Origin: an uncultured Verrucomicrobia subdivision 3 bacterium
Lineage (GTDB): Bacteria; Verrucomicrobiota; Verrucomicrobiia; Limisphaerales; UBA11358
Assembly: GCA_903850425.1 (NCBI GenBank)
Contig: CAINLR010000141.1
Location: 1-45,295 of the forward strand
Direction of reading: 5' to 3'
DNA length: 45,295 nucleotides
The notes under the pieces were generated by a model. That model was not told where the DNA came from. It saw only the letters and a program-made list of their open reading frames with translations, and made no database searches. Made by a program: the position numbers and the translations under genes. Every line of letters begins with the position of its first letter. Position 1 is the first letter of the stretch. Positions 1-45,295 of the stretch are shown piece by piece.

Positions 1-140
1 ATTGGTGGGGATACCGCATCCAGTTGCTCGGTGAAATCTTTCCGGAGCAAAGTAATCGCTTCCATGAGGGACGGCTTGATTCCCTCAGCCAGCATCCATT
101 CTTCAAATAGCATCCCGATTTGATTTACAGACCGGCGCAT
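1..140 (-). CDS. Partial hypothetical protein (C-terminus off window)
   Basis: An open frame on the minus strand starts at ATG 140 and leaves the window at base 1, giving about 46 residues with a plausible helical, mixed-charge composition (for example GMLFEEWMLAEGIKPSLMEA). An in-frame stop lies a short way upstream of the ATG, so the start must be close to it. I do not recognise a family and no ribosome-binding site is obvious. It would be divergent from dinB. It could equally be a chance frame, so the call is weak. Confidence 0.25.
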   Translation of the reverse strand, partial: MRRSVNQIGMLFEEWMLAEGIKPSLMEAITLLRKDFTEQLDAVSPP

Positions 141-262
141 TAGTGCCAGAGAAGGAATGGCTCGCCGCTCCGATGCTCATTTCTCAATACCACTCGAGCT
201 GCGGCCTCCGCCTACAGATCGGGCTTCAGGCCTAGCTCGGTCTTCGTTAACCTTTGGCCGCG

Positions 263-1336
263 ATGTTCCGAGTCGTCATCCATCTTGATATGGACGCATT
301 TTTTGCGTCCGTGGAACAGCGCGATGACCCGCAGCTTCGGGGTAAGCCGGTGATCGTCGGTGCCCCTCCCACCCAGCGCGGCGTGGTCTGCGCCGCGAGC
401 TACGAGGCCCGGAGATTTGGCGTGCGTTCCGCGCTGCCCAGCGCAACCGCAGGGCGGCTTTGTCCCAAAGGCATCTTCGTCCGTCCGCGCATGGACGCTT
501 ACCGCGAGGAATCGCATCGGATCATGGAAATTATCGCCAGCACCGGCGCGATCGTGGAGCAGATGTCGGTGGACGAGGCCTACATTGACGTGTCAGCGAT
601 CTGTCAAGCAGAGGCCGCTGACTCCTCGCTGTTGTTGGCCGTGCCGCTGGCGGTGGCATTGAAACAGCGGATCTTGTCCGAGCGCCAGCTGACCGCCACC
701 ATTGGCATCGCATCGAACAAGCTCCTGGCCAAGATCGCCAGTGATCATCAGAAGCCGAACGGGTTGACGGTCATCACGGATCGCGAAAAAGTTTCGTTCC
801 TGCGACCGCTGCCGGTGAGGACGCTTTACGGTGTCGGCAAAGTCACGGAGCAGACGCTGAACAAAGTAGGCATTGGGACCGTGGGTGATTTGCAAGATTA
901 CTCCGGCGACCTGCGCGCCTTGGTCGGTTCATTCGGGCCAAAGCTCAAGCAGTTTTCCTTCGGCGAGGATGACCGGCCGTTGGAAATCGGCGACGAGATC
1001 AAAAGCATCAGCGGCGAGGAAACTTTTCTCAAAGATACGGAGGACCGGAAAATATTGCGCGCGTGCTTGAAAGAACAAGCGGCGGATATTGCCGCGCGGC
1101 TCAAGCACAAAAGGCTGGGCGCGCATACAGTGCAGGTGAAGGTCCGCTATACGGATTTCACCACACTGACGCGCCAGATTTCCGTAGAAGAACCGCTGAC
1201 CGAGGCCAACGACATTTACCGCCTCGGCTGCTTTCTGCTGGGTCGGGAGAAATTGGTGTCGCGTCCGCTGCGCCTGCTCGGCCTGGGCGTCAGTAATCTG
1301 CGCGAGCCGACCACCCGGCAATTGGCGCTGCTGTGA
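263..1336 (+). CDS. dinB: DNA polymerase IV (Y-family translesion polymerase)
   Basis: The 357-residue product is a Y-family polymerase that copies past damaged bases in the cytoplasm. The N-terminus has the metal-binding motif DMDAFFASVEQ. The second catalytic motif SVDEAYIDV follows near residue 105, then the fingers/thumb segment ATIGIASNKLLAKIASD and a helix-hairpin-helix region (LYGVGKVTEQTLNKVGIGTVG). The C-terminal little-finger domain is complete. Length is normal for DinB. I chose ATG 263 because family members start directly with the VVIHLDMDAFF strand; an in-frame TTG at 254 would add three residues. No LexA-type box was recognised upstream. The C-terminus lacks an obvious clamp-binding peptide, ending in TRQLALL. 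It appears monocistronic. Confidence 0.95.
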   Translation: MFRVVIHLDMDAFFASVEQRDDPQLRGKPVIVGAPPTQRGVVCAASYEARRFGVRSALPSATAGRLCPKGIFVRPRMDAYREESHRIMEIIASTGAIVEQMSVDEAYIDVSAICQAEAADSSLLLAVPLAVALKQRILSERQLTATIGIASNKLLAKIASDHQKPNGLTVITDREKVSFLRPLPVRTLYGVGKVTEQTLNKVGIGTVGDLQDYSGDLRALVGSFGPKLKQFSFGEDDRPLEIGDEIKSISGEETFLKDTEDRKILRACLKEQAADIAARLKHKRLGAHTVQVKVRYTDFTTLTRQISVEEPLTEANDIYRLGCFLLGREKLVSRPLRLLGLGVSNLREPTTRQLALL

Positions 1337-1519
1337 CCCCGACGCGGTTTCACCCTGTCCTGGATCGAACTGACCGACAAGCGGCGGTGGGGGCAAGGCT
1401 GGCTTTGGGTCCCATCCATGGGGGCCGTGCAATTTTCTGAACTTCCACGCCACTTGACTCGCTCGTTGTTTGACTGTCGTTGCGCGGTGGCCAGTGATAA
1501 CCTGACCCCACACCTTACT

Positions 1520-1657
1520 GTGACTTCACGCGAACGTGTCCTCGCCGTGCTGGCGGGCAAGCCGGTGGATCGTCCGCCGGCCATGCCGATCACGATGATG
1601 TGGGCCGCCGATCTGATCGGCGCAAAATACCACGACTATGCTAACCACCACTCATAA
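1520..1657 (+). pseudogene. N-terminal stump of a URO-D/methyltransferase-family gene
   Basis: Starting at GTG 1520 the frame reads VTSRERVLAVLAGKPVDRPP and continues PITMMWAADLIGAKYHDYA. This is the typical start of uroporphyrinogen-decarboxylase-superfamily proteins (MtaA/MtbA-type corrinoid methyltransferases), which normally run 330-380 residues. Here the frame stops after 45 codons, exactly where the next gene begins. The rest of the barrel is absent downstream. I infer a deletion or insertion breakpoint near 1640-1655. The assignment rests on remembered family consensus, not on a search. Confidence 0.5.
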
Positions 1658-1658
1658 T

Positions 1659-4643
1659 ATGAAATCTCGTCTGCTCACCGCCCTCACCGCCCTTGGTCTC
1701 AGCCTCGGCCCCGTCGCGGCCCAGAATGTGATCTTCAATGAAAACTTCGATGGTGGCTACACCGGCTCGTTTGGTCTGGGCCATTATTCCGGAGGCAGCC
1801 CGAACAACGCCACCAACTTTACATTGGCCACCGGCGGCAATCCGAACGGCGGTTGGCAAGAAATCATGACACCGACCACCGCCAGCGATTATTACGTTGG
1901 GCAGGTGCAGTTGACGTCGGTCACAGGCAACACGGACACGAACCCGGCCAACTATGTGCTGTCATTTGACGCCAAGGGCAGCCAGGCCGGCACCATTCAA
2001 CTGATCATCCAGACGTGGTCCAACAGCGGTTTTGGTGGCACCGGCCCGGTCATCAACGCCAGCACCAACAACAAGCTCACCACCGCCAATGCCTGGCAGA
2101 CGTTCAGCGTGAATCTTGGCTCGCTGACCAGTTCCAACGCGAGCGGTGCGACCTGGCAGATCGAATTTGGCATCAGCGCCAGCAAGTGGGGCGGCGTTGG
2201 CCCGACAGATGTGGTGACAATTGATAACCTTGCGCTGACGCATTTGAACAACGGTCTGTCGGTCACCTCGTCGGCTAATCCCTCGGCTTTCAATTCCGCC
2301 GTGACCTTCACCGCTACGGTGGTGACCAATGGTGTCACGCGGAGCGACGCGACCGGCACGGTAGTCTTCGCATCACCGTTTGGACCGTTTAGCACCAACG
2401 TCATGTCGGGCGGCATCGCGACGAGCCTCACGCTTACAAATCTGCCAGTTGGCAACGATTCCATCACCGGTGTTTATTTCGCCGGGAATTACCCGGCGGC
2501 CACAAACACGCTGACGCAGACGGTGACTGCGCCAACCACGCCGGGCGTGGCGCAAGCCGGGCTGTCGCTTTACACGGACAACCTCGTGAATGGATTTCAG
2601 AACTGGAGCTGGGCCACGGTGAATTTGTTGAACTTCGCGCCGGCGCATTCGGGCACCTACGCGATCGCCGTGACCGACAATAGCGGTAGCCAGGCGCTGG
2701 CCTTCAACCGCGGGCAATTCAATTCCACCCCTTATGCCAGCCTCACGTTCTGGGTGAACGGCGGCAGCAGCGGCGGGCAGTGGTTGCAAGTGAAAGGATT
2801 GTTGGATTACAACGCACAAACTGGCGTCAACGTGGCGGCACTGCCGGCGAACACTTGGCAGCAGGTGACGATTCCACTATCGTCGCTCGGCGTGGCGAAC
2901 AAACCCAATCTGACCGGCTTCTCGATCCAAGGTCGGACCGGCGGCGCGCAGCCGACGTTTTATGTGGATGACATGCAACTGACCCCGGCCGCCACGCCGG
3001 CGCTGGTGCATCTCGGCGCGGACGCGGGCCAGACGCTGCATCCCGTGGACGCGCGACAGTTCGGTCTCAACACCGCGACTTGGGACGGCAGCCTGGGCAA
3101 CGCTTCGACGTTGCCGATGCTCCAGCAGATCGGCACCAAGGCGTTGCGCTGGCCGGGCGGCTCCTCATCGGATTTATACCATTGGGCCAGCGACCCGACG
3201 GGCAATGCCATTTTTCAGAACCTCGCCACGAATCTCGGCGCGCAGGTCTTCACCACGATCAATTACGGTTCAGGCACACCCGCCGAGGCGGCGGCATGGG
3301 TGCGCATGGTAAATCAGACGAACCACTGCGGCTTTCAATATTGGGAAATCGGCAATGAATGCTACGGCGCTTGGGAAAACGACACGCACGCCGTTCCGCA
3401 CGATCCTTACACTTACGCCACCAACGCGGTGGCCTGCATGCAGCAGATGAAAGCGGCGGATCCGGCGGTGCCCATCAAGATCGGCGTGGTGGTCGTGCCA
3501 GGCGAAAATAGTTATTCAAACAACGCGACGCATTTCGCCGTCAACCCGCGCACGAGCACCACCAACTATGGCTGGACCCCCATAGTCCTGTCCGTGATGA
3601 AAAGCCTCGGCGTCACGCCGGACTTTTTGATCTATCACGATTACCCGCAATACACCTCGGCCGGCTGGACGTTTTACGCGGGTTCACCCCAAAGCGACCC
3701 GCTGCTGCTGCAGGTGGCCGGCAACCCTTCGCCGTCAAATTGGAGCGACTGGGCCAGCGCCGCCGGGAATCTGCGCCAGCAGATCACGGATTACATCGGC
3801 ACCGCCGCCGGGAGCAACATCGAGTTGTGCGTGACTGAGAACAACAGCGACGCCGGCTCGATGGGGCGGCAATCCACCAGCCTCGTTAACGCCCTCTACC
3901 TCGCCGACAGCACTTGCGGGTTGATGAAGACCGAGTTTCGCTCCTATGTCTGGTGGGATTTGCATAACGGCTACGATACGGGTGGTAACTTTGACCCGAC
4001 CATCTATGGCTGGCGACCGAATGGCGACTACGGAATCTTAAACGCAGCTAACTCGCCGTATCCGACCTATTATGCGGAGAAGCTACTGCAATATTTCGCT
4101 CGGCCCGGAGACTCCGTGCTGGCCGCGTCCAGCGACAATCTACTGCTCGCGGCCTACGCCGTCCGTCGCACCAATGGCGCGCTCACGCTGCTGGTCATCA
4201 ACAAAAGCCTGACGACGAACCTGACCTCGCAGGTTGCTCTCACGAACTTCGTGCCGTGGTCCACGGCGTCGCTTCTTTCCTACGGCATCCCGCAGGATGT
4301 AGCGGCGCAGACGAACGGGGCGGCGGCGTTGCAGGACCTGGCGAGCGCGAGCTACTCGGCGGCCACGACGAACTTCAACCACACCTTTGCGCCGCTCTCA
4401 CTCACGCTGTTTACCTTCGCGCCGAAGGCAGCGACGCTCACGGTGCAGTCGGTGCAGCCCGGCCAAGTGCAATTATTTTTGCAGGGCCAACCGGGCACGC
4501 CCTATGTCATCCAAAATTCACCGGACCTTTTCAACTGGAGTTCCGTGATCACGACCAAGCTGACAGGCACCAGCACCAGCGTGCCCGTCCCGGTGTCGGC
4601 GGGCGCGACTAGGCAATTTTTTCGCGTGGTGTGGCAGCCCTGA
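1659..4643 (+). CDS. Secreted GH51-like alpha-L-arabinofuranosidase, multidomain
   Basis: A 994-residue exported glycoside hydrolase, probably acting on arabinose-containing plant polysaccharides. The start at ATG 1659 gives a clean signal peptide ending GPVAAQ; an ATG seven codons upstream would spoil it. In order: a beta-sandwich carbohydrate-binding-like region (about 25-190), a bacterial Ig-like domain (about 195-290), a second CBM-like region (about 295-445), the catalytic barrel (about 455-800), a C-terminal beta domain, and a final module resembling the C-terminal domain of other exported proteins here (PYVIQNSPDLFNW ... FFRVVWQP). The barrel carries WEIGNECYG with Glu567 as likely acid/base and CVTENN with Glu727 as likely nucleophile, the clan A pattern. 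Family choice (GH51 versus GH39 or GH30) is inferred. The gene abuts a truncated URO-D-like frame, so its own promoter may have been altered. Confidence 0.88.
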   Translation: MKSRLLTALTALGLSLGPVAAQNVIFNENFDGGYTGSFGLGHYSGGSPNNATNFTLATGGNPNGGWQEIMTPTTASDYYVGQVQLTSVTGNTDTNPANYVLSFDAKGSQAGTIQLIIQTWSNSGFGGTGPVINASTNNKLTTANAWQTFSVNLGSLTSSNASGATWQIEFGISASKWGGVGPTDVVTIDNLALTHLNNGLSVTSSANPSAFNSAVTFTATVVTNGVTRSDATGTVVFASPFGPFSTNVMSGGIATSLTLTNLPVGNDSITGVYFAGNYPAATNTLTQTVTAPTTPGVAQAGLSLYTDNLVNGFQNWSWATVNLLNFAPAHSGTYAIAVTDNSGSQALAFNRGQFNSTPYASLTFWVNGGSSGGQWLQVKGLLDYNAQTGVNVAALPANTWQQVTIPLSSLGVANKPNLTGFSIQGRTGGAQPTFYVDDMQLTPAATPALVHLGADAGQTLHPVDARQFGLNTATWDGSLGNASTLPMLQQIGTKALRWPGGSSSDLYHWASDPTGNAIFQNLATNLGAQVFTTINYGSGTPAEAAAWVRMVNQTNHCGFQYWEIGNECYGAWENDTHAVPHDPYTYATNAVACMQQMKAADPAVPIKIGVVVVPGENSYSNNATHFAVNPRTSTTNYGWTPIVLSVMKSLGVTPDFLIYHDYPQYTSAGWTFYAGSPQSDPLLLQVAGNPSPSNWSDWASAAGNLRQQITDYIGTAAGSNIELCVTENNSDAGSMGRQSTSLVNALYLADSTCGLMKTEFRSYVWWDLHNGYDTGGNFDPTIYGWRPNGDYGILNAANSPYPTYYAEKLLQYFARPGDSVLAASSDNLLLAAYAVRRTNGALTLLVINKSLTTNLTSQVALTNFVPWSTASLLSYGIPQDVAAQTNGAAALQDLASASYSAATTNFNHTFAPLSLTLFTFAPKAATLTVQSVQPGQVQLFLQGQPGTPYVIQNSPDLFNWSSVITTKLTGTSTSVPVPVSAGATRQFFRVVWQP

Positions 4644-5124
4644 GAGGAACCGGCACACTGTTCTTTGTCGCGGACTCCGCCGCCTTTAGAGGAGGCGGAC
4701 CTATCGCGACCGACTTGTCAGTCAGACGGCCGTTGACAGTGTGTAGCCCGACACCCGCCGGCAACGGCACCGTCGGGAGGTGTAGGAATCTGGACAGCGC
4801 GGCAACCGATTCCACTGCCGCCAAGGTCAAACCCATCCGCAGCCAGACCAGCGAATGCTTTCTCGCAACCAGTCACGCTACATTGTAAATCCAGACTGGA
4901 TTGTGCCGAACTTGTCCTTCGCCAGCAAGTGCCCCGGTCGCTGCGAACAAGTTAGCGACGTCTTTGGCATTCGCTGGAACGTCAAAGAACGACATTCCTT
5001 GCAAGGGTAGAAGACCCCCTGGCGATCCCGCGTCATTCCCGTGGAAATGAAATCCAGCCAGGTTCTATCCGGAACCCGGTCCAAGGTTGACTTTCATCAA
5101 CAGAATTAGCTTAATCTATCAACT
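4644..5124. other. Gene-free interval
   Basis: No convincing coding frame was seen in these 481 bases. Just after the hydrolase gene, a CCGCCT ... AGGCGG inverted repeat around 4679-4698 could act as a weak terminator but has no T-tract. The bases just before 5125 are AT-richer and probably hold the promoter of the small basic protein gene. Confidence 0.4.
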
Positions 5125-5532
5125 ATGAGTTCTATAAGCGATTTATCTGTCAAACAACTACGCCAAGCCGCCGACCTCAAAGAAAAAATTGAAGGTCTGC
5201 AAAAAGAGTTAAGCCAGCTGGTAGGCTCAACGGCTGGACCGGTTGTGACGCCCGTAACCGCCAAAGCCCCCAAGAAAAAGGCTGGCATGAGTGCCGCCGG
5301 TAAAGCCAAAGTTGCCGCTGCCCAAAGAGCGCGTTGGGCCAAGATCAATGCTGCGAAGGCGTCGGCTGAATCTGCTACGCCTGCCAAGACGGTCGTGGCG
5401 GTGAAGCCTGCCGTTAAAGCTGTCGTTGCCACCAAGCCCGCTAAGAAATCGGGTATGGATGCTGCGGCCAAAGCCAAACTGTCCATCGCGATGAAAGCCG
5501 CATGGGCCGCGAGAAAAGCCGCGAAGAAATAG
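5125..5532 (+). CDS. Small Lys/Ala-rich nucleoid-like protein
   Basis: A 135-residue, very basic protein. Residues 1-33 form a likely amphipathic helix or coiled coil (LSVKQLRQAADLKEKIEGLQ). Two Lys/Ala-rich repeats follow, near 50-73 (KKKAGMSAAGKAKVAAAQRA then RWAK) and 107-130 (KKSGMDAAAKAKLSIAMKAA then WAAR), joined by an Ala/Val/Lys/Pro linker like a histone H1 tail. DNA or RNA binding is inferred from composition. Similar short proteins with a KxGMSAAxKAK ... ARWAK tail are, as I recall, common in Verrucomicrobiota, but their role is unknown to me. The end overlaps the recD2 remnant frame by 31 bases. The sequence right after its stop is where recD2 has lost its 5' end, so the two genes were brought together by rearrangement. 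Confidence 0.75.
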   Translation: MSSISDLSVKQLRQAADLKEKIEGLQKELSQLVGSTAGPVVTPVTAKAPKKKAGMSAAGKAKVAAAQRARWAKINAAKASAESATPAKTVVAVKPAVKAVVATKPAKKSGMDAAAKAKLSIAMKAAWAARKAAKK

Positions 5533-6947
5533 TTCTGCTACCATCCTTTGAGCGAGCTGGAGTCATTAAGGCCAAGGGCCATCGCGACCTGGTGACCGTG
5601 ATCGGCTCGCTCCCCTCGGTGAGCGCCGGTGAATGGCTGACGGCCGAAGGGCAATGGGTGCAGGACCGGGAATTCGGCCAACAGTTCCGGGCCGAGATGC
5701 TGAGCAGCACCGCGCCCAACACCCGGGAAGGCATCGAAAAATATCTGGGGAGCGGCATGGTCAAAGGCATCGGCCCGGTCTATGCCAAGAAGCTGGTGGA
5801 GAAGTTTGCGGAGCAGATCTTCGACGTGATTGAAACCGCCTCCGCGCGCTTGGAGGAAATTGATGGCATCGGACCCAAGCGCCGCAAGCGGATCAAGGAA
5901 GCTTGGGCCGAACAAAAAGTCATCCGGACCATCATGGTGTTCCTGCACTCCAATGGCGTGAGCACCAGCCGGGCGGTCCGCATCTACAAGACCTATGGCG
6001 AGACCGCCGTCGAAACGGTGCAAGCCAATCCCTATGCGCTAGCCAAGGACATCCATGGCATCGGCTTCAAAACTGCCGACCAGATCGCCCAGAAGATCGG
6101 CATCCCGCATGATTCACTCATTCGGGCCTGCGCCGGATTGAGCCACGTCCTCCTGGAAGCCACCGGCAACGGCCATTGCGCCTTGCCATTGGAGTTGCTC
6201 CTCGACGAGGCCGGCAAACTCTTGCTGGTGGATGAAAAGATCGCCACGGCCGCTCTGAATAAGACTCTGGCCGACGGCGACTTGATTCAGGAGCGGATCA
6301 ACGATCAGGAACTGATTTTCCTGCCTTCCTTAAAACGAGCCGAGGAAGGTATTGCCCGGCGCATCAAACATCTTTGTGCCCTGCCACCGACATATCCGCC
6401 GATTGATTTCGCCAAGGCCGTCGAGTGGTGTCAGGCCAAGACCAGCATGGAACTCGCCCCCATCCGCGAACTCAACGTGCGGCTCCAGACGGAATTGAAC
6501 CCGGTGCGGCCGGGCGAGCCGTCGGTGGAGAAATTCGGCCGGCTGTTTCGGAGCCGGGACAAGGTGATTCAGACCGAGAACAACAATGACAAAGAGGTCT
6601 TCAATGGAGACATCGGCCAGATTGTGAAGATTGACACAGTCGAACGTGAGGTCACGGTGAGCTTTGATGCGCGGGAAGTCGTCTATGATTTTGGTGCATT
6701 GGATGAGGTGTCGCTAGCCTACGCCATCACAGTTCACAAATCACAAGGCTCGGAATTTCCCGCCATCGTGATCCCGCTGGCGATGCAGCAATACATGCTC
6801 TTGCAGCGCAACCTCGTTTACACCGGCATCACGCGCGGCAAGAAACTCGTGGTGCTCATCGGCCAGCGCAAGGCGCTGGCGATTGCCGTGCGGAATAACA
6901 AGACGGAGCAGAGGTTTTCGGGATTACTCCAGCCGCTCCAAGGTTAG
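5502..6947 (+). pseudogene. recD2: RecD2 helicase gene with 5' loss and in-frame core deletion
   Basis: The frame encodes 481 residues, against roughly 720-750 for RecD2 5'-3' helicases. Homology starts at about VIKAKGHRDLVTV, so the usual first segment of about 25 residues is replaced by unrelated sequence from the preceding gene's end. The helix-hairpin-helix region (GMVKGIGPVYAKKLVEKF, EEIDGIGPKRRKRIKEAW) is intact. Near 6460 the frame jumps from EWCQAKTSMELAP straight to IRELNVRLQTELNP. That skips the whole RecA1 core, including the Walker A and Walker B motifs I expect there. The C-terminal SH3-like and RecA2 segments are well preserved (DKEVFNGDIGQIV, AYAITVHKSQGSEFPAIVIP, LVYTGITRGKKLVVLIG). 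The product cannot bind ATP in the normal way, so I call it a pseudogene. The open frame could still be translated. Confidence 0.82.
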
Positions 6948-7040
6948 GCGTGCCTCGGCGTGACTTAGCAAGTCGTTGCAGCATTTTTACTCCACGGCAA
7001 TCTGCCATCACATCCAATAATCAGTGCCTCTTTAAACTAT

Positions 7041-7062
7041 TAGTTGACCGGTCGTATAACTA
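7041..7062. promoter_or_regulatory. Candidate TetR operator
   Basis: An imperfect dyad lies 40 bases before the TetR start. Its arms are TAGTT and AACTA and the centre holds the perfect octamer GACCGGTC. As I recall, NemR-type TetR regulators bind TAGACC ... GGTCTA-like dyads, so the core GACC/GGTC fits. The position between the recD2 remnant and tetR suits autoregulation of tetR and control of the efflux genes. No second copy was found in the 62-base gap before the pump gene. Confidence 0.45.
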
Positions 7063-7101
7063 GATTACGATGGCTCGCGGTTGTGAAAACCAAAATTAAT
7101 T

Positions 7102-7713
7102 ATGGGTCGAACCAGTGATGCCAAAGCGAAACTTTTGTCCGTGGCCTTTGATCTCATTCATGAGAACAGTTATGGCTCGGTCGGGGTGGAGCAGATTTGC
7201 CAGCGCGCCAAGGTCAACAAAGGCAGCTTCTACTATTTTTTCAAGACGAAGACCGATCTGGTCGTCGCGGCGTATGAAGAGCATTGGCGGGTGAAGGAGC
7301 CGGATTACGAGCGTATTTTCTCACCGCACAATCCACCGCTGAAACGGCTGGAACTCTGGTGCGGCTACATCCGCGAAGTGCAGAAGCAGCGGCACAAGAA
7401 GTATGAGCAAGTTTGCGGCTGCCCCTACACGAGTGTGGGCGGAGAGCTGGCGACACAGGATAAAAAAATGCGCCTTAAGACCAGAGATTTGATCGACCGC
7501 CATGTGGAATATCTGGCGGCGGCGATTGCCGATGCGATGACGGCCGGCCGGATTGAAACCGGGGATGCTGAGATTAAAGCCACGCTGGTTCATGCTTTTG
7601 TGGTCGGGCTTTTATTGCGCGCGAAAATTTACAATGACCTGAAAGTGTTAAACCATTTGGAAGCCGGCATTTTTGGCCTCATCGGGGCTAAAGCTCCCAA
7701 ACCGCATTCTTGA
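7102..7713 (+). CDS. TetR/AcrR-family repressor, NemR-like
   Basis: A 203-residue TetR-type repressor. The N-terminal helix-turn-helix is clear (residues 10-50: LLSVAFDLIHENSYGSVGVE, then QICQRAKVNKGSFYYFFKTK). The ligand domain contains VCGCPYTSVGGELATQD with Cys105 and Cys107, plus Cys87. E. coli NemR senses electrophiles and hypochlorous acid through Cys106 at about the same place, so thiol sensing is plausible but inferred. It is the first gene of a same-strand set followed by the RND pump (62-base gap), adaptor and outer-membrane factor, so it almost certainly controls them through the dyad upstream. Confidence 0.93.
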   Translation: MGRTSDAKAKLLSVAFDLIHENSYGSVGVEQICQRAKVNKGSFYYFFKTKTDLVVAAYEEHWRVKEPDYERIFSPHNPPLKRLELWCGYIREVQKQRHKKYEQVCGCPYTSVGGELATQDKKMRLKTRDLIDRHVEYLAAAIADAMTAGRIETGDAEIKATLVHAFVVGLLLRAKIYNDLKVLNHLEAGIFGLIGAKAPKPHS

Positions 7714-7775
7714 CGTCCTAAAGGCGGGTTCAAGGAGCGAGTCGGCAACGAATTGGTGCCAATCAGCCAAACTAT

Positions 7776-10700
7776 ATGTGGATTGTCCTATTAGCCTTGC
7801 GGCGGCCCTACACGTTTGTCGTGGCCGCGCTGCTGCTGGTCTTGTTGACGCCGTTCATCTTGATGCGAACGCCGACGGATATTTTCCCAGCCATCAACAT
7901 CCCGGTGGTCAGCGTCATCTGGCAATATGGTGGCTTGGATGCGAAACAATTTGAGCAGCGAATCACCTACACACACGAACGTATCCTGACCGTCACAGTC
8001 AACAATATCCAGCACCTTGAATCCTCTTCCTACAACGGCATCAGCGTCGTAAAAGTCTTCCTGCAACCCGGAGCCTCTGTGGATGCCGCCGTCGCCCAGA
8101 TCACCGCTTCCGCCCAAACGGTGCTGCGCCTGATGCCGCCAGGCATGCAGCCGCCGTTGATCATCCAATACAACGCCGCCTCGGTGCCCATCCTGCAATA
8201 CAGTTTCAGCAGTTCAAAAATGTCGGAGCAGGCGCTGTTCGACGTGACCGCCAACCAGGTCCGCATCGGCCTGACGAGTGTGCGAGGCGCAATGATCCCA
8301 TGGCCGTATGGGGGCAAGACCCGCGTTGTTTCGGTGGACTTGAATCTGGCGGCGCTCAAGGCGAAGAACCTGCTGGCGCAGGATGTGGTGAACGCCATCA
8401 ACGCGCAAAACCTGATCCTGCCCAGCGGCACAACCAAAATCGGCGCGACCGAATACAGCGTGGCGGTGGATTCCAATCCGCGCCTGATTGAGGATCTAAA
8501 TCATCTGCCGGTCAAGGTCGTCAACGGCGCGACGATTTACCTGAGTGATGTGGCGCAGGCGCATGATGGCTATACGCCGCAACAAAATTCCGTTCGCCAG
8601 GATGGCGTGCGCGGGGCCTTGCTCACCATCATGAAAGCCGGTTCCGCCTCCACGCTGGATGTCGTGCGCAACATAAAAGCGGCGCTGCCAGGCGTGATGG
8701 CCACGGTTTCGCCGGATCTGCAGGTGAAGGAATTTGCCGATCAATCACTGTTCGTGCGGGCCGCCGTCAGCGGCGTGTTGCGCGAAGGCGCCATCGCGGC
8801 GGCGCTCACGGCATTGATGATCCTATTGTTCCTCGGTTCGTGGCGGAGCACGTTCATCATCGCCTTGTCCATCCCGTTGTCCGTGCTTTGCTCGATTGCC
8901 ACTTTGAGCGCGTTAGGCGAAACCATCAACCTGATGACTCTGGGTGGCCTCGCGCTCGCCGTTGGTATTCTCGTGGATGACGCGACCGTAGCGATCGAAA
9001 ACATCCATCGCCACATGACCTCGGGAATGAAGCTGGAAGATGCCATTATCACCGGCTCACAGGAAATTGCTTTGCCCGCCTTCGTCTCCACGTTGTGCAT
9101 CTGCATCGTGTTCGTGCCAATGTTCTTTTTGACCGGCGTGGCCAAGTTTCTGTTCGTGCCCCTCGCCGAGGCGGTGGTGTTCGCGATGCTCGCCAGTTAC
9201 GGGCTTTCACGAACCTTGGTGCCGACGCTGGTAATGTGGCTCTACCGCAATGTCAAAATGCACGGCGAACACGTTGACGAAACCAAGTCGCCGCGCTGGG
9301 TCCGCCCGTTCATTAATTTTCAGCGCGCCTTTGAACGCGGCTTTGAGCGGTTGCGGACGGGCTATCGCGCCTTGCTCGCGAGTTGCTTTGAACATCGCAA
9401 ACCATTCGCCATTTTCTTCATGATCCTCTGCGCGGCTTCGTGGTTGTTGACGCAGGGGCTGGGCCGCGATTTTTTCCCGACCGTGGACGCTGGACAATTC
9501 CTGCTTCACCTCCGCGCCCACACCGGCACGCGCATCGAGGAAGTCCAGCGCCTCACCGATCAGATCAACCAGGCCATCCGCAAAGAAATTCCGGCGGAGG
9601 AACTGTCCGGCATTCTCAACAACACCGGCATCCCCAATTCTTCCATCAATCTGAGTTACAACACCAGCGGCGTCATCGGGCCGGCAGATGCGGACATTCT
9701 TGTGTCGCTAAAACCCGGCCACGCGCCGACGGAAAAATATGTGCGCCAGTTGCGTGAGAGCCTGAACCGCAAATTCCCTGGAACGATGTTTTATTTTCTA
9801 CCGGCGGACATCGTGAGCCAAACGTTGAACTTCGGCCTGCCCGCGCCATTTGATATTCAAATTCTTGGTCGTGATCAGGCGGGCAATCGTGCTATCGCAG
9901 TGCAACTGGCGGAACAGATCAAAAAAATTCCCGGGGCCGTGGATGTCCGCGTGCAGCAGCCCGACAACTGGCCACAATTCCGCATTACCGTTGATCGGTC
10001 CAAGGCCGCCGACCTAGGCTTGACCGAACAAAACGTGGCGAATTCCGTGCTGCTAGGCTTGAGCGGCAGCAGCCAGGTGCAGCCGGCTTACTGGCTCGAT
10101 CCCAAGGTCGGCATCCAATATTTGATCAACGTCCGCGCCACCGAAGCGGCGATGGACTCGCTGGCACAACTCAACGCGCTGCCCATCAGTTCCAGCCGGA
10201 CGGGTGACGACAGCGCGCAGATTCTCGCCAATCTGGCCAGCATTTCGCGCGTGAACATCGCTCCGGTAATTTCACATTACAACGTCCTGCCGATCATTGA
10301 TGTCTTTGGCGGGGTGGACGGCCGTGATCTGGGCGGGGTCTTAAACGACCTCCAGCCGCTCATTGATAAAATCAAAAAGGAGCTGCCGCATGGCGCCAGC
10401 ATCATTGTTCGCGGTCAGGCCGAGACGATGCGCTCCAGTTTTTTTGGACTCGCCATCGGTCTGGCGGGTGCCATCGTGCTCATCTATTTCCTGCTCGTGA
10501 TCAACTTCCAGAACTGGCTCGACCCCTTCATCATCATCACCGCCTTGCCCGCCGCGCTGGCCGGCGTGGTGTGGGGATTGTTTCTTTGTCAGACCACGTT
10601 GAGCGTTCCCGCCCTGATGGGGGCCATCATGAGCATGGGCGTGGCCACGGCCAATTCCGTGCTGGTCGTAACTTTTGCCCGCGAAAACATGCTGCGCGGA

Positions 10701-10973
10701 CTTGACCCGGTGACCGCCGCGCTGGAAGCGGGTGCAGGCCGCATCCGCCCCGTCTTGATGACGGCCATGGCGATGATCATCGGCATGTTGCCCATGAGCC
10801 TTGGCCTCGGCGAAGGCGGCGAACAAAATGCGCCGTTGGGTCGTGCGGTCATCGGCGGTCTAGTATTCGCCACGATTGCCACGCTGTTTTTTGTGCCGAT
10901 CGTTTTCAGCTTCATGCACCGGCATCGCAAGTGCGCCAGCATCACCAATCGAATCGAACCCATCAAATCGTAA
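7776..10973 (+). CDS. RND efflux pump inner-membrane subunit (HAE1/AcrB-like)
   Basis: A 1065-residue proton-driven RND transporter, normal length for the HAE1 family. It has an N-terminal membrane helix (PYTFVVAALLLVLLTPFILM), a first periplasmic porter domain, a block of membrane helices with the proton-relay motif GILVDDATVAIEN (Asp401-Asp402), a second helix-loop half beginning near GLGRDFFPTVDAGQF, and a final membrane block (MGAIMSMGVATANSVLVV, MIIGMLPMSLGLGEGGEQNA). It works with the adaptor and outer-membrane factor encoded directly downstream. Substrates cannot be read from sequence; the periplasmic domains look more like the MdtB/MdtC or metabolite branch than close AcrB relatives. 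The start at ATG 7776 places the first membrane helix at the N-terminus. Confidence 0.96.
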   Translation: MWIVLLALRRPYTFVVAALLLVLLTPFILMRTPTDIFPAINIPVVSVIWQYGGLDAKQFEQRITYTHERILTVTVNNIQHLESSSYNGISVVKVFLQPGASVDAAVAQITASAQTVLRLMPPGMQPPLIIQYNAASVPILQYSFSSSKMSEQALFDVTANQVRIGLTSVRGAMIPWPYGGKTRVVSVDLNLAALKAKNLLAQDVVNAINAQNLILPSGTTKIGATEYSVAVDSNPRLIEDLNHLPVKVVNGATIYLSDVAQAHDGYTPQQNSVRQDGVRGALLTIMKAGSASTLDVVRNIKAALPGVMATVSPDLQVKEFADQSLFVRAAVSGVLREGAIAAALTALMILLFLGSWRSTFIIALSIPLSVLCSIATLSALGETINLMTLGGLALAVGILVDDATVAIENIHRHMTSGMKLEDAIITGSQEIALPAFVSTLCICIVFVPMFFLTGVAKFLFVPLAEAVVFAMLASYGLSRTLVPTLVMWLYRNVKMHGEHVDETKSPRWVRPFINFQRAFERGFERLRTGYRALLASCFEHRKPFAIFFMILCAASWLLTQGLGRDFFPTVDAGQFLLHLRAHTGTRIEEVQRLTDQINQAIRKEIPAEELSGILNNTGIPNSSINLSYNTSGVIGPADADILVSLKPGHAPTEKYVRQLRESLNRKFPGTMFYFLPADIVSQTLNFGLPAPFDIQILGRDQAGNRAIAVQLAEQIKKIPGAVDVRVQQPDNWPQFRITVDRSKAADLGLTEQNVANSVLLGLSGSSQVQPAYWLDPKVGIQYLINVRATEAAMDSLAQLNALPISSSRTGDDSAQILANLASISRVNIAPVISHYNVLPIIDVFGGVDGRDLGGVLNDLQPLIDKIKKELPHGASIIVRGQAETMRSSFFGLAIGLAGAIVLIYFLLVINFQNWLDPFIIITALPAALAGVVWGLFLCQTTLSVPALMGAIMSMGVATANSVLVVTFARENMLRGLDPVTAALEAGAGRIRPVLMTAMAMIIGMLPMSLGLGEGGEQNAPLGRAVIGGLVFATIATLFFVPIVFSFMHRHRKCASITNRIEPIKS

Positions 10974-10977
10974 CGCC

Positions 10978-12159
10978 ATGAACCCAACCCAACCTGCGTC
11001 AAATCCAGCGCCGCCGAACCGGCCCGTGCGTTTGATCTTGATTGCACAAATTGTGATGGTGCTCGTCGTCATCGGACTCATCGCCGGCTTCGTGCCGCGC
11101 TGGCTGGCGCGCCGCCAATTGCTGGTGGAAAATCATGCTGAATCCATCACCATAGTGGATGTCGTTTCGCCAACGGCGTTCAAACCGGATCTGGGCACGC
11201 CGCTGCCGGCCGAGGTGCAAGCGTTCACACTGGCTGCGATTCATGCCCGTGCGAGCGGCTACTTGAAAGGCTGGTTCGTGGACATCGGCGATCATGTCAC
11301 CAATAATCAACTACTCGCGGAGATTGAAACTCCGGAAGTGAACCAGCAACTCGCGCAGGCCAAGGCGGAACTGGATCAAACGCTCGCCAGTCAGAGCCTT
11401 GCCAAGATCAGTGCCGACCGCTGGACGGAATTGCTTAAGAGCGCCAGCGTCAGTGAACAGGAAGCGGCCGAGAAGCAGGCCGATTACACCTTGAAGCAGG
11501 CCAATGTTGCCGCCGCGCAGGCCAATGTCCGCCGTCTGGAGGAACTGACGAACTTCAACCGCGTGGTCGCTCCATTCGCCGGCACCATCACCGCGCGCAA
11601 CACCGACATCGGCCAGCTCATCAGCGCCACCGGCGGCCTTGAACTATTTCGGCTGGCGCAGACCGATCCGCTGCGTGTTTATGTCCGCGTGCCGCAATCG
11701 CTCAGCTACGCCATCGCTCCCGGCCAGACGGCGCAACTGACCTTTCAAGAATTGCCGGGCCGCATTTTCGACGCCCCCGTAACCCGCACCGCCGGAGCCG
11801 TTGATCCGGCTTCGCGCACGTTGCAGGTGGAACTGCAGGTGGCAAATCCGAAACGTGAAATCCTGGCGGGCAGTTACGCTCAGGTGCGTTTCAACGAAGC
11901 CACGAATGCCCATGGGTTGACCCTGTCCGACAACACGCTGGTTTTCCGGGCGCAAGGAATGCAGGTGGCGCTCGTGGGCAGCAACACCATCGTGCAGATG
12001 CGTTCCATCAAACTTGGCCGCGATTTTGGCAACACCGTGGAAGTGCTGAGCGGGCTTGAAGCCAGCGACCGCGTGATCGTGAATCCACCGGACTCCATTG
12101 CCGACGGCGTGACCGTTCGCATCGCCGAGCCGGTGGCGACCAACCAACCGGCCAAATGA
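10978..12159 (+). CDS. RND periplasmic adaptor (membrane fusion protein)
   Basis: A 393-residue HlyD/AcrA-type adaptor. After a short Pro-rich cytoplasmic tail, one membrane anchor spans about residues 17-40 (LILIAQIVMVLVVIGLIAGF). A biotinyl-lipoyl half (IHARASGYLKGWFVDIGDHV), a coiled-coil hairpin (NQQLAQAKAELDQTLASQSL and on to about residue 190), the second lipoyl half (FNRVVAPFAGTITARNTDIG) and the beta-barrel domain follow. ATG 10978 is chosen because it lies just behind the pump stop and precedes the anchor; the frame is open further upstream only inside the pump gene. The 3' end overlaps the next gene by 4 bases. Confidence 0.95.
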   Translation: MNPTQPASNPAPPNRPVRLILIAQIVMVLVVIGLIAGFVPRWLARRQLLVENHAESITIVDVVSPTAFKPDLGTPLPAEVQAFTLAAIHARASGYLKGWFVDIGDHVTNNQLLAEIETPEVNQQLAQAKAELDQTLASQSLAKISADRWTELLKSASVSEQEAAEKQADYTLKQANVAAAQANVRRLEELTNFNRVVAPFAGTITARNTDIGQLISATGGLELFRLAQTDPLRVYVRVPQSLSYAIAPGQTAQLTFQELPGRIFDAPVTRTAGAVDPASRTLQVELQVANPKREILAGSYAQVRFNEATNAHGLTLSDNTLVFRAQGMQVALVGSNTIVQMRSIKLGRDFGNTVEVLSGLEASDRVIVNPPDSIADGVTVRIAEPVATNQPAK

Positions 12160-13646
12160 AAAATGTTTCCCTCCTCTGCCTGATTACGTTGGCCGCTGGA
12201 CTGACGGGCTGCAGCGTCGGTCTGGATTATCATCGGCCGGCCGCATTGCCCGGCCAGCCGGTGCCGGAAAAATTCAACGAGAGTGTTTCCGGCAGCACCA
12301 ATCTGGGCATTTGGAAAATCGCCGAACCCGCCGCACATCGGCCGCGCGGCGAGTGGTGGCGGAGCTTCGGGGATGCCGAGTTAAACCGGATCGAAACCCT
12401 GGCATTGACCAACAATCAAAATCTGGCCGCCACGGCGGCGCGCTTGGAACAAGCGCACGCCCTGGTCACCGAAGCCCGCGCGAATTATTTTCCACAACTC
12501 ACCGCCGGCGGCACACCCAACGGTGACATAGACCGCCAACGCACGAGTTTCAATTCGCCCGTCCAAGGCAGAGCCAGCGGCGTCTCCCATACATACGACA
12601 CGTTTACCGCGCCACTCTATCTTGGCTGGGAAGTTGATCTCTGGGGCCGCGTGCGGCGGCAAGCCGAAGCCGCGCACGAACGCTTTATCGCCAGCGCTGA
12701 TGATCTCGAATCGGCCCGGCTGGCGGTCGCGGCCGAAGTGGCCATTGATTACTTCGCTCTGCGCACGCTTGGAAACGAATACGCACTGGTCACCAATACC
12801 ATCGAAGCCTATCGCCGTTCGCTTGAACTCACCCAAAACCGGCGGCGCGGCGGAGTGGCGTCCGACCTCGATGTCGCCCAGGCGGCAACTCAACTGCACG
12901 GTGCCGAAGCCCAGTTGCCGGACATAAAATTGAACCGGACTCAAATCCGGCACGCCCTCGCCGTGTTGTGCGGCGAAGCGCCGGGAAGTTTCGTTATGTT
13001 GACCGGAGCCTCAATGGCAGAAATTGTGCCCGAGGTTCCACCGAGTTTGCCCAGTGAACTGCTGGAACATCGTCCGGATATCGCCGCCGCTGAAAGACGC
13101 ATGGCGGCCGCCAACGCAGATATCGGCGTTGCGAAAGCCGCTTTTTTCCCGACGATGCGCATCAACGGGCTCGCCGGGTTTCAATCCGTGGATGCCAGCA
13201 CTTGGTTTGACTGGCCCAGCCGGTTTTGGTCAGTCGGGCCGGCCATGCAATTGCCGCTCTTCACCGGCGGTTTGAACCGATCACGGCTCCGCGTGACCCG
13301 CGCGGTTTATGATGAAACGGTGGCGACTTATCGGCAGACGGTGTTGACCGCGTTTGGTGAAGTGGAAGACGGGTTGGTCGCACAGCAATTGCTGGCCGAA
13401 AAATGGAACGCAGAAAATGCGATCGTCATCGCGACCCGTCGCACCTTGGAGATTGCCAGCAATCGCTATAAATCCGGCTTGGTGACATACCTTGACGTTG
13501 CTACTGCCCAGGCAAACGCGCTGCTCCACGAACGCACGCTGGTCCAGCTTCAAGGCACGCGCCTGACCGCCAGCATCAATCTGGTCAAGGCACTTGGTGG
13601 TGGTTGGCAAATCTCTGACGTTGTGCCCAGCACAGCTGACAAGTAA
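12156..13646 (+). CDS. Outer-membrane factor lipoprotein (NodT/OprM-like)
   Basis: A 496-residue TolC-type channel protein. The signal peptide ends in a lipobox (LAAGLTGC), so it should be a lipoprotein. Two OEP-type repeats are visible, each with long alpha-helices (NNQNLAATAARLEQAHALVT near residue 90; the second begins near PDIAAAERRMAAANADIGVA) and the typical beta segments (YFPQLTAGG, FFPTMRINGLAGFQ). It completes the tripartite pump and is coupled to the adaptor gene by an ATGA overlap, so the two should be made together. Confidence 0.95.
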   Translation: MKNVSLLCLITLAAGLTGCSVGLDYHRPAALPGQPVPEKFNESVSGSTNLGIWKIAEPAAHRPRGEWWRSFGDAELNRIETLALTNNQNLAATAARLEQAHALVTEARANYFPQLTAGGTPNGDIDRQRTSFNSPVQGRASGVSHTYDTFTAPLYLGWEVDLWGRVRRQAEAAHERFIASADDLESARLAVAAEVAIDYFALRTLGNEYALVTNTIEAYRRSLELTQNRRRGGVASDLDVAQAATQLHGAEAQLPDIKLNRTQIRHALAVLCGEAPGSFVMLTGASMAEIVPEVPPSLPSELLEHRPDIAAAERRMAAANADIGVAKAAFFPTMRINGLAGFQSVDASTWFDWPSRFWSVGPAMQLPLFTGGLNRSRLRVTRAVYDETVATYRQTVLTAFGEVEDGLVAQQLLAEKWNAENAIVIATRRTLEIASNRYKSGLVTYLDVATAQANALLHERTLVQLQGTRLTASINLVKALGGGWQISDVVPSTADK

Positions 13647-13685
13647 TGTTCGGCGACGCTTGCTTGACGCAGCAATGAAGCGAGA

Positions 13686-13802
13686 CGAGGCAAAAAACTG
13701 GTGGTTCTCATTGGCCAACGCAAGGCGCTGGCGATTGCAGTCAGAAACAACCAGACCGAGCAGAGATTTTCGGGATTACTCCAGCGGCTACAAGTTGGTT
13801 GA
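13686..13802 (+). pseudogene. C-terminal remnant of a second recD2 gene
   Basis: Read in the frame of GGC at 13689, the sequence gives KKLVVLIGQRKALAIAVRNN followed by QTEQRFSGLLQRLQV and a stop. This matches the last 35 residues of the recD2 remnant ending at 6947 at 32 positions. Most nucleotide differences are at third codon positions, so the copies diverged while still coding and are not a recent duplication. Nothing of the rest of RecD2 is found upstream; the preceding bases belong to the efflux operon's end. Confidence 0.75.
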
Positions 13803-13820
13803 TTTAGGAGCATCCGAGCC

Positions 13821-14144
13821 TCAAGCAGCCACCTCTTCGAGAAAGAGGAGTTTATTAATATCCGCCCGCCGATCCACTGCGGCATGCCGTGCAATTTCGG
13901 CCAGGTCGATGTTCGAGCGGACTAGTTTGAAGTATCCGCCACAAAGCCATTCTCCGAGGCCCGCTTTCACGCACACCGGGATTGAACCTTTCTGAGCGCA
14001 AACGATATCGGCGTGTAATGACAGGTAAACTTCCCCGCATTCCCGCAGACGCTCACGGGGACCTAAGTCGGAAGAAGTTGTTTCCCGCAGTCGTCGGCAC
14101 GACAACATTGAGATTGCCACCGTTGGTCGTGGCTGTGCCAGCAT
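13821..14144 (-). CDS. Hypothetical ORF, possibly a gene fragment
   Basis: A 107-residue minus-strand frame. The part after residue 28 has a protein-like look (ERLRECGEVYLSLHADIVCA, LAEIARHAAVDRRADINKLL), while the first 28 residues overlap another remnant in a different frame. The true start is therefore unclear, with in-frame ATG codons at 14144 and 14108. I do not recognise a family. It sits among gene stumps and may be the 3' end of a lost gene. Confidence 0.2.
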   Translation of the reverse strand: MLAQPRPTVAISMLSCRRLRETTSSDLGPRERLRECGEVYLSLHADIVCAQKGSIPVCVKAGLGEWLCGGYFKLVRSNIDLAEIARHAAVDRRADINKLLFLEEVAA

Positions 14145-14327
14145 AAGTCGCCCAGTTTGTGGTGTTCAGGTCCATGTTATATTCCAAGCCGTAACCGGCG
14201 AAGGTTGCCGGCGATGTCAGGACGGCATTGCCGTTGATCAATTGGACCGCGATCGGCGGCCTTGCGGGCGCCGGCACTGCCGTTGACCGTGTGAGAATGT
14301 CGCCAAATTGGCGAGGGTCGTTTCTGG
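14053..14327 (-). pseudogene. C-terminal domain stump of an exported protein
   Basis: The frame ends GYGLEYNMDLNTTNWATYAG ... GNNFFRLRSP and stop. This is the same Y-x-L/I, D/S-L, N-W, F-F/Y-R pattern that ends the secreted hydrolase at 4643 and the giant repeat protein at 42068. Only about 90 residues are open; an in-frame stop lies near 14328. It is therefore the 3' tail of a larger exported protein whose body has been deleted. Confidence 0.55.
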
Positions 14328-14388
14328 CGCATTATTCGGTGGATCTGGCTTCGTGACGCGCAGGTCAAAACGTCGAAAAACAGTAAAA

Positions 14389-14631
14389 ATGAAGGCGTCA
14401 GAGAGCAGCATTGTCAGCCAGCGCACCAACAAAATTCTTCGACATGGGCTGGCCGCGTCTGGCATTTTTTCAGCGCTGGTATGCATCGTGCCGACAACGT
14501 TTTTTGCGGCTGACAATCGGGTGTTTTTTGAGGCAAAGCTGCGAGCAAACCACAAGAAACAACTAAATGGATCTGCTGATCGTTCGGCGTGGGTTAGATG
14601 CGATGCCTATTACATTGGCGGCCCCCTTTGA
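14389..14631 (+). pseudogene. Possible N-terminal stump of a PSCyt1-type exported protein
   Basis: An 80-residue frame with a possible signal peptide (basic start, then LAASGIFSALVCIVPTTFFA, then ADNRVFFEAKLR). The ending resembles the first residues after the signal in planctomycete/verrucomicrobial cytochrome proteins (FFEAKIRPLL ... CYECH), but the heme motif is absent and the frame continues into unrelated sequence. The assignment is tentative and rests on a short match. Confidence 0.22.
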
Positions 14632-14707
14632 GATTAAATCGCCGTGATTTCCCCTGCGAATGCCCCTGAAACTTAACCATTAGATTCCACGTCTTTCCAA
14701 TCGCTTT

Positions 14708-16573
14708 ATGACGAAAATATTTTTGGCAACGATTTACCTTAGTTTACTGGCAACCTGGGGTTTTTCCGCCGGCAATGAGCAAAATTCCGGTCTGCTCCAG
14801 CGCCTGCGGCATAACCATCCGCGATTGCTGGTGTTGGATGATCAACTGGCCGGCGTTCAAGAGTTGATAAAAACCAATGCCACTGCCGGGCAGCTTTATC
14901 AGCGGTTGCAGACGGATGCGGAGAAAATCCTACGGCAGGCCCCGTTGACTTACACCATCGGTGGTTCCGAGCATACGCTGTTGGATGTCAGCCGAAATGT
15001 AGAAGGTCGGGTGTGGTTGCTGGCCGGGCTTTACCGGTTGAACGGAGATCGTCGTTTAGCCGCCCGGGCCCGGGATGAAATGTTGTCCGCCGCCAAGTTT
15101 CCAGATTGGTATCCCAAACACTTTCTCGACACGGCAGAAATGACGGCGGCGCTCGGCCTTGGCTATGACTGGCTGTTTGATTATCTGTCACCGCAGGAAC
15201 GTTTGACGATCCGCGAGGCAATCGTCACCAAAGGTTTGGAGCCGGGGATTGCCGGCTTGACTGAGGAGGGCCGGCTTCAGCGGTTGCATAACAACTGGGT
15301 TCAGGTTTGCAATGGCGGACTGACCCTCGGTGCCTTGGCCATTGCCGATGAAGAAAAACCAAAAGCGTCTGAAATCATTGGGTTATCACGTGCACCGATG
15401 GCCAAAATCATGCAGCTGTTTGCGCCCGACGGTGGATTTGAAGAGGGGCCGATCTATTGGAATTATGCCACCGCATATAATGTCTTCTACCTCGCGGCGC
15501 TCGATAGCGCCCTGGGAACAGACTTCGGATTGTCACAAGCCCCCGGGTTTTCCGACACGGGCAATTACCGGATGCAGACCATCGGACCGCTCGGCACATG
15601 CGCGAATTTTGGCGACGCAGCGGAACAAATTAGCATCGCTCCACAAATGCTTTGGCTAGCCAGACGATTCAACCACCCGGAATATGTGTTGCATGAGCAG
15701 GCGGTGGCCAGATTGCCCAACCTCAACGGAAGCAAACTGGAGTCCTCCCGTTTTTCCATATTTGAATTGCTCTGGAATCAACCGACCGCGGCGAACCTGG
15801 TTGGTGCCAATTTGCCGGTCGGGGCGAAATTCGACCGGGTGGCCACGGCGTTTATTCGCAGCGATGGGGAAAATACCAACGCCATATACGCGGCTTTCAA
15901 AGGGGGCAGCAGTCGTTCCAGTCACGGACACCTTGATCTAGGCACATTTGTTCTGGATGCTTTTGGTGAGCGCTGGGCGATTGATTTAGGAGGAGACAGC
16001 TATGGACTGCCGGGCTATTTCGGAGCTCAACGTTGGAGTTATTACCGCTTGCGCACCGAGGGGCATAACACCTTGACTATCGACAATCAAAATGAAGACC
16101 TCAATGCTGTGGCTCCGCTGACGGCATTTTCCAGCAGCGGCGACCAGACGTTCGCCATAGCTGATTTGAAAGCGGCTTATCCCGATAAATTGGCTGGCTG
16201 GCTGCGCGGAATCATGCTGCTGAACCGCCGTCAGGTGTTGCTTCAGGACGAAATAATGCCAAAGCTACCGGCTGACATCACTTGGAATTTTCATACCCGC
16301 GCCACCATCACGATTGCCGGCGATGGGAAAGAGGCGACCCTTGCACAAGGCACTACCAAGTTGGTGGCCCGGATCATTCAACCGATAAACGCCCGTTTTG
16401 AAACAGCTGCCGTTCGCCTAAGCTCACCCCAGCGATCCACGGCTGGCGTCAGCAACTTGATGGTCCGATTGCCTCACATGACATCCCCGACCACCGTCGC
16501 GGTTTTGTTTTCATCCCCAGAAGATCGTGCCAGCCAGCCAAAAATCATGCCCTTGAATCGCTGGGCGCCGTGA
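14708..16573 (+). CDS. Secreted heparinase II/III-like polysaccharide lyase
   Basis: A 621-residue exported protein with a signal peptide (MTKIFLATIYLSLLATWGFS then A). The N-terminal half is an alpha/alpha-toroid of the uronate-lyase type, with HNNWVQVCNGGL near residue 195 and GGFEEGPIYWNYATAYNVFY near 240. The C-terminal half has heparinase II/III beta-sheet signatures: SSHGHLDLGTFVLDAFGERW, DLGGDSYGLPGYF and EGHNTLTIDNQ. The Asn/His/Tyr set around residues 195-250 and His405 are likely catalytic. It should cleave a uronic-acid-containing polysaccharide in the periplasm or outside the cell; the exact PL family and substrate cannot be set. It is flanked by remnants on both sides and looks like a survivor in an eroded region. 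Confidence 0.85.
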   Translation: MTKIFLATIYLSLLATWGFSAGNEQNSGLLQRLRHNHPRLLVLDDQLAGVQELIKTNATAGQLYQRLQTDAEKILRQAPLTYTIGGSEHTLLDVSRNVEGRVWLLAGLYRLNGDRRLAARARDEMLSAAKFPDWYPKHFLDTAEMTAALGLGYDWLFDYLSPQERLTIREAIVTKGLEPGIAGLTEEGRLQRLHNNWVQVCNGGLTLGALAIADEEKPKASEIIGLSRAPMAKIMQLFAPDGGFEEGPIYWNYATAYNVFYLAALDSALGTDFGLSQAPGFSDTGNYRMQTIGPLGTCANFGDAAEQISIAPQMLWLARRFNHPEYVLHEQAVARLPNLNGSKLESSRFSIFELLWNQPTAANLVGANLPVGAKFDRVATAFIRSDGENTNAIYAAFKGGSSRSSHGHLDLGTFVLDAFGERWAIDLGGDSYGLPGYFGAQRWSYYRLRTEGHNTLTIDNQNEDLNAVAPLTAFSSSGDQTFAIADLKAAYPDKLAGWLRGIMLLNRRQVLLQDEIMPKLPADITWNFHTRATITIAGDGKEATLAQGTTKLVARIIQPINARFETAAVRLSSPQRSTAGVSNLMVRLPHMTSPTTVAVLFSSPEDRASQPKIMPLNRWAP

Positions 16574-16576
16574 GAA

Positions 16577-16771
16577 TTAGACTAGATAAACCGCTGGGCT
16601 CATCGCCCCAGTGGGCACGGAAAAGGGACGGACGAGGCCGCAAACGCGGAGGACCATAAGAGCACCGAAACAAAGGGCCGGGACGAGAGCCAGGACGATG
16701 AGCAGCTTGGTGGGGCGGCTTATCGCCGTGCGTGGCGGCCGGGGCAGTGGTGGTGGCGCGGTGGGTTGCAC
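16577..16771 (-). pseudogene. N-terminal stump resembling signal peptidase I
   Basis: From GTG 16771 the frame gives a Pro-rich start, a membrane helix (LLIVLALVPALCFGALMVLR) and then RPFSVPTGAMSPAV before stopping. The last part matches box B of signal peptidase I (PTGSMxPT), with Ala in place of the nucleophilic Ser. The rest of the enzyme is absent. The frame is open further upstream to 16828. It is either a truncated, divergent relative or a remnant. Confidence 0.4.
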
Positions 16772-16897
16772 GTGCGATTGACAGCTAACAGGATTGATTA
16801 GACCAAGCGCCGGCACGACTCGGCGCATGGCTGGCTTTTGTAACCCAGCCGGTTCTCATGGGCCTATCAAAGCCGACTTGAGAATTTCGAGCAAGCA

Positions 16898-17221
16898 TTA
16901 TTTCGGAAGGCATATTCTTGCAGCGGGCTGCGAGTTCGCGTGATCGGCCAGGTGTGCTAAATTCCAAGAGACGACAATGCTTTTGGTGTGAGCGGGCATA
17001 CCGGCCGGCCGCCAGTTCGAGAAGCGCTGCGGCAAACCAAAGGCGCAGGGGGAAGCCTGCGCCATCGCTTTTGCCCAACCAGTTCCATCCGCGTCCATCA
17101 TCCGCGTAATGGCCGACGACGGGGCATCCACATCAAGCGGTCCGCCCGCGGCGATAAGTTTCACCAATCGCGCGGGGCGATGGTCGTTGCGGACATAGAG
17201 CGTAACGGAACGCCAGGCGAT
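16898..17221 (-). other. Unrecognised ORF remnant downstream of the kinase gene
   Basis: Right after the kinase stop codon, and in the same frame, the sequence reads IAWRSVTLYVRNDHRPARLV and KLIAAGGPLDVDAPSSAI before degrading in plausibility. There is no good start codon near the beginning, so it would need readthrough or be a fragment. I do not recognise it. The remaining bases of the 16772-17221 gap hold nothing I can call. Confidence 0.18.
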
Positions 17222-17962
17222 TCAGATCAAATAGTAAGGCAGAATCACCTTGTTGGCCCGAAGCCTCGTGGTCCGAACCAGCTCAGCATTTTTGCCGTCC
17301 ACGCGATCATAATGCCGCAAGGCATCCGCCCGGGTCCTGCCGCCAGTCATGTGGCGCTTGATGACCGGTTCGCTTGTCCGGTCGCTCTCTGAATCCACAA
17401 AATACGAGAAATCCAATAGCGGCTGGATGGTTTCCCAGCCGGCCTGATCATAAAGCAGCCACAGCCCCTCCACAATAAGCAGGGAATGCTCGGCTTCGAT
17501 CAAGACACCGTTTGCAACCGGATCGTGCGATTTTCGCGAGTAGATTGGGAAGGCCACCCTTTGCCCTGACCTGAAACGCTGGAGGTCGGTCGCAAGCTTG
17601 TGAACTTCGTAGGTGTCAAAACGTCCTTTGACTGTTTTCAACGGTTCGCCCTCCGAAAAGTGCGTGTTGAGGAAGCAGTTGGGATGATGGTAGGCGTCAA
17701 TCGTGATGGACTCAAAACCAAAGGCAAGCCGGGCCTGCTTGGCCATTTCCTTGAACAGAACGGCAATGACTGATTTTCCGGCGCCAGTGGGGCCGGCGAT
17801 GCCGATGACCAGGCGAGTTTTGGTTATTGTTTGGTAGAGCGCCAGCACTTCCCGGAAGAGATTCAAATAAAACGCTTTTTGCGTTTCGGAAAATCCGGAA
17901 ATATCAATCGTCTGTTCCGTGACGAGCAGGCTGGCTGGGAATTGAATGTCGGGAAGCGGCAC
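17222..17962 (-). CDS. P-loop kinase of the uridine kinase/phosphoribulokinase type
   Basis: A 246-residue cytosolic kinase. It has Walker A GPTGAGKS (about residues 56-63) in a VIGIAGPTGAGKSVIAVLF strand-loop-helix, a DAYHHPNCF segment like the substrate region of uridine and pantothenate kinases, a LLIVEGLWLLYD strand matching the Walker B/lid side, and a lid with RHMTGGRTRADALRHYDRVD. Length and motif order fit the nucleoside kinase/PanK/YggC-type group, which phosphorylates small metabolites such as nucleosides or sugars. The substrate is unknown. The gene stands alone, converging on the lyase region. Confidence 0.85.
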   Translation of the reverse strand: MPLPDIQFPASLLVTEQTIDISGFSETQKAFYLNLFREVLALYQTITKTRLVIGIAGPTGAGKSVIAVLFKEMAKQARLAFGFESITIDAYHHPNCFLNTHFSEGEPLKTVKGRFDTYEVHKLATDLQRFRSGQRVAFPIYSRKSHDPVANGVLIEAEHSLLIVEGLWLLYDQAGWETIQPLLDFSYFVDSESDRTSEPVIKRHMTGGRTRADALRHYDRVDGKNAELVRTTRLRANKVILPYYLI

Positions 17963-18178
17963 GGAGTTAGGGTAACACTAAACCCTGTTCAGACTCAATC
18001 AGGTTGAAGCTGGCCGGGATGGTTCACATCTCGCCTCCCAACGATGACGAAATTTTGATGCGCGGCACCGTGAGATTGGTCGCCCGCAAGCCAGGTGCGG
18101 GAATCCATCCACCGGGTTTTGGCCGCGTGGTCGCGGTCGTGAACCCCGGTTGGCAGGTGGCACCTGCGGCCGGCACTC

Positions 18179-18631
18179 TCAGAAATCCGTAAAAAAATGC
18201 ACCGGAATTGAAAGATTCGGCTTTTTCCAACGTATTGTATGTAGGGACCCGTTGCTCGCCGGCTCGTTGGCCCAGGCCGAGCGGTCGGACCCTAACCCAG
18301 AAAGAAACGGCGTGACGGCCTTGAGGCACGTTTGGCGACGTATCACGGTGCTTGGCTTGACCGTGTGTTTGGTATTGTCCAGCCATTGCTCGGCTACCTG
18401 TTCAAAAGTCAGGTCTGCGGCCTCGGCTGGCATCAAACGCGCAAAATCATTCAGCAAATCGGCTAGGCGGCGTTTGGCCAGCGGCTTGTCAGTGGTCTTC
18501 AGCGAGCGGCGAAATTGCTTGCCCCCTTTTTTGACAAAGGCATAATAATTCCCCGTTGTTTTGTGACGCCTCAAGTGTTCACCGGCATAGGTGTAATCAC
18601 CTTTTGCTGTCTCCAGCGCATTGGGGTTCAT
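18179..18631 (-). pseudogene. Tyrosine recombinase (integrase), N-terminal fragment
   Basis: The 150-residue frame begins with an AP2-like arm-binding region (HLRRHKTTGNYYAFVKKGGK, QFRRSLKTTDKPLAKRRLAD) and a SAM-like core-binding start (LTFEQVAEQWLDNTKHTVKP). Integrase-like sequence ends at about residue 113 (VTPFLSGL, base 18290); the last 37 residues are unrelated. The whole catalytic domain with its R-H-R-Y residues is missing, so it is inactive. It points away from the tRNA gene 76 bases to its right, which suggests the debris of an element integrated at that tRNA. Confidence 0.68.
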
Positions 18632-18706
18632 TCGGTTAGTCTAGGGATGCAAAAGAGGGATGCAACAGAAAACGGGCGGCTCACAAAAGCCGCGTAAACA
18701 TTGGTT

Positions 18707-18783
18707 GCCAGCGTAGCTCAGTTGGTTAGAGCGTGGGACTCATAAGCCCGAGGTCAGTGGTTCGATTCCACTCGCTGGCACCA
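18707..18783 (+). tRNA. tRNA with CAU anticodon (Met elongator or Ile2)
   Basis: A full 77-base cloverleaf including encoded CCA. Acceptor GCCAGCG pairs with CGCTGGC; D stem GCTC/GAGC; anticodon loop CTCATAA with CAT; T stem AGTGG/CCACT with loop TTCGATT. The 1-72 pair is G-C, which argues against initiator tRNA. The anticodon stem TGGGA/GCCCG has three G-C pairs, a T-G wobble and an A-G mismatch next to the loop, which is unusual. Whether it is elongator Met or lysidine-modified Ile cannot be decided by eye. Confidence 0.96.
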
Positions 18784-19030
18784 TTTTTATTGAGGAAACA
18801 GGATGTTCTGCGGAAGTTTGCACCGAATTTGCACAGAATTTGGCCTCTTCGGCTGACAAACGTGTGAGGTTCCCCGTCACCATCCACCACCGATCAAGCA
18901 AGGAAGATCTGCCGCTTGGCTGCGAGTTAGCTGCCACGGCACGGCCAGCGTGTCCCACCGCCAGAACCACGCTTCAGCTTGCACCACGATAGGATTTGGT
19001 CTCGCACTCACCGGTCATTGCGGCAACGCA

Positions 19031-20491
19031 TTATTTGAGCATCACCTGCCCGACTTTGTAGCGCTTCAGACCGTCCTCGCCGCGCAATGGCAGCGCTATC
19101 GCCGGCGTCCCATCGAGTTTTCCGACCGACACAAACAAATCATACACACCCGGCTTCACTGGCGGTGCGTGTTCGCCGTGTCGCATCGCCACCACAAACC
19201 GCGATTTCAATTCTTTCATGGCTGCCTCGCCAGGAGCGGCCACGCCCAGTTCCTTCATGTCAAAATTCTCATCCGCCAGCGCGGCCACGATGCCGCCCTT
19301 GGCGTCCTTCAACGTCAGCGCCCAAAATCCGCTGCCAGAGCAAGGCGCAACCCCGGCGTTGGCCCAGGCGGTTTCCACCACGAATGATTCGCCACGCTTC
19401 ACCTCCGCGGGCCAGCCGATTTGCTTTAGTTGAATCCGATATCCCAGCCGGCGGTTGATGCGTTCGATGGTTTCGCGATTTTCGTTCAGCTCCTCGCGGG
19501 GCCACCAGTGGATGGACAGGTAACTGGCGTGATAATCCTCCACCGACTTCAATAACAGATCACCACGCCACGCACCGCGCGCCTTTGAACTGCCGTAATG
19601 TTCGTGTTCCAGGATCACCGGCATCCGCGGCCAGAACTCCTGTGCCATTTCCGCGTGATACCACGAATTGGGCGGCGGCTGAACCAGAATGCTGTCGTCG
19701 CGCATCGTCACGTTTTTGGCAAGCGCATAATCCATCGCTGGGAAATGCCGACCGGGCTTGGTCGGACCGGCCACATCGTCGCTGATGCACAGTTGCGTGG
19801 TCTTGAAATATTTCAGATGAAGGTCAATGTGCTGCTTAACCACGGCCAGTGTTTGCGCCTCGTTAAGCTGGCTGCTGAAACCCGTGTGGCCTTCACCCCA
19901 CATGCCAAAGGAGCCGATGTCTATGAACGCGACGTTCGGATTGCCGTCGTAACGGCGTGCCAGCGCGGCCAGAAAACGATCGAGCTTTGCGAGAAATACC
20001 GGATCGAGATAGTCCGGGTCCCACAGTTGGCCATCTGGCGCGGGTCCTTTGCCGAAGTTAAAATTCACTCCCTTGGCACCGGCGTCCTGCACCCACTTGG
20101 GCGTGGCGTAACGATACCAGCTTTCCGAGCAACTTACGCGGATGGCGATCTGCTTACCCTTGGCGATCCAGCGCTGCGCCGGCGTGTCAAAGAGTGACCA
20201 GTTGAACTCGCCTTCGGTTGGTTCAAGGAATGACCACGGCACGCGCAGGTAAATCACCGACAGTCCCGGCCAATCATCGAGTGTGTCGGAGGGTTCCAAT
20301 TTTGAACCGTAGTTCTCAATGTAGTTGGAGTAAAAATGCAGCGTCCAGCCCATGCCGGGATTGACCAGCGCTTCGCCGGTATCCGGCGGACGAACGGTGA
20401 CGAGCTCATTGGTTGCGCCAAACAAGTTCGCGATGCAGGCTGTGAACGCAACGGCAATCAAGAACGCTCTGCCCCACCGGGGCTGAGTCAT
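19031..20491 (-). CDS. Secreted DUF4832-like glycoside-hydrolase-type protein
   Basis: A 486-residue exported protein. ATG 20491 gives a signal peptide (MTQPRWGRAFLIAVAFTACI, then ANLFGA) and is preferred to the open-frame start at 20734, whose extra 81 residues look like a translated repeat. The N-terminal two thirds resemble a TIM barrel of the beta-galactosidase (GH42/GH5) type: NPGMGWTLHFYSNY, YLRVPWSFLEPTEGEFNWSL, AFIDIGSFGMWGEGH and VILEHEHYG. The C-terminal part (GYRIQLKQIGWPAEVKRGES, then FVVETAWANAGVAP, and PGVYDLFVSVGKLDGTPAI) matches what I recall of DUF4832, a beta-sandwich. The substrate is unknown; a periplasmic or secreted sugar-processing role is inferred. Confidence 0.8.
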   Translation of the reverse strand: MTQPRWGRAFLIAVAFTACIANLFGATNELVTVRPPDTGEALVNPGMGWTLHFYSNYIENYGSKLEPSDTLDDWPGLSVIYLRVPWSFLEPTEGEFNWSLFDTPAQRWIAKGKQIAIRVSCSESWYRYATPKWVQDAGAKGVNFNFGKGPAPDGQLWDPDYLDPVFLAKLDRFLAALARRYDGNPNVAFIDIGSFGMWGEGHTGFSSQLNEAQTLAVVKQHIDLHLKYFKTTQLCISDDVAGPTKPGRHFPAMDYALAKNVTMRDDSILVQPPPNSWYHAEMAQEFWPRMPVILEHEHYGSSKARGAWRGDLLLKSVEDYHASYLSIHWWPREELNENRETIERINRRLGYRIQLKQIGWPAEVKRGESFVVETAWANAGVAPCSGSGFWALTLKDAKGGIVAALADENFDMKELGVAAPGEAAMKELKSRFVVAMRHGEHAPPVKPGVYDLFVSVGKLDGTPAIALPLRGEDGLKRYKVGQVMLK

Positions 20492-20610
20492 CCAGCCCAG
20501 GGTTGCGAGGCACGAGCTCCCCTGGAAACCGGGATTAAGAATTTTCCCAATCCTGAAGGGGTTGCAGCGGTTTATCCCCCCGACGACGCAACCCCGTTCG
20601 GGTTGAATAC
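20485..20610. repeat. Probable dispersed repeat (PVC-type)
   Basis: This stretch contains a CAACCC-5-GGGTTG dyad (20589-20605) and, read on the minus strand, phrases such as AACCCCTTCAGGATTGGG and GCAACCCTGGGCTGG. I remember these as recurring in many planctomycete and verrucomicrobial genomes. It lies exactly at the 5' end of the DUF4832-like gene and supplies part of its first codons. Single copy in this window, so repeat status is from memory only. The rest of the 20492-21015 gap shows no convincing gene. Confidence 0.33.
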
Positions 20611-21015
20611 AATTTGGGCGGATGATAGTGGGGACGAGGTCGGCGTTGACGCCGAGTCGGGCGATGGCAACACGGATGCGCTTTTCAAGCGCAGTGTCGT
20701 CAGTGACTTTTTTCACTGGAGTGCCCCAGATCATGATTAATTATTCCCGTGTGCTTGGCGCGGAAGATTATTTCAAATTGCCCCAAACGCAAATACGAAA
20801 GCGCCAACCTGGCGGCCGACGCGCGGCGGCATCTGAACGGCGCGCACGAACAGGCAGCGGATGGTGGGGCAAAGATTTCTGAGCCGCCCCAGGGTGTCCA
20901 TCCGCCTGCGCGCGTCCAGCTTGCTGGCAGGCAGATGTGACGCGGTCGGGCCGAACCAACCATCAGAAGGCATTGACAACATCGAGCCAAAACTGTTTTA
21001 ACTCACGCAGACACT

Positions 21016-21213
21016 ATGAAGAAAGACGAATACCGGGTCTTGGGCGCATTGATTGTGCTGTTTACGTTGGTTGCTTTAATTGTGCTGGCGGTCTGCTGGA
21101 TGTGGGTGGCTACGGATGTCCCGGTGGTTGACCACCAAGAGGCGCCCCAAGTGCATCACGATTTTGATCACCCGATAAAAAACCTAGCACCGGTGAGGGG
21201 CGGGGCAAGGTAG
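21016..21213 (+). CDS. Small single-pass membrane protein
   Basis: A 65-residue product: charged start MKKDEYR, one strong membrane helix (VLGALIVLFTLVALIVLAVC, then WMWVA), and a His/Asp-rich tail (HQEAPQVHHDFDHP). No family recognised. The helix and hydrophilic tail argue for a real gene. Its 3' half overlaps the end of mobA on the other strand by about 104 bases, but that part of mobA is a non-conserved tail. Confidence 0.5.
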   Translation: MKKDEYRVLGALIVLFTLVALIVLAVCWMWVATDVPVVDHQEAPQVHHDFDHPIKNLAPVRGGAR

Positions 21214-21820
21214 TTGCCGGCGCATAAGGAGCCAGCCCGCAACTCGGCTGAGCGACGAGGATGTGCCCGGCGGCCGGCGTGTTCAGATTCAAAAACAAAT
21301 CCCGGTTTGTCACCACCTTGGTTTGCAGCAAGTTTGCCGCACACAAAGTTCGAACAAAACTTTGCAACGCCAATTGGCCTCTTTGAATTTGTCTGGCTGC
21401 GTGCGCGGCGGCTTCGACTGGATAAACCGCGCAAAGCGGTTCGTAAAATCCGTCCAGTTCCGGCACCACCCCCACGCCCGACGCCGCTTCTCGCCACAAC
21501 TCCCACAGAAAATCGGAACGCATCTGCGGCAAGTCCACGGCTAATGCCAACAAATGCGTCGTCTCAATCTGCATCAGAGCCGCCGCCAACCCGCTCAACG
21601 GCCCGCGCGACGGCGGTTCGTCCAAAATAATAGCGCTGTCAGCCGGGCACCAAGCCGGTCGCGTCCGCGCGGAAATCAAAATTTTTTGCGGTTCCAACAT
21701 GCGCAACGTTCGCCGTTGTCGCGACCACAGCGGTTCACCCTGCCATCGCAGCGTCGCCTTGTCGGCACCCATGCGCCGTGATTCGCCGCCGACGAAGAGC
21801 ACTGCGGTCAGCGTGATCAT
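21110..21820 (-). CDS. mobA: Molybdenum cofactor guanylyltransferase MobA
   Basis: A 236-residue enzyme that adds GMP to molybdopterin, making the bis-MGD cofactor that NasA-type nitrate reductases need. The N-terminus shows the nucleotide-binding loop VLFVGGESRRMGADKATLRW (consensus LAGGxSxRMGxDK). PSRGPLSGLAAAL and LALAVDLPQM follow. ATG 21820 is chosen because the motif begins seven residues later; the frame is open upstream inside the MOSC gene. It overlaps that gene by 4 bases. The conserved part ends at NLNTP; the last 40 residues look like run-through into non-coding sequence. As last gene of the nitrate cluster its role is cofactor supply. Confidence 0.88.
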   Translation of the reverse strand: MITLTAVLFVGGESRRMGADKATLRWQGEPLWSRQRRTLRMLEPQKILISARTRPAWCPADSAIILDEPPSRGPLSGLAAALMQIETTHLLALAVDLPQMRSDFLWELWREAASGVGVVPELDGFYEPLCAVYPVEAAAHAARQIQRGQLALQSFVRTLCAANLLQTKVVTNRDLFLNLNTPAAGHILVAQPSCGLAPYAPATTLPRPSPVLGFLSGDQNRDALGAPLGGQPPGHP

Positions 21821-22275
21821 TTTTCCACGCGGAGAATTCCGTCGGTGAGAATTTGCGCGCGCAGCCCGCCCCGGCTGTGCAAAAACTTTTCGGCTCCGGG
21901 CGCAAACGCGGCGTCCATCCAATGACACGGCGAACATTCTGCCGCGCCGTGAAAGCGCACGCCCTGCAATGTGAATTCCGCGCCGACGAGAGAATTCAAA
22001 TCCACGCCTTCCACTACGATGTTGCGCCGCGAAGCGCCGGGAGATTTATCCGTCACTTTCAGCTCCGCGCACATGGCCGCAAAAACTTCCTGCGAGAAAA
22101 ATGTCACTTGTCCTTTGTAATCCTGCTTGAAGTCAAAAAAACGGTCGCCCCGGATGCCGCGCCCTGCCACGCACTCGATCTCCGCGACTTCCAGCGTCGG
22201 AAACTCGCCAGCCGGCTGGTTTTGCCGGCCGAAAAAATTATGGCCGGGCGAAATAAACAAGTGGCGCACTTTCAT
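21817..22275 (-). CDS. MOSC-domain protein
   Basis: A 152-residue stand-alone MOSC (MOCO sulfurase C-terminal) protein. It shows MKVRHLFISPGHNFFG at the start, the motif IRGDRFFDF, SRRNIVVEGVDLNSLVG near residue 85 and the conserved Cys-bearing segment GAAECSPCHWMDAAF near 111-125. Such proteins bind or carry molybdenum cofactor or transfer sulfur to it. The position between nasA and mobA, with a 4-base overlap to mobA, points to a role in maturing or loading the nitrate reductase cofactor. Confidence 0.88.
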   Translation of the reverse strand: MKVRHLFISPGHNFFGRQNQPAGEFPTLEVAEIECVAGRGIRGDRFFDFKQDYKGQVTFFSQEVFAAMCAELKVTDKSPGASRRNIVVEGVDLNSLVGAEFTLQGVRFHGAAECSPCHWMDAAFAPGAEKFLHSRGGLRAQILTDGILRVEK

Positions 22276-22327
22276 GTCGGCAATATGCCACCAATGTTTG
22301 GTGGCGAAAATGTTTTCCTCGCACGCC

Positions 22328-24676
22328 TCAACTGCGGGCGATCAGTTTGGCCAGCGCCTCGTTGATGTAAACGCGCTGGCTCGGCGAAAATGGCGATGCG
22401 TCGGGAATCTGAAATCGTTGCGCGGTGCTGGCAGGTTGCTCCGCCAAAAATTTGTGCAAATAGTTCTTTTGCTGCGGGGTGAAATCGGCAGGCAGTTCAA
22501 TCGGTGCTTTCGTCAGCGCCACTGCGCAAAATTTGAATTCCGGCTGGAGCGAGGTTGGGTCCACGGCTTCGCTTGTGGCGGCGTTCACGGCCAGATTATC
22601 GCCGAACTGGTCATTCCAATGAAACGGCGCGAAACAATTACCGGGCTGGACGCGGGTCGAAACTTGTGCGGGATAAATCGCAAAGCCGCGTCGCGAACTG
22701 ACCTTTACCAGCGCGCCGGCAAAAACGCCGAGCGCCTGCGCGTCGTCAGGATGAATCTCCACAAACGGGCCGGGATTGAGCTTGTTGAGCGCGGGAACTT
22801 TGGCGGTCTTAGTCATCGTGTGCCACTGATGCGCGAGTCGGCCGGTGTTCAGGGCAAAGGGAAAGTCCTTGTCTGGCACTTCCGCCGATGGCAGGAACGG
22901 TCGCGCAAAAAAATGCGCCTTGCCGGAGGTGGTGGGAAAAAGAATCCGGCGTGTTTTTTTTTCAGGAAAGAAAGCCGCCGCGCCCGCCGGCTTTTCGGTC
23001 AGATAGCGGATCGGCAAACCATCCTCGGCTTCGGTCGCGCATGGCCACTGCCGCGATTTTTGCCGCAGTCGTTCGTAGGAAATGCCGCGCAGATCGTAGC
23101 CTGTTTTAGGATTCCACGTCTGCCGTATTTCATCGAATACCTCGCTGGCGCTCTCGTATCGAAACGCCTTTTCAAATCCCAGCTGCCGCGCGATCTGCGT
23201 AATGATCCACCAATCCGCCTGCGCCTCACCAGGCGGCGAAACGGCGCGCTGCATCAGCGTCACGTTGCGTTCGGAGTTGACCATCGTGCCTTCAGCTTCG
23301 GCCCAGACCGCGCCCGGCAGCAAAATATCCGCGTAGCGCGTCGTCTCGGTCGGGTGATACGCATCCTGCACGATCACGAGTTCCGCGCGCTCCAATCCGT
23401 TGATCACGCGCTGCCGATTCGGCATCGAGGCAATTGGATTCGTGCCGATGATCCAAACGGCTTTGACTTCGCCCGCTTCCAATTTTTGAAAAAGCGATAC
23501 GGCATCCAGTCCCGGTTCCGCGCTGATGGTGCCTTTAGCCACACCCCAAATTTTTTCGAGAAACGCTCGATCCGCCGCGCTGCGCACCACGCGCTGGCCG
23601 GGCAACGCGTGGCTCATGTAGCCGACCTCGCGACCGCCCATCGCGTTCGGCTGGCCGGTCAATGAAAAAGGGCCGCTGCCGGGCCGACAAATTTTGCCGG
23701 TGGCCAGATGCAGATTGCAAATCGCGTTCGTGTGCCACGTGCCGTGCGTGCTCTGGTTCAAACCCATCGTCCAAAACGTCGTGAACTCCGGCGATTCGCC
23801 GATCCATTTGGCGGCGGTGGCAATGTCCCTTTCACGCAAACCGGTGATTTCGGCGACGTGCGCGAGCGGATAATCCTTCAGCATCGCGCAAAGCTCCGTC
23901 CAGCCTTCGACGTGGTCGGCGATGAAGTTTTCATCAACGTGGCCATCATCCAAAAGCAGACGCAGCAGGCCATTCAGCAACGCGAGATCGGTGCCGGGCT
24001 TGATCTGCAAAAACAAATCCGCCTTGTCGGCTGTGGCGTTGCGGCGCGGATCAACGACGATGATTTTCGCCCCCTGCTTCTGGCGATCGAGTAAACGCAG
24101 AAATAAAATCGGGTGACAGTCCGCCATGTTCGCGCCCATGACAAGCGCGCAATCCAGCCGGTCAATGTCCTGATACGAACCCGGCGGACCGTCCGCGCCG
24201 AGCGACAGCTTGTAGCCGCTCGCCGCGCTCGCCATGCAGAGGCGCGAGTTGGAATCAATGTTGTTGGTCCGCAAAAACCCCTTGGCCAATTTGTTCGAGA
24301 GATATTGCGACTCCATGGACAATTGGCCGGAAACGTAAAGCGCCACTGCATCGGCACCGTGCTCCGTGATGATTTTTTTGAGGCGAGCCGCAGTTTGATC
24401 CAGTGCTTCAGCCAGCGGCACGCGCACAGGCTCGGAAGTTTTATCGCTGCGCACAAAAGCAGCGGCGAGCCGGTCGCTCGAATTGAGCGTCAATGCCACG
24501 GTGTTTCCCTTCGTGCAGAGTCGGCCGAAGTTCGCCGGATGATCCTTGTCGCCGCTCACCTTGACCACACGATTGTTTTCGACCTCCAAAATCATGCCGC
24601 AGCCAACGCCGCAATACGGACAAACCGTTTTGACGCTGCGCTTGGCGGCCGTTGGCATGAGCAGGTCATTCGTCAT
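22328..24676 (-). CDS. nasA: Assimilatory nitrate reductase catalytic subunit
   Basis: A 782-residue molybdopterin oxidoreductase that reduces nitrate to nitrite in the cytoplasm. The [4Fe-4S] ligands are Cys19, Cys22, Cys26 and Cys54 (CPYCGVGC ... RLCTKG). Cys147 in SRLCMASAASGYK is the likely molybdenum ligand. The MGD-binding regions follow (VMGANMADCHPILFLRLLDR, and near the C-terminus NTGRLAHQWHTMTKTAKVPA with GPFVEIHPDDA). No signal peptide and no C-terminal [2Fe-2S] domain of the Klebsiella NasA type. Instead the last 51 residues hold two copies of a short motif (FTPQQKNYLHKFLAE at 732, FSPSQRVYINEALAK at 763) also found in the nitrite reductase and diflavin reductase here. It overlaps nirA by 11 bases. 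Confidence 0.94.
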   Translation of the reverse strand: MTNDLLMPTAAKRSVKTVCPYCGVGCGMILEVENNRVVKVSGDKDHPANFGRLCTKGNTVALTLNSSDRLAAAFVRSDKTSEPVRVPLAEALDQTAARLKKIITEHGADAVALYVSGQLSMESQYLSNKLAKGFLRTNNIDSNSRLCMASAASGYKLSLGADGPPGSYQDIDRLDCALVMGANMADCHPILFLRLLDRQKQGAKIIVVDPRRNATADKADLFLQIKPGTDLALLNGLLRLLLDDGHVDENFIADHVEGWTELCAMLKDYPLAHVAEITGLRERDIATAAKWIGESPEFTTFWTMGLNQSTHGTWHTNAICNLHLATGKICRPGSGPFSLTGQPNAMGGREVGYMSHALPGQRVVRSAADRAFLEKIWGVAKGTISAEPGLDAVSLFQKLEAGEVKAVWIIGTNPIASMPNRQRVINGLERAELVIVQDAYHPTETTRYADILLPGAVWAEAEGTMVNSERNVTLMQRAVSPPGEAQADWWIITQIARQLGFEKAFRYESASEVFDEIRQTWNPKTGYDLRGISYERLRQKSRQWPCATEAEDGLPIRYLTEKPAGAAAFFPEKKTRRILFPTTSGKAHFFARPFLPSAEVPDKDFPFALNTGRLAHQWHTMTKTAKVPALNKLNPGPFVEIHPDDAQALGVFAGALVKVSSRRGFAIYPAQVSTRVQPGNCFAPFHWNDQFGDNLAVNAATSEAVDPTSLQPEFKFCAVALTKAPIELPADFTPQQKNYLHKFLAEQPASTAQRFQIPDASPFSPSQRVYINEALAKLIARS

Positions 24677-26357
24677 TCGTGAACATCACTTGCAACGCGT
24701 TTAGATCGTGACGCGTGGTAAATTGCTGGAAAGTCTCGCGGCCTTCGCGCTGCTTGAGATAGACGCGCAGCATTTTTTCCAGCGTCTCTGGCAAGCTTGC
24801 CGCGCGCACGCCGGAAAATACCTGACGGCCCACGGCTTGATTTTTCCCGAAACCGCCGCCGACAAAAACATGGTAGCCATCCTCACCGCGCACCTTCGTG
24901 CCGAGACAGCCGATGTCGCCCATGTAATGCTGCGCGCAAGAATTCGGACAGCCGGTGACGTGGATGTTCACGGGCTGATCGAGCTGGATTTTCTTCTCGA
25001 GATAATTCAGGAGTTCAAGCGCGTGGGCTTTAGTGTTAGACTGCGCAAACTTGCAATAGCTATTGCCGGTGCACGCGATGACCCCGCTGGCGATGTTCGA
25101 TTGCCTGGTGGCGAAACCACTTTTCTCCAATGCCCGCTTGAGCGTTTGCACGAACGCGTCCGGGACGTTTGGAATGATGAAATTCTGCCAAACCGTGAGG
25201 CGGATTTCGCCGCTGCCGTAAAGGTCGGCGAGTTCGGCGAGCCGCAGCATTTGCTTGGGCGTGATCTGGCCAACCGGACACGTCGCGCCGACGTAATTCA
25301 AGCCGCGCTGTTTCTGCGGAAAATCGCCGACGTGCGAGTGCGGCAGTTCGTGGCTCGCCCAACGCATTTGCGCCGCGTCGTAAGGCGCACGCCGTATTTC
25401 TTTGCCGAGTCTTTTTTCGACGAGCGCCAGATATTCTTCCAACGACATCTTTTCGAGCAGATGTTTCAACCGCGCCTTTTTGCGATCCGTGCGACAGCCG
25501 CGTTCAACGTAAACCCGCAGCACCGCGACAATGACCTTGTTGATCTCATTCGGCGGCACCACGACACCGAGGTCGCGCGCAAAACTTTTGTGGCCGGTCG
25601 CGCCGCCCAGCGCGATGCGGAATAATACTTCGTCACCGATCTTCACCGCCTTCACGCCGATGTCGTTTGTATCTTCAACCGTGCCGATGAGACCGCCGCC
25701 GTCATAGGCGATGTTGAACTTGCGCGGCAGATCGTAGAACGAGCGATCGTTGATGATGATCTGGCCAATCTGCTGGCAGAGCGGCATCACGTTGATTAGT
25801 TCGACCGGATCAATGCCCGCCGTCGGATTCGCCGTGAGATTGCGAATGTTGTCCGCCCCGGCGCCGCGCGTGTGCAGGCCGACGCTCTGCACGCGGCGCA
25901 AAAATTCCGGAGCGTCTTTCGGCTGAATCAGGCGCATTTGCAAGTTAGCCCGCGTCGTGATTTGGACATAACCACTCGTCAGCTCCTGCGCAAGACGTCC
26001 AAGTTCGCGCAATTGAAAAGTGGTGAGCAACCCGCCGGGAATTCGCAACCGTGACATGAAAGCATCTTTGATTGGCGTGAGAAAAAACAAACCGTTCCAC
26101 TTGAAACGAAAGATTTCTTCTTTGTCCGGCGCTTTGTTGTTGATGGAATTTTCAACGATCTGTTCGTAGGCGTCGAGTGGATGCAGCTCGCGCTTCACGC
26201 GTTCCTCGAAAATTAAATCCTCGTGCGCCGGCGCGGGTTCGATATCGCTGAATTTCTGCCCGCGAGCCGCCGCGCCAGCGAACAGGCCGGACAAATATTC
26301 CTTCTGCTCCGGCGTGAACGGAGCGGCGGCGAGAGGTTCGGGCAACGTGGCGCTCAT
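24666..26357 (-). CDS. nirA: Ferredoxin-type nitrite reductase (siroheme, [4Fe-4S])
   Basis: A 563-residue enzyme reducing nitrite to ammonium with six electrons. Two nitrite/sulfite reductase half-repeats are visible: ferredoxin-like parts (RIPGGLLTTFQLRELGRLAQ and ATCPVGQITPKQMLRLAELA) and the central siroheme part (RNLTANPTAGIDPVELINV). The shared cluster/siroheme ligands are Cys429, Cys435, Cys470 and Cys474 (ACTGNSYCKFA and GCPNSCAQHYMGDIG). Residues 14-28, FTPEQKEYLSGLFAG, carry the motif shared with NasA and the diflavin reductase. Its stop overlaps the nasA start, and its start touches the reductase gene stop, so the three should be co-translated. A role as sulfite reductase is less likely given the cluster. 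Confidence 0.93.
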   Translation of the reverse strand: MSATLPEPLAAAPFTPEQKEYLSGLFAGAAARGQKFSDIEPAPAHEDLIFEERVKRELHPLDAYEQIVENSINNKAPDKEEIFRFKWNGLFFLTPIKDAFMSRLRIPGGLLTTFQLRELGRLAQELTSGYVQITTRANLQMRLIQPKDAPEFLRRVQSVGLHTRGAGADNIRNLTANPTAGIDPVELINVMPLCQQIGQIIINDRSFYDLPRKFNIAYDGGGLIGTVEDTNDIGVKAVKIGDEVLFRIALGGATGHKSFARDLGVVVPPNEINKVIVAVLRVYVERGCRTDRKKARLKHLLEKMSLEEYLALVEKRLGKEIRRAPYDAAQMRWASHELPHSHVGDFPQKQRGLNYVGATCPVGQITPKQMLRLAELADLYGSGEIRLTVWQNFIIPNVPDAFVQTLKRALEKSGFATRQSNIASGVIACTGNSYCKFAQSNTKAHALELLNYLEKKIQLDQPVNIHVTGCPNSCAQHYMGDIGCLGTKVRGEDGYHVFVGGGFGKNQAVGRQVFSGVRAASLPETLEKMLRVYLKQREGRETFQQFTTRHDLNALQVMFTNDE

Positions 26358-28145
26358 TCAATAAACATCGCGTTGATAGCGTTTGTCCGATTTTAATTTG
26401 CCGACATAAGCTTTCGCCTCGTCTGCGCTTTTGCCGCCCGCCGTTTCAATGACTTTGTGCAGGGCAGAGTCAACATCCTTGGCCATGCGGCTGGCGTCGC
26501 CACAGACGTAAAAATGCGCGCCCGCCTCCAGCCACGACCACAGCTCGGCGGCGTTTTCAATCATTCGATCTTGCACGTAAATTTTCTCCGCCTGATCACG
26601 CGAGAAGGCGAGATCGAGCCGCGAGAGAAAATTATTTTTCTGCCACACTGTTAGTCCCTCCTCGTAAAGAAAATCGGCCGAACGTTTTTGGTCGCCAAAG
26701 AAAAGCCAATTTTTCCCTTTTGCCCCGGTCGCCTGACGTTCTTCCAGAAAAGCGCGGAATGGCGCGATGCCGGTGCCGGGACCCACCATGATCATTGGCG
26801 CATCGCCGTTGCTAGGCGGGCGGAAACCATGCGAGGGCTGCACGAAAACTTTCACGAACTCCGCGCCGTCCACGCGGTCGGCGAGGAAGGTGGAGGCCAC
26901 GCCTTTGCGCGGACGCCCGTGGCTTTCGTAGCGGACGGCGCTGACGGTAAGATGCACTTCGCCGGGATGCGCCTTGGGGCTGGACGCAATCGAATAGAGA
27001 CGCGGCGACAGCTTGCGGAGCAGCGGCAGAAATTCCGCGAGGGATAAGGGTGCGTCGAGCAGGCCAATGACGTCCAGCACATCGCGCCCAAACACCCAGC
27101 GCTTCAAATCGTCGCGGCGATCGGGTGCGAGCAATGGCGACAGGCCGTTGGCGAAACCGCGTTCGCCCACCAGCGCGATCAATTCCGAAGTGGGTTTGGT
27201 GATTTCATAATGCCGGGTCAACGCGTCGCGCAACGGCATTTCCGCCCCGCCGATTTTCACCGTCTCGGTGCCGGCGCACTTCAGCGCGGCAAGCAAATCA
27301 TCCACGAGTTCGGGACAATTGACCGGCACGATGCCAAGCGCGTCGCCGGCTTCGTAGCTGAGACCGCTGCCGGCAAGACTGATTTCGTAGTGGCGCACTT
27401 CCTTGCTGGAGCCGGGCTGGTTCAACAAAATATTTTTCAGCAAGCGCGCGGGGAAAGGATTCGATTTGTCGTAAGCCAAAGTGGCCGGCGATGCTTTCCC
27501 TTCACCCTGACTCTCGCCCGGGGGGAGAAGGGAAAGCGATGAGTGGTTTTCGTTTGCTTGAACACCATTGGCATTGGGGCGACCTAGTTTTCCCCACAGT
27601 CCATCAAACCAAGCTTTCGCCGTCGTCTCGTAGTCCGCGTCACATTCCCCGCGTGGTTGCATGCGCTTGGCACCGAGGGCTTCCAGTCGCGCATCGAATT
27701 TCTTCGCGGCACCGCAGAAGTCGGAATAGTTCTTGTCGCCAAGCCCGAGCACGGCAAACTGCAATTGCTCCAGGCGCGGCGCGGATTCAGCGTTGACCCA
27801 GTTCCAAAAATTCACCGCGTTGTCTGGCGGTTCGCCGTCGCCCCAGGTGCTTGAAATGATGATGACTTTAATCGTCCCAGCCAGATTCGCTGCTTCGTAA
27901 TCATTCAGCGGAAGCACCTTTGGCGCGAAGCCGCGCACCTGCGATTCCTTCGCCGCTTTTTTGGCCAGCCCTTCGGCGGAACCGGTCTGCGAGCCGAACA
28001 AAATCAGCAGCGGCTCCGAATTTTTCGGGGCCGCCGTAATTTTGGCCGGCGCGGAGGAATGCAGGCCGGCGAGAAAACCGTTGAGCCACGCGCGTTGCTC
28101 GATGGTGAACGGGGCGGTTTCAGGAATGAACGGAACGGGGTTCAT
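26358..28145 (-). CDS. CysJ-like diflavin (FMN/FAD) NADPH reductase
   Basis: A 595-residue electron-transfer flavoprotein. Order: motif FTIEQRAWLNGFLAG (13-27), a flavodoxin domain (LLILFGSQTGSAEGLAKKAA, STWGDGEPPDNA, LGLGDKNYSDFCGAAKKFD), a linker, the FAD domain (RLYSIASSP and RKGVASTFLADR) and the NADPH domain (GPGTGIAPFRAFLEER, HFYVCGDASRMAKDVD, ending YQRDVY). CysJ normally serves sulfite reductase. Here the gene is packed directly against nirA and nasA, so I infer that it feeds electrons from NADPH to nitrite and possibly nitrate reductase in place of NasB, NirBD or ferredoxin. The linker encodes an inserted palindrome (see 27493-27537). Confidence 0.9.
   Translation of the reverse strand: MNPVPFIPETAPFTIEQRAWLNGFLAGLHSSAPAKITAAPKNSEPLLILFGSQTGSAEGLAKKAAKESQVRGFAPKVLPLNDYEAANLAGTIKVIIISSTWGDGEPPDNAVNFWNWVNAESAPRLEQLQFAVLGLGDKNYSDFCGAAKKFDARLEALGAKRMQPRGECDADYETTAKAWFDGLWGKLGRPNANGVQANENHSSLSLLPPGESQGEGKASPATLAYDKSNPFPARLLKNILLNQPGSSKEVRHYEISLAGSGLSYEAGDALGIVPVNCPELVDDLLAALKCAGTETVKIGGAEMPLRDALTRHYEITKPTSELIALVGERGFANGLSPLLAPDRRDDLKRWVFGRDVLDVIGLLDAPLSLAEFLPLLRKLSPRLYSIASSPKAHPGEVHLTVSAVRYESHGRPRKGVASTFLADRVDGAEFVKVFVQPSHGFRPPSNGDAPMIMVGPGTGIAPFRAFLEERQATGAKGKNWLFFGDQKRSADFLYEEGLTVWQKNNFLSRLDLAFSRDQAEKIYVQDRMIENAAELWSWLEAGAHFYVCGDASRMAKDVDSALHKVIETAGGKSADEAKAYVGKLKSDKRYQRDVY
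27493..27537. repeat. Palindromic element inside the diflavin reductase linker
   Basis: Perfect 11-base arms GCTTTCCCTTC and GAAGGGAAAGC flank a 23-base centre containing the run CCCGGGGGG. Similar CCCTCACCCTGACTCTC-type palindromes are, as I recall, dispersed in many bacterial genomes. On the coding strand it is in frame and translates as a Ser/Leu/Pro/Gly-rich stretch (SLSLLPPGESQGEGKAS) between the flavodoxin and FAD domains, a site where an insert would be tolerated. Confidence 0.55.
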
Positions 28146-28192
28146 GAAATGATAAGCGAAATGGGGACGCGCCCCACTTTGCGGTGAGGCGC

Positions 28193-28216
28193 GGCGACGA
28201 GCGGAACTTCGTCGCC
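28193..28216. other. Intercistronic hairpin between porin and reductase genes
   Basis: An 8-base perfect stem GGCGACGA/TCGTCGCC with an 8-base loop lies in the 78-base gap between the porin and diflavin reductase genes. A shorter GGGG-ACGCG-CCCC hairpin lies beside it at about 28164-28176. Neither has a T-tract, so they look more like RNA-stabilising or attenuating structures that would set different levels for the transport and enzyme halves than like full terminators. Confidence 0.4.
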
Positions 28217-28223
28217 ACCCAAA

Positions 28224-29702
28224 TTAAAATTTGATGGTGCTCTGAACATAAACCCAGTCGGCATCATGATCGCCGCCGGAACTGGCGAGCGTTTGGTGAA
28301 CGTAATTACCGGTGAAAAAATGCGCGTAGCCGGTCTCGACCTGGGCGAAGCGCGTGACGGCATAGCCGGCGACCGCCGTGAATTCGGTGCCGACAAAGTT
28401 GTCATACTTGGCATTGACCGCGTAAGGCGCCGGGCGCGTGCCGCCGGTCACGGTGTAAAAAGCATCGTGCGTGTCCGCAAGCCACAGCGCGTTGCCCATG
28501 AAGGCCACGCTCATGCGCGGCGTCGGTTTGAGCGTGAGGTTCACGCCGAGGTCCTCGATGTTTTGCAGCGAGACGAGATCCATCGAGCCGTAGAATTTGT
28601 GGTTGGTCGGAAATAAATTGTCAAACGTTCCGTGCGTGCCGTCGGCGGCATTATCGTCGCCGGAAGAATAATCAAATTCCGCGCCCAGCCGTGGCGTGGC
28701 CCACACATTCGCAAATGTGTAGCCGCCTTGGGCGACGAACATGAAGGCGTCCTGCGTGAGTCGTTTTGAAGTGGCGGTCGCGGCGAAATCGCCGAATTGA
28801 TACGCGCCTTCAAGCGTGTAATCCCAGTTGCCGAGTTCGCCGGGCTTGGATTTCAAACGGCCGCCGACAGTATAAATGTCGCGCGCGGTCGGCTGCGGAA
28901 ATTGCGGATCGGAAAAATAACCGATCGCCGCGCGCGAGGCATTGCGCGCGAGAAAATAACCTTCAAGAATTGTTTTCGGAATTTTCAAGCTCGTGGCATA
29001 AACGCCGGAAAGCCAGTCGTAGCTATTCGGCATGTCAAACTGGCCGTCGCGGGGCACCACGGGCATGCCGGTGAAAAAGTCCGCGCCAAACCATGCGTTT
29101 TGCCAGCGCACTTTCGCTTCGTCGAACGAGCGGCCGATATTGTTCCAGCCGAACGCACCGATCAGCCGCTCATCGCCATAGCTCATTTCCTGCCGGCCAA
29201 TTTTCAGCGACAGCGGAAATTCCTTGTGGTTGCCGAGCGTGATGTAGGCCTGATGCAGATCTAGCGTGTCGGACTCCGGACCGTAGCCCAATTTTCTGGA
29301 AGTGCCGGCGACGGCGGGGACGTTGGCGTAAGCGGCGCGCTCGTCGCTCGTCGCCAGACTGCTTTGGGCTTCAACGTAAGCACTCCACCATTTATCGGTG
29401 TAGCCCGCGTGAAGCCGGATGCGTGTCAGCAGATACTCATTGTCCACGTCCTTGCCGTGATCGAGAAAATCCACTGAACCCTTGATGCCTTGAATCCCGA
29501 TATGTTCGCGCGCCTCAATCCGCTCGCGCCAATCGCCGCCGAAATCCCATTGATTCATGTAGGGATCTTTCGCGCGAAAGTATTCGTTGATGAATCCTTG
29601 AAACGGCAAAGGCGGTGGCGGCGGCGTGTATTGCGCGTGGACTTGTTCGATCGCGGCGAGCACCAGCGCGCCGGCGGAGAGATTTTTTAAGAGTGGCTTC
29701 AT
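28224..29702 (-). CDS. Alginate-export-type outer-membrane porin
   Basis: A 492-residue beta-barrel protein. It has a signal peptide (ending EQVHAQ), a Pro-rich stretch (YTPPPPPLPFQ) and then alternating amphipathic strands. Typical phrases are WRERIEAREHIGI, EYLLTRIRLHAGYTDKWWSA, SDTLDLHQAYITLGN, SLKIGRQEMSYGDERLIGAF and the terminal VQSTIKF ending in Phe, as outer-membrane barrels do. It matches the AlgE/alginate_exp family. In this cluster it is flanked by the nitrate ABC transporter and the reductases, so I infer that it lets nitrate or nitrite across the outer membrane. Alginate itself is unlikely to be the substrate. Confidence 0.85.
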   Translation of the reverse strand: MKPLLKNLSAGALVLAAIEQVHAQYTPPPPPLPFQGFINEYFRAKDPYMNQWDFGGDWRERIEAREHIGIQGIKGSVDFLDHGKDVDNEYLLTRIRLHAGYTDKWWSAYVEAQSSLATSDERAAYANVPAVAGTSRKLGYGPESDTLDLHQAYITLGNHKEFPLSLKIGRQEMSYGDERLIGAFGWNNIGRSFDEAKVRWQNAWFGADFFTGMPVVPRDGQFDMPNSYDWLSGVYATSLKIPKTILEGYFLARNASRAAIGYFSDPQFPQPTARDIYTVGGRLKSKPGELGNWDYTLEGAYQFGDFAATATSKRLTQDAFMFVAQGGYTFANVWATPRLGAEFDYSSGDDNAADGTHGTFDNLFPTNHKFYGSMDLVSLQNIEDLGVNLTLKPTPRMSVAFMGNALWLADTHDAFYTVTGGTRPAPYAVNAKYDNFVGTEFTAVAGYAVTRFAQVETGYAHFFTGNYVHQTLASSGGDHDADWVYVQSTIKF

Positions 29703-29732
29703 TGAGTTGGTTCAGTGCTGACGTGGGTTGGT

Positions 29733-30602
29733 TCAAACGGTATCCAAAACGGGTTTCACTAAATTGGTTTGCGTGGGCGGTGGTGTTTTCTGGGCAGGAA
29801 TGATTTTTTCGGACGCCAGCGGTTTGCGGTGCGCCCGCACTTCGAGAAATTCAATCAACTGTTCGCGCAGCGGGTAATAATCGGGATGCTCCAGCACGGC
29901 TTTGCGTTCGCGTGGACGCGGGAAATTCACTTCCATGATTTCACCGACTTCCGCTGCCGGTCCGTCCGTCATGCAAACGATCCGGTCGCTGAGGAAGAGC
30001 GCCTCGTCCACGTCGTGCGTGACCATTAGCGCGGTGATTTTATTTTTGCGCCAGAGTTCGATCAGCACCTGCTGCAATTCGTAACGCGTGAGCGAGTCGA
30101 GCATGCCGAACGGCTCATCGAGCAAAAGCATTTTCGGCTTGAGCGCAAAGGCCCGCGCGATGCCTACCCGCTGGCGCATGCCTTGCGAAAGTTCGGCGGG
30201 CTTTTTGTGCATCGCCTCACCGAGACCGACCACAGTGAGATAATATTCCACGATCTCGCGCCGCTCTTGTTTGCTCGCGGTGAAAAAAACCTGTTCCACG
30301 CCGAGCATCACATTTTCAAACGCGGTCATCCACGGCAGCAACGACGGCGATTGAAACACCACGCCGCGATCCGGACCGGCGCCGGAAAGTTCCTTGCCGG
30401 CAAGAATGATGCCGCCGTCGGAAATTTCGCTCAGCCCCGCGAGCATCGAAAGCACCGTGGATTTACCGCAGCCCGAATGTCCTATGAGCGTGATGAATTC
30501 GCCCTTTTGAATATTCAGATTGAAATTCTTGACGATGACCGCCTCGCCCTTCGGCGTCGGATAAATCTTGGCGAGGTTCGAAAGTTCGACGTAGTTGCTC
30601 AC
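29733..30602 (-). CDS. nrtD: Nitrate ABC transporter ATPase (NrtD-like)
   Basis: A 289-residue ABC ATPase on the cytoplasmic face of the nitrate importer. Walker [10 protein letters not shown] (about residues 42-50), Q-loop [13 protein letters not shown], signature [14 protein letters not shown], Walker [13 protein letters not shown] and switch His in VTHDVDEA are all intact. The product has no NrtA-like C-terminal domain. A C-terminal Pro/Lys tail of about 25 residues is unrecognised. The start overlaps the second ATPase gene by 4 bases. Confidence 0.9.
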
Positions 30603-31504
30603 GGCTTGACCTCCACGGATTCCTCTTTCAATTCACTCTTGCGAATCGGCGTTTTGCGCCAACCCGTCATGCTGCGCGGGATGTTCAAATCTTCCGGCTC
30701 GATGTCTGGTAAAATCAATTTGCGCGTGATGGCCGTGTGCCGGTCCTGCTTCGAGTTCAGCATGAACTCCACGATCTCGCGCCGGAGCTGTTTGAAATGC
30801 GGATCGTGATTGATGGACTTGCGATCGCGCGGACGCGGAATTTCAACCTTGAAAGACGGCCCGAGCGTCGCGCCAGGTCCGGCGGTGAGCGGAATGATGC
30901 GGTCCGCGAGATAAATTCCTTCGTCTGGATCGTTCGTAATGAGCACCACGGTTTTTTTATCCTCCGACCAGATGCGCGAAATCTCATCCTGCAAGGTCGC
31001 CCGCGTCAGCGCATCCAGCGCGGACAACGGCTCGTCGAGCAAAAGAATTTGCGGATCCATCGCCAACGCGCGCGCTACGGAAACGCGCTGCCGCATGCCG
31101 CCGGAAAGTTCGCCCGGTTTTTTATCGCGCGCCGGCGTGAGGTTCACCATCGCGATGTATTTTTCGACGTGCGCCTTTTTCTTGTCGGCCGACCAGTTTG
31201 GATTCACCGAATCCACGGCGAGCAAAATGTTTTCAAACACCGACAGCCACGGCAGGAGCGAATAGTTTTGGAAAACGATGCCACGATCCGGCCCCGGCGC
31301 GGTGATTTCCAGATCGTTTAACTTCATCGTGCCACCGCTGGGCTTGAGCAAACCGGCGATCAGCGAAATCAACGTCGTTTTGCCCGCGCCGGAAAAGCCG
31401 ACGATGGCGACGAACTCGCCCTTTTCGACGGACAGGTTGATGTCTTTCAACACCGACGCTGCGCCGAAATCTTTCGAGACGTCATTGAGTTCGAGATAAG
31501 ACAC
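30599..31504 (-). CDS. Second nitrate ABC transporter ATPase (NrtC/NrtD-type)
   Basis: A 301-residue paralogue of the downstream ATPase: Walker [11 protein letters not shown]-loop [12 protein letters not shown], signature [14 protein letters not shown] and Walker [13 protein letters not shown]. The switch-loop His is replaced: the sequence reads [15 protein letters not shown], with Asn where the other subunit has THD. The pair is therefore likely an asymmetric heterodimer with one weakened ATP site. Unlike cyanobacterial NrtC it lacks the C-terminal NrtA-like regulatory domain. It ends with a charged tail of about 35 residues. Confidence 0.9.
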
Positions 31505-31507
31505 GAT

Positions 31508-32293
31508 TCAGGCGGTTTTAAATTTTTTCTCCACCACGCTCATCAGCCGGTCGAGGATGAAGCCAACCACGCCAATCGTGACGATGCAAAGGATGATGTG
31601 TTCGTAGATGAGCGAATTATATTCCTGCCACAAAAAGCCGCCGACGCCCGGCTGACCGGTGAGCATTTCGGCGGCGACGATCACCAACCACGCGATGCCG
31701 AGGCTCAAACGAAAACCGGTGAACATATATGGCAGTGTCGCCGGGATCAGCACCTTGAAGAGCGTCTTGGTGCGCGACAGTTTCAGCACTTTCGCCACGT
31801 TCAAATAATCCTGCGGAATCGCGCGCACGCCGACTGCCGTGTTCATCACCGTCGGCCACATCGAACAAATGGCAATGGTGAACAACGCGCCCAATTCCGA
31901 AGCGTTTTTGCCGGCGCTCGTGAATAAAACCAAGCCGAGCGGCAGCCATGCCAGCGGCGACACGGGCCGCAACACTTGAATCAGCGGATCAAAGATTTTC
32001 GTGAACGTTTTGGACAGGCCAAGGAAAAATCCGATCGGCGTGCCAATGATCAGCGCGAGCGCATACCCCTTGGCCACGAGAATCAGCGAATACCAGGTGA
32101 ATCGCAAAATGCCCTGGTCCATCTCCCCGCGCTTGGCAAACGGCTCGACGATGTAAGGTTTGCTGACCTGCCACGTTTTTTCCGGCGTCGGCAAATCCTT
32201 CGCCCACGAGGCGCAGGAGATTTGCCACAGAACCAAAACAGCCGCCACGCCGATCAGCGGCAGCACGAGCCAGTCCAATTTGAACGACTTCAT
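31508..32293 (-). CDS. nrtB: Nitrate ABC transporter permease
   Basis: A 261-residue inner-membrane permease of the BPD type. N-terminal helix VLPLIGVAAVLVLWQISCAS, about six membrane segments, and the cytoplasmic EAA-type coupling loop around NVAKVLKLSRTKTLFKVLIP, then ATLPYMFTGFRLSLGIAWL. The periplasmic start includes TWQVSKPYIVEPFAKRGEMD, like NrtB/SsuC relatives. It lies 3 bases from both the binding-protein and ATPase genes. Confidence 0.93.
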   Translation of the reverse strand: MKSFKLDWLVLPLIGVAAVLVLWQISCASWAKDLPTPEKTWQVSKPYIVEPFAKRGEMDQGILRFTWYSLILVAKGYALALIIGTPIGFFLGLSKTFTKIFDPLIQVLRPVSPLAWLPLGLVLFTSAGKNASELGALFTIAICSMWPTVMNTAVGVRAIPQDYLNVAKVLKLSRTKTLFKVLIPATLPYMFTGFRLSLGIAWLVIVAAEMLTGQPGVGGFLWQEYNSLIYEHIILCIVTIGVVGFILDRLMSVVEKKFKTA

Positions 32294-32296
32294 CGC

Positions 32297-33580
32297 TTAA
32301 CCTTTCACGTTGTTCACGGCGAAACTCTTGGCGTAGGCTTCGAGATCACCTTTTGGATCAAACGCCACACCGTCAAATAAAGTCTCCGCATCGTGATTCG
32401 CGCCGCCGTGCGTGTAGCCGATTTCCTTCATCGCTTCCTCGTAAATGTCCGGGCGCATGACCTGTTTGGCGATGCCCTCGTAATCCGGCGCGCCTTTGAC
32501 CAAGCCCCAGCGGCGATATTGCGCGAGAAACCACTTGGCGTATTTGAGCTGCGGATAATTGCAGTTGCGGCCGCTGAAAATCATATAATTCGGATCTTCT
32601 TTCGTGCGGCCGTCGCCGTAATCGTAGTGGCCTTGCAAGCGGCCGAGAATCGTCGCCGGATCGCAGTTAATGTAGGTCGGCTTGCTCACGATCTGGCATT
32701 GCTCCGGGCGATTGTCCATGTTGTCGAGCCAGACGCTCGCTTCGTGCAACGCCTTGAGGACGGCTTTGACCGTCTTCGGATTTTTGTCGGAAAACTCTGC
32801 GAGGAATGCGCAAACTTTTTCGGGATGATCCTTCCACATGTCTTGTGTGGAAACTGAGGTGAAACCAATTTTGTCAGTGATGGCGCGGGCGTTCCACGGT
32901 TCGCCCACACAGAAACCATCCATCTTGCCGATCTTCATATTCGCCACCATCTGCGCGGGCGGAACGACGATGAGCGAAACGTCCTTGTCCGGATTGATCC
33001 CGCCGGCGCCGAGATAATAACGCATCCACATCGCGTGCGTGCCCGGCGGAAACGTCATCGCGAATGTCAGCGGCTCGCCGAGACCTTGGGCCTGTTTTAC
33101 AAAGGGAAGCAGCGCCTTCGGGTCGGCGCCAACTTTGCCTTTCAGTTCGTTCTTCAGGGAAATTGCCTGACCGTTTCGGCTCATCAGCCACGGAATGATC
33201 ATCGGTTTTTTCGGCGAACCGGCGAGGCCCATCGTGGAGGCGAGCGGCATGCCGAGCAACATGTGCGTGGCTTGAATAGTCCCGCTGGAAAGATTATCGC
33301 GGATGGCCGCCCAGTTCGCGCCTTTGGTCACGGTAGAGTCGATGCCGTATTTTTTGAACAGCCCTTTTTCGTGCGCGATCACGATGGGTGAACAATCCGT
33401 GAGCGCGATCATGCCGAAATTCAGTGCGGCGGTTTCCGGCGCGTCGCTGGCGTAAGCGGTGCCGAGCCAGCCTTTCGGCAGGCCGGCGAACAACGCGGTG
33501 AGCGTCGCCCCCTTGACGGTTTTGCGCAAAAAGCTGCGCCGGGAAAGTTCAGGCGTGGACGAGTTCGTTTGGGTTTTCAT
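32297..33580 (-). CDS. nrtA: Nitrate-binding protein, Tat-exported
   Basis: A 427-residue periplasmic nitrate/nitrite-binding protein of the NrtA/CmpA family. ATG 33580 is chosen because it places a twin-arginine signal near the start (SRRSFLRK with Arg14-Arg15, then a hydrophobic stretch to TAYASD). The frame is open 16 codons further. Conserved regions: LNFGMIALTDCSPIVIAHEK, KGANWAAIRDNLSSGTIQAT, HMLLGMPLASTMGL, FPPGTHAMWMRYYLGAGGIN and GFCVGEPWNARAI. Tat export implies folding in the cytoplasm first. Its first 32 bases overlap the 3' end of the NasS-like gene. Confidence 0.93.
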   Translation of the reverse strand: MKTQTNSSTPELSRRSFLRKTVKGATLTALFAGLPKGWLGTAYASDAPETAALNFGMIALTDCSPIVIAHEKGLFKKYGIDSTVTKGANWAAIRDNLSSGTIQATHMLLGMPLASTMGLAGSPKKPMIIPWLMSRNGQAISLKNELKGKVGADPKALLPFVKQAQGLGEPLTFAMTFPPGTHAMWMRYYLGAGGINPDKDVSLIVVPPAQMVANMKIGKMDGFCVGEPWNARAITDKIGFTSVSTQDMWKDHPEKVCAFLAEFSDKNPKTVKAVLKALHEASVWLDNMDNRPEQCQIVSKPTYINCDPATILGRLQGHYDYGDGRTKEDPNYMIFSGRNCNYPQLKYAKWFLAQYRRWGLVKGAPDYEGIAKQVMRPDIYEEAMKEIGYTHGGANHDAETLFDGVAFDPKGDLEAYAKSFAVNNVKG

Positions 33581-34634
33581 GTAAAGTTTGGGTTGCGGTT
33601 GCTGATTTAAAACGAGTGGCTTGTTCAAAAATGTCGGCGCGGAACACGCGGCGACTCAGGGAAAAATTCAATTCGGCCGGCGCCGGGCACAAACCGCTGG
33701 CGCGCACCAACTGCAAGGCCCAGGCGGCTTTTTCGCCGGACGGCTCATTCGCATCGTGGCGATGGAACACAAAAAAATCGTTTACGGCGCGCGTCACGCC
33801 GGTGCCGAAGTCACATTCGCCGTTCAGGCTGCGCTGCAAAATGTCCGCCGGCACGCCGACAAATTCCGGCTGGGCGAGCGTGGTCGCGATCTCCGCAGCA
33901 TTTTCCGGCTGACGGCAAAACTTACAGGCTTCAAGCAGCGCGGCGACCAGCGCCAAATGTTCGCCCTCGCGCTTCACGGCAAAATCACGCCGCACCATTA
34001 GAACTTTTTCCGGATGATTCGGATCGAGTTCGGCGCTCGCGGCCACGATCCAGCCGGCGCGCGCCCGCACGGCGACCGAATTCCACGGTTCGCCGCAGCA
34101 AAATCCGTCGAGGTTGCCCGCCTTTAAGTTCGCCGCCAGTTGCGGCGGTGGAACGATCACTAATCGCACGTCGCGCTCGGGATCGATGCCGTGCGAAGCC
34201 AGCCAGTGGCGCAACCAATGGCGATGGGATGAAAATGGAGCAACGACGCCGAAGGCAAAGGTCTTTTCGCCGCGCGACCTCTTGATTTCTGCGCGCAAGG
34301 TGTTGCCGTCGCGGACGCCGCGTTGCCACAGTTTGTGAGAAAGGGTGATGGCGTTGCCGTGGAGATTCAGCACGAGCGCGGTCAGGCAATCGCACGCCAC
34401 CGAGCCCAGCCCAAGCGTGGCTGCCAGCGGCATGGCAGCCAACGCATGCGCGGCGTCGAGTTCGCCGTGAACAACTTTATCCCGAACCGTGGCCCACCCA
34501 AGTTCGCGGCTCAAGTGGACATTTAATCCGAATTTACGGAATAGCCCCAGCTCCTGCGCCATCACCAGCGGCGCGCAATCGGTGAGCGGCACAAAGCCGA
34601 GGCGCAAGGGGCGCGGCGGCAGTTTTCCAGACAT
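33549..34634 (-). CDS. Cytoplasmic NrtA/NasS-like nitrate-sensing protein
   Basis: A 361-residue homologue of NrtA without any signal sequence. From ATG 34634 it reads MSGKLPPRPLRLGFVPLTDC and continues with the same ligand-site regions as NrtA (LGWATVRDKVVHGELDAAHA, LAAMPLAATLGLG, HGIDPERDVRLVIVPPPQL, LDGFCCGEPWNSVAV). The frame is open much further upstream, but that part crosses the LysR gene on the other strand and is not NrtA-like. Soluble NrtA-like proteins include NasS, which with NasT controls nitrate genes, and the C-terminal domain of NrtC. No nasT is visible here. I infer nitrate sensing in the cytoplasm, either of the ATPases or of transcription. It is first in the cluster. Confidence 0.8.
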   Translation of the reverse strand: MSGKLPPRPLRLGFVPLTDCAPLVMAQELGLFRKFGLNVHLSRELGWATVRDKVVHGELDAAHALAAMPLAATLGLGSVACDCLTALVLNLHGNAITLSHKLWQRGVRDGNTLRAEIKRSRGEKTFAFGVVAPFSSHRHWLRHWLASHGIDPERDVRLVIVPPPQLAANLKAGNLDGFCCGEPWNSVAVRARAGWIVAASAELDPNHPEKVLMVRRDFAVKREGEHLALVAALLEACKFCRQPENAAEIATTLAQPEFVGVPADILQRSLNGECDFGTGVTRAVNDFFVFHRHDANEPSGEKAAWALQLVRASGLCPAPAELNFSLSRRVFRADIFEQATRFKSATATQTLHENPNELVHA

Positions 34635-34722
34635 GTGATTGAGATTGTTCACTTCGAGCCACATTTTCACGGGCAGGCCAGCAATAGCCGTGACCATGCC
34701 ATTACCAGCTTGTGGCGCGATG

Positions 34723-34765
34723 AATGCTAAGTTTTGTTTGCATTGAAATGATGAAATCCATTCAT
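34723..34765. promoter_or_regulatory. Inverted repeats in the lysR / nitrate-cluster divergent region
   Basis: The 133-base divergent gap is AT-rich on the LysR side and holds two dyads. AATGC-12-GCATT lies at 34723-34744 and ATGAA-5-TTCAT at 34751-34765, the latter ending three bases before the lysR start. LysR regulators typically bind such interrupted dyads in the gap shared with their target operon, so these are candidate operator sites. Exact promoters were not identified. Confidence 0.4.
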
Positions 34766-34767
34766 AC

Positions 34768-35700
34768 ATGAAACCGCCGCTTGATAGCAGACAGCTCCGC
34801 GCCTTCACCGTGCTGGCGCGCACGGGCAGCTTTACCCAGACGGCGCGGGAGTTGCATCTGACGCAATCGGGCATCAGCCACTCCATGAAGGCACTGGAGG
34901 CGGAAACGGGCTGTCGCCTTTTGGACAGGCTGGGCAAGAAAATCGTCCTTACCCAGGCGGGCGAACAGCTGCTGCAGCACGCCACGAGAATTCTGGCAGA
35001 AATGGAAACGGCGCGCGACGCGCTGACTCAGCTCGGCAAATGGGGACGCGGCCGCCTGCGCCTCGGCGCGAGCACGACCGCGTGTCAGCATTTGATTCCG
35101 CAAGTGCTGCGCGAGTTCAAGGAAAGTTTTCCTGATCACGCCATCACGCTGGAGCCGGGCGACACCCCGGAACTGGTGAACGCGCTGCTTCATCACCGGG
35201 TTGACCTGGCATTAACGCTGGAAGTGGAGCGCGAGCCGCAACTGGAGTTTCATCCGCTGTTCACGGATGAACTGCATTTTCTCGTGGGCGCGCTCCATCC
35301 CTGGGCCCGGGCCGGACGCGTGGAACGGGCGGAGATCCCGCGGGAAAACCATATTCTCTACAGTAAACGGAGCGTCACCTTCAAATTGGTCGAGGAATAT
35401 TTTCGCCGCGAAAAGATGACCTTGAACACGGTGATCGAACTCGGCAGCGTCGAAGCCATCAAGGAATTGGTGAAGCTCGGCCTCGGCGTCAGCATCCTCG
35501 CGCCGTGGGTCGCGCGGCGGGAAATCGAGGAAGGCTCGCTCGTCGCGCTGCCGCTCGGCCGGCGGAAATTGACGCGGCGCTGGGGTTTGTTGCACTGGCG
35601 CGGCAAACGGCTGAATCTCGCGGAGGAAACTTTCATCGGCCTGTGCGAATCGGCCTGCGCGCCGTTACGGCTGCCACCGGCCAAGCCGGCGGAAAAATAG
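34768..35700 (+). CDS. LysR-type regulator of the nitrate cluster
   Basis: A 310-residue LysR-family activator. The N-terminal winged helix-turn-helix is clear (LRAFTVLARTGSFTQTAREL, HLTQSGISHSMKALEAETGC, RLLDRLGKKIVLTQAGE). The effector domain begins at RLRLGASTTACQHLIPQVLR, with two Rossmann-like lobes through GVSILAPWVARREIEEGSLV. The gene is divergent from the 13.5 kb nitrate cluster, the classic position of a LysR regulator and its target, as with cyanobacterial NtcB. The effector is unknown; nitrite, nitrate or a nitrogen-status signal are options. Its stop codon lies inside the first copy of a 17-base tandem repeat. Confidence 0.92.
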   Translation: MKPPLDSRQLRAFTVLARTGSFTQTARELHLTQSGISHSMKALEAETGCRLLDRLGKKIVLTQAGEQLLQHATRILAEMETARDALTQLGKWGRGRLRLGASTTACQHLIPQVLREFKESFPDHAITLEPGDTPELVNALLHHRVDLALTLEVEREPQLEFHPLFTDELHFLVGALHPWARAGRVERAEIPRENHILYSKRSVTFKLVEEYFRREKMTLNTVIELGSVEAIKELVKLGLGVSILAPWVARREIEEGSLVALPLGRRKLTRRWGLLHWRGKRLNLAEETFIGLCESACAPLRLPPAKPAEK

Positions 35701-35727
35701 CCGCGCAGCTAAAATAGCCGCGCAGCT
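35694..35727. repeat. Perfect 17-base tandem duplication
   Basis: AAAATAGCCGCGCAGCT occurs twice head to tail. The first copy contains the TAG stop of the LysR gene, so a repeat-unit gain or loss would not change the protein. A T-rich run follows the second copy. It may be a recent replication-slippage event. Confidence 0.95.
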
Positions 35728-35818
35728 TTTTCCAACTCCAGCCTGCGGGGCGCAAAACCTCTTTTGCTGCGGGAACGTTTCTGGTAATCATTGGCGGCAA
35801 GAAAAACTCGTAACTGCT

Positions 35819-36463
35819 ATGCAAACCAAATCGAACTCATATCACGTCGTCGCGCTGCGGAAACTTTCCGGCCTCGCGCTGGTGGCCATGCTGGCCTTCT
35901 CCGGTTGCACCACGGCGCAAATGCCGCAGTCCGCCGTGCAACTCGCGCCGGAAAAAACGCACCTGGAAATTGTTTCGTTGCGCGAAGGCGACATGCTGAA
36001 AATTTCGTTTCCGGGTTCCCCCAATCTGGACTCGGCCCAGCAAATCCGCCGCGATGGCAAGATCACTTTGCAACTGGTCGGGGATGTGGACGCCGCCGGC
36101 CTGACGCCGGATGAGCTGCAGCAAAAACTGATCAAATTGTATGCCTCGCAAATCACCACCAAGGAAATCACGGTGGTGTTGCAGACCTCCGCCTTCCCGG
36201 TGTTTGTGACGGGAGCCGTCGTGCGCCCCGGCAAAGTTCTTTCCGACCATCCGATCACGGCGTTGGAAGCCATCATGGAATCCGGCGGCTTTATTTATTC
36301 CACGGCCAACCTCAAGGCGGTCAAAGTCAGCCGCAACAACAACGGCGTGATGGAAAATTACACACTGAACTTGAAAGCGGTCCTGGAAGGCACCGACAAA
36401 AAGACCTTTTATCTCAAGCCTTCCGACATCGTGTTTGTGCCGGAACGCTTCGCGGTGTTCTAA
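35819..36463 (+). CDS. Polysaccharide export lipoprotein (Wza-like)
   Basis: A 214-residue outer-membrane lipoprotein of the polysaccharide biosynthesis/export family. Signal with lipobox LAFSGC. The poly_export domain follows (LREGDMLKISFPGSPNLDSA, IRRDGKITLQLVGDVDAAGL, TPDELQQKLIKLYASQI) and then one SLBB-type beta-grasp segment (FVTGAVVRPGKVLSDHPITA, LEAIMESGGF, FYLKPSDIVFVPER). It is shorter than E. coli Wza (about 380), as expected for the single-SLBB type. It converges with the PrsR-type gene (4-base overlap) and belongs with the polysaccharide-signalling module to its right. Confidence 0.87.
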   Translation: MQTKSNSYHVVALRKLSGLALVAMLAFSGCTTAQMPQSAVQLAPEKTHLEIVSLREGDMLKISFPGSPNLDSAQQIRRDGKITLQLVGDVDAAGLTPDELQQKLIKLYASQITTKEITVVLQTSAFPVFVTGAVVRPGKVLSDHPITALEAIMESGGFIYSTANLKAVKVSRNNNGVMENYTLNLKAVLEGTDKKTFYLKPSDIVFVPERFAVF

Positions 36464-37812
36464 CTCCGGACGATGCCCAGCTTGTCCATCAATTCATAGA
36501 GCGTCGGGCGACTCAAGCCCAGCTCCACGGCGGCCGGAGCAATCTTGCCGCCGTGTTTTTTTAACGCCTGCTGCACCATCTGACGTTCCACCGCTTCCCG
36601 CGCGTCCTTGAGCGTGACCACGTTGGCGCCCAGTCCGGACGGCTCCAATTCCAGATCGCGGGCGGTCACGCGCCGGCCATCGGCCATGATGACCGCGCGG
36701 CGAATGCAATTCTCCAGTTCGCGGACATTGCCCGGCCACGCGTGTTTGTTCAACGCGCGAATCGCATCCGGATCAAACGCGAGATTCGTCTTGTTCACCT
36801 GCGCGGCAAACCGGTTCAGGAAAAACTGCGCGAGCAGGCGGACGTCGTTCTCGCGTTCGCGCAACGGCGGCAACGTCAGCGACACCACGGCGAGCCGGTA
36901 AAACAGATCTTCGCGGAACGTGCCGGCCGCCATGACTTTTTTGAGATCCGCATTCGTGGCGGCGACCACGCGGGCGTTGATCGGGATTTCCTGCCGGCCG
37001 CCCACGCGCTCGATGGTTTGCTCCTGCAAAAACCGGAGCAGCTTCACCTGTAGCGGCAGTGGAATCTCCCCGATTTCGTCCAGGAACAGCGTGCCATCAT
37101 TGGCGGTTTCAATCCGGCCTTTGCGCTGCATGTGCGCGCCGGTAAACGAGCCTTTTTCATGCCCGAACAGTTCGCTCTCCAACAGCGTTTCGGGAATCGC
37201 ACTGCAATTGATCGCGATGAAGGGACCATTTTTGCGATTACTTTTCTGGTGGATGGCGCGCGCGGCCATCTCCTTGCCGGTGCCGCTTTCGCCCAGAATC
37301 AACACGGGCGCATCGGTGGTGGCCACCTTGCGGATGGCCTCAAAAATCGGGCGCATCGGCGCGCTCGTGCCCAACATTCCCTCGAACGAATCCGTATGCA
37401 CCAACTGTTGCATCGCGGCGTATTCCTTTTCCAGTTGCACCATTTGAAAGCAGCGCTTGAGCAGGAATTTCAATTCGTCCATTTCCACGGGCTTGGTAAA
37501 AAAGTCGTAGGCGCTGGCCCCGATGGCGCGCAGTGCATTCTGCTTTTCGCCCTGGCCGCTGATGATGATCACCTTGACCAGCCGGTCGAGCGCCATCAGC
37601 GCCGACAAGGTCGCGAGACCCTCCTCGGGATTGCCGGGATGCGGCGGCAAGCCCAGATCGAGCAGCACGACGGACGGCTGCGTCGTGCGGAACATTTCCA
37701 GCGCGCTGGGGCGATCCTCTGCGAGGGCAACGTCGTAGTCGGCCGCCAGCGCCCATTTCATCTGGGTGCGGATTTCTTCGTCGTCGTCAACAATCAACAA
37801 TTTTGGCTTCAT
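36460..37812 (-). CDS. prsR: PrsR-type sigma-54 response regulator
   Basis: A 450-residue NtrC-like regulator: receiver (KPKLLIVDDDEEIRTQMKWA, phospho-acceptor Asp52 in LLDLGLPP, FFTKPVEMDEL), AAA+ domain (Walker A GESGTGKE, Walker B TLFLDEIGEIPL, arginine-rich FREDLFYRLAVV) and a C-terminal Fis-type helix-turn-helix. The sigma-54 contact loop reads GSFTGA rather than GAFTGA, so one residue differs. The receiver strongly resembles PEP-CTERM-box response regulators (PrsR), which control exopolysaccharide genes. ATG 37812 is chosen at the receiver start; the frame runs open to 38433 but that part is not related. No adjacent PrsK sensor kinase is present in the window. Confidence 0.9.
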   Translation of the reverse strand: MKPKLLIVDDDEEIRTQMKWALAADYDVALAEDRPSALEMFRTTQPSVVLLDLGLPPHPGNPEEGLATLSALMALDRLVKVIIISGQGEKQNALRAIGASAYDFFTKPVEMDELKFLLKRCFQMVQLEKEYAAMQQLVHTDSFEGMLGTSAPMRPIFEAIRKVATTDAPVLILGESGTGKEMAARAIHQKSNRKNGPFIAINCSAIPETLLESELFGHEKGSFTGAHMQRKGRIETANDGTLFLDEIGEIPLPLQVKLLRFLQEQTIERVGGRQEIPINARVVAATNADLKKVMAAGTFREDLFYRLAVVSLTLPPLRERENDVRLLAQFFLNRFAAQVNKTNLAFDPDAIRALNKHAWPGNVRELENCIRRAVIMADGRRVTARDLELEPSGLGANVVTLKDAREAVERQMVQQALKKHGGKIAPAAVELGLSRPTLYELMDKLGIVRS

Positions 37813-38056
37813 GCGCTTTGCAGCGGCAAAGTATCCTAACGCCAGGGCATTGGCTGCAATAAAAACCGAATTAACCAGATGGTAACGGGCGTATCGGCGC
37901 ACGGCCCCCGATTGCAAACCTGTCGGCGCGCGGCTGCGGCTGGTCGGCGACACCGACTCGCTCCGGGGCAGTGCGCGGATGTGCCCCACAGCAACCGGCG
38001 GCGGCGGGAGTGCCGGTCTCGATTTGGTGGACAAAGGCCGGGCGATTGTGTGAACT

Positions 38057-39853
38057 GTGGCGCGTAATGTGTTGAACACTCCTGCCCCCCAACCCGAACA
38101 CCGGACCGCATTGCGGCTGGAAGCCGCGTGCGAATTTTCCGCCGTGCGCGCGGCGATCGCCCAGGTGCAACGCTGGCTCGCGGAAAAAAAACTACCCGAG
38201 GCCGACCTCGGCGCGTGGGAACTGGCGCTGATGGAAGGCGCCAACAATGCCGTCAAATATGCGCCGCCCGCCGCGCGCGGACTCCCCGTGGTCATTGAAA
38301 TTTCTGAGGGCGAACGCGACGTGGAAGCGCGCATCACCGACCACACCGCCGGTTTCGATTGGCCGGCCGAGGTCAAACTCCCCGAGGATGAATCCGAAAG
38401 CGGGCGCGGTTTGTTCCTGATGCGATCGCTCACGGATTACGCCGCTTATTTTCGGCATCCCGGCGAAAACATTCTGGTGCTGCGCCGCGCGCACACCGGC
38501 AGCAGCAACCTGGTTGCACCCGCCGCCGGCCCGTTGCCGCAGCGGCTGGCCGAGGCCGAAGGCGCGTTGAACGACATGGCCGCCGAACTGGCTACGAGCT
38601 ACGAGAGCCTGGTGGCGATGTTTCGTTACAGCGCGGAACTCGGCACGAACACGGACGTCAAAGATTTTTCGCAGCGCCTGCTCCGCGACTTGGTGCAGAT
38701 CGCCGAAGCCGACGGGGCGTTGTTGCGGCTGGTTTCGGCCGACGGCAAGAAGTTGGAAACGATTTTCACGTTGCCGGAGTCAACCCGCACGCCCATCAAA
38801 CCCGTGAATCTGGCCGACGATTTTCTGAGTTCGGTGGAGGTGCGCGCCGCGCGCAGCCGGCAGGACATCTGGTTTGATCCCAAGGAACCGCTCGACAAAA
38901 ACGATCCGCTGCGCGCCGTCATGCCCGTGGGCAATGGCATCTGCCACGCGTTTTATGTGGCGGATCAACTGGTCGGCACGGCCGCGCTTGGCCGGCTGGC
39001 GGCGGACAAACCGTTCACCGCCGCGCAACTGAACCTGCTGCACACGTTCACTGATTTTCTCGCGATTCAAATAGTGAATGCGCGGCTGCTGGACGAGCGC
39101 ACGGCCACGCGCGTCACGCGGCGCGAACTGGAAATCGCGGCGGACATCCAGCATTCGCTGCTGCCGGCCACCCTGCCAAACTGCCCGCCGTTCGCGCTCG
39201 CCGCCGTGTGCCAGAGCGCGCTGCAAGTCGGCGGCGATTTTTACGACGTCATCGCGGCGGGGGACGGCGCGGTGCTGCTGGTGATCGCCGACGTGATGGG
39301 CAAGGGCGTGCCGGCGGCGATGTTCGCGGCGGTGTTGCGCAGCACGATCCGCTCGATGCCGCAATTGTTCGCGCAGCCCGGCGCGCTGCTGGCGGCGGCG
39401 AACACCATTTTGTTTCCCGATCTTTCCCGCGTGGACATGTTCGTCACAGCCAAGCTGGTTTATGTGGATGCGCGGCGCGGCAAGCTGATTTCGGCGAGCG
39501 CGGGACATTGTCCGCTGCTGGTGTGGCGGCCCGGCAACGCGGCGGCGGACCCGCCGCCCGAACCGGGTTTCCCGCTGGGCATCGAACCGGACGAATCCTA
39601 TCCCCAGACCGTCACCGAATTGCCCCCCGGCGGCGCGGCGCTGCTTTACACTGACGGCGTGAGCGAAGCGCGCGATGCCACGGGCGAAATGCTGGGTGAG
39701 AAAAAATTACAGCATCTGCTGGCCGACGTCGCAGCGGCCACGAGCGATGCGCTGGTGGCAAAAAACTTCCTGCTCGAACGGCTCGCGGCCGAACGCGGCA
39801 CCGCGCCGCTGCTGGATGATCAAACTTTCATTTTTATCCGACACCTCGCATGA
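38057..39853 (+). CDS. RsbW-like / GAF / SpoIIE (PP2C) partner-switch protein
   Basis: A 598-residue three-part signalling protein. Residues 15-150 are a HATPase_c_2 anti-sigma-type kinase domain: N-box ELALMEGANNAVKYA, a degenerate G1 (ITDHTAGFDW instead of D-x-G-x-G) and G2 ESGRGLFLMRSLTDY. Residues about 190-360 are GAF-like (EADGALLRLVSADGKKLETI, VGNGICHAFYVADQLVGTAA). Residues about 375-598 are a SpoIIE/RsbU phosphatase: LQVGGDFYDVIAA, VIADVMGKGVPAAMFAAVL, SAGHCPLLVW and the final metal-binding DDQTFIFI. It should both phosphorylate and dephosphorylate a STAS protein, most likely the two-STAS fusion nearby. GTG 38057 is used as start; no better ATG precedes the N-box. Confidence 0.9.
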   Translation: MARNVLNTPAPQPEHRTALRLEAACEFSAVRAAIAQVQRWLAEKKLPEADLGAWELALMEGANNAVKYAPPAARGLPVVIEISEGERDVEARITDHTAGFDWPAEVKLPEDESESGRGLFLMRSLTDYAAYFRHPGENILVLRRAHTGSSNLVAPAAGPLPQRLAEAEGALNDMAAELATSYESLVAMFRYSAELGTNTDVKDFSQRLLRDLVQIAEADGALLRLVSADGKKLETIFTLPESTRTPIKPVNLADDFLSSVEVRAARSRQDIWFDPKEPLDKNDPLRAVMPVGNGICHAFYVADQLVGTAALGRLAADKPFTAAQLNLLHTFTDFLAIQIVNARLLDERTATRVTRRELEIAADIQHSLLPATLPNCPPFALAAVCQSALQVGGDFYDVIAAGDGAVLLVIADVMGKGVPAAMFAAVLRSTIRSMPQLFAQPGALLAAANTILFPDLSRVDMFVTAKLVYVDARRGKLISASAGHCPLLVWRPGNAAADPPPEPGFPLGIEPDESYPQTVTELPPGGAALLYTDGVSEARDATGEMLGEKKLQHLLADVAAATSDALVAKNFLLERLAAERGTAPLLDDQTFIFIRHLA

Positions 39854-40242
39854 ACCCGACTCCCGCGCCCAAAAAAATCCTCATCGCTGACGATGAACTA
39901 TACATGTTACGCCTGCTGGAACTGACCTTGAAAAAAGGCGGCTTTGAAGTGATTTCCTGCCGCGACGGCCAGGAGGCGCTCGCGCTGGCCGTGAGCACCC
40001 TGCCGCAATTGATCGTGCTGGACGTGATGATGCCCGGCCTCGACGGCCTCGGCGCGCTGCGGCAGTTGAAGGAGAATCCCGCGACGCGGGCCATTCCCGT
40101 CATCGTGCTCTCAGCCAAGGGCCACGCGCTCACCCGCGTCGAAGCCGAGGTCGCCGGCACCGCGCTGTTTTTAGCAAAACCGTTCAGCCCAAACCAACTG
40201 CTCGGCGACGTGCAGAAAATCATCGGGCCGAATCCATCATGA
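39850..40242 (+). CDS. CheY-like single-domain response regulator
   Basis: A 130-residue receiver: acidic pair DDE in KILIADDELYMLRLLELT, phospho-acceptor Asp in IVLDVMMPGLDGLGALRQL, the conserved Ser in IVLSAKGHA and Lys in LAKPFSPNQL. There is no output domain, so it acts through protein contact. It overlaps the phosphatase gene by 4 bases (ATGA), so the two should be translated together and it probably modulates that phosphatase. Confidence 0.94.
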   Translation: MNPTPAPKKILIADDELYMLRLLELTLKKGGFEVISCRDGQEALALAVSTLPQLIVLDVMMPGLDGLGALRQLKENPATRAIPVIVLSAKGHALTRVEAEVAGTALFLAKPFSPNQLLGDVQKIIGPNPS

Positions 40243-40284
40243 CGATCCAGGTTATTAAAAGGCACGGTTCATTCACCACCCGGA

Positions 40285-40322
40285 TTTCATTAGCACTGGG
40301 TTTCAACCCGGTGCTAATGAAA
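40285..40322. terminator. Long near-perfect hairpin, possible terminator or REP
   Basis: Arms TTTCATTAGCACTGGGTT and AACCCGGTGCTAATGAAA pair along 18 positions with one G-T pair and a 2-base loop in DNA (more likely 6 bases in RNA). It follows the receiver gene by 42 bases. There is no T-tract; the bases after it are AAAACAACC. It would form a strong RNA structure on either strand, so it may separate the phosphatase-receiver operon from the glycosyltransferase gene or be a REP-like element. Confidence 0.6.
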
Positions 40323-40392
40323 AACAACCAGCCCGGAGGATTTTGAAAACACGCCCTAACCGACATCGCGCCGGTTTTTCCGGGCTTGGAGT

Positions 40393-40409
40393 TTGGCGTT
40401 CGGGCTGCT
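40393..40409 (+). promoter_or_regulatory. Weak candidate sigma-54 promoter
   Basis: TTGGCGTTCGGGCTGCT matches the sigma-54 pattern with exact GG-10-GC spacing (TTGGC at -24, CTGCT at -12) but misses the ACG core. The implied start point would be only about 6 bases before the glycosyltransferase start, giving an almost leaderless transcript. Interesting because a sigma-54 activator of the PrsR type is encoded nearby. Confidence 0.22.
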
Positions 40410-40425
40410 AAAAATTTCCCGCCTC

Positions 40426-41862
40426 ATGCCAGCCAACTTGCCAACGGCCCCGACCAAGCGCGCCCCCATCGCGATTCTCGGCGTGCCGTTCGACAGCGTC
40501 AACATTGACGAGGCGCTGGACCTCATCACCGGCATGGTGGCGTCGGGCCGCCCGCATTACGCGGCGACGGTGGATGTCAGTTTCCTGGTGGCGGCGACGG
40601 AAGACGTGGAGTTGCGGCGGATTTTGTTCGATGCGCACCTTGTGCTGGCGGGTGAAAAGCCCGTGGTCTGGGCGTCCAAGATTCTGGGCAATGAAGTGCC
40701 GCAATGTATCTCCGCGCTCCGGCTGACGCCGCCGCTGCTCGCGCTGGCGGAGCAAAAAAGCTGGCGCGTCTTTTTTCTCGGCGGCACTGCGGCCAGCGTG
40801 GACGCGGTGGCGGAAAAAGTCCGCGCCAAATATCCCAAGCTGGCGGTGGTGGGCGCGTATGCCCCGCCCGACCAGCCCGTGCTGGAAATGGATCACGCCG
40901 ACCTGCTGCGCCGGCTGCACGCCGCGAAACCAGACCTGTTGTTCGTGGCGTTCGGTTGTCCGAAGGAGGAGAAATGGATCAGCATGAATTTCCGCGAGGC
41001 CGGCGTGCCATTCACCCTCGGCATCGGCGCGACGCTGGACGTGCTGGCCGGCACGCGGTCGTTGAAGCCAGCCGCATCCCAATCGAATGCGAAACAAACC
41101 TGGAATTTCAGCCGCGCCGTTTTGCGGCAGGCCTGGCAATTGCGGTCCCGCAAAGTCACCCCAGCCGTGGGCGATGGCCTGATTTTTCCGGATCCCTTCG
41201 GCAATCTGATCATCCGTGTGCCCGCGCGGCTCGGCGCGGCGGAAGTGCAGGGGTGCCGCCCCGAATGGCTGCGCGCGGTGGAAGGCGGCCAGGTGATGTT
41301 CGATCTGTCCGACACGGTTTTTGTGGACAGCACGGGCATCGGCCTATTGATCCGGTTGCGCAAACAAGCCCGCGAGCTGGGCCACCAGTTTATTCTGGTC
41401 GCGCCCCGGCCGCCGATTGCGGCGGCGTTGCGGCTGATGAAGCTGGACGAATTCTTCACCATCCAAGCGAGCCTGGCCGGCGCGCGGATTTTGATGGAAG
41501 GCGCGGCGGGTGCGCCGACGGTAACCAGCGGCGTGCTGCAAGAGGAACTGCAAATCCGCTGGGTCGGCGAAATCACCGCGCTCAACGTGGTGGAACTGGG
41601 GGCCTACACGGAATCGGAGCTGTCGCAGGTGTCGCCGGGGATGTCGGTGGTGATTGATCTGGCACGCGTCACCTTCGTGGATAGCACGGGCATCGGCCTG
41701 ATGCTGCGCTTCAAAAAAAATCTGAAACGGCGCGACGTGGCGTTGAAGTTCATCAATGTTTCCGGCTCGGTGCTGAATGTCTTCCGGCACACACGGCTGG
41801 ACGAATACCTGCTCGGCAACAATAAGCAAGCGCCGACCCGCGCCAAGGACGGTCCGGTTTGA
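40426..41862 (+). CDS. WecG/TagA-type glycosyltransferase fused to two STAS domains
   Basis: A 478-residue fusion. Residues 12-210 follow the WecB/TagA/CpsF fold (AILGVPFDSVNIDEALDLIT, RVFFLGGTAASVDAVAEKVR, PDLLFVAFGCPKEEKWISMN, LGIGATLDVLAGT). Residues 250-360 and 370-465 are STAS domains, each with an intact phospho-site motif (VFVDSTGIG at Ser302 and TFVDSTGIG at Ser420). Compared with remembered family members, three active-site positions differ: TPNVDF is TVDVSF (Asp50), LCDGTP is LAGEKP (Gly76-Glu77) and CPKQEKW is CPKEEKW (Glu181). The usual RAPxWMQRxGLEW segment after the fold is also gone. ATG 40426 starts just before the fold; an ATG at 40393 overlaps a promoter-like sequence. I infer a regulatory or altered-substrate protein in polysaccharide synthesis, switched by STAS phosphorylation. 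Confidence 0.88.
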   Translation: MPANLPTAPTKRAPIAILGVPFDSVNIDEALDLITGMVASGRPHYAATVDVSFLVAATEDVELRRILFDAHLVLAGEKPVVWASKILGNEVPQCISALRLTPPLLALAEQKSWRVFFLGGTAASVDAVAEKVRAKYPKLAVVGAYAPPDQPVLEMDHADLLRRLHAAKPDLLFVAFGCPKEEKWISMNFREAGVPFTLGIGATLDVLAGTRSLKPAASQSNAKQTWNFSRAVLRQAWQLRSRKVTPAVGDGLIFPDPFGNLIIRVPARLGAAEVQGCRPEWLRAVEGGQVMFDLSDTVFVDSTGIGLLIRLRKQARELGHQFILVAPRPPIAAALRLMKLDEFFTIQASLAGARILMEGAAGAPTVTSGVLQEELQIRWVGEITALNVVELGAYTESELSQVSPGMSVVIDLARVTFVDSTGIGLMLRFKKNLKRRDVALKFINVSGSVLNVFRHTRLDEYLLGNNKQAPTRAKDGPV

Positions 41863-42008
41863 GGACGACCCAACTCGCCTAGTTCTGCCTTCTGAAGTCG
41901 GTTTCCGACGGCCGTGGAACAGGCTTCTTGCCGGTCGGGTTGGTTCAACCCCTTCGTTGCCAACGAGCGGCTGGCAGCCGGTCCCACTACCCGAGTCCCT
42001 TCACCAAA

Positions 42009-42037
42009 AATCCCCTCCGGTGGTGCCGGAGGGGATT
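42009..42037 (-). terminator. Rho-independent terminator of the giant repeat-protein gene
   Basis: A perfect 12-base stem AATCCCCTCCGG/CCGGAGGGGATT with a 5-base loop. Read on the minus strand it is followed by TTTTT, so it ends transcription of the minus-strand gene that stops at 42068. The rest of the 41863-42067 gap shows nothing else. Confidence 0.78.
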
Positions 42038-42067
42038 GGTTGATGGTGTAAGCCAAACCTGTTCGAG

Positions 42068-45000
42068 TTACGGTTTGTGCAGGCGATAGAAGCGATTGGT
42101 CGCTCCGCTGGCGGAATTGGTCACGCTATACTTCAGCGAGGTGACGATGGGTTCATTGGTGGTGAACGTCCAGTTCGTCTGCGACAGGGACGGCTGGGCT
42201 TCCAGTTTGTAGCCACCCGCCCACGTCGGCCAGGAGAGCCGCGCCTGATTGCCGGGCAGGGCCGTGATGTTGAGCGCCGGGCTACAATCACCGCCATAGA
42301 CCGTCAGCTTATAGGGCCCGTAGCTACCCGCCAAGACGTTGACCACGAAGGTGGCGTTGGAAGCGACGTTGAACGAGAAGGAGCGGGTTGCACTGCCGTA
42401 ACCTGCCCCGACCACAAAGCCGGCATCCGCCAGATAACTGGCACACCGGTCAACATTCGTCGGATTGTAACTGCCGGAATAAGCCGCCACCACCATGCCG
42501 AAGGAGGTGTTGGTATTCTCCAGCGTCACGGTAATGCAGGCGTCGGTCCGACCATTGTGGAAGGTGAAGTTATCCGCTGGATACGATCCACCGGCGATCC
42601 CGGGACAGGCCTTGGCCACGCCACAGACGCTGGCCACGCTGTTGGGATTTACATAGCCGTTTTGGAACGGCGTGCTCGGACCCGTTGCCGTGCTGAAGGA
42701 AATATTGGGACAGAGGTCGCACTGGCCACCACCGTCGCCGCAGGCCACCGGGTAGAGGAACAGCGACCAGTTGCGCAGCGTGCCCAGGCTGCCGCCAAAG
42801 CCGTCCGTCATCTGCAACCGCCAGTTGCCGTTGGGCGTCGCGTTGCCGATGTAGTTGGCCAGGTTGCCTTGCGGGCGGAACGTGCCCACAAACGGCGGCG
42901 ACCCGGCGGCAATGGCGGTGGCCGCCGCATCATCAAAAGTCGTGCGGTTGGCATCCGCGCTGCCGGAGCCGAAGTTGGCCCCGCCACCGGTGGCGGCCAC
43001 CAGCGGCACCGTGGTGCCATCCGGCGCGATCAAGGACAGGCTCAAGTCCGAATCAATGGGATGCGTGAGCCACAGCGACACCGCCACTTTTTTCAGCATC
43101 GAGCCAAACCCGGACACGACGTTGGTCGAAAGCGCCGTGCCCACATCCGGAATCGCGGTGGCGACATTATTATCATAGCGCAACGGCGTCACCGCCGTGC
43201 TGCCGGTAGGCACCACATAATTCATGGTGAATGAGCCCAGGCTCGAATTCACGGTCAGTTGCAGACTGATATCCGTGCCGCACACGAAACTCGGGAGCGT
43301 GGAAATTTGGAACGGGGTCACGTTGGTCCCCTTGCCGCCGCCGGCAATATTCGCATAAGTCGAAGCGGGCTGGCTGATGAAGACCCCGGGCGTGGCCGCC
43401 GACAGGGAGGCGTTGATGCCGGTCATCGGCGTGCCCGTCTGGTTGGTGATGACCAAGTTGAGGCTGTTGCACTCATTGGGATCAATCGAGTGGCTGCCAT
43501 CGCCGGAAGTGACGGCGACACTCGCCACCGCGCCGGGCAGAGACGTCAGGGTCAACACCACATCGTTACCCGTGCCACCGATGTAGGAAATGGTGAACTT
43601 GTAGCCGCCGGTCGTGAGGGTCGCGCCTTCCGCCAGGCCGCTGAAGATGCCGCTGCAGGCCTCCGCCGCGTCATTGTTGAGGATGGTGAATTTCTGCCCG
43701 ATCGTCGCGGGCGTGGTGAACGCGGGAACCACCGTCAGCGCGGCGCTGGCCAGCGTGGCGGTGCCAGTGACATTCAACTGGTCATAAGCGCTCCCCGGAG
43801 CGGGTCCGGTCAACTCGACGGTCAGGTTGCCGGTGGCACCGAAGGTCACATTGCTGCTATTGAGGATGCCGGGGCTGTTGCCCGGGGCAATGCTGCCATT
43901 GGCCGTGATCGCGCCAACCGTGCCGGTGCCGCCGAGCGTGGCACCGCCATCAATTAGGACGGGGATGAGTGGTTGGGAACCGTTGACCACAAGTTTGCCG
44001 CCGGTGATTTCAGTAAGGCCGGCAGTGTAAGTGCTGTTCCCATTCATGGTGAAAGTTCCGCTGCCGGTTTTGCCAACCGTCCAGCCTGGCGCATAGCCGG
44101 TGCCGGTAAAGGAACCATCAAACTGGCTGGTGCCATTGTTCAAACCAATATAAATCCAGCCGCCGATGCCAAAGTTGACCGTGCCGGTGCCCCGCAGGGT
44201 GTTCATATAGGTGTTGAAAATTGAGAAATCAAACGTCCCGCCGCCGTTGACCAGAACATCGGCGGTGTTGACGGTTTGCGCCGAGGCGGCCAGCCGCGCC
44301 GTGGCCGCCGAGTTGATCACCAGATTGCCGGGCACGGCGATGTTACCGCCCGACTTGTTCAAGACCAACTGGCCGCTGCTGACCGTGGTGGTCCCGACAT
44401 AGGTGTTGGCCGCCGCGCCGGAGAAACGGTTGGTGCTGCCAACGGACGTGAGGTTCCCGATGCCGCTGATGGGACCGACGATGTCGAACATGCCGGGGGA
44501 ACTAAAATTGTTGATGGTGGCATTGCCCGCCAAAACCACCGGGCCATACCACGAACAAGGATTTTGCGCGGTGAAGGTGGTGCCCGCCGCGAGCGTCACC
44601 GACTCATTGGTAATCGAGCATGAAAACAGGAAGAGTTCGCCGCTATTCGTCACGGTGGTGCCTCCACTCGTGGAACCCAGCGCCCACGGCGTCTCGGCGG
44701 TCACCGTCAAACCGCTGACCGTAAGCGGGCCGGTGAAGGAATTGCTGCCCGTCAAATTGACAAAGGCACCGGTGGTCGCCCCGCTGACAACTTTGAACCC
44801 GCTGCCATTGTCGCTCACTTTGGCGGGAATCTGCAGGTCCCGGACGACCGCGCCATTATCCACGGTGATGGTGTTGCCATACATTTTGATATTCCCGCTG
44901 ATGATGGGCGAGACGCTGGCCGAGGCCGTGACATAGATATCGCCGGTCATCTGGAGTTGCGCCGTGCCGGTGGTGATGGCCCCGGCATTCAAAGTCACCA

Positions 45001-45295
45001 AGCCGACCGTGCCCGCGCCACCCAGGGTCGTGCCGCTATTGACGGTCACCGAGCTTTGCGGCTGCACCCCATTGATGATCAAACCGCCGCTGTTAATCGT
45101 GGTATTGCCCGTATAGGAATTGTTACCGCTCAACGTGATGGTGCCCGAACCTTCTTTCTGCAAGTCGTTGCCGCCGGAGATTAGACCGGTGAAGGTGGAT
45201 GAACTGTTGCCGTAACCCAGCACCAAGTAACCGCCGCTCAGACTCACATTGCCACCGCCACTCAGCGCATCAATCCCTTCATACGCAGCCGCAAT
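42068..45295 (-). CDS. Giant secreted protein: autotransporter-type repeats plus P-like domain (N-terminus off window)
   Basis: At least 1075 residues are open to the window edge, with no start visible. The N-terminal part is a beta-helix of autotransporter passenger repeats (KEGSGTITLSGNNSYTGNTT, KTGSGTFTMNGNSTYTAGLT, each followed by INSG/ITGG-type turns). A segment around SIAPGNSPGILNSSNVTFGA closes the helix. After that come an unrecognised Cys-containing beta domain, a proprotein-convertase P-like domain (KVAVSLWLTHPIDSDLSLSL, LIAPDGTTVPLV, GNWRLQMTDGFGGSLGTLRN, then WSLFLYP), a Cys-rich region and the C-terminal module seen on other exported proteins here (GYKLEAQPSLSQTNWTFT ... NRFYRLHKP). 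No beta-barrel translocator is present. Likely a cell-surface or secreted adhesin- or matrix-type protein. Confidence 0.9.
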   Translation of the reverse strand: MAAAYEGIDALSGGGNVSLSGGYLVLGYGNSSSTFTGLISGGNDLQKEGSGTITLSGNNSYTGNTTINSGGLIINGVQPQSSVTVNSGTTLGGAGTVGLVTLNAGAITTGTAQLQMTGDIYVTASASVSPIISGNIKMYGNTITVDNGAVVRDLQIPAKVSDNGSGFKVVSGATTGAFVNLTGSNSFTGPLTVSGLTVTAETPWALGSTSGGTTVTNSGELFLFSCSITNESVTLAAGTTFTAQNPCSWYGPVVLAGNATINNFSSPGMFDIVGPISGIGNLTSVGSTNRFSGAAANTYVGTTTVSSGQLVLNKSGGNIAVPGNLVINSAATARLAASAQTVNTADVLVNGGGTFDFSIFNTYMNTLRGTGTVNFGIGGWIYIGLNNGTSQFDGSFTGTGYAPGWTVGKTGSGTFTMNGNSTYTAGLTEITGGKLVVNGSQPLIPVLIDGGATLGGTGTVGAITANGSIAPGNSPGILNSSNVTFGATGNLTVELTGPAPGSAYDQLNVTGTATLASAALTVVPAFTTPATIGQKFTILNNDAAEACSGIFSGLAEGATLTTGGYKFTISYIGGTGNDVVLTLTSLPGAVASVAVTSGDGSHSIDPNECNSLNLVITNQTGTPMTGINASLSAATPGVFISQPASTYANIAGGGKGTNVTPFQISTLPSFVCGTDISLQLTVNSSLGSFTMNYVVPTGSTAVTPLRYDNNVATAIPDVGTALSTNVVSGFGSMLKKVAVSLWLTHPIDSDLSLSLIAPDGTTVPLVAATGGGANFGSGSADANRTTFDDAAATAIAAGSPPFVGTFRPQGNLANYIGNATPNGNWRLQMTDGFGGSLGTLRNWSLFLYPVACGDGGGQCDLCPNISFSTATGPSTPFQNGYVNPNSVASVCGVAKACPGIAGGSYPADNFTFHNGRTDACITVTLENTNTSFGMVVAAYSGSYNPTNVDRCASYLADAGFVVGAGYGSATRSFSFNVASNATFVVNVLAGSYGPYKLTVYGGDCSPALNITALPGNQARLSWPTWAGGYKLEAQPSLSQTNWTFTTNEPIVTSLKYSVTNSASGATNRFYRLHKP

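Follow-up and report, generated by a model that had tools for sequence, protein, structure and literature searches.

The window, a stretch of 45,295 nucleotides, contains a gene for a WecG/TagA-type fold fused to two STAS domains. Its product is probably a pseudo-glycosyltransferase, the effector in a partner-switching module, and acts by binding, a reading to which we assign a probability of about 0.7.

Architecture of the fusion and its neighbouring genes

The sequence-only reading, made from the DNA letters before this analysis, had described a WecG/TagA-type fold joined to two STAS domains with DSTG motifs, and an adjoining gene for an RsbW-like kinase domain and a SpoIIE phosphatase in one chain. 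Both descriptions were borne out, the first by translation, Pfam, AlphaFold and Foldseek, and the second by the HATPase_c_2, GAF and SpoIIE domains found in the neighbour (Table 1). Pfam returned Glyco_tran_WecG with 127.1 bits (aa 70-219) and STAS with 96.0 bits over two stretches of the fusion. The AlphaFold model of the whole chain had a mean pLDDT of 91.9 and a pTM of 0.90. When this model was compared by Foldseek, crystal structures of TarA/TagA (WecB/TagA/CpsF, GT26; Thermoanaerobacter italicus) took ranks 1-14 for the glycosyltransferase (GT) part, sharing the fold over about 195 residues with TM-scores by target of 0.90-0.96, and RsbV/SpoIIAA-type STAS structures ranked below them. The protein thus has a WecB/TagA/CpsF family domain with the TagA fold, to which two STAS domains are added, each presenting a serine in a DS[TS]G motif as a predicted phosphorylation site of the partner-switching type. 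An alternative start of the reading frame is the upstream TTG at 40393.

Table 1. Position of the fusion gene, its parts and its neighbours in the window
Feature	Position	Strand	Remarks
Wza-like Poly_export/SLBB protein	35819..36463	+	Pfam
PrsR, PEP-CTERM-box response regulator	36460..37812	-	TIGR02915, 618 bits; divergent; neighbourhood not conserved
HATPase_c_2 (RsbW-type), GAF and SpoIIE phosphatase in one chain	38057..39853	+	P0002, 598 aa, GTG start; Pfam
Stand-alone response-regulator receiver domain	39850..40242	+	P0003; ATGA, 4-base overlap with the SpoIIE gene
WecG/TagA-fold (pseudo-glycosyltransferase)-STAS-STAS protein	40426..41862	+	P0001, 478 aa; translation, Pfam, AlphaFold, Foldseek
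WecG/TagA domain	40465..41061	+	aa 14-212; donor-side Thr48, Glu182 and Asp205 retained; residues for catalysis and acceptor missing
Gly76 codon	40651..40653	+	position of TagA catalytic Asp65
Linker	41062..41199	+	10 of 28 TagA-appendage alignment columns filled, 0 of 3 Arg present; one helix (aa 220-239) remains
STAS domain 1	41200..41484	+	Pfam match; DSTG with Ser302, codon 41329-41331
STAS domain 2	41548..41811	+	Pfam match; DSTG with Ser420, codon 41683-41685

In P0002, two GAF models scored on either side of their cut-offs, and a motif scan found apparently intact motifs, which we take to be those of a kinase and a PP2C phosphatase. The lone receiver P0003 had gone unmentioned in the sequence-only reading. 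It is separated from the fusion by 183 bases, in which the promoter/terminator scan, itself near chance in the window (1 vs 0.9 and 13 vs 9.3), found no terminator-like site on the plus strand. A scan for sigma-54-like patterns found 98 matches, compared with a mean of 79; 3 of 100 shuffles reached 98. The single Rfam match in the window was a tRNA.

The Wza-type export gene and the PrsR gene had been taken as support for a link to polysaccharide synthesis, an argument that we rejected, as these neighbours are not conserved. The fusion of the nearest relative is 81% identical to that of the window; its neighbourhood to 6 kb contains no SLBB gene, and the PrsR of that relative is on another contig. 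The other 11 members of the clade described below, whose flanks vary in length, likewise showed no Poly_export/SLBB gene at up to 6 kb. Across 59 genomes PrsR was unlinked to the fusion, being present in 6 of 22 genomes with it and 7 of 37 without it (6, 16, 7, 30; p 0.52). The two genes look incidental to the window fusion.

Loss of the active site and the appendage in one clade

The GT-STAS-STAS architecture recurs across Verrucomicrobiota and was found in many genomes; the fusion is therefore no assembly accident. It occurred in 22 of the 59 whole genomes searched (that of the window, 35 from its genus and 23 from its order). Of 387 genomes drawn from the phylum, 53 gave a match at E <= 1e-60, a number in which plain WecG proteins are also counted, as are forms matched only to a point before the second STAS domain. 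Among plasmids, 182 records matched, none over 80% of the query, and the five matches listed covered the GT part only. For residue comparison we aligned with TagA a set of 81 members, namely the window protein and the best 80 of 137 relatives from a pattern scan of named genomes. By their titles, these best 80 come from Verrucomicrobiota, many from subdivision 3/Limisphaerales, with two rows that carry no phylum, and their source records are mostly MAGs.

In TagA, according to the accessible part of the published study (PMC6493773), Asp65 is the proposed base (Asp65Ala 0.052 vs 1.5 uM/min), the docked acceptor comes close to Asn39 and Arg83, and a role for Thr37 in orienting the donor sugar is suggested. 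Activity and membrane binding depend on a C-terminal appendage that includes Arg214 and Arg221; TagA from which it was deleted is inactive, and the Bacillus subtilis protein without it is mostly soluble (PMC6493773). In our set, 68 of the 81 members are intact, with Thr37, Asn39, Asp65, Arg83, Glu168 and all 28 columns of the appendage. Twelve members including the window protein, hereafter the lost members, have lost Asn39, Asp65 and Arg83 together and keep 5-10 of the 28 appendage columns. The remaining one, L077, is partial: it has Asn39, Asp65 and Arg83, a Leu at Thr37 and 11 appendage columns. The position of Asp65, which is Asp in 68/68 intact members, holds Glu in eight lost members, Gly in three and a gap in one (L075), where an internal deletion of the GT domain also removes the position of Arg83. 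One lost member, L065, has an Arg aligned at Arg221 despite its lost appendage.

In the window protein, Asp65 is replaced by Gly76, Asn39 by Asp50 and Arg83 by Cys94, and the appendage is gone. Two helices in the AlphaFold model of the intact member L067, at 246-251 and 254-261, are missing from that of the window protein. Because the catalytic base, the acceptor-side residues and the appendage have all been lost, the GT domain of the window protein is unlikely to be an enzyme, and the description of its gene as that of a working glycosyltransferase did not hold up. A sequencing or assembly error was considered as the source of the missing active site and rejected, as 12 members of different records share the loss and form one clade.

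The donor side has fared differently from the acceptor side. Thr37 and Glu168 are kept in 12/12 lost members, and Gln167 (Glu in the window) and Asp191 in 10/12 each; the window protein retains Thr37, Glu168 and Asp191. TagA stacks Tyr137 on uracil; at this position 68/68 intact and 10/12 lost members have Pro. Donor binding by the window protein is uncertain, since structural reasons may account for the retention of Thr37 and Glu168 and most members have Pro in place of Tyr137.

A tree built without the diagnostic columns contained 46 of the 81 members (all 31 at >=46% identity and 15 sampled from the more distant ones). In it, the 12 lost members formed one clade with support 98/92, and the partial L077 was its sister (100/95). 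The loss of the active site in the clade of the window thus has a single origin. The appendage seems to have been lost first and the active site later. A duplication of the fusion is likely, because one assembly (prefix PLHK01) holds both a lost copy (L064) and an intact copy (L072).

Synteny and co-inheritance with the kinase/phosphatase

We examined the genes around intact and lost members, counting as testable those with enough flank; eight of the 12 lost members do not have full 6-kb flanks on both sides. A GT4-type glycosyltransferase gene starts within 50 bases downstream of 60 of the 62 intact members with at least 300 bases there (the exceptions being L120 and L137), and directly downstream of 0/12 lost members (0/11 without the window). 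Both flanks reach 6 kb at 36 intact loci; within this distance, SLBB/Poly_export genes were found at 22 of them, AAA ATPase genes at 11 and Wzy-like genes at 10. The polysaccharide link of the parent, intact family is strong, because GT4 follows in 60/62 and SLBB/Poly_export genes occur in 22/36. The intact relatives thus lie in polysaccharide loci of the kind known from SypE/SypA; the window itself has the one Wza-like gene, as a non-conserved neighbour. The proposed output in polysaccharide synthesis is well supported for the parent family, and unsupported for the window protein as an enzyme.

The upstream side shows the reverse distribution. Immediately upstream, a SpoIIE gene was found in 6/9 testable lost members (5/8 without the window) vs 1/56 intact ones, and a receiver lies close upstream in 9/11 (8/10 without the window) vs 1/66. 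The receiver counted at L064 is part of a hybrid kinase. The SpoIIE gene was not found just upstream of the lost members L064, L069 and L073, nor an upstream receiver at L063 and L073. Near the partial L077 there was no kinase, receiver or GT4 gene, and its genome (G002, assigned by contig match) gave no match to P0002 at E <= 1e-60. Of the 12 lost members, 4 (L061, L064, L066 and L069; the window is not among them) have a hybrid-type histidine kinase in the 6 kb upstream, and a histidine kinase of some kind lies within 6 kb in 5/68 intact members, on flanks that vary in length.

The sole intact member with both an upstream SpoIIE gene and an upstream receiver is L067. Its locus reads, in order, hybrid kinases, a lone STAS domain, HATPase-GAF-SpoIIE, a receiver, the intact fusion, GT4 and EPS-type genes, and L067 is a link between the intact-type and lost-type neighbourhoods. 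The same locus is also represented by L046, where a GH26 gene was seen. Two other intact members have related genes farther off: a HATPase-SpoIIE gene 5.9 kb downstream of L127 and a HATPase-like ORF 4.4 kb upstream of L117.

Co-inheritance was examined in the 59 genomes, including the window's own, with presence of P0002 defined by E <= 1e-60. A match was found in 22 of them (in G054 restricted to residues from 249 onwards). Fusion and P0002 were both present in 19 genomes, often on separate contigs; three had the fusion only (G002, G016 and G043), three P0002 only (G041, G048 and G057), and 34 neither (Fisher p 1.4e-9, with relatedness uncorrected). Within the genus alone the numbers were 15 with both, 2 with the fusion only, 0 with P0002 only and 19 with neither.

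Relatedness was taken into account on an RpoB tree of 40 of the 59 genomes; the 19 omitted (13 with no RpoB match and 6 with short matches) include 10 with the fusion. On this tree the two traits change 10 and 12 times, and they agree in 36/40 genomes. When independent traits were simulated at rates giving about the observed number of changes, 36 was reached in <=5e-5 of draws; at slower rates, giving fewer changes, it was reached in 0.0075 and 0.13 of draws. When every branch of the best tree was used, 10 pairs resulted: 7-9 differed in the same direction, 0 in opposite directions, and 1-3 showed no difference. The tree, on which both the simulation and this pair count depend, is weak, as its well-supported branches carry only 3 independent pairs, too few for significance. 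By count, then, fusion and P0002 are strongly associated; against relatedness, the association has moderate support.

In the window's own genome (G000), two HATPase_c_2 matches stand out with 72.6 and 66.9 bits, the next having 36.5 bits, and both adjoin STAS domains. The second is on contig C15 together with its own lone STAS domain and a REC-SpoIIE protein. Five STAS matches were found in this genome, those on the window's contig being only the two fused ones. The other SpoIIE protein of the genome is present in 2/59 genomes. In relatives, a lone STAS domain was often seen to adjoin the P0002 match (e.g. G003, G005, G014, G015, G040, G049 and G051).

By adjacency, motifs and co-inheritance, P0002 is the predicted cognate RsbW-type kinase and PP2C phosphatase of the fusion. 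The suggestion that it is the natural writer and eraser of STAS phosphorylation has thus gained support from the co-inheritance, and the phosphorylation itself remains a prediction. In relatives, the two genes are co-inherited, and a SpoIIE gene stands upstream of most testable lost members and of just one testable intact member.

Proposed mode of action of the window protein and its family

Partner switching acting on WecG-STAS-STAS proteins generally is the best reading of these results. The ancestor would have been an intact WecG/TagA-type transferase with two phosphorylatable STAS domains at its C terminus and a GT4 gene behind it, in polysaccharide-type operons. A HATPase-GAF-SpoIIE protein, often with a receiver as the likely input and sometimes with a hybrid histidine kinase, would set the phosphorylation of the STAS serines, the kinase domain adding phosphate and the SpoIIE domain taking it off, by analogy with SypE/SypA. 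In the parent family, the state of the STAS domains would gate the WecG-type enzyme and so switch the transferase. In the lineage of the window, one copy would have moved behind the receiver and, mostly, the kinase/phosphatase, and would have lost the appendage, then the catalytic base and acceptor-side residues, while selection continued to preserve the fold, the donor-side residues and the two STAS sites. A dead enzyme could deliver its output only through binding. Phosphorylation of the STAS domains, perhaps together with a nucleotide-sugar in the old donor pocket, would then most likely pick the partner, candidates being the kinase, another WecG-type enzyme or some other polysaccharide component.

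Partner switching with these types of kinase, phosphatase and STAS domain operates in RsbU/RsbW/RsbV. The present module differs from that system in that no sigma-factor output was identified, the kinase and phosphatase form one chain, and the STAS domains sit on an enzyme fold. A closer parallel in layout is SypE of Vibrio fischeri, a single chain with serine kinase and phosphatase domains whose target is the STAS serine of SypA (PMC10120452). As far as the accessible part of that source goes, SypE/SypA controls polysaccharide-dependent biofilm below transcription, a receiver is involved, and the direct target of SypA is unknown (PMC10120452). SypA is a lone STAS domain, whereas here STAS is fused twice to a WecG fold; SypE has REC within the chain, whereas P0002 has GAF there and the receiver is separate. 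Control of a gate-keeping enzyme of the WecG/TagA family after translation is represented by HfsJ, which is required for the Caulobacter holdfast and is proposed to be inhibited through residues near its C terminus (PMC3900383), the end that carries STAS in the present family. Its controller HfiA is a separate small protein, and the accessible part of the source mentions no STAS domain (PMC3900383).

Among the alternatives, a dominant-negative decoy, in which the pseudo-glycosyltransferase would form mixed dimers with an active WecG and be released by STAS phosphorylation, is improbable, though the likeliest of them. It would suit the window lineage, which kept the fold and lost the membrane-binding parts, as well as the inactive dimers that TagA forms away from the membrane (PMC6493773) and the proposed inhibition of HfsJ by HfiA binding, which needs the C-terminal residues of HfsJ (PMC3900383). 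A partner exists: a search of G000 for the WecG family found only the window fusion and a plain WecG of 254 aa on contig C106, which has Asp65, Arg83 and the appendage, with Val at Asn39. In the GT part, however, this WecG and the window protein share just 32% identity, which makes mixed dimers doubtful.

The retention of donor-side residues suggests that the window protein may sense a UDP-sugar. That it is a dead-enzyme nucleotide-sugar sensor feeding the STAS switch, with intact relatives that are glycosyltransferases of the undecaprenyl pathway gated by phosphorylation of their own STAS domains, is a tentative proposal that we consider rather unlikely as a whole.

We also considered that the STAS part alone matters, with the GT domain a relic being lost and the protein a tandem STAS antagonist of an anti-sigma-type kinase. 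The internal deletion in L075 would agree with this, as would mean identities. For the GT domain these were 0.87 in 21 pairs from seven near intact members and 0.69 in 66 pairs from the 12 lost ones, vs 0.65 and 0.73 for STAS1 and 0.72 and 0.73 for STAS2, a contrast that is suggestive only, as the two groups differ in depth. Against it, dN/dS (NG86, Nei-Gojobori) for the GT domain was still 0.06-0.22 in six lost pairs, compared with 0.04-0.06 in four intact pairs and 0.03-0.30 for STAS across all ten pairs, so that constraint on the GT domain in the lost clade looks relaxed, not gone. The invariant Thr37 and Glu168 and the TagA-like fold predicted for the window GT domain speak the same way, and we regard this explanation as doubtful.

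A working cell-surface polysaccharide glycosyltransferase switched by STAS phosphorylation is very unlikely. It could draw on the Pfam and fold match to WecG/TagA, the EPS-type operons that house intact relatives and the adjacent kinase/phosphatase gene; against it stand Asp65, Asn39, Arg83 and the appendage, missing in the window protein and 11 relatives and present in 68/68 intact members, the inactivity of TagA without its appendage (PMC6493773), and the GT4 gene that stands behind none of the lost members. Least probable of all is a chance neighbourhood of functionally unlinked genes, for which 55/56 testable intact loci with no kinase/phosphatase just upstream could be cited, but against which stand the co-inheritance of P0002 with the fusion, which PrsR does not share, and the upstream synteny in lost members.

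The reading that we prefer, a pseudo-glycosyltransferase acting by binding under partner-switching control, extends what is already known of STAS-glycosyltransferase fusions and of partner switching in polysaccharide control. In Anabaena, all4160 carries a STAS domain fused to a glycosyltransferase (PMC8256260) and is among the genes on which heterocyst envelope polysaccharide depends (PMC4390870). By its description in the review, it has STAS at the N terminus (PMC8256260), whereas in the window fusion STAS is C-terminal. In the open-licence literature, as far as it was covered, neither a WecG-type STAS fusion nor a catalytically dead GT26 protein was found described, nor were glycosyltransferases gated by phosphorylation of their own STAS domains, and we found no biochemistry on any WecG-STAS-STAS member.

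A STAS domain inside a WecG-type gate-keeping enzyme offers a ready target for the question that SypA poses (PMC10120452, in its accessible part). The clade of the window further provides an ordered series, from intact members to those with the appendage lost and then those with the active site lost. Along this series an enzyme is apparently being turned to signalling, with its switch domains and the co-inherited kinase retained.

Partner-switch genes elsewhere in the genome

Inspection of domain matches revealed a second partner-switch set in the genome that carries the window, on contig C15 (see table). The genes lie in a row encoding a REC-SpoIIE protein, an RsbW-like HATPase, a lone STAS protein, and a large CheA-like protein. 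Its SpoIIE protein had matches in just 2 of the 59 related genomes searched, the window's own included. The CheA-like kinase found beside the pseudo-glycosyltransferase of one relative, L037, is similar to the CheA-like protein of this set.

Features located in the window, its genome, and related loci
Feature	Position	Remarks
RecD2-like protein	window 5502-6947	HHH, SH3, UvrD_C_2 domains
Nitrate-assimilation-like cluster	window 22328-34985	domain matches
Large protein with PATR repeats and P-proprotein domain	window 42068-45295 (L033 12068-16822)	extends past window end
Second partner-switch set	L058 5013-9997 (G000:C15)	same genome as window; domain matches
Plain WecG and exosortase region	G000:C106:220475-223866	exosortase about 2 kb from WecG
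CheA-like kinase (Hpt, H-kinase_dim, HATPase, CheW)	L037 7391-9562	directly downstream of pseudo-glycosyltransferase, one relative
L077 fusion	L077 2377-3846	catalytic Asp kept; Thr37 and most of appendage gone
L075 fusion	L075 448-1755	internal deletion spanning active site

Other genes of the window and its genome

One cluster of the window resembles a nitrate assimilation pathway, with a molybdopterin oxidoreductase, an NIR_SIR reductase, and a flavodoxin-type reductase; it also encodes an Alginate_exp porin, components for ABC transport, and a pair of NMT1_2 binding proteins. In RecD2-type proteins the main ATPase domain is expected between HHH and SH3; the spacing in the window's RecD2-like protein is just about 100 residues. 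The nearest relative, L034, has homologues of the PATR-repeat protein and of the three genes after it. Exosortase matches number six in the window's genome, and its plain WecG gene has an exosortase close by.

Lone STAS proteins and variants of the fusion

Rows of the related-genome searches demonstrated that a lone STAS protein of about 100 aa often adjoins the HATPase-GAF-SpoIIE gene in relatives. It lies 2449 bases upstream of the fusion in L067 and 2220 bases upstream in L081. Among the STAS matches of the window's own genome, none is a lone STAS at the window locus; the STAS domains of the fusion may have taken its place there. Judged from their sequences, the fusions of L077, a partial member sister to the 12 members classed as lost, and of L075, one of those lost members, are possible intermediates of enzyme loss.
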